A stretch of 64,000 nt of DNA from Pseudomonas lijiangensis (lineage in GTDB: Bacteria; Pseudomonadota; Gammaproteobacteria; Pseudomonadales; Pseudomonadaceae), in contig NZ_CP076668.1 of NCBI RefSeq assembly GCF_018968705.1, forward strand, positions 1,178,001 through 1,242,000, written 5' to 3'. Under the pieces are notes generated by a model, which did not search any database, was not told the DNA's origin, and was given only the letters and a program-made list of their open reading frames with translations. Both the position numbers and the translations under genes were made by a program. Numbering within the stretch: the first letter of the stretch is position 1; every line of letters begins with the position of its first letter. Shown here one piece after another: positions 1 through 64,000 of the stretch.

Positions 1-660
1 GGCCAGGTTCAGGCTTGTCTGCTGAACGGACTGGCGTATATCGGCCAGGGTCAGGCCCAGTGCGGCGAGCTTTTCCGGGGCTGCCTGGATGCGGATCGCC
101 GGGCGCTGCTGCCCTGCGATTGCCACTTGACCGACGCCTTCTATCTGGCTGATCTGTCGGGCCAGAAGGGTTTCAGTGATATCGCTCAGTTCGGTGCCGG
201 GCATCAGGCTGGAACTGACGCTCAGGATCAGCACCGGGCTGTCGGCCGGGTTGACCTTGCGCCATGTAGGCAGGTTCGGCAGGTCGGCGGGCAAGCGTCC
301 TGCGGCCGTATTGATGGCGGCCTGCACTTCCTGGGCGGCGGTATCGATGCTTTTGTTGAGGGTGAATTGCAGGGTCAGATTCGTCGAGCCCAGCGCGCTG
401 CTGGAGGTCATCTGGGTCATGCCCGGTATGGCGCTGAACTGCACTTCAAGGGGCGTGGCCACTGAAGACGCCATGGTTTCCGGGCTGGCGCCGGGAAGCT
501 GGGCGCTGACCTGGATGGTCGGAAACTCGGCTTCCGGCAATGGCGCGATGGGCAGGCGCGGGAAAGCGATGGCCCCCAGCAATACCAGGGCAAACGTCAG
601 CAGCAGCGTGGCGACCGGATGATCAATGCACCAGGCCGAGATCGAGCCCCGACCTTTCAT
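1..660 (-). CDS. RND multidrug efflux permease, N-terminal part (runs off the window)
   Basis: Inner-membrane RND pump of the MdtB/MdtC (MuxB/MuxC) class, which exports drugs using the proton gradient. Only the first 220 residues are present; the reading frame is open to base 1. The start is the ATG at 660, whose ATGA overlaps the stop of the adaptor gene, so the two are translationally coupled. The N-terminus has the typical single membrane helix (HPVATLLLTFALVLLG) followed by the family sequence LPIAPLPEAEFPTIQV and LPGASPETMASSV of the porter domain. Gene order adaptor then permease matches mdtABC/muxABC operons, where a second permease and an outer-membrane channel usually follow. I cannot tell MdtB from MdtC from this part. 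Confidence 0.9.
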   Translation of the reverse strand, partial: MKGRGSISAWCIDHPVATLLLTFALVLLGAIAFPRLPIAPLPEAEFPTIQVSAQLPGASPETMASSVATPLEVQFSAIPGMTQMTSSSALGSTNLTLQFTLNKSIDTAAQEVQAAINTAAGRLPADLPNLPTWRKVNPADSPVLILSVSSSLMPGTELSDITETLLARQISQIEGVGQVAIAGQQRPAIRIQAAPEKLAALGLTLADIRQSVQQTSLNLA

Positions 661-1817
661 TGCGCGCTCCCCACCTTGAGCAGGGCAGGCTGTGGCGATT
701 CACTCACCACTTCGATCCGCGTCCCAGGCCGCAGTCGCGACTGTCCGTCGCTGACCAGCACGTCACCGGCCTGCGGGCCGCTGATCAGGGTCAGGTCGCT
801 GTCCTGATAAAGCACCGTGACGGGCACCACTTCGACTTTCTGTTCACTCGTGACCCGATACACATAATGCTGGTCGATGCCACGCTGCACGACCTGCGGC
901 GGGACCTTGAGCGAATTGCGTTCGATGCCGGTCTGGATCTTGACCGTGACCAGTTGTCCGGGCCAGAGCTTTTCATCGGCGTTGTCGAACTGCGCCTTGG
1001 CGCGAATGGTGCCCGTGGTCGCCGATACCTGGTTGTCGATCAGCGCCAGTTTGCCTTCGCCCAGCAGCGTGCCGTTGGCGCCATCGCCCAGGTAAGCCCT
1101 GACTGCCGCCGAAGCGGGATTGGCGGTCAGGGTCTGCAAGGTGGGCAGCATGTGTTGCGGCAGGGAGAACTCCACCGCCACCGGGTTTATCTGGGTGACG
1201 GAAAACATGCCGGTGGCATCGCTGACGCGCAGAAAGTTGCCTTCATCCACATTGCGAATCCCGACCCGGCCAGTCACCGGAGAGCGAATCTGGGTGTGGG
1301 AAAGCTGTACCTGTGCGGCATTGATGTTCGCCTGATTCCCCAGCACGGTGGCATTGAGCTGACGAACCAGAGCCTGCTGCTGGTCGAATGTCTGCCGGGA
1401 GATGCCGTTGTCGTCAGTCAGCTGGCGATAACGCTTGAGGTCTACCTGCGCCACATCCAGTTGCGCCTGGCTCTGGGCCAGTTGGGCACGGGCCTGTTCG
1501 AGCGTGGCGCGAATCGAGCGGTCATCCAGGGTTGCCAGCAGGTCACCAGCCTTGACCGATTGTCCCTCCTTGACCAGCACCCGGGTCAGGATGCCGTCCA
1601 CCTGCGGGCGAATCACCACACTTTGCAGCGATAGCACCGAACCTATTCCGGTCACGAATCGCGGCACATCCTCGGCACTGACACTGATCACCTTGACCGG
1701 CACGGCGACCGGGGTGTTTGTCTTGGTAACAGCAGGGCGTGTCAGGTTCCAGGCGGCAATCGCGGCAAGCGTTGCTAAGGTGGCCACAGCAATGACGATT
1801 CTGGTCTTTTTACGCAT
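657..1817 (-). CDS. mdtA: RND efflux periplasmic adaptor (MdtA/MuxA family)
   Basis: Membrane fusion protein of 386 residues that links the inner-membrane RND pump to an outer-membrane channel. An N-terminal hydrophobic anchor (residues 8-25) follows the basic MRKK start. Next come the first biotinyl-lipoyl half (about 60-95, with VDGILTRVLVKEGQSVKAGD), a long Gln/Ala-rich coiled-coil hairpin (about 100-165), the second lipoyl half (SPVTGRVGIRNVDEGNF) and the beta-barrel domain. It has no lipobox. It is the first gene of the operon seen here and overlaps the permease by 4 bp. In Pseudomonas the homologue is called MuxA. Confidence 0.92.
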   Translation of the reverse strand: MRKKTRIVIAVATLATLAAIAAWNLTRPAVTKTNTPVAVPVKVISVSAEDVPRFVTGIGSVLSLQSVVIRPQVDGILTRVLVKEGQSVKAGDLLATLDDRSIRATLEQARAQLAQSQAQLDVAQVDLKRYRQLTDDNGISRQTFDQQQALVRQLNATVLGNQANINAAQVQLSHTQIRSPVTGRVGIRNVDEGNFLRVSDATGMFSVTQINPVAVEFSLPQHMLPTLQTLTANPASAAVRAYLGDGANGTLLGEGKLALIDNQVSATTGTIRAKAQFDNADEKLWPGQLVTVKIQTGIERNSLKVPPQVVQRGIDQHYVYRVTSEQKVEVVPVTVLYQDSDLTLISGPQAGDVLVSDGQSRLRPGTRIEVVSESPQPALLKVGSAQ

Positions 1818-2166
1818 GTGAAGGAGGCGCCGGGAGGGTCAAGTGAGAAACCATGAAGTCTGGTGCTCCTTATAGCGGGTAAACCCGGTCAGTAGAATGA
1901 CTTTTAGCTGTCAGAATTGTCAGCAAGCGACCAGATGGGAGGCGCAGCATCAAGAATCGCCAATTTCAGGCGATATTTGTTTCAGGTTGCACGGGAAAAC
2001 GCTGAATCACTCACAGGTTCTAGAGTACGAGGTTATTGCAGTGCTACTTGCAGAAATTTCGCGCTCTATATAAGAAAAGTCCTACAGGTAGTGTGCGATT
2101 TTTCTGGCGGTTAATCCTTTTGTCGACTTAACTCAAATCTGTCGGTTGATCAAGCGGAGTAGAACC
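1818..2166. other. Intergenic region between efflux and fimbrial operons
   Basis: This 349 bp stretch separates the divergent efflux (minus) and fimbrial (plus) transcription units and must carry both promoters. I see no gene. A 6-bp inverted repeat (ATCGCC at 1956-1961, GGCGAT at 1969-1974) is the only clear symmetry. The last 150 bp are AT-richer, with TATATAAG near 2070, but I could not assign a promoter with confidence. Confidence 0.4.
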
Positions 2167-2547
2167 ATGAAGCGCGAGGCGTCGGTGTGGAGAAAGTTTC
2201 TCGAGGCTGTACCCAGTGCTCGGAATCTGTCTGCTTTTATCAGTATTTCTGTATTTTTTTTATCCGCGCCCATCATGGCGCAAAACGAGGGTCTCAGGTT
2301 TCACGGCAAACTTGTCAATACAGGCTGCACTGTCGAAAGAACTGTCACCAGAGTGAAAGATAGCGAAGTTCGTTACTTGCAGGTTTCCGGTATTACGGTG
2401 CAGGTCAGTGCCGGGCGTGACGCATGCGGCGAGCAGGCCATGCCATTGAGCCTGCACTATCAAGTGTTGCCGCTTACTTCATTGCAGGCGGGCATACAGA
2501 ATCCTGGAAATATCCAGACAGGGTTGCTCATACTGACTTATCAATAA
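2167..2547 (+). CDS. Small fimbrial-like secreted protein
   Basis: A 126-residue protein at the head of the fimbrial cluster. I chose the ATG at 2167, preceded by GGAG at 2156-2159; a TTG at 2146 would add seven residues. After a basic start a hydrophobic stretch (about 29-39, SISVFFLSAPIMAQ) ends in a plausible signal-peptidase site at AQ. The mature part has the fimbrial-subunit hallmark of a first Cys in GKLVNTGCTVE and a second Cys (DACGEQ), and ends in an alternating hydrophobic/Tyr strand (GLLILTYQ) like a pilin C-terminus. It is shorter than a normal pilin domain (about 150), so it may be a minor subunit or a degenerate one. A hairpin terminator follows, which separates it from the main pilin gene. 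Confidence 0.6.
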   Translation: MKREASVWRKFLEAVPSARNLSAFISISVFFLSAPIMAQNEGLRFHGKLVNTGCTVERTVTRVKDSEVRYLQVSGITVQVSAGRDACGEQAMPLSLHYQVLPLTSLQAGIQNPGNIQTGLLILTYQ

Positions 2548-2566
2548 AGCGCTTTCTTCTCATGAG

Positions 2567-2595
2567 CCGTCATGCTTGGCAGTGTGACGGTTTTT
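2567..2595 (+). terminator. Rho-independent terminator after the small fimbrial gene
   Basis: Stem CCGTCA (2567-2572) pairs with TGACGG (2585-2590) and is followed by TTTTT (2591-2595). It lies 20 bp after the stop of the small pilin-like gene and would isolate it from the main pilin gene. Confidence 0.6.
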
Positions 2596-2856
2596 CAGGC
2601 TTTGAAAAAAAAGCGAATCATGTTTACCCAAATGCAATCTTTGGTTGACTGTTTTACTCTGTCTTTCTGCTCAGTCCGCAGTCTGTATGGCGTGTAGGCT
2701 GTTTTTGATTTTTCCTACAGAAAAGCCCTTCAATTCAAGTTGGTCTATCTCATATTTCAAAGTCATTAGCCTGACAGCGGCTTAAAAGTCCGGGACCTAT
2801 AGTGCTCGCCGTCCGATAGTGGGCACACACGAAATAACACAAGGAATGTCGTTGTT
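2596..2856. other. Upstream region of the major pilin gene
   Basis: No gene is seen. The region is AT-rich and probably holds the promoter of the main fimbrial operon. An AAGGA lies 11-16 bases before the pilin ATG at 2857 and is the likely ribosome binding site. I found no inverted repeats that would suggest phase inversion. Confidence 0.4.
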
Positions 2857-3441
2857 ATGAAAAAGCTTTCTCTCACATTAGCTGTTATGAGCGTTCTGGG
2901 GTTGGGTGCTGCGGGCATGGCTAACGCCGCCAACAACGGTAAGTTGATATTCAATGGAACACTGACCAATATTTCCTGTGATGTTGCTCCAGGCACGGGT
3001 GTCAGCCCAGGCACCAATCCTGGCGAAATCAATGTCGATCTTGGAAATGTATCGTTTTCCGATATCGGTCTTTCGAGCGAAAGCAAACTCGAAACGGCCA
3101 TGCCTATCCAGTTGCTGGTCAACTGCAGTGCCGGTGCCGATCAGTACAACATGGTGAAAATGCGTTTTACAGCCCGCAATGGCAGTGGTCTGGATAACAA
3201 CGATCCGAAACTGTTGCGCACCACCGGTGCTGCTGACGGTGTCGGTATCGGTCTGCTCAACGCATCCAATGTACTCATGGACCTGAGCGGCAATGAAACC
3301 ATCGACAACACCCTGGTGAAGGATGGTGCGGGTGGTGCGACGGCAGAAATCAACTTCGGCGCCGTCTATGTACTTAATGGCACACCGACCAATCCGGGTA
3401 ATGCCGATGGTTTCATGCCTTTCGTGCTGGACTACGAGTAA
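2857..3441 (+). CDS. Major fimbrial subunit (chaperone-usher pilin)
   Basis: Structural pilin of 194 residues. A classical signal peptide (MKKLSLTLAVMSVLGLGAAG then MANA) would be cut before AANNGK. The mature protein has the family pattern: N-terminal donor strand with GKLIFNGTLTNISC, a disulphide pair (Cys in NISCDV and in LVNCSA), a Gly/Asn/Asp-rich middle, and a C-terminal strand ending in PFVLDYE with the penultimate Tyr recognised by periplasmic chaperones. Subunits are assembled by donor-strand exchange through the usher encoded downstream. The gene is followed 61 bp later by the first chaperone, so it probably heads the operon. Confidence 0.9.
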   Translation: MKKLSLTLAVMSVLGLGAAGMANAANNGKLIFNGTLTNISCDVAPGTGVSPGTNPGEINVDLGNVSFSDIGLSSESKLETAMPIQLLVNCSAGADQYNMVKMRFTARNGSGLDNNDPKLLRTTGAADGVGIGLLNASNVLMDLSGNETIDNTLVKDGAGGATAEINFGAVYVLNGTPTNPGNADGFMPFVLDYE

Positions 3442-3502
3442 TGAAACGGCAGGGTGAGCATTGCTCGCCCTGCCTCATGCCGAACTCAATGCGAATGCCA
3501 CC

Positions 3503-4240
3503 ATGTTATTTACCTCTTTTCGCTCTGCCGTCGTTCTTGCGGTTGGGCTGTGGATGTCGGCCGTCGAGGCGGGCATTGTGCTCAATACTACTCGGGTCAT
3601 TTATCAGGGCGGTGACAAGGAAGCCAGTTTTGCTGTGCAAAACAGTGGCGGCGGAGAAATTCTTCTGCAGTCCTGGCTGGAAGCGCCGGCCAGCGGAGAT
3701 AACGTCACTGCGAACCTGCCTTTTGTCGTGGCTCCGGCACTTGCCCGCATGGCAGGCGGCAGTCGGCAATTGTTGCGCATCATCTATGCCGGATCAGGCT
3801 TGCCGGAGGATCGGGAGTCGGTGCTCTGGCTCAATGTGCAGGAAATTCCCCAGACGGCCGCGGAAAATACCCTGCAGATTGCGATACGCCAGCGCATCAA
3901 GGTGTTCTTTCGGCCTCAGGGCCTGAAGGGCGATCCGGCGATGGCCCCGGAAATGTTGCGCTGGCGGCTGCTCAAGGGTGATGTGCTGGAGGTCGAGAAT
4001 CCGGGGCCTTATCACGTCTCGATGCTCAAGCTGGCCACCCGCCAGGGCGGCAAGGAACTGGCGAGTCTTGAAAGCCAGATGCTTTCGCCGGGCCAGAACC
4101 TGCGCCTGACACTGATGCACAAGTCCGGCAATGGGCCGGTGGCGTTGAGTTTTATCAGCATCAATGACTTCGGTGGGCAAGTTCCTTATCAAGCGACTCT
4201 CAATGGAGAGCAAATTACGTTGGCCACTAAAACCCGATAG
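3503..4240 (+). CDS. Periplasmic fimbrial chaperone (first copy)
   Basis: PapD/FimC-type chaperone of 245 residues that folds pilin subunits in the periplasm and delivers them to the usher. The ATG at 3503 starts directly with a signal peptide (MLFTSFRSAVVLAVGLWMSA, then VEAG). Two immunoglobulin-like domains follow: domain 1 with the RVIYQGGDKEASFAVQN strand, PFVVAPALARM and the conserved LPEDRES-LWLNVQEIP G1 region, and NTLQIAIRQRIKVFFRP at the domain junction; domain 2 ends in DFGG. No strong Shine-Dalgarno sequence is seen. It lies between pilin and usher and is paralogous to the second chaperone after the usher. Confidence 0.93.
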   Translation: MLFTSFRSAVVLAVGLWMSAVEAGIVLNTTRVIYQGGDKEASFAVQNSGGGEILLQSWLEAPASGDNVTANLPFVVAPALARMAGGSRQLLRIIYAGSGLPEDRESVLWLNVQEIPQTAAENTLQIAIRQRIKVFFRPQGLKGDPAMAPEMLRWRLLKGDVLEVENPGPYHVSMLKLATRQGGKELASLESQMLSPGQNLRLTLMHKSGNGPVALSFISINDFGGQVPYQATLNGEQITLATKTR

Positions 4241-4385
4241 CGATAACTCTCCAAATATTAGCCTGGACGCTTTTATTGATTCTCAACCCTTTGAGTACTG
4301 AAGATAACAGTGACTCGGTAGTCGTGCGCCTGCGTGAAAGGATTCCGCTGCACGTCAGATCTGCGAAGTAGAGTGAAAACAGCTA

Positions 4386-6950
4386 ATGGAATGGCACCAC
4401 CAGAACAACAAGAAGGCCATGACAGGTTTTGGTCTGTATGGCAGGGCGAACTGGATCAAAGGCAAGACCCGAAGATCGTTGCGGCGATGTCGGCTGGCGA
4501 TTGTGGGGGGAAGCCTGTGTATCACCGCGTTCACCGTGGTATCGGCAGACACGCAAGGTGCCCAGCCGGTCAAGTTCAACACGGCTTTCATTCAAGGCAG
4601 TGACCAGCCTCCCGACCTGCAGGAGTTTCTGCGCGCCAACAGCGTATTACCCGGTACTTACCGGGTGGATGTGTATGTCAACCGCGCACTGAGCGGTCGC
4701 AGGGATATCACCTTCAGTCGTAACGAAAAATCCGGCCTGATCGAGCCCTGCCTGAGCCCCGAGATGCTTGAGAACTTTGGCCTGGACCCGCAGCGTTTGA
4801 CGGTGACCAGCGGGCAGGAGTGTTTCGATCTGGAAAACACCATCGAATTCGCTCGCATCGATTACCGGCCCGATGCCCTGCGTCTCGATATCAGTGTTCC
4901 GCAGGCGGCCATGGCGCGCAGCAGGCGAGGGTATGTATCACCGGAACTCTGGGACCAGGGAGAAACAGCCGGTTTCATCAATTACAACTTCAATGGCTCA
5001 CGACGTGATCAGCGTGGGCAGCACTCGGATCAATATTACCTGGGGCTGCGCAATGGCTTTAACCTCGGGGCATGGCGGCTGCGCAACGAGTCTTCGCTGG
5101 TGTATGGCGATAACCAGCCCTACCGCTTTCGCAGCAATCGCACTTTCGCGCAGCGTGATATCACGGCACTCAAGAGCCAGCTCACTCTGGGTGAAACCTT
5201 CACCGATTCTCAGGTCTTCGACAGCGTGCGCTTCAAGGGCGCGGCGATAGCGTCCGATGATGGAATGCTGTCCGACAGCGAGCGCACCTATGCGCCGGTT
5301 ATTCGTGGCACTGCCGAAACCAACGCCACGGTCGAAGTCCGGCAGAATGGTTTCATGCTGTACAGCGGCAACGTTTCGCCCGGGCCGTTCGAGATCACCG
5401 ACATTTATCCCAGCGGTTCCAATGGCGATCTGCTGGTGACCATTATCGAAGCCGATGGTCGGCGGCGCACCTTTACCCAGGCCTATGCGTCTCTGCCGAT
5501 CATGGTGCCTGCCGGCTCGTTTCGCTACAGCCTCGCCGCCGGGCAAGTAGACAGCAATGACGATCACCAGGCCTCGCCGAACTTCACCAGCGCCGCTGTC
5601 ATTTATGGGCTTTCCGAGCGGGTAACCGGTTTTGGCGGCCTGCAACTGGCCGAGGACTACAACGCCGCCAATATCGGAGCGGGGGTCAATACAGGCCTTG
5701 GGGCCGTCTCTTTCGACATCACCCATTCGATCAGCGAGCTGAAGCAACAGACTCGCAGCGGCCAGAGTATGCGGGTGCGTTATGCCAATACCCTGGATGT
5801 CACCAACACCACATTGGCAGTGGCCGGTTATCGTTATTCAACCGAGCAGTACCGGACCCTCAACCAGCATGTCAGTGAAACGGACGAACGGCCCGGGTTG
5901 CTTGCCAATGGCCGTGCCCGGGACCGGCTGGAGCTTAACGTCACTCAGGTGCTGCCCAGCCAGTCCGGTTCTCTGAGCCTGACGGCTTCCGAGCAGCGCT
6001 ACTGGAACCTGCCCGGCAAGACCCGCCAGTTGTACCTGTCCTACAACGCTGCCTGGCGCACCTTGAATTACAGTGTGTCGGTGGAGCGCAATCAGGAATT
6101 CGGCACTCAGGGAAAGGGTGAAAACGATAACCGCCTGGCCTTGAGCATGACTCTGCCGCTGGGAGATTCGCCGGGTTCTTCGCGTCTCTCGTTCAATGCC
6201 GTGCGTGATGACAACGGCGAATACAACGTACAGACCGGGCTCAATGGTCAGGTGCTGGACAGGCGCGACCTGTTCTATTCGGTACAGGCCGGCCATGACA
6301 GCAGTTCCGGAAGTTTCGGTGCCGGCAAACTCAATGTCACGACGCCTTACGGCCGTTTCGAGACGGGCTACAGCCAAGGCCGTGACTATGACGCCTTGAC
6401 CCTGGCTGCATCGGGTTCGCTGGTGGCCCATGGTGGCGGGATCAACCTCGGCCAGCCGCTGGGGGAAACCTTCGCCCTGGTTCAGGTGCCGGAGGTCGGC
6501 GGCGCCAGGCTGAAGTCCTACAGCAATGTGGAAACTTCGGACAATGGCTATGCGGTGCTGCCCTACGCCCAGCCTTATCGCACCAACTGGGTGTCACTGG
6601 ACACCCGGCAACTGGGCGCCGATATCGAACTGGATAATGCGATCAGCCAGATCGTGCCGCGTCGTGGCGCCATTCCACTGGTGAGTTTCAAGGCATCCCA
6701 GGGTCGTCGTGTGCAGTTCGAACTGGTACGCGCCGATGCCAGCCCGATTCCGTTGGGTGCCAGTGTCGAGGATGAGCAGGGGCGTAATCTGGCTGTTGTC
6801 GATCCCAACAGCCAGGCATTGGTACTCAGCGAAAAGGACAGCGGCGTGTTACGCGTGCAATGGTCGGGGCAAAGCTGCCGTGCTCCGTTCACGCTTCCCC
6901 CCAAAGACCCCAAGCGTGCCTATGAGCGGCTCAAGGTGGTTTGCCAATGA
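4386..6950 (+). CDS. Outer-membrane fimbrial usher
   Basis: FimD/PapC-type usher of 854 residues that forms the outer-membrane pore for fimbrial secretion. It carries a long N-terminal leader: about 40 polar and basic residues come before the hydrophobic core LAIVGGSLCITAFTVVSA, so an internal ATG at 4419 is an alternative start. Mature domains in order: N-terminal chaperone-binding domain (VKFNTAFIQG, with Cys pair PCLSPEM/QECFD), a large beta-barrel (about 180-700) with the plug region around APVIRGTAETNATVEVRQNG, and two C-terminal domains ending with the Cys pair QSCRAPF/KVVCQ. Its stop overlaps the second chaperone start (ATGA). Confidence 0.95.
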   Translation: MEWHHQNNKKAMTGFGLYGRANWIKGKTRRSLRRCRLAIVGGSLCITAFTVVSADTQGAQPVKFNTAFIQGSDQPPDLQEFLRANSVLPGTYRVDVYVNRALSGRRDITFSRNEKSGLIEPCLSPEMLENFGLDPQRLTVTSGQECFDLENTIEFARIDYRPDALRLDISVPQAAMARSRRGYVSPELWDQGETAGFINYNFNGSRRDQRGQHSDQYYLGLRNGFNLGAWRLRNESSLVYGDNQPYRFRSNRTFAQRDITALKSQLTLGETFTDSQVFDSVRFKGAAIASDDGMLSDSERTYAPVIRGTAETNATVEVRQNGFMLYSGNVSPGPFEITDIYPSGSNGDLLVTIIEADGRRRTFTQAYASLPIMVPAGSFRYSLAAGQVDSNDDHQASPNFTSAAVIYGLSERVTGFGGLQLAEDYNAANIGAGVNTGLGAVSFDITHSISELKQQTRSGQSMRVRYANTLDVTNTTLAVAGYRYSTEQYRTLNQHVSETDERPGLLANGRARDRLELNVTQVLPSQSGSLSLTASEQRYWNLPGKTRQLYLSYNAAWRTLNYSVSVERNQEFGTQGKGENDNRLALSMTLPLGDSPGSSRLSFNAVRDDNGEYNVQTGLNGQVLDRRDLFYSVQAGHDSSSGSFGAGKLNVTTPYGRFETGYSQGRDYDALTLAASGSLVAHGGGINLGQPLGETFALVQVPEVGGARLKSYSNVETSDNGYAVLPYAQPYRTNWVSLDTRQLGADIELDNAISQIVPRRGAIPLVSFKASQGRRVQFELVRADASPIPLGASVEDEQGRNLAVVDPNSQALVLSEKDSGVLRVQWSGQSCRAPFTLPPKDPKRAYERLKVVCQ

Positions 6951-7687
6951 GCCGGGCATTGCGTTGCGGGGTGTTTGCGCTGTTCTGCTGGGCGAGCAGC
7001 ACTGTGCAGGCGGTAGTATCGCTGGCGGGTACCCGACTGATTTTTGATGGCGCCTTTCGCGAAGCCAGTATCCAGGCCAGCAATCTCAGTGAACATGAGG
7101 TGTTGATTCAGGCCTGGTTGAGCGCTCCCCGGGACACTGACGAAACGCCCAGAGAGCAGCGAACAGTCCTGCCCTTTGTCGTCACGCCGCATTTCTCCCG
7201 TTTGCCTGCCGGTGGCAAGCAGGAATTGCGGGTGCTGTATCAGGGCACGGGCCTGCCCGAGGATCGCGAGTCACTGCTGCACCTCTACGTTCTGGAGATC
7301 CCGCCGCGGCGCGAGGGCAGCAATCAGCTCAATATCGCCGTGCGTCAGCGTATCAATGTGTTCTATCGACCTCCCGGCCTGCCGGGCGACCCGGCTGAAA
7401 CCGTCGTGCGTCTGGGCTGGAGCCTGACGGAGGACGCCGTTCGTGTCAGCAATCCCACGCCTTATCACGCCACGCTGCAAGCGGTGAAACTCGATGAGTT
7501 TCTGCTCAGCGATTACCTGTTGCTGGAGCCGGGCGCGGGTCTTGAGTTGCCGATGCCGCGCAGGCCGCGACCAGAAGTCTTTTCATTCAAGAGCCTGACC
7601 GACTATGGCGGTCAGCGCTCCCATTGCACGCGGTTGAACGGGCGAATGCCGTTCACTGACTCAATCCCACTCCAAGAAGAATGCTGA
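6947..7687 (+). CDS. Periplasmic fimbrial chaperone (second copy)
   Basis: A second PapD-type chaperone of 246 residues, coupled to the usher by a 4-bp ATGA overlap. Signal peptide at residues 1-23 (MSRALRCGVFALFCWASS, then TVQA), then VVSLAGTRLIFDGAFREASIQ, the conserved PFVVTPHFSRLPAGGKQELRV and LPEDRESLLHLYVLEIP blocks, and QRINVFYRPPGLPGDP. It differs clearly from the first chaperone, so a recent duplication is unlikely. Its position between usher and adhesin suggests it serves the tip subunit, which is inference. Confidence 0.93.
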   Translation: MSRALRCGVFALFCWASSTVQAVVSLAGTRLIFDGAFREASIQASNLSEHEVLIQAWLSAPRDTDETPREQRTVLPFVVTPHFSRLPAGGKQELRVLYQGTGLPEDRESLLHLYVLEIPPRREGSNQLNIAVRQRINVFYRPPGLPGDPAETVVRLGWSLTEDAVRVSNPTPYHATLQAVKLDEFLLSDYLLLEPGAGLELPMPRRPRPEVFSFKSLTDYGGQRSHCTRLNGRMPFTDSIPLQEEC

Positions 7688-7688
7688 T

Positions 7689-8687
7689 ATGACCTGTTTT
7701 CCTGCCAAACGCTGGTTGAAACCCCTCGTTCTTGTAGCGGCACTGAGCCCGGCCACCGGCTTTGCCCTGGTGTGCAAGACCCAGGGCTCGGGTGAGTCCG
7801 CGATTCATGGAGACTTGAGCAGCACGGTTGCCATTCCGGCCTCGGTCCCCAATGGCGAAGTGATCTGGCGTTCCGAACGACTGAACATTCAGGTCGAATG
7901 TGCCAGGGAAGGGCAGCAGTCGGTGCCGCAGGAAATCTTCATCTACATCAACCCGGACAATAAGGTGATCGGCCAGGGCATTCGTGCCGGTCTGACCATC
8001 GACGGCGTGGATTACCTGCAAACCGGCGGGCGTATCAGTACCCGGCAGTCCGTGCCGGTCTGTCATGAAGGGGATTCCAATATCGGCGCGTGCCCCAAGG
8101 TCAGTTTCAATCTGACGTTTTCAGTGTTCGTGCAAAAGTACGGGCCGACGCCACCTTCGGGAGTGGCCAGCGACCTGATCGATTACCGGGTTTTCCAGCT
8201 CGACGGTGCGGCCGGTCTGGACCCGGTTCCGGGACGCAACCTCAGTTATGTCATCAACAACCTCAATGGCCTGCGCTTCATCGCCTGTGAGGCGCAATTG
8301 CAGGTGATGCCTGAAACACTGGAGTTCGGTTCCATCGGCATTCAGAGGGTCGAGGTGGGAAGGGTATTTGCCAGACGTCCGTTTTCCCTGCTGACCAGCC
8401 GCAGTTGTGAATCACCGTTCAGCCTCAATGCGCGCTTCAGGCCGGTGACGGGGCGGCTTGCCGGTGACGTGCTGGTACCGGGCAACAACAGTTCGCTGGG
8501 GATTCGGATCGTGAGCGAGAGAAGCAACTTGCCGCTGCGTTATAACGAGCTGTTTCATCTGGCCGACCTGCTGGGTGATAACCAGACGGCGCGTGCAGAC
8601 TTCAATGCCGAGCTGCTATGGCAGACAACAAGGCCCAAGGCCGGGCCGTTCGAGGCCGAGGTGATGGTGGATCTGTTCTACAAATGA
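7689..8687 (+). CDS. Fimbrial tip adhesin-like protein
   Basis: Secreted protein of 332 residues closing the fimbrial operon, one base after the second chaperone. A signal peptide (about 1-26, ending TGFA) precedes LVCKTQGSGE. Length and a two-part layout fit a tip adhesin: an N-terminal receptor-type domain (about 27-200, with Cys-containing VPVCHEGDSNIGACPKV) and a C-terminal pilin domain (about 205-332) starting with the Cys of FIACEAQLQVMPETLEFGSI and ending in MVDLFYK, a hydrophobic-Tyr strand fit for chaperone binding. The ligand is not predictable from sequence. Confidence 0.78.
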   Translation: MTCFPAKRWLKPLVLVAALSPATGFALVCKTQGSGESAIHGDLSSTVAIPASVPNGEVIWRSERLNIQVECAREGQQSVPQEIFIYINPDNKVIGQGIRAGLTIDGVDYLQTGGRISTRQSVPVCHEGDSNIGACPKVSFNLTFSVFVQKYGPTPPSGVASDLIDYRVFQLDGAAGLDPVPGRNLSYVINNLNGLRFIACEAQLQVMPETLEFGSIGIQRVEVGRVFARRPFSLLTSRSCESPFSLNARFRPVTGRLAGDVLVPGNNSSLGIRIVSERSNLPLRYNELFHLADLLGDNQTARADFNAELLWQTTRPKAGPFEAEVMVDLFYK

Positions 8688-8789
8688 CGACGACCCATGG
8701 CCGATGTCTGGTCGGGCAAGCGTTCAACGATTGAGGTATGCTGCGCGCCCACGGGCATGTGCCCGGCCATTTCGACTTTTGGTGTCGCC

Positions 8790-9014
8790 ATGACAACCCC
8801 CGAACAAACACCTGCTCCAGAAGCCGTCACCGACTCAGCGCCGGAGACTGACAAGAAAACCACGGTTGCGCCGTTCAGCTTTCCGTTCAAGCCGTCCGAG
8901 TTCGCGCAGGCCAAAAAGGATCAGGCCTGGTATCAGAAGTCGAGCAAGTCTTCGCATCACAAGACTCCCGGTGCCGCGCCTGCCGGAACCCGTCGCTCCA
9001 TGGGCAAGCGCTGA
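8790..9014 (+). CDS. Small conserved hypothetical protein
   Basis: A 74-residue polar protein of unknown function. The ATG at 8790 is used here because the sequence becomes coherent only from MTTPEQTPAPEAVTD onward. The first third is Pro/Thr/Glu-rich and likely disordered; a short PFSFPFKPSEF segment follows; the C-terminus is basic (HHKTPGAAPAGTRRSMGKR). It has no signal peptide or membrane segment. It is convergent with the cysteine-cluster gene, with 6 bp between the stops. Small proteins of this style occur across Pseudomonas, but I cannot name a family. Confidence 0.6.
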   Translation: MTTPEQTPAPEAVTDSAPETDKKTTVAPFSFPFKPSEFAQAKKDQAWYQKSSKSSHHKTPGAAPAGTRRSMGKR

Positions 9015-9020
9015 TCGGCA

Positions 9021-9773
9021 TCAGGCCGACTGCAATGGAATGAACATGTAGGACGTCGGGTCGCGGGTCGTTACCTCGGCACCTGCTCCATTCAGCGTGT
9101 TGATGACTTCCTGACCCGCCACATGAAATTCCCAGCCCGCATCGGACGAAACCGGCTCCGTGCGGGTGGTGACCTGCTCGATGGCGGCCGCAAAAGCCTG
9201 CATGTCCGGCAGGTAAGCCACAAACCCGTTGCCCTTGAGCGCAGTGGTGCGAATCCCCAATAGCTGACAGACCGACTGCTTGGTGGCGATCTCGTCCCGG
9301 TCGGCCTGACGCGATTGCTCGATCAGCGCCATCAGTTGAGTATCCACCAGCTTGTTGCCCACGATCAGGTCCGGACCCTGTTCCCAGGAGTGCGGCGGGC
9401 AGTCCTTGGCTTCAGGGCGCAGGGGAATGTGCGGATTGATTTCCATCGGGTAGATACGGCACACCAGCGGGCGGCGCTCGTAGATGCGGCAGAGGTTCTC
9501 GGCGTCAAGATTCCGGCAACGCCCGACGTTGTAGGCTGCGAAGGTGATTGCGACATAAGCCTGTGCAGAGCCGCTGCTCACCACCGTCGAACGGCGAGTG
9601 GCGTGGGTCAGTTGTTCCGGGGGAACACCATAACCATCACTCAGAAAGGCTTCGGTCAACACGATCACCGCACCGCCGTCAGCCGCCCACTGCGTGGCTT
9701 CGAGCAGAGTCAGGGGAACATGGTGATCGGTGCAGCAACCGCCGCAACCTACGCAGGAAAACTGAGTGTTCAT
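9021..9773 (-). CDS. YkgJ-type cysteine-cluster protein
   Basis: A 250-residue protein with the cysteine cluster of the YkgJ (CxxCxxCC) family, proposed to bind a metal or Fe-S centre. The N-terminus has FSCVGCGGCCTDHHVPL at residues 5-21; later Cys occur in GRCRNLDAENLCRIYERRPLVCRIYP, the second part of the cluster. The rest, with EAKDCPPHSWEQG, looks like a soluble alpha/beta protein. No signal peptide. The biochemical role of the family is not established. Confidence 0.8.
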   Translation of the reverse strand: MNTQFSCVGCGGCCTDHHVPLTLLEATQWAADGGAVIVLTEAFLSDGYGVPPEQLTHATRRSTVVSSGSAQAYVAITFAAYNVGRCRNLDAENLCRIYERRPLVCRIYPMEINPHIPLRPEAKDCPPHSWEQGPDLIVGNKLVDTQLMALIEQSRQADRDEIATKQSVCQLLGIRTTALKGNGFVAYLPDMQAFAAAIEQVTTRTEPVSSDAGWEFHVAGQEVINTLNGAGAEVTTRDPTSYMFIPLQSA

Positions 9774-9874
9774 TGTTTCGATAACCCGTTCAGGATAGGT
9801 GCCAGGACCGACAGCGAGTTGCTGTCAGTCACGACCTGGACAGGTAGCGAAGCAAATTATGCGCCAGCGCCGCC

Positions 9875-10189
9875 TCACTTGAGTGGGAGGCTATCCCATT
9901 CGGTCACGCTGGCCTGTCGGCTTTTACGGTTGTACAGACACAGCTCGGTGCCCTTGCGATTGTTCATGTGCTTCTGGGGATAGCGGCCTTGCAACAGCAG
10001 GGCACTGTAGCCAACCCGGTCATCGAACAGGGCGTTGCTGCCAACGGGTTTGCTGTCCTTGAGCTGGCTGGCCTTGAGGCAACTGTCGAGCATGGCCTTG
10101 TCCAGAGCGTTCCAGGCTTGCGGGGTGGCAGCGTTGGCCTGGCCGGCAATTGCCCAGAGGATTATCGGCAGCGCGATAAGTGATTTCAT
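9875..10189 (-). CDS. Small secreted hypothetical protein
   Basis: A 104-residue exported protein. The ATG at 10189 opens a clear signal peptide (MKSLIALPIILWAIAGQANA, then ATPQAW). The mature 84 residues contain two Cys (DSCLKA and TELCLY) that could form one disulphide, and a basic C-terminal half (MNNRKG, YNRKSRQ). No family recognised. It is on the same strand as the acetyltransferase and cheV genes upstream and may be cotranscribed with them. Confidence 0.65.
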   Translation of the reverse strand: MKSLIALPIILWAIAGQANAATPQAWNALDKAMLDSCLKASQLKDSKPVGSNALFDDRVGYSALLLQGRYPQKHMNNRKGTELCLYNRKSRQASVTEWDSLPLK

Positions 10190-10227
10190 GATGGGCCTCC
10201 ACACTATCGGGAGTCGATTATGCCCGA

Positions 10228-10689
10228 TCAGGCCCCTTCGATTGCCGAACGCCGGACGTAGGACATGTCCATTTTTTCGTACAACTGCCGCGCCGTCAGA
10301 TTGTTTTCCATGACCAGCAGGTCGACCCTGGGTTCGCCGCGTTGGCGCAGGTGGCTGAACAGCAGTGTCAGCAAGGCCATGGCGACACCCTGGCGTCGGG
10401 CGCGTGGGTGAACCACCAGATCCTTGATGAAGGCGCTGGTCCAGCAGGTAATTACGCCGACCGGTCCTTGATCGTCCACGGCAACGAAGCACAGCCCGGT
10501 ATCGAACTCGGGGTCATGTTCGAAAGCGTTCACCCAACGGGAATAGTCCGGCACGCTTCCGCTGCCATCCTGATAACCCAGGCTGAGCAGACGATGAATT
10601 TCGGGGGCTTGATCGAGAGAGAAGGGTATGGGGCGGATGGCAGCAGGCCAGTGTGGTTCAGGTGCCGGCTGCCCGAGGTCCCGACGCAT
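10228..10689 (-). CDS. GNAT family N-acetyltransferase
   Basis: Acetyl-CoA dependent acetyltransferase of 153 residues with unknown substrate. The GNAT core is visible: CFVAVDDQGPVGVITCWTS (beta 2-4), then KDLVVHPRARRQGVAMALL with the acetyl-CoA pyrophosphate-binding loop RRQGVA, and LLVMENNLTARQLYEKMDM at the C-terminus. The ATG at 10689 is preferred because longer starts would run into the stop region of cheV. No strong ribosome binding site is seen. Confidence 0.85.
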   Translation of the reverse strand: MRRDLGQPAPEPHWPAAIRPIPFSLDQAPEIHRLLSLGYQDGSGSVPDYSRWVNAFEHDPEFDTGLCFVAVDDQGPVGVITCWTSAFIKDLVVHPRARRQGVAMALLTLLFSHLRQRGEPRVDLLVMENNLTARQLYEKMDMSYVRRSAIEGA

Positions 10690-10754
10690 CAACCAGTAAT
10701 GCCGGGTTGAGGCGTCGGTCCTTGAAGGGCCTTTGGAGCAGGGCGTTCTGCGAA

Positions 10755-11654
10755 TCAGTTGCCCTGGGCCATGACTGTGTGTGCCGCCTCGATCAGGCAT
10801 CTGGTCAACTCGGGGGACGAGAACTTGGTCAGCACGGCATTGGCGCCGGCCAGCTTGGCTTTTTCGCCGTTCATTGCGCTGTCCAGAGAGGTGTGCAGCA
10901 GGATGTACAGGTCCTGGAAGTCCGGGGTTTCACGCAAGGTCCGGGTCAGGGCGTAGCCATCCATCTCGGACATTTCGATGTCAGAGACCACGATGTTGAT
11001 CTGCGCCGGGGTGCCTTGCAGTTCCAGCAGGACATCGATGGCTTCCTTGGCGCTGCGGGCCGTGTGGCATTCCAGGCCAAGGTTGCGCAAGGTGATGATC
11101 GACTGCTGCAACGCGACCTGGCTGTCGTCGACTACCAGAATCCGCGACTGGGACAGAGCCATGACGTCTTCGGCAGGCAACTCGTCGGACTGCACGACGA
11201 TTTGTGCCGGCGCGATGCCGTGAATCACTTTTTCGATATCCAGCACTTGTACCAGAACGCCATCGACCTGAGTGACACCGGTGATGAACGACCGGCCGCT
11301 GGAACCGAAAGGCGGTGGACGAATGTCGGTGGTCAGGCAGTGGACGATCTTGCTCACCGCCTGCACATGCAGACCCTGCTTGGAACGGCTGACGTCAGTG
11401 ACGATCAGGCAGCCGCCATCGGGATCGGCCAGCGGGCGCTCGCCAATGGCACGGCTGAGGTCGATCACCGACAGAGAGGCACCGCGCAGTGTCGCGACAC
11501 CTTTGACGTGCGGGTGGGACTCGGGCAGGTGAGTCAGGGGCGGGCAGGGAATGATTTCACTGACCTTGAGCAGATTGATCGCCATCAGCTTGCCGCTACG
11601 TAACGTGAACAGCAGCAGCGAAAGTGAATCTGCTCGGACGTTCTTGGGTGACAT
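10755..11654 (-). CDS. cheV: Chemotaxis coupling protein CheV
   Basis: CheV of 299 residues: an N-terminal CheW-like domain (about 1-160, LFTLRSGKLMAINLLKVSEI and HPHVKGVATLRGASLSVIDL) that couples chemoreceptors to CheA, and a C-terminal receiver domain (about 175-299). The receiver shows the acidic pair in ILVVDDSQ, the phospho-acceptor Asp in VVSDIEMSEMDG and Lys in VLTKFSSP. The ATG at 11654 is preceded by AGAAGG at a good distance. No other chemotaxis gene is adjacent, as is usual for orphan cheV genes in Pseudomonas. Confidence 0.93.
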   Translation of the reverse strand: MSPKNVRADSLSLLLFTLRSGKLMAINLLKVSEIIPCPPLTHLPESHPHVKGVATLRGASLSVIDLSRAIGERPLADPDGGCLIVTDVSRSKQGLHVQAVSKIVHCLTTDIRPPPFGSSGRSFITGVTQVDGVLVQVLDIEKVIHGIAPAQIVVQSDELPAEDVMALSQSRILVVDDSQVALQQSIITLRNLGLECHTARSAKEAIDVLLELQGTPAQINIVVSDIEMSEMDGYALTRTLRETPDFQDLYILLHTSLDSAMNGEKAKLAGANAVLTKFSSPELTRCLIEAAHTVMAQGN

Positions 11655-12251
11655 AAAAACCTTCTGGCTATAGGTGTTCGTCGCTGAGAGGCGCAAAACA
11701 ACTTTCAGTGACAGGCTATCGGCTCGCGACAGGCTGGCTTTAGGCTAACGGCCGCAGCATTGAAGGCCTGTGTGTTCGGTCACTCTTCTTGAAAAGTGAT
11801 TTTCACTTCGTGCAGGATTGTTTTCGGCCGCAAGAGCGGGGGGCGCAATACTGGCAGTTTGATTTGTTTGACGTCAAACGGTTGATTGCGTCACAGAACG
11901 AAAGAGAATTACCGATTGTGTCTTTTATGCGCCCCCGTCTGTGTCCCGGGTTTGCCCTGCGGTAAACTGTCGCACTTCTCTTTCCGGGTACCTGGGTGCG
12001 ACAAAAAGACGCATCCTTCTATATATAAGGAAGAGATCTGTTTTTTGCGCCTCTGTGCTCCACCACCTCCCTCGTGCCGAAGGAACCATCCGGTTGGCAA
12101 ATCCATCCGTATGGCGGACAGGCGCTTGAGTTGGCAGGGACGAGAGACGAATATCGCGCACCATCCGCCAGCGGGTATTTACTCGCGATCAGTCCCGCAG
12201 GTGCCTGCGCTGGCCCGGCGCACCTGCACACCATTTCGATAAGGTAAGTGA
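11655..12251. promoter_or_regulatory. Intergenic region between cheV and dsbB with a perfect 14-bp palindrome
   Basis: No gene is supported in these 597 bp. The region separates divergent cheV and dsbB. It contains a perfect 14-bp palindrome GTTTGACGTCAAAC at 11866-11879, a possible operator, and a 7-bp inverted repeat GTCGCAC/GTGCGAC (11969-11975, 11996-12002) with a 20-nt loop and no T-run, so it is not a terminator. An AT-rich stretch TATATATAAGG lies near 12020. Confidence 0.45.
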
Positions 12252-12761
12252 ATGAGCGACAACACGTTGTACCTGAGACGCGAAAAGCGTTTTCTGGTCT
12301 TGCTGGGAATCATCTGCCTGTCCCTGATCGGCGGCGCCCTGTACATGCAGATCGTGCTGGGCGAGGCGCCTTGCCCGCTGTGCATCCTGCAGCGCTATGC
12401 CTTGCTGTTCATCGCCATCTTCGCTTTCATCGGCGCCGCCATGCCGGGCCGTCGCAGCATCACGGTGATGGAAACCCTGGTCACCCTCAGCGCCCTGGGC
12501 GGTATCGCGGCTGCCGGCCACCATGTCTACACCCTGGCGCATCCGGCAGTGAGCTGCGGCATCGACACCCTGCAGCCCATCGTCGACGGTCTGCCCCTGG
12601 CGTCGCTTTTCCCGCTGGTATTTCAGGTCAGCGGTTTCTGCTCCACACCCTATCCGCCCGTCTTGGGGTTGTCATTGGCCCAGTGGGCTCTGATAGCATT
12701 CGTTCTGACCGCTGTTCTGGTCCCGATTGGCGTCATTCGCAATCGTCGTAGACCTTACTGA
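12252..12761 (+). CDS. dsbB: Disulfide bond formation protein DsbB
   Basis: Inner-membrane protein of 169 residues that reoxidises DsbA and passes electrons to quinone. Four membrane helices are visible (about 14-32, 48-66, 72-90, 145-163). Both periplasmic Cys pairs are intact: C41-P-L-C44 in APCPLCILQRY, and C102 (SCGID) with C130 (SGFCSTPYPP). A terminator follows directly. It is next to the cyo operon, as seen in Pseudomonas, where both systems feed into the quinone pool. Confidence 0.93.
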   Translation: MSDNTLYLRREKRFLVLLGIICLSLIGGALYMQIVLGEAPCPLCILQRYALLFIAIFAFIGAAMPGRRSITVMETLVTLSALGGIAAAGHHVYTLAHPAVSCGIDTLQPIVDGLPLASLFPLVFQVSGFCSTPYPPVLGLSLAQWALIAFVLTAVLVPIGVIRNRRRPY

Positions 12762-12783
12762 ACGCAAGGGCTTTGATGGAAAA

Positions 12784-12810
12784 ATGCCTCGTTTTCACGA
12801 GGCATTTTTT
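12784..12810 (+). terminator. Rho-independent terminator of dsbB
   Basis: Stem ATGCCTCG (12784-12791) pairs with CGAGGCAT (12798-12805) around a TTTTCA loop and is followed by five T. Confidence 0.88.
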
Positions 12811-13227
12811 CTGGTTATAAAGATCAATGATTTGCGATTGTTGCAAGCTTTGAGATTAACTGTTACAAAATTAGGCATAGTCAATAAAAATTTACATATC
12901 TACAATCGCCAGCACTCATCGTCCAGCCAGGCTTGGCGATCAGAAATTTTGAGGCTCGGAGCGCCCTGTGCAGGCTAAACAGGCAGCGCAATGCTGGCCT
13001 CTGAGCGCGCAGGATCAGCGCGCGCAAGGCGATTGATCTGCGAAAGCAGGACAGTTTCCGGCGACTCAAAATAAGAATTCATAGCAAAACCCCCGGATTT
13101 GTCGTTTCGCAACAGAGCGTTTCGGCAGGTCCTTGTTCAATTTAAAAAAAGATGCCGGCACTGGCAGGGTAAAGTGTTGGCGGTCGAAACCCACTGCACC
13201 GCGCAAGCTGCTTTTAGAGGTCGTGAG
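12811..13227. promoter_or_regulatory. Upstream region of the cyo operon
   Basis: No gene is seen in this 417 bp region. It has an AT-rich block (about 12830-12905) that probably contains the cyo promoter, and an AGAGG ribosome binding site about 10 bases before the cyoA ATG. I looked for an Anr/Fnr-type TTGAT-N4-ATCAA site, which could be expected for an oxygen-regulated oxidase, and found no convincing match. Confidence 0.45.
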
Positions 13228-14169
13228 ATGAGTAAAACAAGGTACCCCAGGTTTTTTGGCTACTTGGCCCTGTTCAGCATGCTGTTGCTCAGCGGCTGTG
13301 ACGGCGTTCCTCTGCTCGATCCGAAAGGGCAGGTGGGTATCGAACAACGGAACCTGATCATCATCGCCACGCTGCTGATGCTGATCGTGGTCATCCCGGT
13401 CATCGTCCTGACCTTCGTCTTCGCCTGGAAGTATCGCGCGTCCAACAAGGCCGCCAAGTACACGCCCGACTGGTCGCACTCGACCAAGATCGAAGTCGCG
13501 GTCTGGGGTATCCCCATGATCCTGCTGGTCTTCCTGGGCTACTTCACCTACATCTCCACTCACTCGCTGGACCCGTACCGTCCGCTTGAGTCCGACGTCA
13601 AGCCTGTGACCATCCAGGTTGTCGCGCTGGACTGGAAATGGGTGTTCATTTATCCGGAACAAGGCATCGCCACGGTCAACAAGATCGTCTTCCCTGCCAA
13701 TACCCCGATCAATTTCCAGGTTACATCCGACTCGGTAATGAACTCGTTCTTCATTCCAGGCCTGGGTGGCCAGATCTACGCAATGGCTGGCATGCACACC
13801 AAGCTGCATCTGATCGCCAACGAAAACCACGAGTTCAACGGTATCTCGGCCAACTACAGTGGCGCGGGCTTCACCGGCATGAAGTTCAAGGCTATCGCCA
13901 CCAGCCAGGCTGATTTCGATGCCTGGATCAACGAAGTCAAGAGTTCACCTAAACAGCTTGGTGCTGCTGAATACGCTGAACTGGCCAAACCTAGCGAACG
14001 CAATCCCGTCGAACTTTATTCCACGGTTACTCCGAACCTGTTCCAGATCATCATCGACAAGTATGAAGGTATGAACCCAGGCAAGAAGCTTATCCCTGGT
14101 GAGAAAGAAGTCGCTGGTGCCGAAGGTGCGGAAAAGGGCAAAAATTCAGCTGCTGGGGCAGAGGAGTAA
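13228..14169 (+). CDS. cyoA: Cytochrome bo3 ubiquinol oxidase subunit II
   Basis: CyoA of 313 residues, a subunit of the proton-pumping quinol oxidase. The ATG at 13228 follows AGAGG and opens a lipoprotein signal with the lipobox LLLSGC, lipidated Cys at residue 24. Two membrane helices follow (IIIATLLMLIVVIPVIVLTF and ILLVFLGYFTYIST). The periplasmic cupredoxin-like domain (VVALDWKWVFIYPEQGIA, SVMNSFFIPGLGGQIYAM) lacks the CuA ligands, as expected for a quinol oxidase. The C-terminal 25 residues are Ala/Glu/Lys-rich and variable. First gene of cyoABCDE. Confidence 0.96.
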   Translation: MSKTRYPRFFGYLALFSMLLLSGCDGVPLLDPKGQVGIEQRNLIIIATLLMLIVVIPVIVLTFVFAWKYRASNKAAKYTPDWSHSTKIEVAVWGIPMILLVFLGYFTYISTHSLDPYRPLESDVKPVTIQVVALDWKWVFIYPEQGIATVNKIVFPANTPINFQVTSDSVMNSFFIPGLGGQIYAMAGMHTKLHLIANENHEFNGISANYSGAGFTGMKFKAIATSQADFDAWINEVKSSPKQLGAAEYAELAKPSERNPVELYSTVTPNLFQIIIDKYEGMNPGKKLIPGEKEVAGAEGAEKGKNSAAGAEE

Positions 14170-14172
14170 ACG

Positions 14173-16185
14173 ATGTTAGGTAAATTAAGTTGGGAATCGG
14201 TACCGTTCCACGAGCCGATAGTCATGGTGACCCTTGCCATGATCGCGCTCGGTGGTCTGGGTGTGGTCGGGGCGATCACTTACTTCAAGAAGTGGTCCTA
14301 CCTGTGGACTGAGTGGCTGACTTCCGTCGACCACAAGAAAATCGGCGTGATGTACATCATCGTTGCCATGGTCATGCTGCTGCGCGGCTTTGCCGACGCG
14401 ATCATGATGCGTGCACAACTGGCCATGGCCCAGAACGGTGCCGAAGGCTTCCTGCCGCCTGAACACTATGACCAGATCTTCACCGCTCACGGTGTGATCA
14501 TGATCATCTTCATGGCGATGCCGTTCTTCACCGGCCTGATGAACATCGTTCTGCCGCTGCAGATCGGTGCTCGTGACGTTGCCTTCCCGTTCCTGAACTC
14601 CCTCAGCTTCTGGCTGCTGGTAGCGGGCATGCTGCTGATCAACATCTCCCTGGGTGTCGGCGAGTTCGCCAAGACCGGCTGGGTTGCGTATCCGCCGTTG
14701 TCGGGTCTGCAATACAGTCCTGGAGTCGGTGTCGATTACTACATCTGGGCGCTACAGCTATCAGGGCTAGGTACGACACTTACGGGCGTCAACTTCCTGG
14801 TTACCGTGCTGAAGATGCGTACCCCTGGCATGAAACTGATGGACATGCCGATCTTCACCTGGACCTGCACCTGGGCAAACATCCTGATCGTGGCTTCGTT
14901 CCCGATCCTGACCGCTACCCTGGCGTTGCTGACCCTCGACCGTTACCTGGACTTCCACATCTTCACGAACGAAATGGGCGGTAACCCCATGATGTACGTG
15001 AACCTGTTCTGGGCATGGGGTCACCCTGAGGTTTACATCCTGATTCTGCCTGCGTTCGGTGTCTTCTCCGAAGTCATCTCGACGTTCTCGGGCAAGCGTC
15101 TGTTCGGCCACAAGTCGATGATCTTCGCTTCCGGCGCGATCTGTGTACTGGGCTTCATGGTATGGCTGCACCACTTCTTCACCATGGGTGCGGGCGCCAA
15201 CGTCAACGCCTTCTTCGGTCTGGCGACGATGCTCATCGCGATACCGACGGGTGTGAAGCTATTCAACTGGCTGTTCACCATCTACCAGGGTCGTCTGCGC
15301 TTCACCGCGCCAGTACTCTGGACCCTGGGCTTCATGGTTACCTTCTCGATCGGCGGCATGACCGGCGTTCTGCTGGCAATCCCGGGTGCTGACTTCGTAC
15401 TGCACAACAGCCTGTTCGTAATCGCTCACTTCCACAACGTCATCATCGGCGGTGCGGTATTCGGTTACATCGCCGGCTTCGCGTTCTGGTTCCCTAAAGC
15501 GTTCGGTTTCACCCTGAACGAGAAGTGGGGCAAGGCAGCGTTCTGGTTCTGGATCAGCGGCTTCTTCGTTGCATTCATGCCTCTGTACGCGCTGGGCTTC
15601 CTGGGTATGACCCGTCGCCTGAACGCTACCGACATGCCTGAGTGGAACATCTACCTGAACGTTGCTCTGTTCGGTGCATTCCTGATCGCAGCCGGTATCG
15701 CTTCGCAGCTGATCCAGTTGTTCGTCAGTATCCGTGACCGCAACAAGAACCGCGATCTGACCGGTGACCCATGGAATGGCCACACTCTGGAGTGGTCCAC
15801 TTCTTCGCCACCACCGTTCTACAACTTTGCCGAGCTGCCTGAGGCAAAAGACATCGACGCATTCACGGACGCCAAGCGTGCCGGTACCGCCTACAAGGTT
15901 CCTGCTCACTACTCGGCTATCCACATGCCTAACAACACGGCGACCGGCCTGTACATGGGTCTGCTGTTGACCGTCTTCGGCTTCGCGTTCATCTGGCACA
16001 TCTGGTGGCTGGTGGGTGCAAGTCTGGTAGCGACCATTGCTGTCTTCGTTGTTCACGCTGCACGTGACGACCAGGGCTACATGGTTCCTGCTGAAGATGT
16101 AGCGCGTATTGAAGGTGAGCATCACAAGGTCCTGGCGGCCAACGGTGCATACACTCCTGTCAAGTCCTCGCTGGAACAGGTTTAA
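14173..16185 (+). CDS. cyoB: Cytochrome bo3 ubiquinol oxidase subunit I
   Basis: Catalytic subunit of 670 residues with 15 membrane helices. It holds low-spin heme b, high-spin heme o3 and CuB. Landmarks: [15 protein letters not shown] (heme ligand His), [15 protein letters not shown] (CuB ligand His cross-linked to Tyr, with the K-channel), HHFFTMG (CuB ligands) and [10 protein letters not shown] (heme ligands). The quinol-oxidase N-terminal extension and the C-terminal helices are present. It reduces oxygen to water with ubiquinol and pumps protons. 3 bp after cyoA, 2 bp before cyoC. Confidence 0.97.
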
Positions 16186-16187
16186 AC

Positions 16188-16817
16188 ATGTCAAATATTG
16201 CTATCAACTCCGGAGCCCACGGTCATGACGCTCATGACCATGGGCATGACGATCACCACGACAGCGGTGGAATGACGGTCTACGGCTTCTGGCTGTACCT
16301 GATGACCGACTGCGTGTTGTTCGCATCGTTCTTCGCGGTCTACGCCGTGATGGTCAACAGTGTCGCGGGCGGCCCGTCGGGCCAGGACATCTTCCTGCTG
16401 CCTTTCGTGGCTGTGGAAACCGCGTTCCTGTTGGTCAGTAGTATCACTTACGGCTTCGCCATGCTGGCGCTGTACAAAGGCAAGAAAAGTCAGGTGCTGG
16501 GCTGGTTGGCTCTGACTTTCCTGTGCGGTGCTGCGTTTATCGCCATGGAAGTCTATGAGTTCCATCACCTGATCCACGAAGGCTACGGTCCTAGCCGCAG
16601 CGGCTTCCTGTCGGCGTTCTTCGCCCTGGTCGGCCTGCACGGTCTGCACGTAACCAGCGGTCTGATCTGGATGGGTATCATGATGTATCAGGTCCAGAAA
16701 AAGGGCCTGACCAACACCAACAAGACCCGCCTGAGCTGCCTGAGCCTGTTCTGGCACTTCCTGGACGTGGTCTGGATCGGTGTGTTCACTATCGTCTACC
16801 TGATGGGAGCCCTGTAA
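16188..16817 (+). CDS. cyoC: Cytochrome bo3 ubiquinol oxidase subunit III
   Basis: Membrane subunit of 209 residues. The N-terminus is His/Asp-rich ([20 protein letters not shown]), a variable cytosolic stretch. Five membrane helices follow, with the family motifs [33 protein letters not shown] and [14 protein letters not shown], and [16 protein letters not shown] near the end. It stabilises the oxidase core. It ends directly against cyoD (no spacer). Confidence 0.96.
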
Positions 16818-17150
16818 ATGGCGAATTCACATCATCCAGCTGAAGACAATAGCCACGGTTCCGTGAAGTCGTACATCATCGGTTTCGTGCTGTCGATCAT
16901 CCTGACTGCCATCCCGTTCGCCCTGGTCATGTCCCCGGTTCTGCCGAAAGACCTGACCATCGCGATCATCCTGGCCTTTGCGATCGTCCAGATCCTGGTG
17001 CACCTGCATTACTTCCTGCACCTGGACTTCACGAGTGCGCAACGTAACAACGTGCTGGCGTTTGCCTTCACCGCGTTGGTTATCGTGCTGCTGGTCGGCC
17101 TGTCGCTGTGGATCATTTTCAGTATCCATCGCGAAATGATGGCGCATTGA
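16818..17150 (+). CDS. cyoD: Cytochrome bo3 ubiquinol oxidase subunit IV
   Basis: Small membrane subunit of 110 residues with three helices (about 17-37, 44-64, 77-99) and the family signature [15 protein letters not shown]. It assists assembly of the binuclear centre. The start codon follows the cyoC stop immediately, suggesting coupled translation. Confidence 0.95.
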
Positions 17151-17160
17151 GGAATACCAG

Positions 17161-18048
17161 ATGTCCCTGAAGCACTTTATCCAAATCACCAAGCCGGGGA
17201 TCATTTTCGGTAACGTGCTTTCGGTGGCAGGTGGCTTTTTTCTGGCTTCCAAGGGTGATATCGATTTCATCGTGTTTCTTGCGGCGGTAATCGGTACCTC
17301 CCTGGTCGTAGCGTCAGGTTGCGTATTCAACAACTGCATCGATCGTGATATCGACCAGCGCATGGAGCGGACTCGCAACCGTGTGCTGGTGCAGGGCCTG
17401 GTGTCCATCAAGCTTGCACTGCTGTATGCCACGATTCTGGGCATCGCCGGTGTCAGCCTGCTGTACACCTACGCCAACCCTCTGGCTGCCTTGCTGGGCG
17501 TGATCGGTTTCGTGATTTACGTGGGCTTCTACAGCCTGTACTTCAAGCGTAAATCCGTACACGGCACCCTGATCGGCAGCCTGTCGGGGGCCATGCCTCC
17601 GGTGATTGGCTACTGCGCTGTAAGCAACAGCTTCGATTTCGCGGCATGGACGCTACTGGTGATGTTCAGCCTGTGGCAGATGCCGCACTCGTATGCGATC
17701 GCGATCTTTCGTTTCAACGACTATCGTGCAGCGAAGATTCCGGTTCTGCCGGTCAAGCGCGGCATTCTGGTCACCAAGCGTCACATCCTGCTCTACATCC
17801 TGGCGTTCCTCGTAGCGACCCTGATGTTGACTTTCGGCGGTTACGCGGGTCTGAACTACCTCGCTGTTGCAGCGGGCATGGGCATGTACTGGTTGTACAT
17901 GGCCTGGAAGGGCTACAAGGCTGCGGACGATACTGTCTGGGCCCGCAAGCTGTTCGTGTTCTCCATCTTCACCATCACCGCCCTGAGCGTGATGATGTCG
18001 GTGGACTTTCAGGTAACGAAAGAGTTGTTGGTGACCTACGCCTTCTGA
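17161..18048 (+). CDS. cyoE: Protoheme IX farnesyltransferase (heme O synthase)
   Basis: Membrane prenyltransferase of 295 residues of the UbiA superfamily. It adds farnesyl to heme b to make heme o for CyoB. Conserved motifs: [11 protein letters not shown] in the first helix, [18 protein letters not shown] (first Asp-rich motif, about 60-77) and [18 protein letters not shown] (second motif region). About nine helices. Last gene of the operon, followed by a strong terminator. Confidence 0.96.
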
Positions 18049-18070
18049 CTTGCACCTGAACCCGAAAAAC

Positions 18071-18102
18071 AAAACCCTGTCCCGAAAGGCACAGGGTTTT
18101 TT
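18071..18102 (+). terminator. Terminator of the cyo operon
   Basis: AAAACCCTGT (18071-18080) pairs with ACAGGGTTTT (18091-18100), loop CCCGAAAGGC, followed by further T. Confidence 0.88.
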
Positions 18103-18190
18103 ATTGGATGCTCACTTCAGTTCAAATGATCTGGCAGAATACGGCACAGGCCTGACTCATCCAGGCAGCGGCTAAACGAAAGAGGGCGTT

Positions 18191-19210
18191 ATGAGTCAAG
18201 AAAGCATCAACTGGGAAACCCTGGGTTTCGATTACATCAAAACCGACAAGCGCTACCTCTCCCACTGGCGTGATGGCGCCTGGGATCAGGGTTCCCTGAC
18301 CGAAGACAACGTTCTGCATATCAGCGAAGGTTCTACCGCGCTGCATTACGGTCAACAGTGCTTTGAGGGCCTGAAGGCTTATCGTTGCAAGGATGGCTCG
18401 ATCAACCTGTTCCGCCCTGACCAGAACGCCCTGCGCATGCAGCGCAGCTGTTCCCGTCTGCTGATGCCTCAAGTGCCTACCGATGTGTTCATCGAAGCGT
18501 GCAAGCAGGTCGTCAAGGCCAACGAACGCTTTATCCCGCCTTATGGTTCGGGCGGCGCTCTCTATCTGCGTCCGTTCGTGATCGGCGTTGGTGACAACAT
18601 CGGCGTGCGCAGTGCGCCCGAATTCATCTTCTCGATCTTCTGCATTCCGGTTGGCGCCTATTTCAAGGGTGGCCTGAAGCCGAACAACTTCGTGATCTCC
18701 GGCTACGACCGCGCTGCTCCGAACGGCACCGGCGCGGCCAAGGTTGGCGGCAACTATGCAGCCAGCCTGATGCCCGGTTCCGAAGCCAGAAAATACAGCT
18801 TCGCCGACTGCATCTACCTGGACCCGCAGACTCACTCCAAGATCGAAGAAGTCGGCTCGGCCAACTTCTTTGCAATCACGGCCAACAATGAATTCGTCAC
18901 GCCCAAGTCGCCTTCCGTGCTGCCGGGTATCACCCGTCTGTCGCTGATGGAACTGGCGCAAAGCCGCCTGGGCCTGACCGTTGTTGAAGGCGATGTGCTG
19001 ATCGACAAGATCGGTGATTTCAAAGAAGCGGGTGCCTGCGGTACTGCGGCCGTCATCACCCCGATCGGCGGGATTTCCTACAAAGACAAACTGCATGTCT
19101 TCTACAGCGAAACCGAGGTCGGTCCGGTAACCCGCAAGCTTTACGCTGAACTCACCGGCGTACAGTCCGGCGATGTTGAAGCTCCAGCCGGCTGGATCGT
19201 GAAGGTCTGA
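18191..19210 (+). CDS. ilvE: Branched-chain amino acid aminotransferase
   Basis: Fold-type IV PLP enzyme of 339 residues that transaminates Leu, Ile and Val with 2-oxoglutarate. Length and motifs fit the longer eukaryotic-like BCAT form: HYGQQCFEGLKAYR, the PLP Lys in GTGAAKVGGNYAASL (Lys about 184), EEVGSANFF, and EAGACGTAAVITPIGGI near the phosphate-binding site. It is monocistronic, between the cyo terminator and a REP element. Confidence 0.94.
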   Translation: MSQESINWETLGFDYIKTDKRYLSHWRDGAWDQGSLTEDNVLHISEGSTALHYGQQCFEGLKAYRCKDGSINLFRPDQNALRMQRSCSRLLMPQVPTDVFIEACKQVVKANERFIPPYGSGGALYLRPFVIGVGDNIGVRSAPEFIFSIFCIPVGAYFKGGLKPNNFVISGYDRAAPNGTGAAKVGGNYAASLMPGSEARKYSFADCIYLDPQTHSKIEEVGSANFFAITANNEFVTPKSPSVLPGITRLSLMELAQSRLGLTVVEGDVLIDKIGDFKEAGACGTAAVITPIGGISYKDKLHVFYSETEVGPVTRKLYAELTGVQSGDVEAPAGWIVKV

Positions 19211-19224
19211 TTCCGCGCCATGCC

Positions 19225-19274
19225 GTAGGAGCCAATTCATTCGCGAAGCAATTCGCGGATAAATCCGCTCCTAC
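19225..19274. repeat. REP palindrome downstream of ilvE
   Basis: GTAGGAGC (19225-19232) and GCTCCTAC (19267-19274) flank an inner ATTCATTCGCGAA / TTCGCGGAT region. This is the common Pseudomonas GTAGGAGC...AATTCATTCGCGAA REP class, also seen at 62414-62504. Confidence 0.8.
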
Positions 19275-19278
19275 GGAT

Positions 19279-20241
19279 TCATTCCTTCGCAGGCCCCAGC
19301 ACAATCGCCAGATGCCGCAAGTCCTCGACTTCGACGCTGAAGCTTTTCCCCGATGGGCTTTTGACGACATTTCCCAAGGCATAGACCGTGAAGAACTTCA
19401 CTTCATCGGCATGGCTCAACAGCTCGGTGATATACCGACTGGAGCGATAGGCCTGCATCTGCGCGGGTGACACGTACAGCGTCACCAGTTTGGCTTCGAG
19501 ACGGTCGAAGAACTTGAACTTGAACCCCAGACCATAACGTTCCACCAGCCCGCCGCCATACAGCACCCGGCCGTTGTCGCCTGTCTGCGCATATTTGATG
19601 TGGCGAAAGTACGAGCGCAGGGACAATTCGCCCTGTCCGGGAATCCTCAGGGTCAGCAGCTTGAAGTCATCGGGCGATAATTGCGCCTTGGCCTGACGGA
19701 AGCTGTCCACCAGCCGTTCAAGATTATTGGTGCGCGTTTCACTGTAACGCGGTGCTGCAGGCGTCGAAGCTTCTGCTGCCGGAGAGTCGTTTGCAGGCTT
19801 CGGTGCGCGAGGTCCAGCCTTGTCGGGGCCGGCCTTTTCCTTGACCGGGTCTTTGATCACGGGATCGAAGACATCAATGTAGTCATCCAGCTTGCGCTTG
19901 ACCTTGCGAATGCGGGCCTGGGGATCGGTCTCTTCGACTTCGGGTTCTTCTTTGGCTTCCCCGGCTTCTTCCTCGACCCACTCGCAGCTGGCGTGATGGT
20001 CGTAATGCGGGTTGGCGCGAAAGTGAGCAGCCACGAAGGTTGGATTGTCCTGAGGCTTCACGTCATAGCGAACCCCCGTCACCTTGGCGCCCAGCGCCCG
20101 GCAGGCCTCACTTGAGCACAGAAACTCGAAGCGCGAGCGCGGTGGCTCCTGAGAGAAGTATTCACGCCGGGCCGCCGTGATCGACAGCTCCTGCTGCAAC
20201 TCGACACAGAATGCGCGAGTGATGGTTTTGCTGGGCTTCAT
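19279..20241 (-). CDS. Hypothetical protein with Cys/His N-terminal module
   Basis: A 320-residue cytosolic protein that I cannot assign to a family. The N-terminal 90 residues hold Cys and His spaced like a metal site (FLCSSEACRALGAKV, then NPHYDHHASCEW). An acidic then Lys/Pro/Ala-rich linker (about 90-165) is probably disordered. The C-terminal half (about 170-320) is a folded alpha/beta domain with LERLVDSFRQA, DDFKLLTLRIPGQGELSLR and FKFKFFDRLEAKLVTLYVS. Single gene, convergent with ilvE across a REP element. A role in nucleic acid binding is possible but unsupported. Confidence 0.7.
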   Translation of the reverse strand: MKPSKTITRAFCVELQQELSITAARREYFSQEPPRSRFEFLCSSEACRALGAKVTGVRYDVKPQDNPTFVAAHFRANPHYDHHASCEWVEEEAGEAKEEPEVEETDPQARIRKVKRKLDDYIDVFDPVIKDPVKEKAGPDKAGPRAPKPANDSPAAEASTPAAPRYSETRTNNLERLVDSFRQAKAQLSPDDFKLLTLRIPGQGELSLRSYFRHIKYAQTGDNGRVLYGGGLVERYGLGFKFKFFDRLEAKLVTLYVSPAQMQAYRSSRYITELLSHADEVKFFTVYALGNVVKSPSGKSFSVEVEDLRHLAIVLGPAKE

Positions 20242-20358
20242 GCTCGTGTGGCGCCTTCCAGTCGTTGGTCTTGCAACAACCTATTTCAGCCGACCCCGGC
20301 TTGCAACCCTTGCCGAGCGGGAACCTGCCTGTGATTCCCGCTCTGGCTCAAGAACAGC

Positions 20359-21147
20359 TTACTGGCCCGGCACTGCCAGCCACTCACCCAGCGCCTGCTG
20401 GTAGGCGCCTGTGGCTTTGCTCAGGTGCAGCCACTGATCGACATAGCTTTTCCAGGCCACATCGTCGCGTGGCAGCAGGTAGGCTTTTTCACCGTATTGC
20501 ATGTAACGGGTCGGGTTGACCGCGCACAGCCCCGGCATGCGTTTCTGCTGGTACAGCGCTTCGGAAGCATCGGTGATCATCACGTCGGCCTTCTTGTCCA
20601 GCAACTCCTGGAAAATGGTGTTGTTGTCGTGGAAAGCAATCTGAGCCTTGGGCAGATAAGCGCGGGCGAAGGCTTCGTTGGTGCCACCGGCCGGCTCGAT
20701 CAGGCGCACGGATGGCTGGTTGATCTGCTCAATGGTCTGGTACAGGGCCTGATCTTCGCAGCGGACCAGCGGAATCTTGCCGTCGATATCCAGCGTGTTG
20801 CTGAAGAACGCCTTCTTCTGCCGCTCCAGCGTGACGGAAATACCGCCCATGCCGATGTCGCACTTACCGGCGACCATGTCAGGCATCAGGGTTTTCCAGG
20901 TGGTCGGGACCCACTCGACCTTGACGCCCAGGCTCTTGGCCAGCGAGCGTGCCATGGTGATATCGATACCTTCGTACTCGCCGTCTTTGCGCAGGAAGGT
21001 GTAAGGCTTGTAGTCACCCGTGGTGCACACTGACAACTGGCCAGCCTGAATCACCTTGTCCAGATGCGAAGCCGATTCCTGGGCCTGCGCCATGCCTGTC
21101 AGGCCCAGCAGAAGGGCGGCCGGTACGCTGTATTTCAGATTCATCAT
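20359..21147 (-). CDS. PheC-like cyclohexadienyl dehydratase / solute-binding protein
   Basis: Periplasmic protein of about 262 residues of the SBP_bac_3 fold. Signal peptide MMNLKYSVPAALLLGLTG ending MAQA. Sequence order matches Pseudomonas PheC, which makes phenylpyruvate from prephenate or phenylalanine from arogenate: CTTGDYKPYTF, GMGGISVTLERQKKAFFS, EPAGGTNEAFARAYLPKA, MITDASEALYQ and EKAYLLPRDD. Amino-acid ABC-transporter binding proteins share the fold, so a pure transport role is the alternative, but no permease gene is adjacent. Two consecutive ATGs (21147 and 21144) are possible starts. Confidence 0.8.
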   Translation of the reverse strand: MMNLKYSVPAALLLGLTGMAQAQESASHLDKVIQAGQLSVCTTGDYKPYTFLRKDGEYEGIDITMARSLAKSLGVKVEWVPTTWKTLMPDMVAGKCDIGMGGISVTLERQKKAFFSNTLDIDGKIPLVRCEDQALYQTIEQINQPSVRLIEPAGGTNEAFARAYLPKAQIAFHDNNTIFQELLDKKADVMITDASEALYQQKRMPGLCAVNPTRYMQYGEKAYLLPRDDVAWKSYVDQWLHLSKATGAYQQALGEWLAVPGQ

Positions 21148-21309
21148 GAGGCTGTGTGCTCGCAACGGTTTGATTGGATTTATCGGACGCGGCAGAGTGC
21201 TCCATGGGCTGGAGCGACGTGAAGCCGCAGTCGCGTCATGCCCGTTCGTTGAACTTACGGGTACGCATTTCGTCATTTCACAGGACGTTGAATGGAAAGG
21301 AGATCGATC

Positions 21310-22320
21310 ATGAGCAACACAACCATTTATGTACAGGCCGGTGGCGGTTACGAGCGCGTTATTGTCGGTGACAGTGAAGTGCTGGCACCCAAGGCCGGGG
21401 AAATCACCGTGCGCCTGCACGCCAATTCCCTCAACTACCACGACTTCGCGGTGGTCAGCGGCATGTGGGGCCCCAGCGAGTCACGCATTCCCATGGCCGA
21501 CGGTGCCGGTGTGGTCACGGCGGTAGGCGAGGGCGTCAGCGAGTTCAAGGTCGGGGATTCGGTGGTCAGCACCTTCTTCCCGGACTGGATCAGCGGCGAG
21601 CCGCTGGTGGAAGGCTTCGTGACTGTTCCAGGCGATGGTATCGATGGCTATGCCCGTCAGCAAGTCACCGCCCGCGCAACCTCCTTCACCCTCGCACCGG
21701 TCGGCTACAGCCACGCAGAAGCCTCGACCCTGACCACAGCGGGCCTGACCGCCTGGCGTGCGTTGATGAGCGATGGCGGCCTTAAAGCAGGTGACACCGT
21801 ACTGGTCCAAGGCACCGGTGGCGTTTCGATATTCGCCCTGCAATTCGCCAAAATGGCGGGTGCCACTGTCATCGCCACATCCTCCAGCGACGAAAAACTG
21901 GAGCGCCTGAGCGCGCTGGGTGCCGATCACCTGATCAACTACCGCAAGGACAGCACCTGGGGCGAGACTGCCCGCACCCTGACCGGTGGCCGGGGTGTCG
22001 ATCACATCATCGAAGTCGGTGGCCCATCGACGCTTGAGCAGTCCATGCAGGCGGCGCGTGTCGGTGGGCATATCTCGGTGATCGGCATTCTGACCGGCGT
22101 CGCCGGGCAACTGGCAGTCGTGCCGGCGCTGATCAAGCAACTGCGCCTGCAAGGCGTACTGGTGGGCAGCCGAACCCTGCAGCAGGACATGATTCGTGCA
22201 ATCGATGCCAACGGCATGCGCCCGGTACTGGACCGCTCGTTCCCGCTGACCGATATCGTCGAAGCATTCCGCTATCAGGAAACCAACCAGCACTTCGGCA
22301 AGATCACCCTGCATATCTGA
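21310..22320 (+). CDS. Zinc-type alcohol dehydrogenase family oxidoreductase
   Basis: NAD(P)-dependent medium-chain dehydrogenase/reductase of 336 residues. AAGGAG lies 8-13 bases before the ATG at 21310. The catalytic domain has NSLNYHDFAVVSGMWG and DGAGVVTAVGEGVSEFKVGD; the Rossmann domain has VLVQGTGGVSIFALQFAKMAGA and ATSSSDEKLERLSALGADHLINY. The structural-zinc Cys cluster of classical ADH is absent, so quinone-oxidoreductase-like enzymes are the closest group. Substrate unknown. Divergent from the PheC-like gene. Confidence 0.88.
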   Translation: MSNTTIYVQAGGGYERVIVGDSEVLAPKAGEITVRLHANSLNYHDFAVVSGMWGPSESRIPMADGAGVVTAVGEGVSEFKVGDSVVSTFFPDWISGEPLVEGFVTVPGDGIDGYARQQVTARATSFTLAPVGYSHAEASTLTTAGLTAWRALMSDGGLKAGDTVLVQGTGGVSIFALQFAKMAGATVIATSSSDEKLERLSALGADHLINYRKDSTWGETARTLTGGRGVDHIIEVGGPSTLEQSMQAARVGGHISVIGILTGVAGQLAVVPALIKQLRLQGVLVGSRTLQQDMIRAIDANGMRPVLDRSFPLTDIVEAFRYQETNQHFGKITLHI

Positions 22321-22342
22321 CCGGCTCGCACAGGAAGAGGCC

Positions 22343-23002
22343 TCAGCCGTAGGCCTCCTCCAGTGCGTTGAGCTGTTCTTCGATGGTCGCCATGATGGTT
22401 TCCCAGTCGGCCTGGGTTCTTTGCCAGGTTTCTCCCTGATGCACATAGAGAAAGTCCACGACGGAATACGTGACCTTGCCCTTGCCTATGGCGCCGAATG
22501 CTTCGGCACTCAGCGCCCGGGCCAGCATCTCGAGTTCGGCTGCATGGTTCAGCCAGCGCCAGTGATGCTTGATCACCACCTTGTCCAGCAGGATGCACTG
22601 CTTCTTGAACGCCTTCAGCGCCAGACCCAGCGGGCTGGCACTGAGCAATGAGTCGATCTGACGCGGATCGTTGCCCGCCTTCAGCTCGGCATTCGGGCCG
22701 AAGAACCACTCGTTGAACCCGATCTCTATCTCCCGAAACGCCACACTGGCATCCCAGATGACCCCCAGCGCCTTGTGCTGACGCACATCCCGCTTCCAGG
22801 CCCCATACGCCTTGAACGCAACCCCCGCGATCCCGATGATCGCCAGCGTCTCCACCAGAGAAGACGCCGAATAAACCACAACCCAGGCATCCACGGCCCG
22901 CACAGGACTGCTGCCGGAAGCCGCACTGTAATAAGTCGCCGCTACCACCACCATCAACGCAAAACAGGCGCTGTAGAACCCGAAGGCATAAGGGTCTTTC
23001 AT
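22343..23002 (-). CDS. Two-helix membrane protein of unknown function
   Basis: A protein of 219 residues (225 if the upstream ATG at 23020 is used). Two membrane helices at the N-terminus (FGFYSACFALMVVVAATYYS and SSLVETLAIIGIAGVAFKAY) are followed by a cytosolic alpha-helical domain with WKRDVRQHKAL, WDASVAFREIEIGFNEWFFG and QRTQADWETIMATIEEQLNAL. It resembles DUF4760-like membrane proteins but I am not sure of the family. It is convergent with the dehydrogenase gene, 22 bp apart, and is the last gene before the CRISPR locus. Confidence 0.65.
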   Translation of the reverse strand: MKDPYAFGFYSACFALMVVVAATYYSAASGSSPVRAVDAWVVVYSASSLVETLAIIGIAGVAFKAYGAWKRDVRQHKALGVIWDASVAFREIEIGFNEWFFGPNAELKAGNDPRQIDSLLSASPLGLALKAFKKQCILLDKVVIKHHWRWLNHAAELEMLARALSAEAFGAIGKGKVTYSVVDFLYVHQGETWQRTQADWETIMATIEEQLNALEEAYG

Positions 23003-23325
23003 TATTATTCTTGTCCCCATCAGTCAAGGTGGCCAGAGCATCAACCGCTTAAATGATGGGTTTCAGGGTAGTAGAGAGTGGGGGTGTTTGCTGCCGAGAG
23101 AGCCGACTGATTGGGTAGGATTTATCCGCGAGACGTCATTGCAGACGATGCATTTTTGAGAGCTGAGTGATTCATCCCGGGCTCACACAACCTTGTGGGA
23201 GGGGCCTTGGCCGCGACATCCTTCAGACAAAATATGTCAGGAAATGGAGCTTTTCCAAGCCGTCATGTCGCAATTTCCGGTTTCTAGCGACATGTTATGA
23301 GGTCATGTCGCTGGCGACGACATAT
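23003..23325. other. Non-coding region before the first CRISPR leader
   Basis: No gene is supported. The notable content is a cluster of inverted GTCGC/GCGAC elements: CATGTCGC (23264-23271) with GCGACATG (23287-23294), then GTCGC-TG-GCGAC (23307-23318). Confidence 0.5.
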
Positions 23326-23525
23326 CAAAAAGTACGGCGCTGTCTTGCTGCGGGTGAGCACCTGTATACGGCGGACAGGAATGAACCCTTTCTTGACCCT
23401 CTTTTTTCGCCTCAGATTCGTCCTTTAAAAATCAATGACTTACAAAGCTCGATAAAAAAAGGGTTAAAACGGCTGTTGGCGCATATTTTTCTTTGAAAAC
23501 GGAGGGTTATCGAGCAGAGTGTCTA
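23326..23525 (+). promoter_or_regulatory. CRISPR leader of array 1, with IHF-like site
   Basis: About 200 bp of AT-rich DNA abut the first repeat. The stretch from AAAAAGTACGGCGCTGTC to GAGTGTCTA is closely repeated upstream of array 3, and its inner part in all four arrays. AATCAATGACTTA at 23430-23442 fits the IHF consensus WATCARNNNNTTR. IHF is known to be needed for leader-end spacer insertion in type I-F systems. The crRNA promoter should also lie here. Confidence 0.82.
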
Positions 23526-24874
23526 CTTCACTGCCGTATAGGCAGCTCAGAAAACCACCCCACGTGATGTCTCAAAAGCCTTTGCCTTCACTGCCGTATA
23601 GGCAGCTCAGAAATGCGACAACCCCTGCCCCGAGCAATGTCGTTTCTTCACTGCCGTATAGGCAGCTCAGAAAGAACAGGTCCACGTTCACGAGCTGAAG
23701 TATCTCTTCACTGCCGTATAGGCAGCTCAGAAAAGATTGTCTACGCTCTGCGCCTGAACTTCTGTCTTCACTGCCGTATAGGCAGCTCAGAAAAAATCCA
23801 ATTGGTCGATTCCACGATATGCAGGCTTCACTGCCGTATAGGCAGCTCAGAAAGATCGATCGGCAAAGCCCCGCGATGATGAGCACTTCACTGCCGTATA
23901 GGCAGCTCAGAAATAGCGTGTATGCGTTATGCCCGCTCACAGAGCCTTCACTGCCGTATAGGCAGCTCAGAAACAGGTAAGCACAATGCATCAGTTAGCA
24001 AGACGCTTCACTGCCGTATAGGCAGCTCAGAAACCTATGAACCCGACGAATTGCGCATTAGGATCCTTCACTGCCGTATAGGCAGCTCAGAAACCTATGA
24101 ACCCGACGAATTGCGCATTAGGATCCTTCACTGCCGTATAGGCAGCTCAGAAATAAGTGATGCGCAATTATTACCGCTCGGTAAACTTCACTGCCGTATA
24201 GGCAGCTCAGAAAAGCATCCATTCGGTGCGGGAAGTGGCCCAGTCCTTCACTGCCGTATAGGCAGCTCAGAAAAGGACGTACGCTTTTCCTCGCCTACCA
24301 TGTACCTTCACTGCCGTATAGGCAGCTCAGAAATGAAACGCCGCCGTTCGCGCCAGCAAATTCTGCTTCACTGCCGTATAGGCAGCTCAGAAAAAGAACA
24401 TCATCCGGGGCTTAGTCGAGTAGGCCTTCACTGCCGTATAGGCAGCTCAGAAAACCGCGAGCCATGGGCAACACCAGATCAGGTACTTCACTGCCGTATA
24501 GGCAGCTCAGAAAGATCTGAATGCGCTTGCCCAGGGCAACATCCACCTTCACTGCCGTATAGGCAGCTCAGAAAATTGCCCGCGAACGAGAATTTCGCCG
24601 CATCCACTTCACTGCCGTATAGGCAGCTCAGAAATCGGGCCGCTGGCCGCGCCGGTCGTAGAGCCGCTTCACTGCCGTATAGGCAGCTCAGAAACTTGCG
24701 AGGACAGGTTTTTGCGCTCCTGATGCCTTCACTGCCGTGTAGGCAGCTCAGAAACTACGGGCGTTAAGACCCGGATAAATCGCACCTTCACTGCCGCACA
24801 GGCAGCCCAGACAAGATCACTTGAGCATTGAGCAAAGCACTGAGCCTTCACTGTCGTAATAAGCAGCTCAAAAA
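23526..24874 (+). CRISPR. Type I-F CRISPR array 1: 23 repeats, 22 spacers
   Basis: Repeats of 28 bp (CTTCACTGCC-GTATA-GGCAGCTCAGAAA) with 32-nt spacers in a 60-bp period; two spacers deviate (33 nt at 24514-24546, 31 nt at 24755-24785). The stem CTGCC/GGCAG with a GTATA loop is the Csy4 (Cas6f) target of type I-F. The array is transcribed rightward from the leader at its left. The far end decays: the repeat at 24727 has GTGTA, those at 24786 and 24846 carry several changes. Spacers 9 and 10 (24034-24065, 24094-24125) are identical. The array converges on the cas operon. Confidence 0.98.
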
Positions 24875-24875
24875 A

Positions 24876-24911
24876 ACAAAGCCCTTGTAGCTAGCTCACC
24901 TACAAGGGCTT
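24876..24911 (-). terminator. Terminator of the cas operon, touching the last repeat of array 1
   Basis: AAGCCCTTGTAG (24879-24890) pairs perfectly with CTACAAGGGCTT (24900-24911), loop of 9. On the minus strand it is followed by a T-rich tract whose bases overlap the last degenerate repeat of array 1, so it ends csy4 transcription. In the plus direction the T-tract is weak. Confidence 0.85.
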
Positions 24912-24932
24912 CAATCCATTGCCAAAAGAACA

Positions 24933-25496
24933 TCAAAACCAGGGAACAGTAGCCGTAGCACTCAACCCATAGCTATTGAAGGTCCCATCCTGGGCGCTGC
25001 TCTGTATCGGCTCATGCCGGATGAACAGCAGGAACGTCTGACCATTGGTACGGCTGCGCATCTGGACGAAGGGCAGGTTGCAGCGTTTTGCGGCGCTGTC
25101 GGGGATACGTTCGCGGGCTTGTTCTTCCGTGAGGCCGTGGCGTTTGATCAGGCGTCGTCTTGTGCGCTCCGGGTTGCTGTCCACCTGCACGCGGCTGACG
25201 CGCCGATGCTGTGCGTCAGTGGGGATCGGGCTCAGTTCGCCTACTCGCACATGGTCACGCATGCCCGTCAGCCAGCTCTGGGCCATCAGGGCATCCAGCG
25301 CTTGCGCACTGCCGTGCAAGCGCAGGCGGTCGCCCAGGCCGGTAGCCCTGCCGCTGATAGCGGGGAAGCTGATGCCGATGTCATCGCGACGCAGGTCATG
25401 CAAGCCGCGATGCAACTTGGACATCAGTGCGCTCATCAGTTGCGTGGCTGCAAACTCCGGATCGGGCAGTAATTGCAGGTCGAGGTAATGATCCAT
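24933..25496 (-). CDS. csy4: Csy4/Cas6f CRISPR RNA endoribonuclease
   Basis: Processing nuclease of 187 residues that cuts pre-crRNA at the base of each repeat hairpin and stays bound as part of the Csy complex. The N-terminus MDHYLDLQLLPDPEF, the general-base His at 29 (SKLHRGLHD), the Arg-rich helix VDSNPERTRRRLIKRHGL that grips the RNA stem, and the C-terminal YGLSATATVPWF match PA14 Csy4 in order and length. Last gene of the cas operon, 3 bp after csy3. Confidence 0.97.
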   Translation of the reverse strand: MDHYLDLQLLPDPEFAATQLMSALMSKLHRGLHDLRRDDIGISFPAISGRATGLGDRLRLHGSAQALDALMAQSWLTGMRDHVRVGELSPIPTDAQHRRVSRVQVDSNPERTRRRLIKRHGLTEEQARERIPDSAAKRCNLPFVQMRSRTNGQTFLLFIRHEPIQSSAQDGTFNSYGLSATATVPWF

Positions 25497-25499
25497 GGC

Positions 25500-26522
25500 T
25501 TAGCCCGCCTCACCGAATACGCCGCCACGAATCAGAGTCGCGATGACGAAATGCTGCTGATCCAGCTCCGGCACCTTGTCCTTGAGCACCCAGCTATCGA
25601 GCAGGGTGTAGAAGTCATCCTTGGTGCTGCGTGGCTGACGATACGCTTTGCCTTGAGTGGTGACCGAACCATAGGGTTCCACGGCAATCGGGCCATTGAT
25701 ATCGGCTTCCTGATACCAGGTGTCGATGCTGCGAATGGCGTTGCCGATCTTTTGCGAGTGGATGCCCGCGACATCGCCGACCTTGTAGAGCGTCTTGCTT
25801 TTGCTGCCGCTGGCGCGTTCCAGAATCAGTTCTTGTGAGGGGAAGACTTCCTGCCCCGCACCCATTCGTACATAAGCTTTCACCTCCAGCAGCACATGCT
25901 GTTGACCTGCCAGACCACTGGCGATCAATTGCGTCAGCTCGCCCAGTGCCTTGGCATTTTCAGGGCTGGTATTGAACTCCCGCAGAGACAGCGCCAGAGA
26001 ATCGAAAGCCCATTTCGACGCAGCCTTGCCATCCACCAGATGGGCGACTTCCACTTCCACCTGTTCGGCACCGATACGATTGCGCCACAGAAAGCGGCCG
26101 TTGGCCAGGTTGTGGGCATAGCGGCGTGCCAGCTCATCGAAGCCATTGCCATCTACATAGCTTTTTACAGTGGCGAGCAGCTTGTTCCGGTACTCAGTGT
26201 CGTTACAGGCCGATGGCTGGCCGGTGCCGCCCAGGATGCGCAGGGTAAAGCTGACCCGCAGGGTGTCGGCATCATGGGGCAGGGCGGCGACATCTACGGT
26301 TTGCAGGTTGGGCTTCTCGATCTGGGCATCCAGCTTGGCCGGGTCCAGGTCCTTGGTTTTCAATCGGTTGGAAATAGTGCCGCGCACCGATTTCTCACGA
26401 ACTTCCAGCGGTGTCCATTTATCGCGAGACTGCCAGTCGCCGGAATGAAACAGCGCATCGGAAGGATCAAGCTTGCGCTCGAAAGCCAGAACGGAAGCGG
26501 TCTTGAGGGTGTCGTTAGCCAT
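25500..26522 (-). CDS. csy3: Csy3/Cas7f backbone subunit
   Basis: Backbone protein of 340 residues; about six copies wrap the crRNA spacer in the type I-F surveillance complex. The ATG at 26522 ([19 protein letters not shown]) follows AAAAGG; a TTG two codons upstream is the alternative. Strong family blocks: [73 protein letters not shown] and [18 protein letters not shown], all close to PA14 Csy3. Confidence 0.97.
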
Positions 26523-26554
26523 GTTCAAATACCTTTTAGGAAGATGGTCAGCAG

Positions 26555-27535
26555 TCAGTCGAAGTCGTGCAGAACAGCAGGGCGATAGTCGTTGGCGCAG
26601 CGATAGAGGCCGTCATCGGGTTGCGAGTCGGCGTACCAGAGCAGGTGTTCGGGAGTGTGCAGGCGATGTGGGCTGATCCACTCACCGATGCCATACAGGC
26701 TTTCGACGAAACGGAAATCGGTTTGCCCGTCACGGGCATTAGCTACCGAGCCTGCAGGCAGCACGTCACTCAGCGCGCCATAGCCCACAGGAATGGGCAC
26801 TATCCAGCCGCTGTCTTTTTTGTCGTTGACCCACTTGGGCTTTTTGGTCGGGTCTTCGTTGGCAACGCTGTGCCAGTTGAGCCTCGACAACGACAGCCAG
26901 GCGTCGAGCCGTGAGGCATCGGGGTTCTGCTCTTTTAAGGCGTCGTGCCGTTGCTCAAGCAGGTCCTGACGATCAACCAGCGCAAAGCCCGGCAGCAGGC
27001 GCAAACGGATTTTGGTGAAGAGCTCTTGCCTGTCGTTTTCTTCAGGCATGAATACCATGAAAGGCTGTCGCTTGTAGGGCGGCGCACTGGACGGAACCAC
27101 GCTGCCGCCAGCAATACGCATTTGCGAAAGCTGATCTCGTACCTGCCGGGCGATCAACTGCGTGGCTTCGCTATCGGTCGGCAACGTATCGCCTTGCACC
27201 CCGAACACAAGGCTGATCTCCATATGCATCCGGCCTTCTTCAACAATCGCGGCAGTACTGCCGTCCTTGTTGATGGGGTTGCGAGTCAGGCGCAAGGTGC
27301 TCACGTACTTGCTGTCGGTGATTTGCTCTTCGTGATGGTGCACAACGACGCCGACAGCCTTGAACTTCAGGTCCAGCCCAGCCTCGTGGGTTTTGCGCCC
27401 CAGTGCCCACATCAGGCCCAGGAATGCCGTCATCGACGGGAAGCCATGAGTCAGCGGGCTGGAAATGGAGTTGGCGTTCTGTACGCGAATGCGTGGAATG
27501 ACCAGCAGATGAGTGAACGAAGGGCAGTCAGCCAT
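26555..27535 (-). CDS. csy2: Csy2/Cas5f subunit
   Basis: Subunit of 326 residues that caps the 5' end of the crRNA together with Csy1. The N-terminus [20 protein letters not shown], then [19 protein letters not shown], is diagnostic for Csy2. Other blocks: [14 protein letters not shown] and [16 protein letters not shown]. It overlaps csy1 by 8 bp and is separated from csy3 by 32 bp. Confidence 0.96.
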
Positions 27536-28874
27536 TGGAGATCTCCCGGCCAGTGATTGGCATGAAAGAGTCGGCTTCGATGATTGCCTGTCTGGTCCAG
27601 TGTCTCAGCTCCACATCGCCGACGGGCAAGCCTATATTGCGAAGGATTGCATTCAGCCATTGCCCAAAGCGCTTGGCGACTTCATCGGGCCAGTCATTGC
27701 GTTCAAAGGCCGCGATAAATGCCTGGTCTTCATCGAGATAATCATCGCGCAAAGGCAGGCCGATACGGCCCGGGTCGAGCCAGAGTTGTTCACATAATGG
27801 CAGGTCGCAGTCAGGGTGACGGCTCCAGCCTGGTTCGAGCTGCTCGCGGTTGGTGAGGCCAAACGTGACCAGTGACAGGCCCAACGCTTTTTCGATGCTT
27901 TTTCGTGCATCACGAGTAGGCAGAGTTCTGGGCGGGTCTTTTTTCAGCAGCGTACACAAGGCTTCGATCTGCTCGGGCACACCTTCAAAATATCGAAAGC
28001 GATCAAACGCCGTTTCGATATTGAGAAAGCCAGGTTGCCTGTACCGCTTCCAGGTCGGCGGTATCGAAGCCAGCAGATAATTCACCCCACCGCGCTCGCT
28101 GTTGAGCTGGCTGATGTTCTGCGGCTTGGTACCACCCAGCTTGCGGGTGACCAGATTGCGATAATCGCGGTATTGCCCGTCGTAAAGCTTTTCCTCTCGT
28201 CTGGCCTGTCGGGCTTCTTTGCTGGCTTCTCCGAAGCGGGCATCGTTGATGTGCTGATGCACCGCATGGGCAAGGCTGCTGGCGACCAGGGGCTGCAAGA
28301 GATGAAAGCCCGAGTTGTCAGTCGGCTCACCGGAAACACTCCAGTACACCTGCTTGGCCATGGTGTGAGAGGCCAGGGTAGAGACAGGCCGTATCAGTCC
28401 CTTGAAGGCCGATGCCCATTCATGGGCAGTGGCTTCGTCATCGCTCAATGCACTCAACAAGTCAGCATCATTGGCCTGCAACCAGTCCAGCAAACGACGG
28501 CCTTCGACTTCTACCTTGAGAAATTTGTACACGTCGAGAGCAGCGGCATTACCCACGATATCGTCGGCATAAACCTCGCCCAATACGTGAGTGCCTACTT
28601 CGGCATGCTGATGCAGTGATTGCGGTACGACATGCAGGCTGCTGCCCCGAGCATCGGGATGCGTGGCCTTGAGCACATGAGTCACCGCCTGAATCTGCGC
28701 TACCCGACGCGCAGCATCGGCCAGCCAGGTGGCGTAATCATATTTGCCAGCGGCCTGACCACCGTCGCCCTCGTCATTGCCCTTGAGCTTGGCTTCTTTA
28801 CGCTCATTGATAAAGGCAGTGATGGCAGTACGGAAAATGGTGGAGCGGGGCGTAGGCCTAGATCCTTCATCCAT
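27528..28874 (-). CDS. csy1: Csy1/Cas8f large subunit
   Basis: Large subunit of 448 residues which, with Csy2, forms the tail of the complex and recognises the PAM (CC in known type I-F systems). The N-terminal helix TIFRTAITAFINERKEAKL, the block GGTKPQNISQLNSERGGVNY that is characteristic of Csy1, and the C-terminal WLNAILRNIGLPVGDVELRHW support the call. It lies 103 bp downstream of cas2-3, unlike the other tightly packed cas genes. Confidence 0.96.
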   Translation of the reverse strand: MDEGSRPTPRSTIFRTAITAFINERKEAKLKGNDEGDGGQAAGKYDYATWLADAARRVAQIQAVTHVLKATHPDARGSSLHVVPQSLHQHAEVGTHVLGEVYADDIVGNAAALDVYKFLKVEVEGRRLLDWLQANDADLLSALSDDEATAHEWASAFKGLIRPVSTLASHTMAKQVYWSVSGEPTDNSGFHLLQPLVASSLAHAVHQHINDARFGEASKEARQARREEKLYDGQYRDYRNLVTRKLGGTKPQNISQLNSERGGVNYLLASIPPTWKRYRQPGFLNIETAFDRFRYFEGVPEQIEALCTLLKKDPPRTLPTRDARKSIEKALGLSLVTFGLTNREQLEPGWSRHPDCDLPLCEQLWLDPGRIGLPLRDDYLDEDQAFIAAFERNDWPDEVAKRFGQWLNAILRNIGLPVGDVELRHWTRQAIIEADSFMPITGREISNG

Positions 28875-28977
28875 GTTCGGAACCTTTAATAATCGACTGA
28901 GCGGATGCCAGTCCCATTAGTGCTTTGGGGTAATTCACTCTCTGCATATGCCTTCCTTGTATTGATGTTGATTCATT

Positions 28978-31900
28978 TCAGGCTTTCCCAAATCCCAAAA
29001 CCGGGTGATACCTCCACCCAAACCAGCTCTCATGCACGCTGACCGACGTGAATCTCTCGGCGCATTTCCTCAGTGACAGGTCCTGTGCCTCCGCCTGTTC
29101 AACAAGCAGCTCCATCAAATCGTGTCGACCCCAAGGTGTTATCCGTGGGCCAAGCAGGCTGTCGAGGTCGATCTCGGTGAGTTGGTCTTGTGCGAGGGTA
29201 TAAATCTCGGGCTTGCCGCGTTTGGCCTCTTCATGAATGCGATGCAGCACAAGCTGTTCTTCGTCTTCGTCAGGCAGAAACACCAGTTCGGTTTGCGGCG
29301 TGGTCTGTTCGCGGAAGGGCTGATGTTGCGGCAGGATCCAGGTCAGCGAAGCCTGTGAATATTGCCAGGCGCAGGCCGCATCCAGGTTGAATGTCGATTT
29401 CGATGCCGGGTTGTGATCCTTGGGCAGCATCTGTGCGGCAAGCCGTTTATGTTCGAGGTCCACCAGACTTTTCTTGGCTTGCCACTCCTGAGCCGGGCGC
29501 GGCTGGATACGTGGGCGGGCTGTCAGGGTCTTGTATTCATCCTCTTTCAGCAGCTTGCCGAGCCGATGGGTCATCAGCCTGAACGGATCATCAAGCGTGC
29601 CATTTTTGTTCTCGAAACCCGGTTGCACAAAAGCGGCTGCCTGCGGCTTCTCGAAGTGCCGCAAATTGGCATCGAAAATAAGCACATTGGGCGTCTTGCA
29701 CGGTTCGTTGCGATGCCGCTGTATGCGCCCGGCCAGTTGAATGAGCGAGCGCATGGACGAAGGCTCGACGATGGCCCAGTCATAATCGTGATCGCGACCG
29801 ACTTCAGTCACGGGTGAACCCAGCACCACAAACAGATGGTTCTGCTCGGGAGACTGATCGATGGCTTGCCGAATTCCTGGTAGCGCATAAACCGCTTCAC
29901 GCTTGCGCCGGTTCAGGCAGGTGTCCAGTTGCGCTTCGATGGCTGAGCGCAGCACTTGCGGAAAACGCGAGTGGTAGACGCATAAATGAATGCGGTAATC
30001 CTCAGGCGCGCCAGCCTCAAATAACGCCAGCGCCACATCGAACAAGGGTTCGATATTGGCCATGCGCACCAGACCGAAGCTAACCCGCTTGCCGCTGTGG
30101 GGGCAGGTTTCGGCGTGTCGGGCATGGGCTTCAAGCATGGCGCTGCGCACATGGCTGGCGAACTCGACACGAATGGCGTCCGGTTTTTTGGCTTTGATCG
30201 TCAGTGGTATCAGCTCACCGCATCTTCGCGGTTCGGCTTTGCCCAGTTCTTCAACGCGACGTTGTACGAACGCTTCATGCTCGGTAATAAAGCGTTGGGG
30301 ATCACTGCAGGTCATGCCGTGGGCGCTGAATTCATCCACCCACAGGCAAGCCACCTCGGATGGCGGATAAGCCTGCTGGTCATGGGCGCCGCGGTTGCGT
30401 CGGTAATGCATACGGCCTGCACGATAGGCCTGGAACATTCCGTCAACCAGGGCGGGTGGCAACGTTGCCGAAGAGAGTAAAACTCTCGTTCCGAGCATGC
30501 CGGCCCAATGCATCAGACGGGTCAGGGCGGGCAAATCAGGCAAGTCGAAGTCGTCCAGCTCATCAAGCACCAGATCGCTGCTCATCATGCGCAGCATCGG
30601 CGCAATCTGACGTCCCGAGCGCTGAGCCTCGGTGGCGGGCATCAGGTGATCGATGGTGCAGACCAGCATGGGGGCGCTGAGCAGCGAACGTATGTCCTGA
30701 TTAGCCATGGCTTTGGATAAGAGGCCGTGATTGCTCGACTGTCCCTCGTACAAGACGTGGCTGTCTTCTTCGAGCAACGCCTGCACCGAGCCCGAGCCGG
30801 TTTGCTCCGCCAGCTTCTGGTGAAACTTGAACAAGGCTTTGCTGGCCGAGCCGCCGACATGCACGGCCAGTTCGTCTTCCTTGAGGTGCAGATCCTGACG
30901 ATAACTGGCTCCGGTCTGCAGCGTCAGCGTGCGCAGCCCCAGGGCGAAGGTGCAGCGAAACCCCAGTTGCGGATCGGCCAGGGCATTCATGATACGAACG
31001 TTGGCCAGGGTCTTGCCGCAACCAGTCGAAGCCATATTGACGATGAACGCCCCATGCTCGAATGACTTGTCCCGCAGGCTGGTGGCGGCATCGCTGGCTT
31101 TGTCCTGCCACTCGAAGCGACCCGAGCCACTGCGTTTGCGCAGCCCTTTGTGCTTGGCAAGGCGCGGCAGATAACGTTCGAAACCCGGCAGCCCATGAAC
31201 GATGGTGCCCGCCAGACGCGCCACGCCCAGCAAGTGCTCATCCAGTTTCTGTTTGGGTTTGCCGTCTTCGGTATTGGCGTAGAGCAGGCATTGCGCATCG
31301 CCTTTGACGCGCTGTTCTGATTTGACCGTTAGCCCGGAGTAATGGTGGTCAGCCAGCATCAGACTCAGGCGTGCCACATGCATGACATAAGGGTTATTCA
31401 GCCAGTCGCCTTTGCCTGCCTTGGCTTGTAGCGTCAGCAGCCGGTTTGCAACTTTTGCTGCCTGGGTGCGCCATTTGGGCAGTGTGACCGGTAAACCATG
31501 CTCGAATTGCCAATAAGGCTTTATCTCAACCGGTTCGGCAGGGCTTTTCAGCTCGTTCCACTCATGGGTGACGCCCTCCAGCACATTGGCCAGAGAGGTC
31601 GGGGACACATAACGCGAAGGCTTGCCGAACCAGAGTTTTTCGTCGCCCAAGTCCCCCTTGAAAGGCTTTGTCGGCAAGCGATGGTGAGTCACGACCAGCC
31701 AGGCAATCGCTGCCGCCAAAGGAGGCAAGTCGAGAAAAGGAGGTGGTGTGTCGGGGTCAAGGCCATCGCGTAGATAACGGCCTTCAGCCAGCCAGCTTTC
31801 GTCGTCCAGTGAGTCGGGTTCGGCCAGACGTTTAAGCCAGGTTTCGTCGGAGTCGCGCCCGACGAATGCCAGAAAAAGCCGCAGCGAAACCCACTCGTGG

Positions 31901-32340
31901 CGATAAAGGTTTTTCTCACGGCTCTGTTTTTGCAGGCGTTGCTGAAACGCGATGCTGGATTTGCCAAGGTCATGCAGCAACGCCGCCATCTGCGCCAGCA
32001 AGGTGATGTCTTCGGCGGTGTGCCAATCGTTTTCATCTTCCTTGCGCAGCACATTGCGTCGCGTAATGTTGGTCGGTACAGCGCCCTGTTCATTGAAGCG
32101 ACTGGCATCGCCAACGATCCACAGCAACTCGCTATGGTCCAGCCCTCTGATCCAGTGACAGGCCACCGCCGTGTTGCGGCGTGCGCTTTTCCTCAGCAGG
32201 CGACGCAAGGTGTCGAGGCCGTCTTGAGTGATCGGCGTTTGCCAGGTCCGCTCGCCGCGACGTTCGGCGAACTGATCCAGAATACGCCGGGTTTCCACCA
32301 GCGCTCGCTTGTCGCACTGGCAGATAAGCAGGATATTCAC
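28978..32340 (-). CDS. cas3: Cas2-3 fusion: helicase-nuclease of type I-F
   Basis: Protein of 1120 residues. A Cas2-like domain (about 1-90) is fused to an HD nuclease (MAALLHDLGKSS, His-Asp at 123-124) and an SF2 helicase with Walker A ASTGCGKT (437-444), motif II DELD (593-596), motif III SSATLPP and motif VI LAGRIQRHR. This fusion defines type I-F: the Cas2 part joins Cas1 for spacer capture and the HD/helicase part degrades targeted DNA. The start is GTG at 32340, and GTGA overlaps the cas1 stop. All catalytic motifs I checked are intact. Confidence 0.97.
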   Translation of the reverse strand: MNILLICQCDKRALVETRRILDQFAERRGERTWQTPITQDGLDTLRRLLRKSARRNTAVACHWIRGLDHSELLWIVGDASRFNEQGAVPTNITRRNVLRKEDENDWHTAEDITLLAQMAALLHDLGKSSIAFQQRLQKQSREKNLYRHEWVSLRLFLAFVGRDSDETWLKRLAEPDSLDDESWLAEGRYLRDGLDPDTPPPFLDLPPLAAAIAWLVVTHHRLPTKPFKGDLGDEKLWFGKPSRYVSPTSLANVLEGVTHEWNELKSPAEPVEIKPYWQFEHGLPVTLPKWRTQAAKVANRLLTLQAKAGKGDWLNNPYVMHVARLSLMLADHHYSGLTVKSEQRVKGDAQCLLYANTEDGKPKQKLDEHLLGVARLAGTIVHGLPGFERYLPRLAKHKGLRKRSGSGRFEWQDKASDAATSLRDKSFEHGAFIVNMASTGCGKTLANVRIMNALADPQLGFRCTFALGLRTLTLQTGASYRQDLHLKEDELAVHVGGSASKALFKFHQKLAEQTGSGSVQALLEEDSHVLYEGQSSNHGLLSKAMANQDIRSLLSAPMLVCTIDHLMPATEAQRSGRQIAPMLRMMSSDLVLDELDDFDLPDLPALTRLMHWAGMLGTRVLLSSATLPPALVDGMFQAYRAGRMHYRRNRGAHDQQAYPPSEVACLWVDEFSAHGMTCSDPQRFITEHEAFVQRRVEELGKAEPRRCGELIPLTIKAKKPDAIRVEFASHVRSAMLEAHARHAETCPHSGKRVSFGLVRMANIEPLFDVALALFEAGAPEDYRIHLCVYHSRFPQVLRSAIEAQLDTCLNRRKREAVYALPGIRQAIDQSPEQNHLFVVLGSPVTEVGRDHDYDWAIVEPSSMRSLIQLAGRIQRHRNEPCKTPNVLIFDANLRHFEKPQAAAFVQPGFENKNGTLDDPFRLMTHRLGKLLKEDEYKTLTARPRIQPRPAQEWQAKKSLVDLEHKRLAAQMLPKDHNPASKSTFNLDAACAWQYSQASLTWILPQHQPFREQTTPQTELVFLPDEDEEQLVLHRIHEEAKRGKPEIYTLAQDQLTEIDLDSLLGPRITPWGRHDLMELLVEQAEAQDLSLRKCAERFTSVSVHESWFGWRYHPVLGFGKA

Positions 32341-33314
32341 GCGGCGCTGCCTCCAAGTTGCTCGGCAACGTCCTTGAGACTATCGATCATGAAGTCCAGT
32401 GCTTCACTGCGGGTCAGGTTCTCGATGCAGGCCTGACGAAACGCCTGTTCATCGTCGCCGCGCATGGCTGAGATAAAAGCCTGCGGCAGAATCAGCCCGT
32501 CCTTGACCAGGTCTGCGGCATCGAACACCAGCCCGCCACGTCGGGTCTTGCCGTGCAGCACTGCCAGACCATGGGGCAGGCCCAGCACCCAGGTGGCGGT
32601 TGCAGCCAGGCCATAAGCGAGGTAATTGCCATGATCGAGAAAACGGTTGGCCGGATCACCGCCTGAGCCACGTTTGGCGCGCACGAAGTCGCCATACTTC
32701 ATGGCTGTGGCAGCCAGCTTGAAAAGGCGCTTGGTCAGCCTTGCTTCTTCGGTCAGCAGAAAGGTGTGGTCCGGGGCGTTATTGAGGGCTGTAAGAGATT
32801 GCGCCAAAGCGTTGTCGAGTTCGACCGGATCGACCTTGAACCCGGCCTTGGCAAAGGCCTTGTGCTCGATCCACTGGAGTCGGATATGTTCCAGCCGCAA
32901 GCGCTGAAAAGCCTTCGCGGCTTCCAGACGCAGATCGTCCCTGAACCAGAACGTCACCCAGCGTTGCAGGTATTCAGTAGGCCGATATTCGCTTTGCGGC
33001 GAGAACCAGGCGACCTCGATATCGATCTCGTTGGCACTGAACAACGGCGTACCGCCACCGCCGCAAAAGCCCACCAGCACACCCGCCTTGGCCAACTCAC
33101 GCATCGCCGCCTGAGTGACCGAAGTCCCCGTGCCCAGCAGCACGGTCGTGGTATTGGCGATGGGGATATTCCAGTACAGCGACTGCTTGCCCGCATCGGT
33201 CACATACTCGACCCGACCGCCATTCACCAATACCCGGCAATGCTGCAGATAATAAATATTCGCGCGTTTTGAATGCAGGATCGTCTTGAGATCCGAAGAA
33301 CTGATGTCATCCAT
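32337..33314 (-). CDS. cas1: Cas1 integrase of type I-F
   Basis: Cas1 of 325 residues, the integrase that inserts new spacers at the leader end. The N-terminal ILHSKRANIYYLQHCRVLVNGGRVEYVT and the middle LLGTGTSVTQAAMRELAKAGVLVGFCGGGGTPLF are diagnostic for type I-F Cas1. The C-terminal helical domain carries NRFLDHGNYLAYGLAATATWVLG and LPHGLAVLHG (metal-site region). First gene of the cas operon; its upstream 237 bp lie between it and the far end of array 2. Confidence 0.97.
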   Translation of the reverse strand: MDDISSSDLKTILHSKRANIYYLQHCRVLVNGGRVEYVTDAGKQSLYWNIPIANTTTVLLGTGTSVTQAAMRELAKAGVLVGFCGGGGTPLFSANEIDIEVAWFSPQSEYRPTEYLQRWVTFWFRDDLRLEAAKAFQRLRLEHIRLQWIEHKAFAKAGFKVDPVELDNALAQSLTALNNAPDHTFLLTEEARLTKRLFKLAATAMKYGDFVRAKRGSGGDPANRFLDHGNYLAYGLAATATWVLGLPHGLAVLHGKTRRGGLVFDAADLVKDGLILPQAFISAMRGDDEQAFRQACIENLTRSEALDFMIDSLKDVAEQLGGSAA

Positions 33315-33551
33315 GATCGAACCAGTAATGGCACTTGGCCGGGGAGAGGGAATGTATATAGCCGAAAGCGTAAGGCGGTGCTTTAGGTTTTTTGAGGTTG
33401 GGGATGGTCGTGAGTCAGAAAGATGAGTCTGCGGTTCTTGTAGGGAGTGGATTACAGAAGGGTTGTTGTGGGCAGGCGTGCTTCTGCAGGTTTGGATTTA
33501 AATTTATGTAGATCAGTTGGTTATGGGTTTTTTGGGTGGTTGATTTGAGTG
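33315..33551 (-). promoter_or_regulatory. Presumed cas operon promoter region
   Basis: The 237 bp between cas1 and the leader-distal end of array 2 hold no gene. The cas operon promoter should be here, although read-through from array 2 (same strand) is also possible. No terminator hairpin between array 2 and cas1 was visible. Confidence 0.45.
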
Positions 33552-34540
33552 TTTGTGAGCTGCCTGTTCGGCAGTTAATGAGAGCAGATGACCATTAATG
33601 ACCGGGTCGTATTTCTGAGCTGCTTATGCGGCAGTGAAGGTGGATTTCTATTACTGGGAAGATGGCGATATTTTCTAAGCTGCCTAGACGGCAGTGAAGA
33701 GCATACAGGCAATGCCCGGCTGGATCGCCACTTTTCTAAGCTGCCTACACGGCAGTGAAGGGCGGCGTATCTCGGCCAGCCAAGTTTTGTAATTTCTGAG
33801 CTGCCTACACGGCAGTGAAGTATGAACGCAGCCACCGCTTGGATCTGCCAGCATTTCTGAGCTGCCTACACGGCAGTGAAGTCTGCTGTGCTCATGTGCT
33901 GCTCCAGTTTTTATTTCTGAGCTGCCTACACGGCAGTGAAGAAGGAGGTGATGCAGACAGTGGTACGGGAAATTTTCTGAGCTGCCTACACGGCAGTGAA
34001 GTCTTCGACGAAAGGGCTTGAGCAAGCGTTGCATTCTGAGCTGCCTACACGGCAGTGAAGTGAGTACCCTACAGGCTTGAAGCCCCCGCTCAATTCTGAG
34101 CTGCCTACACGGCAGTGAAGGAAAGCAGTCGGCCTCATGCCTAGTGACACTGATTCTGAGCTGCCTACACGGCAGTGAAGGCCGGTGGCGGCGGTTATGC
34201 CTTCAAGTTTGTATTCTGAGCTGCCTACACGGCAGTGAAGCGTTCGGCATATGGCATTGGCGGGCGAATGGAATTCTGAGCTGCCTACACGGCAGTGAAG
34301 GGGCTCAAGCACTAGGTTCAGATCGGTATGCTATTCTGAGCTGCCTACACGGCAGTGAAGCGTATTCGTCTGCTTGTTCCAAAGCCATCATCATTCTGAG
34401 CTGCCTACACGGCAGTGAAGCTGCCAAGCGTCCTCGAAAGCGAAGAGCTGAAATTCTGAGCTGCCTACACGGCAGTGAAGCAGCGACTCAAGGAGAAGTG
34501 GTCATCGTTCATATTCTGAGCTGCCTACACGGCAGTGAAG
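33552..34540 (-). CRISPR. Type I-F CRISPR array 2: 17 repeats, 16 spacers
   Basis: Read on the minus strand, repeats are CTTCACTGCC-GTGTA-GGCAGCTCAGAAA or -AAT, 28 bp, with spacers of 31-33 nt. The leader lies at the right (34541 onward), so transcription runs leftward into the cas1 promoter region. The nine leader-proximal repeats (34033-34540) end in T where older ones end in A. The oldest repeats (33552, 33612, 33672) are degenerate, with the 33552 copy losing much of the conserved end. Confidence 0.97.
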
Positions 34541-34690
34541 TAGACACTCTCCTCGATAACCCTCCGTTTTCAAAGAAAAATATGCACCAGCAGCCGTTTT
34601 ACCCCTTTTTTTCATCAGATATGTAAGTGATTGATTTTAAAGGGGCGCATATTGGGTGAAAAAATAGGGTCAGAATCAGCATTCCGGAAA
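34541..34690 (-). promoter_or_regulatory. CRISPR leader of array 2, with IHF-like site
   Basis: On the minus strand this reads as the same leader as array 1: GGGGTAAAACGGCTG, CATATTTTTCTTTGAAAACG, GAGGGTTATCGAGGAGAGTG. The IHF-like site lies at 34624-34636 (minus AATCAATCACTTA). Confidence 0.8.
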
Positions 34691-34758
34691 ATGTTTTTGT
34701 GCGTCTATTGCTCGCTGTAGATACGGGCACGCATCGGTAGATATTGTCCCTTGCATTG

Positions 34759-34830
34759 TCGCGGGCAAGCCCCCTCCCACTGGTGGTACATCCGAGTCGG
34801 TTGAGCACCGTCTTCGTTACTGAAGTCGCT
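34759..34830. repeat. REP-type element between two CRISPR leaders (copy a)
   Basis: Begins TCGCGGGCAAGCCCCCTCCC and ends TGAAGTCGCT. A closely similar copy, with the shared inner ACATCCGA, stands at the far end of array 3 (35453-35538). Confidence 0.75.
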
Positions 34831-34867
34831 ACGGAGTAATGCCGATCAGTTAAGGCATACACAACAC

Positions 34868-34958
34868 TTGTGGGAGGCAGCTTGCTGGCGAAAAATCTGA
34901 AAAGCGGCAGATATTCTGCGGCTGTATATTGAAGTCGCCAGCAAGCTGCCCTGCACAA
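34868..34958. repeat. Long inverted REP element between CRISPR leaders
   Basis: Left arm TTGTGGGAGGCAGCTTGCTG (34868 on) faces right arm TCGCCAGCAAGCTGCC (34935 on). It is the same family as 49651-49741, where the arms are perfect over 24 bp; here the right arm has a mismatch (CTGCACAA). Confidence 0.78.
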
Positions 34959-34969
34959 AGTGATTTATC

Positions 34970-35168
34970 AAAAAATACGGCGCTGTCGCACTCCCCGGGA
35001 ATATCTGTCTACGGTGGCCAAGAATGAACCCTTTCTTGACCCTCTTTTTTTCACTATCGGTTCGTCTTTTAAAAATCAATGATTTACAGATATCGATAAA
35101 AAAAGGGGTAAACGGCTGCTGGTGCATATTTTTCTTTGAGAACGGAGGGTTATCGAGGAGAGTGTCTA
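34970..35168 (+). promoter_or_regulatory. CRISPR leader of array 3, with IHF-like site
   Basis: Nearly the same 200 bp as the array 1 leader, starting at AAAATACGGCGCTGTCGC and ending GAGTGTCTA. The IHF-like site is AATCAATGATTTA at 35074-35086. It faces away from the array 2 leader; the two are separated by REP elements. Confidence 0.8.
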
Positions 35169-35436
35169 CTTCACTGCCGTGTAGGCAGCTCAGAGACGCC
35201 CAAGCCCAGCATCGCGCTGGGCCGAGGCCTTCACTGCCGTGTAGGCAGCTCAGAGAATCATGCCCAATCGAGCGAACTCGATGCCCCGCTTCACTGCCGT
35301 GTAGGCAGCTCAGAGACATGAGTGGCGAGATCACAGCCCAGTACTCACCTTCACTGCCGTGTAGGCAGCTCAGAGATACGGCCGAGATCGTTCGCACCGT
35401 CATGGGCACTTCACTGCCGTGTAGGCAGCTCAGAGA
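35169..35436 (+). CRISPR. Type I-F CRISPR array 3: 5 repeats, 4 spacers
   Basis: Five perfectly conserved 28-bp repeats (CTTCACTGCC-GTGTA-GGCAGCTCAGAGA) at 35169, 35229, 35289, 35349 and 35409 with 32-nt spacers. All end in AGAGA, a variant not seen in the other arrays. The array lacks a decayed end: 16 bases after the last repeat a REP element begins, suggesting truncation. The first spacer contains a perfect 7-bp hairpin. Confidence 0.96.
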
Positions 35437-35452
35437 AGCTTCACCGCCATAG

Positions 35453-35538
35453 TCGCGGGCAAGCCCCCTCCCACGGGAGTACATCCGATAGAGTTACATC
35501 GCTTGAAGCACTGCTTTCGCGACTGAAGTCGCTCCCAC
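35453..35538. repeat. REP-type element at the distal end of array 3 (copy b)
   Basis: Begins TCGCGGGCAAGCCCCCTCCC like copy a at 34759, shares ACATCCGA and ends GACTGAAGTCGCTCCCAC. It sits where older repeats of array 3 would be expected. Confidence 0.75.
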
Positions 35539-35655
35539 ACAAGCCAACTCATTCGCGAAAGGCCTTGAAGGCATCCTGCACAAACCTTCTAGACTTCCCA
35601 TCCCCCATGCGCGATAACACGCTTCTCTATCCCCTTGTTTGCCCATAAGCCTGCC

Positions 35656-36498
35656 ATGACTCAGAGCAACTGGATCAATCTTGCTCAGGACCGCGATACC
35701 GGTATCGAGACGCTGCATGCGCATTTCGAGGGGAATGCTCATGCCTATGATCCTCACTGGCATGACAGTTATCTGGTGGGTGTGACGGAGCAGGGGGTTC
35801 AGCAGTTTCATTGTCGGCAGCAACGTTATGCCAGCACGCCGGGTCAGGTGTTCATGCTGGAGCCGGGTGAGATTCATGATGGGGATGCGCCCAGCGCCGA
35901 GGGTTTCACGTATCGGACGCTGTACCTCGACCCGCACTGGATCGCCCGCGAACTGCCCTCGCTGTTTGAAGAGGCGCCGGATGGCTATCAACTGGGGTTC
36001 TCCGATACGTTGGCAAGCGACCCTCGACTGACCAATGCCACCCTCTTTGCATTTGCCGCGTTGCACGGGCAGGAAACGCGGTTGTTCCGGCAAAGTGCCC
36101 TCGATGGATTGCTGGAGCGGCTGACCAGCAATCTGCGCTGGCGGCTTCGGCAGAATCAGGACCCGCGTCTGCCTCAGGTGGCCTTGCGCGCCCGTGACTA
36201 CCTGCATGCCCACTTTCGACGCGACCTGGGGCTGGATGAACTGGCCAAGGTCTGTGGCGTGGATCGCTTTCGTCTGAGTCGTGCCTTCAAGTCGGCGTTT
36301 GGCCTGCCGCCCCATGCTTATCTGGTGCAACTGCGTCTGGCTCAGGCCAGAAGAATGCTGGCCGCAGGCGCATTACCCGTTCAGGTCGCCAGCGACCTGG
36401 GTTTTGCTGACCAGAGTCACCTGGGCCGCTGGTTTCTGCGGGCCAACGGCATGACCCCTTCGGCCTACCGAAACCGCTGCACGGATCTTCCAGACTAA
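35656..36498 (+). CDS. AraC family transcriptional regulator
   Basis: Regulator of 280 residues: N-terminal cupin-like AraC-binding domain (HAYDPHWHDSYLVGVTEQG, PGQVFMLEPGEIHDG) and C-terminal double helix-turn-helix (about 180-275) with LAKVCGVDRFRLSRAFKSAFG and VASDLGFADQSHLGRWFLRAN. The ATG at 35656 is preferred over the TTG at 35635. The next gene, a LysE exporter, is 50 bp downstream on the same strand; this pair is common and the regulator probably controls the exporter. Confidence 0.92.
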   Translation: MTQSNWINLAQDRDTGIETLHAHFEGNAHAYDPHWHDSYLVGVTEQGVQQFHCRQQRYASTPGQVFMLEPGEIHDGDAPSAEGFTYRTLYLDPHWIARELPSLFEEAPDGYQLGFSDTLASDPRLTNATLFAFAALHGQETRLFRQSALDGLLERLTSNLRWRLRQNQDPRLPQVALRARDYLHAHFRRDLGLDELAKVCGVDRFRLSRAFKSAFGLPPHAYLVQLRLAQARRMLAAGALPVQVASDLGFADQSHLGRWFLRANGMTPSAYRNRCTDLPD

Positions 36499-36548
36499 AG
36501 CCCTTTGCCGGGCGAGCATGAGTGCATCCCGCTTCTGGAGTTGTGCGC

Positions 36549-37115
36549 ATGCTGTCCTTCATGTTGTTTGCCTTTGTTGCCTCGATTACGCCTGGCCCGA
36601 CCAATATTCTGGTGCTGAGCAACAGTGCCCGTTATGGCTTTCGCGCCAGCCTGCCGATCATTTTCGGGGGCTGCATGGGGGCCGCTGTTCTGGTGTGGCT
36701 GGTGGGAACAGGAGTGGGGCGTTCTCTGATGCAGATACCGGGAGCGCATCAGGTGATGGCCACCGTCGGCGTGCTCTGGCTGACCTGGCTGGCGTGGAAG
36801 ATTTTCAACAGCGCCAGCACCATCGAACAGGACGACAAGCAGAACCGGCTCGGTTTTATCGGCGCGGCAGGTCTGCAAGTGGTCAATCCCAAGACATGGA
36901 TGATGGCGCTGGCGGTGGTCAGTGTGTTCAGCAAGGGGACGGTGGTCGATCTGGCGCTGGTGTTCTTTCTGGTATCGGTACCGTGCTTGGTGTGCTGGGC
37001 ATTGCTGGGCCGGGGATCGGCACGACTGCTCAAATCGGAGCAGGCCATGCAGCGGTTGAACCGTGGCATGGCGCTGCTATTGCTGGTGTCGGCGTGGGCA
37101 GGCTTCTTGCGTTGA
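36549..37115 (+). CDS. LysE family amino acid exporter
   Basis: Inner-membrane exporter of 188 residues with about six helices, of the LysE/RhtB superfamily that exports amino acids or similar metabolites. Signature sequences: FVASITPGPTNILVLSNSARYG at the start, GFIGAAGLQVVNPKTWMMALAVVS in the middle. GGAG lies 9-12 bases before the ATG. It follows the AraC regulator. Substrate unknown. Confidence 0.92.
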   Translation: MLSFMLFAFVASITPGPTNILVLSNSARYGFRASLPIIFGGCMGAAVLVWLVGTGVGRSLMQIPGAHQVMATVGVLWLTWLAWKIFNSASTIEQDDKQNRLGFIGAAGLQVVNPKTWMMALAVVSVFSKGTVVDLALVFFLVSVPCLVCWALLGRGSARLLKSEQAMQRLNRGMALLLLVSAWAGFLR

Positions 37116-37117
37116 AG

Positions 37118-37513
37118 TCAGCTTTCACACCTCGCAACCGCCTCGATTTCGATCAGATACCCATGATGCAGAACCGGCACGGGGACCACGGCACGGGCCG
37201 GGCGATGCTGACCCAGGCAGCGGGCGTAGAGCTGATCGAACGCGGGCCAGTGTTCGATGCCGACGATATAGACGGTCACCTTCAACAGATCATCAGCACC
37301 GCTGCCCGCCTGTTCAAGAATCGCCATCAGGTTATTCAGGGCAATGGTGGCCTGCACCTCGAACGGCTCGTCGACACTTTGGCTGCCATCGGCGCGCACC
37401 GGTAACTGGCCGGACACCCACAACAGACCTTGGTGGCGCACGGCTTGTGAATAATGCCCGCCCGGTGCGGCGGCGTTTGGGGTATGGATCAGGTCTATCG
37501 GTTTACCAGCCAT
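37118..37513 (-). CDS. RidA family enamine/imine deaminase
   Basis: Soluble protein of 131 residues of the YjgF/YER057c/UK114 family. RidA hydrolyses reactive enamines and imines made by PLP enzymes. Family blocks: HYSQAVRHQGLLWVSGQLPV, VQATIALNNLMAILEQAGSG, DDLLKVTVYI, and LGQHRPARAVVPVPVLHHG with the active-site Arg. Its ATG at 37513 lies inside the end of the upstream PLP-enzyme gene (11-bp overlap), so translation is probably coupled. Confidence 0.92.
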   Translation of the reverse strand: MAGKPIDLIHTPNAAAPGGHYSQAVRHQGLLWVSGQLPVRADGSQSVDEPFEVQATIALNNLMAILEQAGSGADDLLKVTVYIVGIEHWPAFDQLYARCLGQHRPARAVVPVPVLHHGYLIEIEAVARCES

Positions 37514-38636
37514 GCAGGCGACTCCAGGTTTGTGCTTCGCCATCGGCATCAAGGGCGTGGTAATGGGGGAATTGCGCACCTGTTGCGCAGGCATGGTTCG
37601 GCAGGATGCGCAGGCGGCTGCCAATCGGGAAGAGGGCGGTCAGGTCGTCTGCCGGTGTTTGCAAGGTGACGATGCCGTGTTCCTGATTGGCGCTTTGCAA
37701 TAGAGCGCCGTCGACCCATTGGCCGTCTTCAGTGCATACCTGGCCATAGGCGAAATCCTGTTGCTGGCGTTGGGTGCCGCGGTCGCGGCTCATGGCCATC
37801 CAGCCCGAGTCGGTAATGATCCAGCCCTTGTCCAGTTGATGGCCGATGACTGTGGTCAACACGCTCAAGGCCAGCTCATCGGCCTGGCACACACCCACGT
37901 TATGCATCACCAGATCAAAGAACACATACACCCCGGCGCGCACTTCGGTGACGCCTTGCAGATCGTCAGCCGACAACGCCGTGGGCGTCGAGCCGATACT
38001 CACTTGAGGGCACCGCAGGCCAGCCGCCCGAATCCGCTCGGCAGCGCCGACGCACTGATCGCGTTCCTGTTCGGCCAGCCGCTGCAGGGCTTCGGCGGTG
38101 TTCAGTTCATAACTGGAGCCTGCATGGGTCATGACCCCGACGAGGCGCATCCCGCCCTCATGCAGCACCTGCGCGACTTCGATCAGCACCTCATCGTCGT
38201 ACTTGATGCCCGAGCGATGGCCATCACAGTCGACCTCGATCCAGACGTCCAGCACTTCACCTTGCTCCTGAGCAAAAGTGACGATGGCCCGGGCACCGGC
38301 AACGCTGTCGGTGATGATGCTCAGTGCGCAGCCCTGACGTTTGAGCGCCAGCGCCTGAGGTAACTTGCCGGGCACCATGGCGACGGCGTAGAGAATGTCG
38401 CTGATGCCAGCCGCAAAGCAGTGCCCGGCTTCTTTCAGGGTCGACACCGTGACGCCTCTTGCACCCGCAGCTATCTGCGCCTCGATCACCGGCAGGCACT
38501 TGCTGGTTTTGACATGCGGGCGCAGGCGAACACCCAGGCCGTCCATGCGTTGCTGCATGCGCTGGATATTGCGCTGCATTCTGGCCACATCAATGATCGC
38601 GGCAGGTGTTTCCAGGTTGGAGAGGACGTTGGGCAT
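37503..38636 (-). CDS. DSD1 family PLP-dependent D-amino acid lyase
   Basis: Fold-type III PLP enzyme of 377 residues of the D-serine dehydratase / D-threonine aldolase (DSD1) family. The PLP Lys is in LRPHVKTSK (about 44), the barrel ends with VSIGSTPTALS, and the C-terminal PNHACATGAQFPHYH holds the His and Cys metal ligands of this family. Known members act on D-serine, D-threonine or D-threo-3-hydroxyaspartate; sequence alone does not choose. The downstream RidA would clear the enamine that a dehydratase makes. A LysR regulator is divergent. Confidence 0.88.
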   Translation of the reverse strand: MPNVLSNLETPAAIIDVARMQRNIQRMQQRMDGLGVRLRPHVKTSKCLPVIEAQIAAGARGVTVSTLKEAGHCFAAGISDILYAVAMVPGKLPQALALKRQGCALSIITDSVAGARAIVTFAQEQGEVLDVWIEVDCDGHRSGIKYDDEVLIEVAQVLHEGGMRLVGVMTHAGSSYELNTAEALQRLAEQERDQCVGAAERIRAAGLRCPQVSIGSTPTALSADDLQGVTEVRAGVYVFFDLVMHNVGVCQADELALSVLTTVIGHQLDKGWIITDSGWMAMSRDRGTQRQQQDFAYGQVCTEDGQWVDGALLQSANQEHGIVTLQTPADDLTALFPIGSRLRILPNHACATGAQFPHYHALDADGEAQTWSRLHGW

Positions 38637-38732
38637 GATCGATTCTTGAAGGAAGGCTGACGGTTCTCACTCTACTGATTGATCGTGAATCCATGGTTAA
38701 ATCAGGCGTCACTTATGATTAAGTAAAATTGA

Positions 38733-39614
38733 ATGATCACCATCGAAGACCTGCGCCTTGCCGTGACTCTGGCCCGCTCCGAATCCCTGAGCGCAGCCGC
38801 CAGAACCCTCAATGTTTCTCCGCCTGCGCTGTCCATGCGTTTGCGCAAGCTGGAGGCTTTGCTGGGTTCCAGCCTGGCCAGTCGGGATGCCCGGCGCCTG
38901 AGCCTGACGGCAGAAGGTGAACGTTTTGCCAGAGAAAGCGCGATATTGCTGGAGCGTCTGGAAGCGCTGCCCGAGTCTTTCAAACAGCCTGACGATCAAC
39001 TGACCGGCACCCTGCGGCTCGCCGCGCCCTTCGGCTACGGTCGCCAACGCATCGCGCCCCTGCTGGCCCGTTTTGCGAAGCTCCATCCGGGATTGCGTCT
39101 GCACCTGGACCTGCGCGAAACACCCTGGCCGGATCGTCATGACAGCGATGCCGTGATCCATATCGGCAGTATCAATGACAGCTCATGGGTGGCCCGTACC
39201 CTGGTGCAAAACGAACGTTGGCTGTGTGCCAGCCCGCAATACCTGAAAACCCATGGCGTGCCCCAGAGCCCGGCCGAACTGGCGAACCATCGCTGCATCT
39301 GCATCCGTGAGAATGAAGAAGACGTCACGCTCTGGCACCTGCGCAAACAGACCGCCCGGCATACCGTGCGCATCGAGCCCGCCATGCTCTGCAACGACGG
39401 CAGCGTTGCCCGGCGCTGGGCCGAGCAGGATCAAGGGCTTGTTCTGCGTTCCGAGTGGGACGTGAGCGACGCCGTCCAGACCGGCGCTCTGGTCAGGGTA
39501 CTGGCCGACTGGTCCTTCGAGAGCGCCCCCATTCTGCTGCTGGTGCCGTCACGCAAACACCGCAGTGCGCGGATGCAGGCGCTGATGGGATTTCTTGAGG
39601 CGTCGTTGAAGTGA
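38733..39614 (+). CDS. LysR family transcriptional regulator
   Basis: Regulator of 293 residues. N-terminal winged helix (ITIEDLRLAVTLARSESLSA, LNVSPPALSMRLRKLEALLG) and C-terminal type 2 periplasmic-binding fold (about 90-290). It is divergent from the DSD1-ridA operon with 96 bp between the starts, the usual place for a LysR regulator of that operon. The start ATG at 38733 has no strong Shine-Dalgarno sequence. Confidence 0.92.
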   Translation: MITIEDLRLAVTLARSESLSAAARTLNVSPPALSMRLRKLEALLGSSLASRDARRLSLTAEGERFARESAILLERLEALPESFKQPDDQLTGTLRLAAPFGYGRQRIAPLLARFAKLHPGLRLHLDLRETPWPDRHDSDAVIHIGSINDSSWVARTLVQNERWLCASPQYLKTHGVPQSPAELANHRCICIRENEEDVTLWHLRKQTARHTVRIEPAMLCNDGSVARRWAEQDQGLVLRSEWDVSDAVQTGALVRVLADWSFESAPILLLVPSRKHRSARMQALMGFLEASLK

Positions 39615-39723
39615 GCGATTGCTCTTAAAGATGACTGATGTCACGCCGATATCGCTGTAACCTCAGTCACCGCTCAGCCAACTTCCGCAGGATGCGCAGA
39701 GCTTCCATCATGGACGAACATCA

Positions 39724-40479
39724 ATGAATCAAAGTGGATACCTGTGCCTGGCCTTCATGATCATCGTGGGCTGCCTGAGCTTTTTTCTGCAACCCGAGGC
39801 CGCTGGCGTTTCATTTGCCCTGATTGGCCTGTTTTCCTGCAGCTACTTTGTCTATTTCCTGATCAAGAACAACCTGCACCACGGCATCATTCGTGGCCTG
39901 CTGCTCTCGGTGCTGGTCATGGCGCTGGCGGTCATCCCGGTTCTGGGCTGGATCGTGGTCATCGGTTTTGTGATCTACAACATATCCAAAGCTGTGGATG
40001 GTCTTAAAAGCCTTATCCCTGACGTGCTCACCAGCGTGGTCATTTATGGCCTGCTGTTTTCCCGGCTGGCTTTCGATATTCGCGACCCGGTGGCGATTGC
40101 CGCTCTGGCAGCCGCTTACCTGATCGCTTCGATTGTTTACTGCCGAAGCCTCAGCGAGCTGCCCACCCCAAGCGCTCTGTTCAAGATGAGCATCATGTGG
40201 CTGTCGATCCCTTTTGCGGCGCTGACGGTAATCTCCATCGTTTCGGCTCTGGGCAACCTGTTCCGCACCATCAGTTCTACCATCACTTACACGGTCATGC
40301 GGCCGCAAGTGGTTTCAGCCCACATGCGCGGCGGCATGCCGATTGATTCCTATACCCGCAACATCAGCACCACCGTCAACGCAACCGTGACGCGAGTCGT
40401 GCCGGGTGTGGGGGGCGTGGTGACGACGTCCATGGCCGGCGAAGTGGCGCAGAAGGTCAAAGAGGAAAAGCCAGAGTAA
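39724..40479 (+). CDS. Polytopic membrane protein of unknown function
   Basis: A 251-residue membrane protein with about six or seven hydrophobic segments between residues 5 and 190 (YLCLAFMIIVGCLSFFL, GLLLSVLVMALAVIPVLGW, VAIAALAAAYLIASIVY, SIPFAALTVISIVSALG). The last 60 residues are polar and Val/Thr-rich (TRNISTTVNATVTRVVPGVG) and end in a charged tail KVKEEKPE. No family recognised. Stands alone. Confidence 0.65.
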   Translation: MNQSGYLCLAFMIIVGCLSFFLQPEAAGVSFALIGLFSCSYFVYFLIKNNLHHGIIRGLLLSVLVMALAVIPVLGWIVVIGFVIYNISKAVDGLKSLIPDVLTSVVIYGLLFSRLAFDIRDPVAIAALAAAYLIASIVYCRSLSELPTPSALFKMSIMWLSIPFAALTVISIVSALGNLFRTISSTITYTVMRPQVVSAHMRGGMPIDSYTRNISTTVNATVTRVVPGVGGVVTTSMAGEVAQKVKEEKPE

Positions 40480-40543
40480 TTCGGGGGGAATGGTTCTGGT
40501 CGCAGGTTTTGCTGACGACCAGACTCCGGATATTCGTTCCAGG

Positions 40544-40774
40544 CTAGAGGTCTTTCTTCACTTCCTTGTCCACATGCTTGTCGGCCTTGTGGCGTTCTTC
40601 ATCATCGTGCTTGAGGCCTTTTTCGGCTTCCTTGGCGTCATGCTCGACACCCTTGTCCACTTCACGATTGTCGTGCCTTACGCCTTTCTCCAGCTCGCTT
40701 TCAGCAAGGGCCGGACTTGCGAAGCTGCCCAACAACAGCGTTGCAGCGAATGTCGCCATCACTAGCTTCTTCAT
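40544..40774 (-). CDS. Small periplasmic charged repeat protein
   Basis: A 76-residue exported protein. The ATG at 40774 is preceded by GGAGAAG; an ATG four codons upstream is less well placed. Signal peptide MKKLVMATFAATLLLGSFA, then SPALA, mature from ESELEKG. The mature part is built of short units of the type KGV-HD-EVDKGVEHDAKEAEKGLKHDDEE, rich in Lys, Asp, Glu and His and lacking bulky residues. It is probably a single amphipathic or disordered helix. Possible metal or stress role is speculation. Confidence 0.65.
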   Translation of the reverse strand: MKKLVMATFAATLLLGSFASPALAESELEKGVRHDNREVDKGVEHDAKEAEKGLKHDDEERHKADKHVDKEVKKDL

Positions 40775-40948
40775 AGACTTCTCCATTTCCTGAACGGCCG
40801 TCCCTTCATGGGGCGATCAGGTTCAACGATAGACGAGTCAGGAACAGGCATGGGGTTTTGTACCTGGATGCTGGTTAAAGGCTATATGGCATCATTTGCT
40901 TGTCTGTTAAGGTTCTGCCCCACCAATGGATCAATATGAATCAGGACG

Positions 40949-43900
40949 ATGAACGAAGACGCTCTCAAATTCGCCAAATACTGGCGCAACTCTCTGGTCG
41001 ATGCCGAAAATGGTAGCGGTGGTCTCAAACCTGATGGTCTGACCGATCATATTCGCCTTCCGTTCGAGGCTTTGCAGTCAGGGTATCTAGGGAGCGAAAC
41101 CGTCGAATCCCTGTTCAAGGATGAGCCTGAGCGATCCCAGAGTATTGAGGTCACTATTCGGCCCTGGGTTTTCAGGGCGCGACTTGAGCACGGCAAAGTC
41201 CGCAGCGGCATGCATGCGATAGTGACGCCACTGATCGGGCATGTGCGGGTCAATCGCCACGGGCAACTTTTCCCGACCGCCAACACCGTCATACCGCGTG
41301 ACATTCTCGACCCATTGGAGTCGGGCAGTTTCTCGCTGGGTGATGTCGCCGATGTGGATACCTTTCTGGCAGTCAATACGCTACCGGCCTTTGAGCCGCC
41401 GGAAGACGGCCAGGTGGCAGATGCCGATGAGTATGCCCGGCAATGGGCTGCCTACCTGCAGTTCTGTGAACACTTTCTAGAGGAGGTCAGCCCTGGCTGG
41501 CTGCAAGGCGACAACGGTTATGAGCGCTCGAATGAGTGGTGTCTGTTCAAGGAGGAAAAGATATCCGGGGCCAGCCAGCATATTGTTCGTCTGTACGATC
41601 ACATACGTGATACGAAACCCGGCAGTGCGCTCTTTGAACGTTATGCCAGTCAAGTCACTCTTGCTCCCGAACCCTGTCTGCTGAAAAGCGCAGGTTTTGC
41701 AGCGCGTCTTGGGCATGCCAGCGATCAATACGCTCTGGCCGATGAGCAACGCGATGCGCTGGCGCATTTTCTGGCATCCCGCCACGGCGATATTCTGGGT
41801 GTGAACGGGCCGCCCGGCACCGGCAAGACAACGCTGCTGTTATCCGTGGTTGCATCTCTGTGGGCCGAGGCGGCGCTTGCTCAGGCCGAGCCTCCGGTGA
41901 TTGTGGCCAGCTCCACCAATAACCAGGCCGTGACCAATATTCTCGATGCCTTCGGTTCGGATTTCGCCAAGGGTGATGGCCCTTTTGCCGGACGCTGGTT
42001 GCCGGATATCGACAGTTTCGGGGCCTATTTTGCAAGCGCATCTGCCAACCCTGAAACAGTACGCAAGTATCAGAGCCAGAGTTTCTTTGCCAAGACCGAA
42101 TCCTCGGCCTATCTGACGCGTGCACAAGGCGAATGGTTGAGCAACGCGGCGTTGGCCTTTGCGGGCACTGCGCCGCTCACGGTCGATGTAGCCGTCAAAC
42201 AGTTGCATCAGGCACTTGAGGCCCGCGCCAACGAGCTGAGGGTGATCGAGCAGTCATGGGATGCGCTTGTCAAGGCTCGTGAGGCACTTCGAGCCGAATG
42301 GGGCGATGACCCCGATGCCGGTATCGAACGTGCGCGGACGGCGGTACAGACGCTCAAGGCCCAGAGCGCTCGATTCAAAGCCCTTGAAACCTCATTGCGT
42401 CAGTATCTGGCCGATGAACCTCTGTGGTACGTGCTGTTTGCCTGGATCGCGCCCGTACAGCAAAAACGTCGGCTGCGGGCTTGCCTGCATATCGAGCGCA
42501 GCCACCTCGATCCGCAGACTTCAGAGCCTCTGCTCAGTGAAGAGCAACTGGAGCAGTTGTCATCGCTGAACAAGGTGTCGGCAATCAGTGATGCCCTGGT
42601 GGCCTGGCATAAGGCTGTTAAAGAGCAGGTCGTCACGCAGGAAGCCAGAATCGTCAGTGCTCAAGCCCTGCTGCAGGCACGGCAGCAATGCCTGACAAAC
42701 TGGCAGAGAGCATTGCTGCCTCTGGAACTGCCTGCCGATGCGGTCACCGACGACATGACGCTCAGCGAGTGCGATGCACTGGCCGACACCCGCATACGCT
42801 TCCCGATTTTCCTGTTGAGTACCCATTATTGGGAAGGGCGATGGCTGCTTGAGCTTGAGCAGACCTTGCCGGATATCCTGAAAAACCCCAAAGCCAATGG
42901 CCGCAAAGCTCTGGAGAAACGCTGGCATCGCTGGATGAAGCTGACCCCCTGTGTGGTGTCGACCTTCTTCATGTTGCCCAGCTATCTGAAAGGCAGCAAA
43001 TATAACGGCAGTGGCTACGACGATGACTACATGTACGAGCTGATCGACCTGTTGATCGTCGACGAGGCCGGTCAGGTCCTGCCGGAAGTGGCGGGGGCCT
43101 CCTTCGCCCTGGCCAAAAAAGCGCTGGTCATTGGCGATACGCTGCAAATCGAGCCTATCTGGTCGATTCCCGATTCGGTGGATATCGGCAACCTGATGAG
43201 CGCCGGGCTGTTGCCACGGGTTGGCGTGGACCAGGCTTATGAAACACTCTGCGCCACCGGTGTCAGTGCGGCCTCGGGCAGCGTGATGCGCATTGCCCAG
43301 AATGCCAGTCGCTATCATTACGACCTCGACATGGACCGCGGGATGTTCCTCTACGAACATCGTCGTTGCTACAACTCGATCGTCGATTACTGCAATGCCC
43401 TCTGCTATCAGGGCAAGCTGGTGCCCAGACGTGGTGAAAAACCTCAAGGCGGATTACCGGCACTGGGTTATCTGCATGTGGATGGTATTTGCCAGCAGCA
43501 GAACGGCCGGAGCCGGATGAACCGTCTGGAGGCAGAAACCATCGCGCAATGGCTTGTCGCCCATCGCTCGCAGCTTGAGGAACGTTATGGCCAAAAAGAG
43601 CTGTGGGAGATCGTCGGGATCATCACCCCCTTTGGCGCTCAGTCCCAGGCTATCGCCGAGGCATGCGATGCCAGCGGTATCAAGACCGGCAAGGGCGATG
43701 GCGAGCTGACCGTGGGCACCGTGCATTCCTTCCAGGGCGCGGCGCGCCCCGTGGTGATCTTTTCGGCGGTGTATTCCAAGCACGCCAATGGCGGTTTCAT
43801 CGACCGCCGCTCAAGCATGCTGAACGTCGCAGTCTCCCGCGCCAAAGACAGTTTTCTGGTCTTCGGCGACATGGACCTGTTCGGCATGGTGCCTGAAACC

Positions 43901-44479
43901 AAGCCGCGAGGCCTGCTGGCTGAATACCTGCTGCGCGACCCTGCCAGCGAACTGGTATTTCAATACCAGCCGCGCAAGGACCTGCAGACTTCTCGCTCAA
44001 CCTTTAGCCATCTGACCAATGCACCGGCCCACGATCAGTTCCTGCTCAAGACCCTGGCGACTGCAACACGCGAAGTGCACATCGTTTCACCGTGGATCAT
44101 TTTGCAGCGCATCCATGACATCGGTGCCTGGCAAGCCATGACTGACGCCGTGGCACGTGGCATCAAGGTGAAGGTTTATACGGATCGGGATTTCAATCTT
44201 CGTGCAGGCTGGGAAAAGAATCCGAGTGAGGCGCTCAGGCAGGCCCTGCAATCATTGCGAGGTCAGCAGATCGAATCCCATGTCGTGCGCAAGGTGCATA
44301 GCAAAATCGTCATGGCCGATGATCAGTTACTGTGCATGGGGTCATTCAACTGGTTCAGCGCAAATCGCGGCAGCGGGGCCAATTATGAAACCTCCATGGT
44401 GTATCAAGGACCTGATGTGGCGAGCGAGATAGGCACCCATCGGCAGAGTCTCGCTGCACGTATCGACCCTGTGCATTGA
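40949..44479 (+). CDS. SF1 helicase-PLD nuclease fusion, Mokosh type II-like defence protein
   Basis: A 1176-residue protein. The first 250 residues are unassigned. An SF1 (COG1112/DNA2-NAM7) helicase follows: Walker A GPPGTGKT (287-294), motif II DEAG (705-708), GTVHSFQGAARPVVIFS (motif V, about 923-939) and LNVAVSRAKDSFLVFGD (motif VI, about 959-974). Residues 420-600 are an inserted helical, partly coiled region. The C-terminal 150 residues are a phospholipase-D domain with one HKD motif, H1117-S-K1119 and D1124. This single-chain layout is that of MkoC, the type II Mokosh anti-phage protein, in which a helicase and a PLD nuclease are fused. It is a stand-alone gene 5 kb from the CRISPR arrays. 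Confidence 0.85.
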   Translation: MNEDALKFAKYWRNSLVDAENGSGGLKPDGLTDHIRLPFEALQSGYLGSETVESLFKDEPERSQSIEVTIRPWVFRARLEHGKVRSGMHAIVTPLIGHVRVNRHGQLFPTANTVIPRDILDPLESGSFSLGDVADVDTFLAVNTLPAFEPPEDGQVADADEYARQWAAYLQFCEHFLEEVSPGWLQGDNGYERSNEWCLFKEEKISGASQHIVRLYDHIRDTKPGSALFERYASQVTLAPEPCLLKSAGFAARLGHASDQYALADEQRDALAHFLASRHGDILGVNGPPGTGKTTLLLSVVASLWAEAALAQAEPPVIVASSTNNQAVTNILDAFGSDFAKGDGPFAGRWLPDIDSFGAYFASASANPETVRKYQSQSFFAKTESSAYLTRAQGEWLSNAALAFAGTAPLTVDVAVKQLHQALEARANELRVIEQSWDALVKAREALRAEWGDDPDAGIERARTAVQTLKAQSARFKALETSLRQYLADEPLWYVLFAWIAPVQQKRRLRACLHIERSHLDPQTSEPLLSEEQLEQLSSLNKVSAISDALVAWHKAVKEQVVTQEARIVSAQALLQARQQCLTNWQRALLPLELPADAVTDDMTLSECDALADTRIRFPIFLLSTHYWEGRWLLELEQTLPDILKNPKANGRKALEKRWHRWMKLTPCVVSTFFMLPSYLKGSKYNGSGYDDDYMYELIDLLIVDEAGQVLPEVAGASFALAKKALVIGDTLQIEPIWSIPDSVDIGNLMSAGLLPRVGVDQAYETLCATGVSAASGSVMRIAQNASRYHYDLDMDRGMFLYEHRRCYNSIVDYCNALCYQGKLVPRRGEKPQGGLPALGYLHVDGICQQQNGRSRMNRLEAETIAQWLVAHRSQLEERYGQKELWEIVGIITPFGAQSQAIAEACDASGIKTGKGDGELTVGTVHSFQGAARPVVIFSAVYSKHANGGFIDRRSSMLNVAVSRAKDSFLVFGDMDLFGMVPETKPRGLLAEYLLRDPASELVFQYQPRKDLQTSRSTFSHLTNAPAHDQFLLKTLATATREVHIVSPWIILQRIHDIGAWQAMTDAVARGIKVKVYTDRDFNLRAGWEKNPSEALRQALQSLRGQQIESHVVRKVHSKIVMADDQLLCMGSFNWFSANRGSGANYETSMVYQGPDVASEIGTHRQSLAARIDPVH

Positions 44480-44530
44480 GGCCCGTGCTTGCGGCTGTCC
44501 GGAATCCGCTTTCTGGCTGCCGCCGTCCGG

Positions 44531-45430
44531 TTAGTGGGGCGGGTGTCGAACGCACCGGTTATTCAGAAAACCTGAAATCTCCTGCGCCAGTTCCCGCGCA
44601 TGTTCCGGGTTACTACGAAACCAGGCCGAAACAGCATGATCGCATCCGGGCAGCACATGCTTTTTGAAAGCGTGAGGGCGCAGGTGTTTCTCGATAGCCT
44701 CGATCACTTCATAAGGAATCGGGCTATTGATAATGCGCTCGTGCGGTGTGCCCTGATCTATTGTCACTGTTCCGGCCGATGTACCCGCCACGTTGCCGAA
44801 GGCCGTGGATTCAAGGCCATCAAACTCTCCGATCACCAGCATCAGTTCTCCCTCGAACTCATTCAGGAATTCAAGGGACGATGAATCAAGAAAGCTATAC
44901 GGAACTGAAATGACGCTTTTGAACGGCTCGCCAAATGGCTGTTGATAAGCGGCATCCGAATACAGAGCCGGGCAGAAAAGGATGATTTTCCTGACACTGG
45001 CCTTGTGGGCTTCAGCCACTTTCAGGGCCAGTGCTCCGCCCAGACTGTGGCCGATCACCGTGTCGAAACCTGTGCCCAGGCAACTGGCAAACCGCAGGGC
45101 TTCTTGCAGGTTATTGCCCAGTGAAGTGTCTGGCAGCTGGATATCGGTTGTCGTGTTATGCCCAGAAAGATTGAAACTCAGACTGGCAACGCCCGACGCC
45201 TGCAAAGGATAAAGAATGCCATTCAGTTTGCTGTAGTCCGAGCGGGCACCATGAATGGCCAGCACCTTTGGCAGTGCATCTGGCGATGCGGCATTTGCGA
45301 GGATTCGGCCTTCAAGTTCATAACCCTCGAAGGCCTGTGAAAAATAACGGGCAGGGCCTGTCGGCGTTTCATCGAACTGCAACCGGGATCGAATTCGAGA
45401 GCGGTGAGATAACGCCGACAGATTGATCAT
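44531..45430 (-). CDS. Alpha/beta hydrolase
   Basis: Cytosolic serine hydrolase fold of 299 residues. Oxyanion region VLAIHGARSDYSKLNG, nucleophile elbow GHSLGG (about 127-132), acid LVIGEFDGLES and catalytic His in LPGCDHAVSAWF. The substrate is unknown. It is the last gene of a three-gene operon and overlaps the transporter upstream by 4 bp (ATGA), so it is cotranslated with it. Confidence 0.88.
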   Translation of the reverse strand: MINLSALSHRSRIRSRLQFDETPTGPARYFSQAFEGYELEGRILANAASPDALPKVLAIHGARSDYSKLNGILYPLQASGVASLSFNLSGHNTTTDIQLPDTSLGNNLQEALRFASCLGTGFDTVIGHSLGGALALKVAEAHKASVRKIILFCPALYSDAAYQQPFGEPFKSVISVPYSFLDSSSLEFLNEFEGELMLVIGEFDGLESTAFGNVAGTSAGTVTIDQGTPHERIINSPIPYEVIEAIEKHLRPHAFKKHVLPGCDHAVSAWFRSNPEHARELAQEISGFLNNRCVRHPPH

Positions 45431-46218
45431 AACGAAGCCAGTGTGTGAATGAAGGCAACTCGCAACGGGTTGGTTTCCACGCTCAAGAGTTTAATGGCCA
45501 GCGCGCAGCACACCACCACCAACATGGGCTTGATCAACCGTGGCCCGACCCGCACTGCGGCCCGCGCACCCAGTTGTGCGCCAGCAAAAGCCGCCAATGC
45601 CATGGCAATCGCTATCGGCCAGACAATCACGCCTTTGGTGATAAAGACCGACAAGGAACCCAGGTTGCAGGACGCATTCGCCAGTTTGGTAAAACTCATG
45701 GCCCGCATCATGCCCAGGCCGCAGAGCAACACGAAACCGACAATAAAGAACGAACCGACACCTGGGCCAAATATACCGTCGTAAAAACCCAGGGCAGGTG
45801 CCACGGTAAAAGAGAACAGCAGAATGCCGATTCGTTTACGGCGATCTTCATTGCCGATCTTTGGCGAGAACGCAAAATAAAGCGCAACCAGAATCAGCAT
45901 TACCGGCACGCAGACTTCCAGATAGCGTTTGTCGATAGAACTGACCAGCAAGGCACCACTGGCCCCGCCGATAAATCCACAGAGCACCAGAAAGCGACCT
46001 TCCCGCCATTCGATCATGCCTTTACGGGCAAAAGTGATCGTTGCCGAAACGGTGGCCGAAGCAGCCTGAAACTTGTTCGTGGCAATTGCACTGATAGGGT
46101 CGACGCCCGCCAGAAACAGCGCCGGCAAAGTGATCAGCCCGCCACCTCCGGCAATTGCATCAAAAAAACCGGCGCAAAAAGCCACAAGCGCCAACATGCC
46201 AATCAAATCCCAGGCCAT
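45427..46218 (-). CDS. TSUP family transporter (TauE/SafE)
   Basis: Membrane protein of 263 residues with about eight helices and the two-fold family pattern: GFFDAIAGGGGLITLPALFLAG in the first half and GFYDGIFGPGVGSFFIVGFVLL in the second. The TSUP family moves sulfite, sulfonates or organic anions. Here it lies between a hydrolase and an oxygenase gene, so it may move the substrate or product of that pathway (inference). Confidence 0.9.
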   Translation of the reverse strand: MAWDLIGMLALVAFCAGFFDAIAGGGGLITLPALFLAGVDPISAIATNKFQAASATVSATITFARKGMIEWREGRFLVLCGFIGGASGALLVSSIDKRYLEVCVPVMLILVALYFAFSPKIGNEDRRKRIGILLFSFTVAPALGFYDGIFGPGVGSFFIVGFVLLCGLGMMRAMSFTKLANASCNLGSLSVFITKGVIVWPIAIAMALAAFAGAQLGARAAVRVGPRLIKPMLVVVCCALAIKLLSVETNPLRVAFIHTLASL

Positions 46219-46300
46219 TACATTTCCTCATTACCCATACAGGCCAGCCATCTGCATGGCTGGCCGTTCAAGACACCCGACAAGACCGGGTGCAACGCAA

Positions 46301-47380
46301 TCAACCACGCAACAACAGCGGGTCCTCTGAAATAATCAGAGGGGCAGAGAATTTGGACAGGCCAAATATGCGCACCAATACTCGCCGGTTGTCCTTGATG
46401 ACATCCCGACAATGCAAAGCCCGAATGTTATTGATGACCATTGCCGATTCCTGGGTCAGTACATATTCACAAGGCGTGGCTTCTTTAATGCCTTCGCAAA
46501 GCGCGGAGTAAGCCTTTTTCACAAAGGGCGAAGCGTTTTCATTGACTGAAAAACGATACGAGTTGAAGCGGGCTGCGAAGCCGACTTTATTGTCGAACTC
46601 CAGAATCGACACCCCGCGACCGTCTTCGCCTTTGCCGCTGACAAAAGAGTCACTGCGGGTGAACTGGAAACTGCCGGTGGTCAGCGCCAGGCAGTTCGTG
46701 ACGCCGATCTTGTCCAGCACAGGCGGGAGTGGAATGACGGTGGTCGGCTCCAGACTCGGGTTCCACAGGGCCGAAAGGATCAGCGAAGACGGCGAGGGTG
46801 AATGTCCGTCCCGGGCGTTCACGGCACACCAGTAAGGGGCTTCGGTATGAGGCCCGAGCGCCAGGCCCGAATGGGAACTCAGCTCCTTGACCTCTGGCTC
46901 GTCGGTGATTCTGGTCAAGCCTCCGCCTTTGAAGTTGGCGACCAGACGAACCAGTTTCCCTTCGTTGTCCATGTCATAGGCAAAGGAGCTGTTATCCACC
47001 AGCTTCAGCAGGATCTGGTTGCGGGCGGCCATGCACAGCACGTCGTGCCGATCTTCCAGCGCTGCCAGCTCCGGCAACTCATCGGGTGGGCTGTCACTGC
47101 TGATCCTTTGCAGGCCTTCGAATATCAGCAGCGAGATAAGACCATCGGAGTAGGCAAGCAGAAGTTCTGATTGCTCTTTCGACATCGAGAACTTCAACTC
47201 AGTGGCCGCGACAGACGCCTTGGCCCTGGCACCCGCTGCCTGCGGCCCTCCAATGGCCGCCAACTCTTCGCAGAACGTATGCAGCAGTGTTGACTGCTGA
47301 ACATCAAAGCTGAACGTTCTGACTTCCTGATGGGCGAGAGAGATAACGGATTCGGTACTTTGTTTTATAGCGGTGGTCAT
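46301..47380 (-). CDS. Clavaminate-synthase-like Fe(II)/2-oxoglutarate oxygenase
   Basis: A 359-residue protein of the TauD/clavaminate synthase superfamily. The facial triad is visible: H178 and E180 in LGPHTEAPYW, distal His at 323 in NNIRALHCRDVI, followed by an Arg-rich RRVLVRIFG segment likely to hold 2-oxoglutarate. Relatives hydroxylate free amino acids such as arginine (VioC) or the clavulanate precursor. The ATG at 47380 is spaced correctly from AGGG; an ATG at 47389 is alternative. First gene of an operon with a TSUP transporter and a hydrolase. Substrate unknown. Confidence 0.8.
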   Translation of the reverse strand: MTTAIKQSTESVISLAHQEVRTFSFDVQQSTLLHTFCEELAAIGGPQAAGARAKASVAATELKFSMSKEQSELLLAYSDGLISLLIFEGLQRISSDSPPDELPELAALEDRHDVLCMAARNQILLKLVDNSSFAYDMDNEGKLVRLVANFKGGGLTRITDEPEVKELSSHSGLALGPHTEAPYWCAVNARDGHSPSPSSLILSALWNPSLEPTTVIPLPPVLDKIGVTNCLALTTGSFQFTRSDSFVSGKGEDGRGVSILEFDNKVGFAARFNSYRFSVNENASPFVKKAYSALCEGIKEATPCEYVLTQESAMVINNIRALHCRDVIKDNRRVLVRIFGLSKFSAPLIISEDPLLLRG

Positions 47381-47918
47381 GTGTGACATCCCTGTGGTGC
47401 TTTGCACCTTTTTTATTGTTTATAGGCACTGCTTGAACAACAACGCACAAGGCCCTGCATATCAAACGATGCATGGCTTCAGGTTGATGCAAATCCATGA
47501 AGTTTTTAAAGGCACAGATATGCCGCTGACACGTTCAAAAGCGAAGTGCCTATCAATGCCTGTGTTACGCGCAATACGTAACGTGCATGGATTTTTTCTA
47601 GCGTAATCGGAGTGCTCGCAGGGAATGGCAGAGCAAGAGTGACGGGTGCGGCAGTGCTGTGTGTGCTTGAGGGCGCATATAGGAAAACCTGGCAGATTGT
47701 TTTTATTTTGATTTTCTGTAGCGAGTCTTTCAAAGTGGGTCGGGAATATTGAAACTTCCCGGGGCAGTTAATGACCCACTGAAAAACGCGCCGAGATTAA
47801 CATCAAAATAATGGCCAGCAAATTATTTTGATAAGGCTGTCCTTTTGGCCGTGACAGGCGAACGTCATGGAAGGGATATTCGGTGCCTGTTGCACACAGC
47901 CGCAACAGGCACTGTCAC
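47381..47918. promoter_or_regulatory. Intergenic region with perfect 11-bp inverted repeat
   Basis: No gene is supported in 538 bp. ATCAAAATAAT (47802-47812) and ATTATTTTGAT (47822-47832) form a perfect inverted repeat with a 9-nt spacer, about 90 bp past the LOV kinase stop and upstream of the oxygenase operon on the same strand. With A/T-only arms it is more like an operator than a terminator. Confidence 0.5.
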
Positions 47919-49520
47919 TCAGGCTACGCCGTTGGGACCGTCGAGCACCTGACGTACTTTTCTGGCGAGATCGTGAGGCATGCAGGGCTTGGACACCACT
48001 TCAAACTCGGTCCCGCCCAGGTCCGTCCGCTCGATAGAGCTTTCGGCATAACCTGTGGTCAGCAGCACCTTGATTTTCGGGTAGCGCCGTTTCACCTCCC
48101 TGGCCAGCATCACCCCGTTCATGCCGCCCGGCATGATCAGGTCGGTGAAGAGCAGGTCATACGTCTCGCCGCTTTCAAAACGCTTCAGCGCTTCCCGGGC
48201 ATTGAGCACCATGTCGGTGACGTAGCCGTAATCTTCCAGCACCATCTTGGCCAGTTCCGCGACGTCGGGGCGATCCTCGACGATCAGAATGCGCTCGCTG
48301 CCGGATTTGCTGGTAATCGGCTTGGCGTGGTCATGAACACTGATGCTGGCATCATCCACAGGGAAGTAGAGACGCAGGGTGGTCCCGACATCCTCCTCGG
48401 AGTAGATTCGCGCGGCTCCGCCCGATTGCTTGGCGAAGCCATAGACCATCGACAGCCCAAGACCGGTGCCCTGGCCTTCTTCCTTGGTCGTGAAGAACGG
48501 GTCCATGACCCGGTCGCGAATGTTGGGAGGCATGCCGATGCCATTGTCGGTGATCGAAATGCTCACGTAGCTGCCCGGCAACAGGCCGTCATAAGAGACG
48601 CTGGCCAGATCCTTCACGATGATATTGCGCGTTTCGATGAACACCCGACGGTCCTGCCTGCCAATCAGCGCATCCCGTGCGTTGATCAGGATGTTCAGCA
48701 GAGCAACTTCGGCCTGGCTCGGGTCGAGGCGGCAGTTGAAAAGGGCGGGCTCAAGGCTGTACTCAACCGGCACTTCTGCGCCGAAAGTACGCTCGATCAA
48801 AGCCTCCATGCCCGTGACCACCTGATTGAGGTTCAGCACCCGGCCTTGCAGCTTCTGCTTGCGGGCAAAGGCCAGGAGTTGCTTGGTCAGGGTGCTGGCA
48901 CGGTCAACGGCCGACTTGGCGTGCTCGACGCTTCGCTTGATGCGAGGGACATCGATGTTGGACTTGTCGGTGGCTGAGTCGATCAGGCCGATATAACCCC
49001 CCATGACCTGCAACAGGTTATTGAAGTCATGGGCAATCCCGCCGGTGAGTTGACCCAGGGCTTCCATTTTCTGCGCCTGACGCAAGGCATCCTCAGCGTC
49101 ACGGCGACGGCTGACATCCAGTTGGGAGGCGAAAAAGTAAACAAGATCACCGTTGTCATTGAAGACTGGCGACATGAACAGGGCGTTCCAGAACGACGAG
49201 CCGTCTTTCTTGTAGTTCAGGATTTCCGTCGCGATGTCTTGCTTGTCTGCAATGGCCTGGCGCAAGGCGGCGACAACTTCGCGATCCGTTTCCGGTCCCT
49301 GCAGAAAGCGACAGTTACGGCCTACGATCTCTTCGGCTGAATAGCCCGTCATCTCGAGAAAAGCCTGATTGGCAAAGATGATCGGATTGTCCGGGCGATG
49401 AGGGTCGGTAAATATCATCGGCATCCGGGTGGTTTCGACGGCTGCAAAAAAGATATCTTTTTGTGGATGAGAGATATCACCCGTTACCAGGTTATTCACC
49501 CGGACTTTACTATCGCTCAC
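47919..49520 (-). CDS. Blue-light LOV histidine kinase with receiver domain
   Basis: Hybrid sensor of 533 residues. A LOV (PAS) domain (about 22-135) carries the photoactive Cys70 in GRNCRFLQG plus [11 protein letters not shown] and [16 protein letters not shown] HisKA segment has H164 in [16 protein letters not shown]; the ATPase has [20 protein letters not shown] and [13 protein letters not shown]; the receiver (about 409-533) has phospho-acceptor D460 in [11 protein letters not shown]. Order and length match the LOV-HK of P. syringae, which controls motility and virulence by light. The GTG at 49520 follows GAGG; GTG at 49547 is the longer option. Confidence 0.93.
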
Positions 49521-49858
49521 ACACCCACCCTCAACGCTCGGCCACACCAGTGAATCATAAGAGCGTTATCTTACCTGTTCGGTTCCGGAGGGTTATATAC
49601 GGTAGGGCAAAAGAGTGGGGTAAGTGATCAGTCAAGGTCAATAAATCACTTTGTGGGAGGCAGCTTGCTGGCGACTTCAGCGTACGACGCAGAATATCTG
49701 CCAGTTTCAGGACTTTTTCGCCAGCAAGCTGCCTCCCACAAGTTTTGTTTGATGAGTGCGCGCAGGGGCATGGCAGGCAAGTGGTGGCCCTCTTGAAGGC
49801 TTGGCAGTCTTCCTGCACCATCCTGCACTCTGTTATTTCACTGGATGAAATTCACGGC
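49521..49858. other. Intergenic region between LOV kinase and vgrG
   Basis: 338 bp that separate two divergent genes. The only structure seen is the REP element at 49651-49741 (separate entry). No gene; the longer open frame from 49745 into vgrG is out of line with the family start. Confidence 0.5.
49651..49741. repeat. REP element with perfect 24-bp arms
   Basis: TTGTGGGAGGCAGCTTGCTG plus GCGA (49651-49674) pairs exactly with the arm at 49718-49741. Same family as 34868-34958. Lies upstream of vgrG. Confidence 0.85.
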
Positions 49859-52150
49859 ATGCTGGACGCAAACGCTACCCATATATCCTTGGCGCTCGAA
49901 GGCGTTTCCACCGATCTGCAAGTCCTCAGCTTCATCGGTCGCGAAGCCCTGAATCAGCCCTACCGTTTCGATATCGAACTGGTCAGCAGCCGTCCTGATC
50001 TGAAGCTCGAAGAACTGCTGCACAAGCGCGGCAGCCTGACCTTCGGTGCCACGGGAAAAGGCCTCATTCATGGTCTGGTCTACCGCATCGAACAAGGCGA
50101 CTCCGGCAAGAAGCTGACCCGCTACAGCATCAGCCTTGTCCCGCAACTCGCCTACCTGCAGCACAACCATGATCAGCAGATCTTCCAGCACCTGACGGTG
50201 CCAGAGATCATCGCTCAGGTTCTGGAGGCGCGAGGCATTCTGGCCGATGCCTACCGCTTTCAACTCGGTGCGACCTATCCCGAGCGCGATTACTGTGTTC
50301 AGTACGACGAGTCCGACCTGCATTTCATCCAGCGTCTGTGCGAAGAAGAGGGCATTCACTTCCACTTCCAGCACTCCGCCAGCGGCCACACGCTGGTGTT
50401 TGGCGACGACCAGACGGTGTTCCGCAAACTCGCCCCCGTGAGCTATCAGCAGGATTCCGGCATGGCGGCCGAAAAACCGGTCATCAAGCGCTTCAACCTG
50501 CGCCTGGAAACCCGCACCACCCGCGTCAGCCGTCGCGACTACGACTTTGAGAAACCGAGCCTCCTGCCCGAAAGCAGCGCCAAGAGCGGCTTTTCACCCG
50601 ACCTTGAAGACTACGACTATCCCGGCCGCTTCACCGACCGTGCCCGTGGCAAGCAACTGGCGACCCGCGCCCTGGAGCGCCATCGCAGCGACTACCAGCT
50701 CGCCGAGGGCAAAGGCGACGAGCCGACGCTGGTCACGGGCCACTTTCTGGCCTTGAGTGAACACCCGCGAACCGAGTGGAACGACCTCTGGCTGCTGCAG
50801 GAAGTCATCCACGAAGGCAAGCAGCCGCAAGTGCTGGGCGAAAACATCACCAGCGACGTCACCGACAACAAGGACGACTTCCACCAGGGCTACCGCAACC
50901 GCTTTCTGGTCAGCCCGTGGGACGCCCATTACCGACCGCCACTGGCCCATCCCAAACCCCTGACCATCGGCAGCCAGAGCGCCATCGTCACCGGACCAAA
51001 AGGCGAAGAGATTCACTGCGACCCGTACGGTCGGGTCAAGGTGCAGTTCCATTGGGATCGTGAAGGGCAGGCCGACGACAAGACCAGTTGCTGGCTGCGG
51101 GTCGCCACCGGCTGGGCTGGCAGCGCCTATGGCGGCATCGCCATCCCGCGAGTCGGCATGGAAGTGCTGGTCACCTTCCTTGAAAACGACCCCGACCAAC
51201 CGCTGATCACCGGCTGCCTATTCCACAAGGAAAACGTCGTCCCCTACGACCTGCCAGCCCACAAGACCCGCAGCACCTTCAAGACCCTCAGCTCACCGGG
51301 CGGCAAGGGCTACAACGAGTTTCGCATCGAAGACAAGAAAGGCGCGGAACAGATCTACCTGCACGCCCAGCGCGACTGGGATGAAAACATCGAACACGAC
51401 CAGAAGATCCGCATCGGCAACGAGCGCCACGACACGGTCGAAGCCAACACCTTCAGCGAATTCAAGGCCGAAGAGCACCGCATCACCCATCTGGACCGCA
51501 AGACCGAAGCCCGTGCCGACGACCACCTGACCGTGGGCGCCACCCAGCACGTGAAAGTGGGCACGGGGCAGTTCGTCGAAGCCGGGACGGAGATTCACTA
51601 CTACGCGGGCGACAAGGTGGTGCTGGAAGGCGGCATGGAATTCACGGCCAAGGCAGGCGGGAGTTTCATCAAGATTGATGCCGGTGGTGTGACTATCAGT
51701 GGGGCGCAGGTGAAGACCAATTCGGGTGGGGCGCCGGGGGCCGGAGCCGGGCTTGGAATTCTGGCTCCGCTGATTCCGGGCCTCGCCGCTGCCGACAGAG
51801 CCGGGCAATTGATGAAAGCCGCCAAGGCCAACCCGACCTGGCTGGAGCTGAACCTGCATTACGACAACCTTGAGCCGGTGCCCGGCGCCTCCTATCGTGT
51901 TGAGTTTGCCGATGGCTCGACCCGAGAAGGCGTACTGGACGACGACGGATTTGCCCGCCTGGAAGACGTCCCCAAAGGCCCGGCCAAGGTGTATTACGGC
52001 GAAGACCCAAGGCCGTTCAACCGCGAAAGCGTAGCGGTTGTTCAGAGCTCGGACGAAAAGGTGAATGAAGATTTACGCAAACTCGGCCTGGACCCGGATC
52101 AGGTTGATTTACAGGCATTGGTGGAAAAAGCTGCAGGGAGGCTGTCATGA
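49859..52150 (+). CDS. vgrG: Type VI secretion spike protein VgrG with C-terminal extension
   Basis: VgrG (TssI) of 763 residues. The ATG at 49859 gives the usual N-terminus (DANATHISLALEGVSTDLQV). Domains: gp27-like (about 1-370, GLIHGLVYRIEQGDSG, LCEEEGIHFHFQHS), gp5-OB (about 390-470, GPKGEEIHCDPYGRVKVQFHWDREG, RVATGWAGSAYGGIAIPRVGMEVLVTF), and the beta-helix/DUF2345 region (DKKGAEQIYLHAQRDWDENI). After a Gly/Ala linker the last 90 residues (LELNLHYDNLEPVPGASYRV, DDDGFARLEDVPKG) look like a transthyretin-type cargo adaptor. It overlaps the effector gene by 4 bp (ATGA). Confidence 0.95.
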   Translation: MLDANATHISLALEGVSTDLQVLSFIGREALNQPYRFDIELVSSRPDLKLEELLHKRGSLTFGATGKGLIHGLVYRIEQGDSGKKLTRYSISLVPQLAYLQHNHDQQIFQHLTVPEIIAQVLEARGILADAYRFQLGATYPERDYCVQYDESDLHFIQRLCEEEGIHFHFQHSASGHTLVFGDDQTVFRKLAPVSYQQDSGMAAEKPVIKRFNLRLETRTTRVSRRDYDFEKPSLLPESSAKSGFSPDLEDYDYPGRFTDRARGKQLATRALERHRSDYQLAEGKGDEPTLVTGHFLALSEHPRTEWNDLWLLQEVIHEGKQPQVLGENITSDVTDNKDDFHQGYRNRFLVSPWDAHYRPPLAHPKPLTIGSQSAIVTGPKGEEIHCDPYGRVKVQFHWDREGQADDKTSCWLRVATGWAGSAYGGIAIPRVGMEVLVTFLENDPDQPLITGCLFHKENVVPYDLPAHKTRSTFKTLSSPGGKGYNEFRIEDKKGAEQIYLHAQRDWDENIEHDQKIRIGNERHDTVEANTFSEFKAEEHRITHLDRKTEARADDHLTVGATQHVKVGTGQFVEAGTEIHYYAGDKVVLEGGMEFTAKAGGSFIKIDAGGVTISGAQVKTNSGGAPGAGAGLGILAPLIPGLAAADRAGQLMKAAKANPTWLELNLHYDNLEPVPGASYRVEFADGSTREGVLDDDGFARLEDVPKGPAKVYYGEDPRPFNRESVAVVQSSDEKVNEDLRKLGLDPDQVDLQALVEKAAGRLS

Positions 52151-53751
52151 GTCAGAAAGGAGCCGCGGGCGCACACAAAGGTGATGACGACCGTAGCGCG
52201 GCCTATCAGGAAGCCGCTGTTGAGCTGGCCAAAGGTATCGCGCTGGGTGCCGTACCGTTTCTGGGGCAGGCCATCGATGCCTACGACACCATCGAATCCT
52301 CTATCGTTCTCTACAACGCAGAAACGACCGATGGCAAGGAAGATGCGCAATTCGATCTGTTGATGGCCGTCATCGGCTGGATCCCGGGGCCGGGTGACGG
52401 CCTGAAGAAAAGCCTGCGAATCGTCAACAAAGACCCCCAGCGCTACGCCCCGGTGCTGTTCGACCTGCTGCGCTTCGTACTGCAGGAATGCGGCATCAAA
52501 ACCAGCCCCGAAGAACTGCTCAAACAGGTCTTCGATGCCGGAAAACTGCGCACCGAACTCGACGACATCATCACCGGCGTCAAGGGCTCGTCGACCTTTC
52601 AGAGCCTGCCCAACTGGGCTAAAACCTCAGTCGTCACAGTCCTCGCGGCATCTCGGGACAACATGCCAGCTATGGTGGGGATTGTTGAGAAGCGGCTGGT
52701 GAAGTGGAAGGGGATGCAGCGTAATAGCTCGGCGGCTTCTTCTGGATCAAGTCTTCCGAAAAGGGCAGAAAAGCCAGCGAGTAAAGACCCGACCGTTGCG
52801 ACGCAGGGTATGGATGATCCCAGCGCAGGCCATTCAAATAAACCTGCGAATGCCCAATTAGGCATAAAAACTTCCGAGATTCTAAATGAAGGACTTGGAG
52901 TCTGTGGCGAACATATTGCAGACTATATTTGTGCGGATACTTTTGGGTGGGGAAAACAATGGGATGGACACGATAAAGGGGGCGATGGGAAGTGGTTAGG
53001 TAAAGAACCAAGTAGCACCATACTTGGGAAGCTTTCAAAAGGCGGCAGTCCCAAAAAAAGACATGCACTTTATAAATTAACTGATGGTGCTAATGGTGTA
53101 GGGATTGATTCAATTTGGCGAGCAGATCCGGAAAATAATAATGGCAAAAATTTTGCTATTGTCGAAGCCAAGGCTAGCAAGAGAGAAGATGCTCCGAAAT
53201 TCTTGCAGGTTGCAGACTCTAAACCAAAGATTGCCTCAAAGCTAGGGCTCTCAGGAATAGTAGATCCTGTCGAATTACTTGAGCCCATCCTTGATGCTGA
53301 AGGCAGTTCAGTTGAGTCACCAAGTAGAAAGTCTGGCGGAAAGACGGGAGGGAAAATGGGCGGAAAATCAACCCAAGTCGAACCCAAGAAAAAGCCTGCT
53401 GAAAACGGCACCAAGTCTGGATCCAAGAAAAAATATTTTGTGCAAATGAGTCGAGTCTGGATTGAAGAAAAACTATCACTTGCAATAAGCGATATACTTT
53501 TAAAAGAGGAGGTTATGAAATCATATAGCCGCCATCTTTTCTTTACCCCTCTTTATCATCCAAGCAAAAGTCCCAAAGACCATGCAGAAGCACAATTGGC
53601 AAACTCTGCCGAAACTGCTCATCGTGAGCATGCAGCCTTTCACTACGACGAAGAGGAAGTGCGCGTAGCCGTCAACAAACGGCTGGCTTCGCTCAGAAAT
53701 AAATTTGGCAACTTGGTTATTCTGCAAGAAGAGGGTAAGCAAACAGCATGA
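52147..53751 (+). CDS. T6SS effector with PoNe-like PD-(D/E)xK nuclease toxin domain
   Basis: An effector of 534 residues coupled to vgrG. Residues 20-60 form a hydrophobic helical segment (GIALGAVPFLGQAIDAYDTI) seen in T6SS pre-toxin regions, followed by a helical N-terminal part to about 190 and a low-complexity linker (190-235). The C-terminal toxin has GIDSIWR (D321) and NFAIVEAKAS (E340, K342), the PD-(D/E)xK pattern of the PoNe DNase family. A Ser/Gly/Lys linker (about 390-425) splits the toxin. From about 52.85 kb the DNA becomes AT-rich, unlike vgrG, which suggests an exchanged tip. The downstream genes are the PoNi-type immunity family, which supports the call. Confidence 0.8.
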   Translation: MSQKGAAGAHKGDDDRSAAYQEAAVELAKGIALGAVPFLGQAIDAYDTIESSIVLYNAETTDGKEDAQFDLLMAVIGWIPGPGDGLKKSLRIVNKDPQRYAPVLFDLLRFVLQECGIKTSPEELLKQVFDAGKLRTELDDIITGVKGSSTFQSLPNWAKTSVVTVLAASRDNMPAMVGIVEKRLVKWKGMQRNSSAASSGSSLPKRAEKPASKDPTVATQGMDDPSAGHSNKPANAQLGIKTSEILNEGLGVCGEHIADYICADTFGWGKQWDGHDKGGDGKWLGKEPSSTILGKLSKGGSPKKRHALYKLTDGANGVGIDSIWRADPENNNGKNFAIVEAKASKREDAPKFLQVADSKPKIASKLGLSGIVDPVELLEPILDAEGSSVESPSRKSGGKTGGKMGGKSTQVEPKKKPAENGTKSGSKKKYFVQMSRVWIEEKLSLAISDILLKEEVMKSYSRHLFFTPLYHPSKSPKDHAEAQLANSAETAHREHAAFHYDEEEVRVAVNKRLASLRNKFGNLVILQEEGKQTA

Positions 53752-54701
53752 ATAGACGACAAAAATTCATTTTTGATTCTTACTATCAAAAATCCATAAA
53801 GCTTTACGATGAAACAGAAGCACGCTGGATAGGTGAAACGATGCAGGCTGACTCTCCTGCTCAAGAGAAATCACTGCGCACCAAGTATTTTAAAGGGGCG
53901 GCATTTAATGCTTTATTGATAAGCTACACTGCTGGCGAGTCAATAAGTAGCCTTGTTCCTCGCCTTGAAAAACTCATAAAGAATTATGAGATCTTTCAAC
54001 AAGCACTTGCTGATGAAGAGGGTGAGCCTGATATTTCTCCATTGGCTATCGATGACTGGCCCGGACAGTATGAAGAGTGTCTGCAAGTTATTAGTCTTTG
54101 CGTATTGTTGCACCGTACAGATTTATTGAATCGCTTTGTCGTATTGCTGGATCGTGCAGGGTATGCACATGAAGATACTCTTTATGAAGATTTGCTTCGT
54201 AAGCATTTGCCTGACCGTGCGGATCTGGACGAGTGGTATCACGAACTCTATACACCGCTTATCAAAGCTATTTATGCAGAAGACCCAGAAGAGGCTAGCG
54301 ACTTACTAAAACAATATTGCAAAGAATGGTATCCGGCCTTCAAGAATTTGCAAACTAACTGGCATGATAGTCATTTGGATATTGAAGACGACAATGGAAA
54401 CTATGTCGGCTATTGGGCTTTTGAGGCTGCCGCTGTTGCCTTCTTGTACGGCATAGACGATAGCAAAATAGACCATATGGTTTATCCGAAGGACTTGGTC
54501 GAATACGCAAGAAATTATCAACCTGCCAATGAAACTCAAGTTACCCGCATAGATGCCGGCCAACCCTGCAGCAAAACCGGCTACTGGTTCACCCCAGCCC
54601 AAGCCAACTCAAGACGCCATTTCCAGCAAGGCGAAATCATGCCGCGCATCAGCGACTCGACGTGGGGGGATACGATTTGGTACTGGTCGGGTGAGAAGTG
54701 A
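53748..54701 (+). CDS. PoNi-type immunity protein (first copy, DUF1910/DUF1911)
   Basis: A soluble, mostly helical protein of 317 residues. It carries the DUF1911 signature YVGYWAFEAAAVAFLYGIDDSKIDHMVYPKDLVEYAR (as contiguous short blocks: GYWAFEAAAVAFLYG, DDSKIDHMVYPKDL) and the DUF1910-like helices before it (PLAIDDWPGQYEECLQVISL). These domains make PoNi immunity proteins that neutralise PoNe DNases. ATGA overlaps the effector stop, as expected for a toxin-immunity pair. AT-rich, as is the toxin tip. Confidence 0.88.
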   Translation: MNRRQKFIFDSYYQKSIKLYDETEARWIGETMQADSPAQEKSLRTKYFKGAAFNALLISYTAGESISSLVPRLEKLIKNYEIFQQALADEEGEPDISPLAIDDWPGQYEECLQVISLCVLLHRTDLLNRFVVLLDRAGYAHEDTLYEDLLRKHLPDRADLDEWYHELYTPLIKAIYAEDPEEASDLLKQYCKEWYPAFKNLQTNWHDSHLDIEDDNGNYVGYWAFEAAAVAFLYGIDDSKIDHMVYPKDLVEYARNYQPANETQVTRIDAGQPCSKTGYWFTPAQANSRRHFQQGEIMPRISDSTWGDTIWYWSGEK

Positions 54702-54737
54702 CTCTCTTTATGACTGCTGTTCGAGGGTGTCACCAAT

Positions 54738-54841
54738 TGCTCAAACAGGTCTTCGATGCCGGAAAACTGCGCGCCGAACTCGACAACATCATCACCGGCG
54801 TCAGCCAGAAAGTACGACGAACCAGTGTGCTTGAAGGTTGA
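54738..54841 (+). pseudogene. Relic of a T6SS effector gene between the two immunity genes
   Basis: 54738-54803 repeats 52517-52582 of the effector gene with two differences in 66 bp. In frame it reads LLKQVFDAGKLRAELDNIITGV, equal to residues 124-145 of the effector, then SQKVRRTSVLEG and a stop (54839-54841). No start codon or toxin tip precedes or follows. It is best explained as the remains of an earlier effector copy whose immunity gene survives downstream. Confidence 0.85.
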
Positions 54842-54852
54842 GGTGTGACGAT

Positions 54853-55794
54853 ATGGAAAAAAGACAAAATTTTTTCAGTCAGGAACACTACAGTAATTTT
54901 TTGAGAGAGCATGATGAAGTAATAGAGTTTTTTAAAAAGAATATCTTTCAGTCTGACTCTCCTGAAGAGGAGGCAGCTCTTCGCTCAAGGTACTTTCAAA
55001 GTCTTGCATTGGACAGGCTTCTGGCCGCTTATACCGCAGGAGAGAAAATAGTTTCTTTACTGCCCCTCCTTGAGGAGCTGATTGAGAAATACGAAACTCG
55101 TCAAAAGGCGTTGGCTGAGTATCAGGGGTTACCAAAAATATCTCCATTGGCAATAGATGATTGGCCGAATCAATACGAAGAAGCAGTTCAGGTCATCAGT
55201 TTGTGCATACTTTTGCATCGTACTGATTTATTACCTCGCTTTGTGAAACTCATAGACGAGGCGGGTTATGCAGGGGATGACACTCTCTATGAGGCCTTGT
55301 TGAGTAAGGTGATGCCTGATCGATATGATGTGGATCAATGGTATCACGATGTTTACACGCCTCTTATTCAAGCGATCTATGTCGATAGTAAAGAGGAGGC
55401 ATCAAAACTCTTGAAGAAATATTGCCAACAATGGTATCCGGCCTTTAAACAAGCTCCTTGGCACGATACCCATCTCCAGGGAGAGGACGGAACATACGTG
55501 GGATACTGGGCTTTTGAGGCAGGAGCCATTGCATTTTTATACGGCATAGACGACAGCAAAATAGACCATATGGTTTATCCAAAAGACTTGGTCGAATACG
55601 CAAGAAATTATCAACCTGCCAATGAGTCTCAAGTTGCCCGCATAGATGCTGGTCAACCCTGCAGCAAAACCGGCTACTGGTTCACCCCCGCCCAAGCCAA
55701 CTCAAGACGCCATTTCCAGCAAGGCGAAATCATGCCTGACATCAGCGGTTCAAGCTGGGGCGATACGATTTGGTACTGGTCGGGTGAGAGTTAA
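54853..55794 (+). CDS. PoNi-type immunity protein (second copy, DUF1910/DUF1911)
   Basis: A 313-residue paralogue of the first immunity protein with the same domain order (ISPLAIDDWPNQYEEAVQVI, VDQWYHDVYTPLIQAIYVDS, GYWAFEAGAIAFLYGIDDSK). Its first three quarters differ clearly, but the last 194 bp before the C-terminal tail (55543-55736) are almost identical to 54450-54643, about nine differences. It has no matching toxin gene next to it, only the relic, so it may protect against another effector allele. TTG at 54838 would extend it by five residues. Confidence 0.85.
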   Translation: MEKRQNFFSQEHYSNFLREHDEVIEFFKKNIFQSDSPEEEAALRSRYFQSLALDRLLAAYTAGEKIVSLLPLLEELIEKYETRQKALAEYQGLPKISPLAIDDWPNQYEEAVQVISLCILLHRTDLLPRFVKLIDEAGYAGDDTLYEALLSKVMPDRYDVDQWYHDVYTPLIQAIYVDSKEEASKLLKKYCQQWYPAFKQAPWHDTHLQGEDGTYVGYWAFEAGAIAFLYGIDDSKIDHMVYPKDLVEYARNYQPANESQVARIDAGQPCSKTGYWFTPAQANSRRHFQQGEIMPDISGSSWGDTIWYWSGES

Positions 55795-55809
55795 TACGCA
55801 GCATTTTCA

Positions 55810-55853
55810 ATGGGCGCGCAACCTCGATTCTCTTCTGAAGGCTGCGCGCCCAT
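55810..55853. repeat. 11-bp inverted repeat between convergent genes
   Basis: ATGGGCGCGCA (55810-55820) pairs perfectly with TGCGCGCCCAT (55843-55853), 22-nt loop. It lies between the convergent immunity and DUF1835 genes and may act as a two-way terminator, although no T-run follows. Confidence 0.55.
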
Positions 55854-55861
55854 CCACTTTG

Positions 55862-57124
55862 CTACATGCCCGCAAGTGACTCACGCCAGACCGGCCGCAC
55901 CTGCTCATCAATCCCCCAATGAGGCTGACCGGGACGAACGCAGACGCCACCGACCCAACGCTCATGAGTCGCATGTTCCGGCCAATACGCCGCGCCACTC
56001 AACACCTGTTTGCCCAGCTCCGTAATCGTCAACAAGCGGCGAGGCCATTCCAGGTGAGTCTCCGACTCGATCAGCAAGGGACGCGGAGTATCGATCAGTG
56101 GCCGCATCATTGCGTGAAACATCATGTCTCCCAGAAACGGCAGCGGTTCGCGCTTGGCCATCAGCTCGGCGAAAACCCTGCCACAGGTTACCGGGCCAGC
56201 TTCGTCCACATACTGCAACGTCAGGCGCTCAGTGAGTGACAAACCATCCTGAATCCCCGGTAACTCCTGCAATTGCCGCAGCAGCGCTGGCGCGAGAAAG
56301 GGCAGGGCGGCATGGGTGTCATGCGCCAGTTTCGCAAGCTCCACAGGAGATGAATCGCAATACGCCAGCCATGCCCGACGCGCCAACAGCAGCGCGTCTT
56401 CATCCACCAGCTTGCGCTGTGGCCAAAGCCAGGCAAGCACATCCGGCGCCAGTTGGCCGATACCGATGAAGCGCTGGACGCCGGGCACCCGGTCCACCTC
56501 GATCAGCTCAAGCTTGCGCGGCAAACGCTCAAGGCCTGCCAACGCCCTGATCAGGAAAAGCTGATCATAAGCATCCGCTTCGCACCACAGCACGCTATGG
56601 GCGGCGTCGCTCAACTGCATGAGGTTGGAATATTCATCATCGAACCGTCGAGCGGCATCGGCCACCTCAATCCCGAAAGCCTCGTTGATGAACTGGCTGC
56701 GCAGCGCCTTGTACGCCTCGGCAGGCAGATCCTGGACCGGCCCCATGCACAGCGGGTCCGTCAGCATCCGGAACGAACCCTTGAACCCCGCCAGTTGCAG
56801 GCTGTGCGCAATGTCGTTGCCGCACCGCCAATGCACGGTTCGCGCTTCATCACTGGCCTCGAAGTCCGGGTGCCGCGCCGCAAAATCCACCGCATCCACA
56901 TGGGCCTTGAGCTTGGGCCAACTGCTGAAACCCAACTCCCGAGCGATCAGCCACTGGGCGTCGGACAAGGTCACAGACGCGGAGGAATGAGTACGTGAAA
57001 TCAGCGAAAGCTCATCAGGCGCAGCGCCAGTTTTCATGCGCTGCAAAAGCTCCTTGGCACGCTTGCGCTGCTGCTCAAGGTTGATACGGCCGTCATTGGG
57101 CAATGACGCAGAACGAGTAGACAT
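55862..57124 (-). CDS. DUF1835 domain-containing protein
   Basis: A protein of 420 residues starting at the ATG at 57124, which follows AAGGAG. The N-terminal part (RINLEQQRKRAKELLQRMKT, LSDAQWLIARELGFSSWPKLKAH) is a helical module often found at the start of such proteins. The rest fits DUF1835: TVHWRCGNDIAHSLQLAGF, CMGPVQDLPAEAY, and LWCEADAYDQLFLIRAL. The function of this family is unknown. Single gene on the minus strand. Confidence 0.85.
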   Translation of the reverse strand: MSTRSASLPNDGRINLEQQRKRAKELLQRMKTGAAPDELSLISRTHSSASVTLSDAQWLIARELGFSSWPKLKAHVDAVDFAARHPDFEASDEARTVHWRCGNDIAHSLQLAGFKGSFRMLTDPLCMGPVQDLPAEAYKALRSQFINEAFGIEVADAARRFDDEYSNLMQLSDAAHSVLWCEADAYDQLFLIRALAGLERLPRKLELIEVDRVPGVQRFIGIGQLAPDVLAWLWPQRKLVDEDALLLARRAWLAYCDSSPVELAKLAHDTHAALPFLAPALLRQLQELPGIQDGLSLTERLTLQYVDEAGPVTCGRVFAELMAKREPLPFLGDMMFHAMMRPLIDTPRPLLIESETHLEWPRRLLTITELGKQVLSGAAYWPEHATHERWVGGVCVRPGQPHWGIDEQVRPVWRESLAGM

Positions 57125-57379
57125 ACGATCTCCTTGCACAAACCTTGTCCGCTTGAAGGTCGGGAGTCGTAATGACAAATGGGGTGACGCATGATCCTGG
57201 GCGCAGCCCTTTCCGCGGAGGGTGGCGTGGATAGCGCCGAGCGGGAATATAGGCAACGGACACGATGAATGCAATGTTCACCGTGCTATCTCTGCATGGC
57301 TAAAAGGCCTCCCACAGGGTTATTCAATAACCTCAACTGTTCGACTTGATCCGTGGGACCGGATTTATCCGGGAAGGCG
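57125..57379. other. Intergenic region with REP-like motif
   Basis: No gene. Near 57354-57376 the motif GGGACCGGATTTATCCGGGA is present; the same motif recurs at 59341 and 60336. It is a short, inverted, Pseudomonas-type repeat between the MFS and DUF1835 genes. Confidence 0.6.
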
Positions 57380-58732
57380 TTACCGAGCCACCATCCGCAA
57401 ACTGCTGGCCACACAACCCGCCGCCGCAAAACCTGCACCCACCGCCAATGCCAGGCTTGGCCCACTGTCGCCGACCAGCCCGAAACACAGGGCAACCAGC
57501 GCTGCGCCGGTCGCCTGCCCAATCAGACGGGAACTGGCCACGGTCCCGCTGGCACCACTGGCTCGTTCCTTCGGGGCGGTGGTCATGATCGCCTTGAGGT
57601 TGGGCGCCTGAACAAAGCCGAACCCGATCCCGCAATAAATCATGCGAGCCACGATTTCGCTGGTCGAAGGATGGTCAGGCATCCACAGCAGCGACAGCAT
57701 GCCAGTACTCAAGATGGCCAGCCCGATGCTGCACAGCACCCCCGGCGGATAACGATCCGACAGCCGCCCGGCAAAGGGGCCGATGGCCGCCACCACAACC
57801 GACCACGGCGTCATCAGAAAACCGGTCTGGATCGGATCAAGGCCCAGCGTGCGTTCAAAAAAGAACGGCAAAGACACAAACGCCAGCCCCTGAGTCGTGA
57901 ACACACAAAACGCAGTGAGGGCCGACAAGGCAAACATCGGACGCTTGAGCAGATCCAGCGGAAACATCGGCGCCGGATGATTGCGCTCGCGACGCAACAT
58001 CAACGCCCCGGCGATCAGAAATACACCCAGCCCGAACAGCACACTGAACATGGATTCCAGTTGTGCGGCCTGACCTAATGCAAAGATGAGTGCGCCGAAC
58101 GTGATCGTGTTCAACAGCGCCGTCTTGTAATCAAAAGGCTGCTCGGCGCGGGTATGAGCCGTGGGCAAGGAGTTCCAGGCGAAGGCTACGGCAAACAGCC
58201 CGATAGGCAGATTGATCGCAAACAGCCAGGGCCAACTGGCGACTGACAGCACCAGCGAGGCCACGGTCGGGCCGATTGAAAAAGCGGTGCCCACCACCAG
58301 AGCATTCAGGCCCACCCCGCGCCCCAGATGCTCCCGCGAAAATATCTGGCCGATCAGTGCGGTATTCACGCTCATGATCGCACTGGCACCCAGGCCTTGC
58401 AGCACCCGTGCAGCGATCAGCGTGCTCAACGAATCCGCCAGACTGCACAGCCCGGAAGCCACGACAAACAAGATGAGGCCGCCCAGGTAAATCTTGCGCG
58501 GCCCGATGACACCGCCCAGCGCTGCCAACGGAAGCAGGGTCGCCACCGCTGCCAGTTGATAGGCATTGATGATCCACACTGCCGCGGCAGGTGGCGTGTT
58601 CAGATCTGCCGCAATCGCGGGCAGGGCGGTATTGGCAATGGCGATATCCAGCGTTGCCAGCGCGATGGACACCAGAATCGCCGCCATCGCCCGCCATTGT
58701 CGTGCGGTGAGTTGAGGTCCAGTGGAAGACAT
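57380..58732 (-). CDS. MFS transporter (DHA2 drug:H+ antiporter type)
   Basis: Inner-membrane exporter of 450 residues with about 14 helices. Motifs: LATLDIAIANTALPAIAADL in helix 1 (motif D1), WIINAYQLAAVATLLPLAALGG (helix 2), RVLQGLGASAIMSVNTALI and FAINLPIGLFAVAFAW (helix 6 of the 14-helix type). The substrate is unknown. It follows the carboxymuconolactone-decarboxylase-like gene by 8 bp, so the two are probably cotranscribed. Confidence 0.9.
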   Translation of the reverse strand: MSSTGPQLTARQWRAMAAILVSIALATLDIAIANTALPAIAADLNTPPAAAVWIINAYQLAAVATLLPLAALGGVIGPRKIYLGGLILFVVASGLCSLADSLSTLIAARVLQGLGASAIMSVNTALIGQIFSREHLGRGVGLNALVVGTAFSIGPTVASLVLSVASWPWLFAINLPIGLFAVAFAWNSLPTAHTRAEQPFDYKTALLNTITFGALIFALGQAAQLESMFSVLFGLGVFLIAGALMLRRERNHPAPMFPLDLLKRPMFALSALTAFCVFTTQGLAFVSLPFFFERTLGLDPIQTGFLMTPWSVVVAAIGPFAGRLSDRYPPGVLCSIGLAILSTGMLSLLWMPDHPSTSEIVARMIYCGIGFGFVQAPNLKAIMTTAPKERASGASGTVASSRLIGQATGAALVALCFGLVGDSGPSLALAVGAGFAAAGCVASSLRMVAR

Positions 58733-58740
58733 CGTTCAGG

Positions 58741-59157
58741 TCACGCCTGATCGGCGGCTTGATCAGCCTGAAACTTCTTCACCACTTCATTGGCAATCTT
58801 GAAACTGTCGAGCGCTGCCGGCACGCCGCAGTAGATACAGGCCTGCAGAAGAATTTCCTGAATCTCGGCGGGCGTCACGCCATTGTTCAAGGCACCCAGC
58901 ACATGCAGACGCACCTCGTTGGGCCGGTTGAGAGCTGTGAGCATGGCCAGATTGAGCATGCTGCGCGTCTTGCGCTCCAGCCCCGGACGAGTCCAGACCT
59001 CACCCCAGCACCATTCGGTGGTGATCTTCTGCATCGGAATCATGAAGTCCTCGACCTCATCGACCGACTTGTCCACATAAGCCGCGCCCAACACCTCGCG
59101 ACGCACCTCCAGGCCTTTCTTGAATTGCGGGTTATCGAACTCTTCTTTCAACGGCAT
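58741..59157 (-). CDS. Carboxymuconolactone decarboxylase family protein
   Basis: A protein of 138 residues of the CMD/AhpD fold. EFDNPQFKKGLEVRREVLGA and WCWGEVWTRPGLERKTRSML match the 4-carboxymuconolactone decarboxylase (PcaC) form, with EIQEILLQACIYCGVPAALD in the C-terminal helix. The single Cys does not form the CxxC of AhpD-type reductases. PcaC proper acts in protocatechuate breakdown; with no other pca gene here, a different lactone substrate is likely. First gene of a two-gene unit with the MFS exporter. Confidence 0.87.
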   Translation of the reverse strand: MPLKEEFDNPQFKKGLEVRREVLGAAYVDKSVDEVEDFMIPMQKITTEWCWGEVWTRPGLERKTRSMLNLAMLTALNRPNEVRLHVLGALNNGVTPAEIQEILLQACIYCGVPAALDSFKIANEVVKKFQADQAADQA

Positions 59158-59441
59158 GGCAGGCTCCGATATTCATTTTTATTGAGTCGCGACTGAAACG
59201 CCCAAGGTGTGGCCCCGGGGCGTGTATCGCCACTATAGCCATTTGCCGGAATAACAAAAATTCACAATTTTCATGATGTGCATTCCAGCGTGGAATGGTT
59301 TCGCGCTCCCGGCACGACACCTATCTGTACAGGCTGTGTGGGACCGGATTTATCCGGGAAAGCGCCACTTCTGCCAGCGATGTCTACCCGGTGCAGCAAG
59401 GCCGCATAAGCCACACGGCCTTACTCAATCACTCTGTTATC

Positions 59442-59963
59442 TCAGCGCCCCATCACCTTCCGCCAGAACCCACGCTCAGGCGAAGGTAAAGCCTCGGGCG
59501 CAACATTCGGCATATCCCGCAACCGAATCCAGGGCTCATCACGCCACTGCATCACACTCAACGACGTACCCGGCCACTGCAAATGGCTCAGCCTCGGATT
59601 ATCCAGCGTCACGTTCTGCGCCCCATGCAGCACCGGCAACACCTCATGCGTCAGCCACTGCCGCAACGCCCGGTTCTCAGGCACGTAATGATGAACCAAC
59701 AAGGCAAACGCCCCCGACTCGCTGACCATCAGCTGCTTTTGCCACTTGCCGTTAGCCTGCAACCAGACAACCCGACGCTGATCGGCATCCAGCTTGAGCG
59801 CCGACCGCTCACCCAGGGTTTGGCCCATCAGGCGAGCAAGGTCTGAGAGACAGAACCAGGCTTGGGATTCGGTGAAAATGGCGCGGAGCATGCGGCTGTG
59901 GCGCAGGAAGAGGGTGGCTTCAAAGTGGGAGGTACAAGGAATATCGCTGTTGAAATTTTGCAT
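59442..59963 (-). CDS. Bro-N domain protein, first copy
   Basis: A 173-residue protein with an N-terminal Bro-N domain (RAIFTESQAWFCLSDLARLMG, ESGAFALLVHHYVPENRALR, QWLTHEVLPVL), the DNA-binding module of baculovirus Bro and phage antirepressors. The C-terminal 55 residues are short and Arg/Trp-rich. It lies about 95% identical to the second copy. I chose the ATG at 59963 because it aligns with that copy; ATG at 59972 adds three residues. Phage antirepressors with this domain are controlled by C4-type RNAs, as seems to be the case here. Confidence 0.88.
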   Translation of the reverse strand: MQNFNSDIPCTSHFEATLFLRHSRMLRAIFTESQAWFCLSDLARLMGQTLGERSALKLDADQRRVVWLQANGKWQKQLMVSESGAFALLVHHYVPENRALRQWLTHEVLPVLHGAQNVTLDNPRLSHLQWPGTSLSVMQWRDEPWIRLRDMPNVAPEALPSPERGFWRKVMGR

Positions 59964-60022
59964 GGTTTTCATTCATCGGAAATGGCTGATGGAACTGCCC
60001 GAATTGTCGCCAAACAATGGGT

Positions 60023-60181
60023 GGCAGTTGTGTGTGGGTTGGCGAACCGGTAGCCATCTCCAAGCCCGGCAGGCCCGAAGGCCTCCCGCACACAACCGCC
60101 ATAACGCGATGAGCCGACAGGATAAAGCGCCGGCATCACGATGGGGAGAGATTTAGCTTTGTCGGGTCGCCAAACCCGGTC
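60023..60181 (-). ncRNA. C4-antisense-like structured RNA leader, first copy
   Basis: On the minus strand: GGTTTGGCGACC (60176-60165), a long stem with GCGGGAGGCC-TTCGGGCCTGCCGG, then GGTTCGCCAACC (60049-60038) and CAACTGCC (60030-60023). GGTTCGCCAACC is largely complementary to TTTGGCGACAA (60013-60005 region) and AACTGCC to GGCAGTT (59999-59993), 30 bases before the start codon. Two short complementary blocks before an antirepressor-type gene are the layout of phage C4 antisense RNA. The second copy shows a compensatory change here. Confidence 0.68.
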
Positions 60182-60436
60182 GCTGAATTGGTAGCGAACG
60201 TCGGAAGAGTAGCTTGGGGGCTGGGTGCGGGAAATGAGGGGATTCAGTTTGGGTTGGTTGATGGGGAGTAGGTGGTTGTAGGGCGGGTGTGAGTGTGGCG
60301 TAGGATTGGCCTTAACTGATCGGTATGAATTTGTAGGACCGGATTTATCCGGGAAGGCGTCAGTTCTGCCACCGATGTCTATCCGGTGTAGCAAGGCCGT
60401 ATAAGCCACACGGCCTTACTCAATCACTCTGTTATC

Positions 60437-60958
60437 TCAGCGCCCCATCACCTTCCGCCAGAATCCACGCTCAGGCAAAGGTAAAACCTCCGGCGCGACA
60501 CTCGGCATATCCCGCAACCGAATCCACTGCTCATCACGCCACTGCATCACACTCAACGACGTACCCGGCCAGTGCAAATGGCTCAGCCTCGGATTATCCA
60601 GCGTCACGTTCTGCGCCCCATGCAGCACCGGCAACACCTCATGCGTCAGCCACTGCCGCAACGCCCGGTTCTCAGGCACGTAATGATGAACCAACAACGC
60701 AAACGCCCCTGACTCGCTGACCATCAACTGCTTTTGCCACTTGCCATTGGCCTGCAACCACACAACCCGACGCTGATCCGCATCCAGCTTGAGCGCCGAC
60801 CGCTCACCCAGGGTTTGGCCCATCAGGCGGGCAAGGTCTGAGAGACAGAACCAAGCTTGGGATTCGGTGAATATGGCGCGGAGCATGCGGCTGTGTCGCA
60901 GGAAGAGGGTGGCTTGGAAGGAGGATGTACACGGGGAGTCGGATAGAAGCTTTTGCAT
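60437..60958 (-). CDS. Bro-N domain protein, second copy
   Basis: A 173-residue paralogue of the first Bro-N protein, with 11 differences concentrated in the first 15 and last 45 residues. The core LDADQRRVVWLQANGKWQKQ and HHYVPENRALRQWLTHEV is unchanged. The ATG at 60958 follows a leader with weak ribosome binding. Changes at both ends and none in the core point to purifying selection on the Bro-N fold. It stands next to CRISPR array 4. Confidence 0.88.
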   Translation of the reverse strand: MQKLLSDSPCTSSFQATLFLRHSRMLRAIFTESQAWFCLSDLARLMGQTLGERSALKLDADQRRVVWLQANGKWQKQLMVSESGAFALLVHHYVPENRALRQWLTHEVLPVLHGAQNVTLDNPRLSHLHWPGTSLSVMQWRDEQWIRLRDMPSVAPEVLPLPERGFWRKVMGR

Positions 60959-61019
60959 AGAGGCACACTTTTTATGGTCGCTGAAAAAAGCTGCCACGGA
61001 TTGTCGCCAAACAAATGGA

Positions 61020-61175
61020 GGCAGCTGTGTGAGGGTTGGCGAACCGGTAAAAAGATAAACCCGGCAGACCCGAAGGCCTCCCGCACACAACCGCCATAAC
61101 GCAGTGCGCAGAAGAATAAATCGACTGCTTCGCGATGGGGGAATTTATCTTTAGATCGGGTCGCCAAACCCGGTC
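61020..61175 (-). ncRNA. C4-antisense-like structured RNA leader, second copy
   Basis: Same layout as at 60023-60181: GGTTTGGCGACC (61170-61159), central stem GCGGGAGGCC-TTCGGG, GGTTCGCCAACC (61045-61034) and AGCTGCC (61026-61020). AGCTGCC pairs with GGCAGCT at 60995-60989, 31 bases before the Bro-N start. Compared with the first copy (AACTGCC/GGCAGTT) both sides changed together, keeping the pair. Confidence 0.68.
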
Positions 61176-61314
61176 GCTGCTGGGGCAGCGAATGACGGGA
61201 AGGGTAGCTTGGGGGCTGGGTTGGTAAAATGAGGGGATTCAGTTTGGGTGAGGGGATGGGGAGTAGGTGGTTGTGGGGCGTGTGTAAGTGTGGTGTAGGA
61301 TTTGACTGGCATGA

Positions 61315-62243
61315 GGGTTGGGCCGCCTGTGCGGCAGTGAATCCAACAACGCACTCTTCCTGCACTTCGAGGATTTTCTAAGCTGCCTATACGGCAGTGA
61401 AGCTGCCCGCCGAGTTCTACGACATGAATACATGTTTCTGAGCTGCCTACACGGCAGTGAAGTCGACGCCTCGGTGACAGAAGCCAACACGTTATTTCTA
61501 AGCTGCCTACACGGCAGTGAAGGCTGATCCCGAAGAGCTCGCTGCTCGCTGTCATTTCTAAGCTACCTACACGGCAGTGAAGCCTGAAACGGGAAAAAAT
61601 GTGTACGTGGGGTCTTTCTAAGCTACCTACACGGCAGTGAAGGCATCACCTGGTTTATGACTGCCTCGTTCAACGTTTCTAAGCTACCTACACGGCAGTG
61701 AAGAATCACCTGCCGAGCCCGCCAGTTCTGGCGGTTTTCTAAGCTGCCTACACGGCAGTGAAGGTAAAGACATCAGCGGTAAGCCTGGAAGCGCCTTTCT
61801 AAGCTGCCTACACGGCAGTGAAGGTGATTACCGGTCTGCCGCTTGTGTCCTGGAGTTTCTAAGCTGCCTACACGGCAGTGAAGAATTGGCTTTTGCAGTC
61901 GTCGCCCGGTCACTGTTTCTAAGCTGCCTACACGGCAGTGAAGGCCCATGGTGGGTGTTCTCTTTGGTGGGTAAATTTCTAAGCTGCCTACACGGCAGTG
62001 AAGGCAGGTGTGATGTGCAAACGTCCATTCGCTGTTTTCTAAGCTGCCTACACGGCAGTGAAGTGCGGCAGTCTGTAGAAGACAGCGTGACCATCTTTCT
62101 AAGCTGCCTACACGGCAGTGAAGATTTGCCAGCGCTGTGAATGCGGACGTCGTATTTTCTAAGCTGCCTACACGGCAGTGAAGGCGTTGCACGATCTTCG
62201 ATTGCGGCTCACCTGTTTCTAAGCTGCCTACACGGCAGTGAAG
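61315..62243 (-). CRISPR. Type I-F CRISPR array 4: 16 repeats, 15 spacers (remote)
   Basis: On the minus strand the 28-bp repeats read CTTCACTGCC-GTGTA-GGCAGCTTAGAAA, with the leader to the right. Repeats start at 61315 (degenerate), 61375, 61435, then every 60-61 bp to 62216. The repeat at 61375 has GTATA in the loop, that at 61435 has CTCAG. Repeats at 61555, 61615 and 61676 carry GGTAG in the stem. It lies 28 kb from the cas genes but uses the same leader, so the cas operon of this window should serve it. Confidence 0.97.
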
Positions 62244-62390
62244 TAGACACCTTGCCTAATAACTCTCCGTTTTTAAAGAGAAACCACCTGCCTGAAGCTG
62301 TTTTACCCTCTTTTTTGTGGCTCTCGTAAGTTATTGATTTTAAAGGGGGCGACGGAGTCTGAAAAAAGAGGGTCAAAAAGAGGGTGCGTT
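62244..62390 (-). promoter_or_regulatory. CRISPR leader of array 4, with IHF-like site
   Basis: On the minus strand the leader ends AGGTGTCTA and contains AATCAATAACTTA at 62339-62327 (IHF-like), and GACCCTCTTTTTTCAGAC as in array 1. The middle part differs from the others more than they do from each other. Confidence 0.78.
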
Positions 62391-62413
62391 AAGTCGTGGT
62401 TTGGCGCCGGACT

Positions 62414-62504
62414 TGTAGGAGCGACTTCAGTCGCGATAGGCCGGTACATTAAAAGGACATGTATTGCCTGGAATGCTGATTCGCGAATGAATTCGCTCCT
62501 ACAG
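62414..62504. repeat. REP palindrome next to array 4 leader
   Basis: TGTAGGAGCGA (62414-62424) pairs with TCGCTCCTACA (62494-62504). Same class as 19225-19274. Confidence 0.82.
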
Positions 62505-62531
62505 CCCCTGCAATCACCAAAACCCAGGCAC

Positions 62532-62558
62532 AAAAAAACCGGCTCAACTGGCCGGTTT
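62532..62558 (-). terminator. Terminator of tRNA-Leu
   Basis: On the minus strand AAACCGGC pairs with GCCGGTTT (62558-62551 and 62543-62536), loop CAGTTGA, then a run of T (to 62532). It lies 44 bp after the tRNA end. Confidence 0.85.
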
Positions 62559-62601
62559 CTTTTAAACCCAAGCTCTGCAACCGCTTGGGTGTCTTGCTGT
62601 T

Positions 62602-62686
62602 TGGTGCCCCGAGGGAGACTCGAACTCCCACTCCTTTCGAAAACGGATTTTGAATCCGCCGCGTCTACCAATTCCGCCATCAGGGC
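62602..62686 (-). tRNA. tRNA-Leu, anticodon CAA
   Basis: Minus strand GCCCTGATGGCGGAATTGGT to GGGGCACCA, 85 nt. Acceptor stem GCCCTGA/TCGGGGC with one U-G pair, D-arm GGCGGAATTGGTAGACGC, anticodon loop TTCAAAA (CAA, decoding UUG), a long variable arm typical of class II tRNA-Leu, TPsiC arm GGGAGTTCGAGTCTCCC, and encoded CCA. Confidence 0.95.
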
Positions 62687-62803
62687 TCAATGGCGGCGAA
62701 GTATAGGGATGCGCATATCATTGGTCAACAAGGTTTTTTGCAGGTTTTTTACTAATCCGTCCAAACCGGATAAACTCCCCGGCCCTGCTTATCGAACACC
62801 ATC

Positions 62804-63868
62804 ATGCGCGTTGCTGACTTTACCTTCGATCTTCCTGATTCCCTGATTGCTCGCCATCCGCTGGCCGAGCGGCGCAGTAGTCGTCTGTTGACCCTGGACG
62901 GGGTGAGCGGCGAGCTGGCGCATCGTCAATTCACTGATTTGCTTGAGTATTTGCGCTCTGGCGATCTGATGATCTTCAACAACACCCGTGTGATTCCCGC
63001 ACGTCTGTTCGGGCAGAAGGCGTCCGGCGGCAAGCTGGAGATTCTGGTCGAGCGGGTGCTGGACAGTCATCGGGTGCTGGCGCATGTGCGGTCGAGCAAG
63101 TCGCCCAAGCCGGGTTCGTCGATTCTGATCGATGGCGGTGGCGAGGCCGAGATGGTGGCGCGTCATGACACGCTCTTCGAGCTGCGTTTCGCCGAGGAAG
63201 TGCTGCCGCTGCTGGACCGCGTCGGGCATATGCCGTTGCCTCCTTATATAGATCGCCCGGACGAAGGCGCTGACCGCGAGCGTTATCAGACGGTCTATGC
63301 CGAGCGTGCCGGTGCGGTGGCTGCGCCGACGGCAGGTCTGCATTTCGACGAGCCGCTGCTGGAGGCGATTGCCGCCAAGGGCGTCGAGACGGCTTTCGTG
63401 ACGCTGCACGTGGGCGCTGGCACCTTTCAGCCGGTGCGCGTGGACCGCATCGAAGATCACCACATGCACAACGAATGGCTGGAAGTCAGCCAGGAAGTCG
63501 TCGATGCCGTGGCCGCGTGCCGGGCGCGGGGCGGGCGGGTGATTGCGGTCGGGACCACCAGCGTGCGTTCGCTGGAGAGCGCGGCGCGTGATGGCGTGCT
63601 GAAACCCTTCAGTGGCGACACCGATATCTTCATCTACCCAGGTCGGCCGTTTCATGTGGTCGATGCGCTGGTGACCAATTTCCATTTGCCTGAATCCACG
63701 CTGTTGATGCTGGTTTCGGCGTTCGCCGGTTATCCCGAAACCATGGCGGCCTACAAGGCGGCCATCGAGCATGGGTACCGCTTCTTCAGTTACGGTGATG
63801 CGATGTTCATCACCCGCAATCCCGCGCCGACTGCTCCGCAGGAATCGGCCCCAGAGGATCAAGCATGA
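62804..63868 (+). CDS. queA: S-adenosylmethionine:tRNA ribosyltransferase-isomerase
   Basis: QueA of 354 residues, transfers and isomerises the ribosyl part of SAM onto preQ1-tRNA to give epoxyqueuosine. Blocks: [79 protein letters not shown] and [20 protein letters not shown]. It overlaps tgt by 4 bp (ATGA) and so is coexpressed with the next step of queuosine synthesis. Confidence 0.96.
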
Positions 63869-64000
63869 GTCGCACCTGTCGTATGTCTTTCGAGCTGCTG
63901 GCCACTGACGGCAAGGCTCGTCGCGGTCGCCTGACTTTCCCTCGTGGCGTGGTGGAAACCCCGGCGTTCATGCCGGTGGGCACCTATGGCACGGTCAAGG
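63865..64000 (+). CDS. tgt: tRNA-guanine transglycosylase, N-terminal part (runs off the window)
   Basis: The first 45 residues of Tgt: [37 protein letters not shown]. It exchanges guanine 34 of Asp, Asn, His and Tyr tRNAs for preQ1. The gene overlaps queA by 4 bp and continues past the window. Confidence 0.96.

Follow-up and report, generated by a model that had tools for sequence, protein, structure and literature searches.

Among the described defence systems closest to the gene studied here is Mokosh, whose type I, according to the accessible text of PMC11672841, has the helicase and the PLD domain in different genes and includes a kinase domain. In type II, for which we use the definition of a later paper rather than that of the first Mokosh paper, a single chain, MkoC, carries the helicase followed by the PLD domain. 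The accessible part of PMC11291487 has Mokosh degrading viral transcripts, as a cited statement, and a 2026 review, in the portion available, lists the mechanism as unknown (PMC12926258); the open-licence literature gave surveys and mentions of Mokosh, and among them we found no study of the biochemistry or structure of Mokosh II. Hachiman HamAB is likewise a defence made of a helicase and a nuclease, but the accessible text of PMC12278908 describes it as a complex of two proteins, whereas MkoC is one chain.

The window, a stretch of 64,000 nucleotides from Pseudomonas lijiangensis, holds such a single-chain gene, mkoC, at 40949..44479 on the forward strand, as judged from its open reading frame, motifs and MkoC profile match. 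The frame runs from an ATG through 1,176 codons to a stop with no internal stops, and the start methionine is identical in all 38 rows of our protein alignment; on the opposite strand, the first frame of the reverse complement holds many stops and the longest ORF listed is 295 aa. The encoded protein begins with residues 1–258 (40949..41722), which are helical apart from a small beta region and lie within the MkoC profile match, followed by the Walker A motif GPPGTGKT at residues 287–294 (41807..41830; motif and alignment), a helical insertion in RecA1 at about residues 386–665 (42104..42943; structure model and alignment) and motif II, VDEAGQ, at residues 704–709 (43058..43075; motif and alignment), with DEAG at 705–708. 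RecA2, about residues 760–1000 (43226..43948; Pfam, model and alignment), includes the AAA_12 match and the motifs QGAARP (929–934) and VSRAK (962–966). The chain ends with the PLD-like nuclease domain, the Pfam match PLDc_2 at residues 1032–1162 (44042..44434), which holds the only copy of an HxKxxxxD (HKD) motif, HSKIVMAD, at residues 1117–1124 (44297..44320; motif and alignment). The Pfam matches AAA_12 (72 bits), AAA_11 (50), AAA_30 (39) and PLDc_2 (46) all exceed their own cut-offs, and at the level of the sequence chance is excluded as the source of this combination of frame, motifs and matches. The sequence-only reading, one 1176-residue chain joining an SF1 helicase to a C-terminal PLD domain, with the four helicase motifs GPPGTGKT, DEAG, QGAARP and VSRAK and a single HKD motif, is thus confirmed; the helical insertion, which it put at 180 residues, comes to about 280 in the predicted model, with helices between motif Ia and motif II.

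The assignment to Mokosh type II, which had been proposed from the architecture, is borne out by the PADLOC MkoC profile PDLC03924, which matched the window protein with 1,334 bits, residues 1–1170 aligning to profile positions 1–1134 of 1136. As the profile spans nearly the whole chain, neither the N-terminus nor the helical insertion is unusual for MkoC, and the N-terminal 250 residues that the earlier reading could not assign are typical of the family. The type I profiles matched more weakly, MkoA with 108 bits on the helicase part and MkoB with 53 bits on the PLD part, as expected from a fusion protein. With described type II proteins the window protein shares the single chain, the order of helicase and PLD and the near full-length profile match, and nothing of substance differs; among the matches listed, identity to PLD-bearing copies of other genera is about 30–55%. 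Type I differs in splitting helicase and nuclease over two genes, where the window has one, and a two-gene type I system was rejected on that ground and because a partner is absent among the eight neighbouring ORFs scanned. The Pfam matches of the protein include no kinase domain, and the eight neighbours gave only a two-component histidine kinase. Other candidates stayed far below their cut-offs: the IGHMBP2-type helicase family TIGR00376 with 49 bits against 348.9, so that the best match is not a housekeeping helicase family, the helicase-like protein of the PLuB system with 71 bits against 999, and DISARM DrmC with 26.5 bits against 133 for the whole protein. A homology search scored 2,226 proteins, of which the top match is 98% identical and represents a cluster of proteins under the name Pseudomonas cichorii; by our reading of the table, just one of the best 120 lacks PLDc_2 (P0081, 1,009 aa).

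The best structural matches of the predicted model were UPF1-like helicases solved with RNA, and the motor is predicted to have a UPF1/IGHMBP2-like fold. Residues 1–258 occupy what we take to be the place of the stalk and domain 1B in UPF1-like helicases; folded alone, they gave no clear match to a solved structure, domain 1B included, among the matches listed. The long helical insertion in RecA1 is a feature of MkoC that sets it apart from the eukaryotic UPF1 and IGHMBP2, and these helicases presumably have no PLD domain. We take NucT and PLD6/Zucchini to carry one HKD motif per chain, as the window protein does; its PLD domain differs from them in being fused to a motor, and the sequence match to them was not significant (E 0.19–0.57).

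We aligned the window protein with 37 relatives, 48–98% identical to it and chosen from the best 120 of the 2,226 homologues. Across the 38 rows, 38 of the 39 motif positions inspected were invariant, including Walker A, D705, E706, R964, H1117, K1119, D1124 and E1147, and the remaining one, N324, was retained in 36. Of the seven segments compared, the helical insertion showed the lowest mean identity (40%) and the RecA parts the highest (68–73%), with the N-terminal part at 48.5% and the PLD part at 53.8%. Against two copies from the same genus, whole-gene dN/dS was 0.101 and 0.106 and that of the PLD part about 0.10, ratios that are approximate because dS exceeds 1.5. From these comparisons, mkoC looks complete, conserved and under purifying selection, and the predicted role as an intact second anti-phage system agrees with the invariant motifs and the selection. 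Two further copies show anomalies at the nuclease end: one from Ruegeria (L035:9974-13408) has G at the aligned HKD aspartate and may be inactive or misaligned, and in one from Salmonella (L012:2389-5697) the frame stops ahead of the HKD motif, the similarity running on past it.

Upstream of mkoC lie a LysR gene (38733-39614; Pfam), a 251-aa ORF with no Pfam match (39724-40479) and an 80-aa ORF on the reverse strand (40544-40786). Downstream, on the reverse strand, follow an alpha/beta hydrolase (44531-45430) and TauE (45427-46218), both named from Pfam; the ORF at 46301-47407 has no Pfam match. The genes at 35635-38636 read as AraC-, LysE-, RidA- and serine-dehydratase-like; in the PADLOC scan, none of the eight neighbouring ORFs between 38733 and 52150 gave a match, and within this range the gene stands alone, as had been stated. 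Scans of the mkoC locus gave one promoter-like sequence against a shuffle mean of 1.6 and three terminator-like sequences against 3.4. The type I-F genes Cas6f, Cas7f, Cas5f, Cas8f, Cas3f and Cas1f occupy 24933-33314 on the reverse strand, and CRISPR repeats were found with Rfam at 23526-24754, 33552-34540, 35169-35436 and 61375-62243. The nearest repeat ends at 35436, 5.5 kb upstream of mkoC, in agreement with the earlier placing of CRISPR arrays within 6 kb. The fourth array belongs to the same Rfam repeat family, lies 26 kb off and adjoins a tRNA-Leu; next to these two lies a region (60017-61101) in which a Bro-N gene is flanked by two reverse-strand matches to C4 antisense RNA (75 and 72 bits) and which resembles what is left of a phage or satellite. 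At 49745-55794, a VgrG-like gene, a 534-aa ORF without a Pfam match and two PoNi-type immunity genes likely form a type VI secretion effector cluster.

The right-hand genes of the locus (hydrolase, TauE and a 368-aa ORF) occur together without an mkoC DNA match in three other genomes of the genus (G067, G035 and G075), and the left-hand LysR gene with its divergent neighbour occurs without mkoC in five (G059, G034, G019, G070 and G076), which places mkoC between two otherwise separate gene groups. An exact empty site was not found, both flanks being matched together in none of the 59 genus genomes besides the window's own. Full-length mkoC was present in 3 of 36 genus genomes, the window's own included, and in 1 of 21 other genomes of the order (G055), while 15 more of these 57 genomes gave no more than weaker matches, most of which fell on the helicase core; G061 and G073 came in addition from the DNA search of 59 genomes of the genus. 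In G025, a decayed trace of the mkoC C-terminus (L140:8723-8842; 41 residues, 54% identity, E 7.7e-7 within the locus) suggests that the gene has been lost within the genus. Among plasmids, 274 of 72,556 records matched, 40 of them with at least 80% coverage; among viral contigs, 3 of 18 loci were full length at 42–44% identity; and none of the 7 matching records of annotated phages reached 80% coverage in one place. The gene is solitary and patchily distributed.

By our reading, the neighbours at five other MkoC loci are mostly different; the copy in G021 adjoins genes read as type I restriction, and those in G028 and G073 adjoin a two-component pair. We scanned the neighbours of 20 PLD-bearing loci (115 of 117 genes) and 20 PLD-less loci (113 of 113 genes). 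Beside the PLD-bearing loci, eight genes matched one type I methyltransferase model and five matched type I specificity models (25 of 268 families listed); beside the PLD-less loci there were single matches to type IIG, type III methyltransferase, DpdF, LmuB, GajB and Cas1 (25 of 123 families listed). Since defence matches lie beside both sets, the PLD-bearing and PLD-less forms sometimes accompany defence genes, as judged from raw counts.

We computed a FastTree phylogeny of residues 1–994 from 82 rows, the 93 aligned rows less 11 remote ones; 18 named loci that were duplicate, incomplete, split or remote, and everything scoring under 90 bits, had been excluded before alignment. The branches carry local support values and no others, and FastTree issued warnings that long branches had been joined and that letter composition was uneven. 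The window protein falls inside a starred clade of 34 rows, all with a PLD domain, one neighbour being 85% identical; a starred clade of 20 rows, mostly Bacteroidota, has the domain in none, and more PLD-less rows lie elsewhere in the tree. Presence and absence of the domain require five changes without the outgroup rows and seven with them, and the starred branches alone force two. On the MkoC profile, all seven PLD-less proteins tested scored 857–1036 bits, their matches running up to position 963–967 of 1136; as the profile scores nuclease-less proteins this highly, Mokosh II calls made from it alone need checking. Three more distant helicases of 1,275–1,390 aa with an HKD motif at the end (L094:7421-11593, L096:7628-11458 and L097:9425-13252) are possibly separate helicase-PLD fusions; L094 and L097 served as outgroup and branch outside the clade of MkoC, and L096 lies outside the row set of the tree.

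The PLD-less form was followed in 28 loci (L054-L061, L063-L068, L072, L073, L077, L079-L082, L084, L090, L091, L098-L100 and L116), whose proteins are mostly about 940–1030 aa; five others likewise without the domain were excluded as short, split or remote (L050, L086, L087, L092 and L117). Their motor motifs are intact in 27 of the 28 rows: of 16 motor positions inspected, ten were conserved throughout and six in 27 rows, most of the deviations being gaps at motifs V and VI. A search of every frame of the 28 loci and their flanks, which extend to about 10 kb on each side, several being shorter, gave no PLD-like sequence; the six control loci all scored, the weakest best E value being 5.7e-24. 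The counts refer to the matches listed, the contig scan for homologues being a sample. All eight Tenacibaculum loci fetched lack the domain (L068, L077, L079, L080, L081, L082, L098 and L099), and at least six Tenacibaculum loci share one gene directly downstream, by our reading. By contrast, the mkoC gene of Tenacibaculum larymnensis is said to bear a PLD effector in the accessible texts of PMC10013915 and PMC11672841. In the literature text accessible to us we found no distinction drawn between the nuclease-less form and nuclease-bearing Mokosh II, and annotation with the MkoC profile would call both Mokosh type II. A tentative reading, to which we give somewhat less than even weight, takes the motor body of MkoC for a module in its own right that gained or lost the PLD domain several times, with nuclease-bearing copies such as that of the window as the defence form known from the literature and the nuclease-less copies as a second widespread form.

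We consider it probable that the window mkoC is an intact chromosomal copy of the single-gene Mokosh type II anti-phage defence, working through paired PLD domains and probably on RNA. Single-HKD PLD enzymes pair half-sites into one nuclease centre, and two MkoC chains would pair in the same manner. The motor would load onto single-stranded nucleic acid, which is probably RNA of the phage or an intermediate that contains RNA, and move along it with ATP, with a 5'-3' polarity taken over from the UPF1-like group. Its engagement of the foreign substrate would then place or unleash the PLD centre, which may cut through a covalent phospho-histidine step at H1117. The same protein could instead be directed at the DNA of the phage or at a replication intermediate, with a motor that senses abnormal single-stranded DNA and a PLD centre that cuts DNA, somewhat like Hachiman. 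This is a real though lesser possibility; the UPF1-like helicases at the top of the structural matches were solved with RNA, and the cited statement in the accessible text of PMC11291487 concerns viral transcripts, so that RNA stands somewhat ahead of DNA as the target.

That the gene is no defence gene at all and encodes a housekeeping RNA or DNA helicase with an accessory PLD domain would fit its solitary position between ordinary genes, the abundance of nuclease-less relatives and the shared downstream gene at the Tenacibaculum loci. We regard this as improbable given the patchy occurrence within the genus with one decayed trace, the copies on plasmids and viral contigs and the low score against the IGHMBP2-family model. 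The sequence-only reading had also allowed for a new branch, and a separate system merely resembling Mokosh II would be a related case; such a reading could draw on the distance to enterobacterial copies, about 43% identical to the window protein among the matches listed, and on nothing else. It is contradicted by the end-to-end match to the MkoC profile, by a domain content with nothing extra or missing and by the nesting within a clade that is PLD-bearing throughout, and we judge it very improbable.

Assignment of the window gene to Mokosh II adds one complete gene of this system to a Pseudomonas genome that also carries type I-F CRISPR-Cas, and places the formerly unassigned parts of the protein within the MkoC family. 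If the motor body is indeed a stand-alone module, the activity shared by the family would be motor translocation or sensing and not cutting, and the PLD domain would be one optional effector. The MkoC profile does not demand a nuclease, and numbers of Mokosh II systems counted by profile may include nuclease-less proteins. A comparison of the two forms side by side would tell whether the motor or the nuclease protects.
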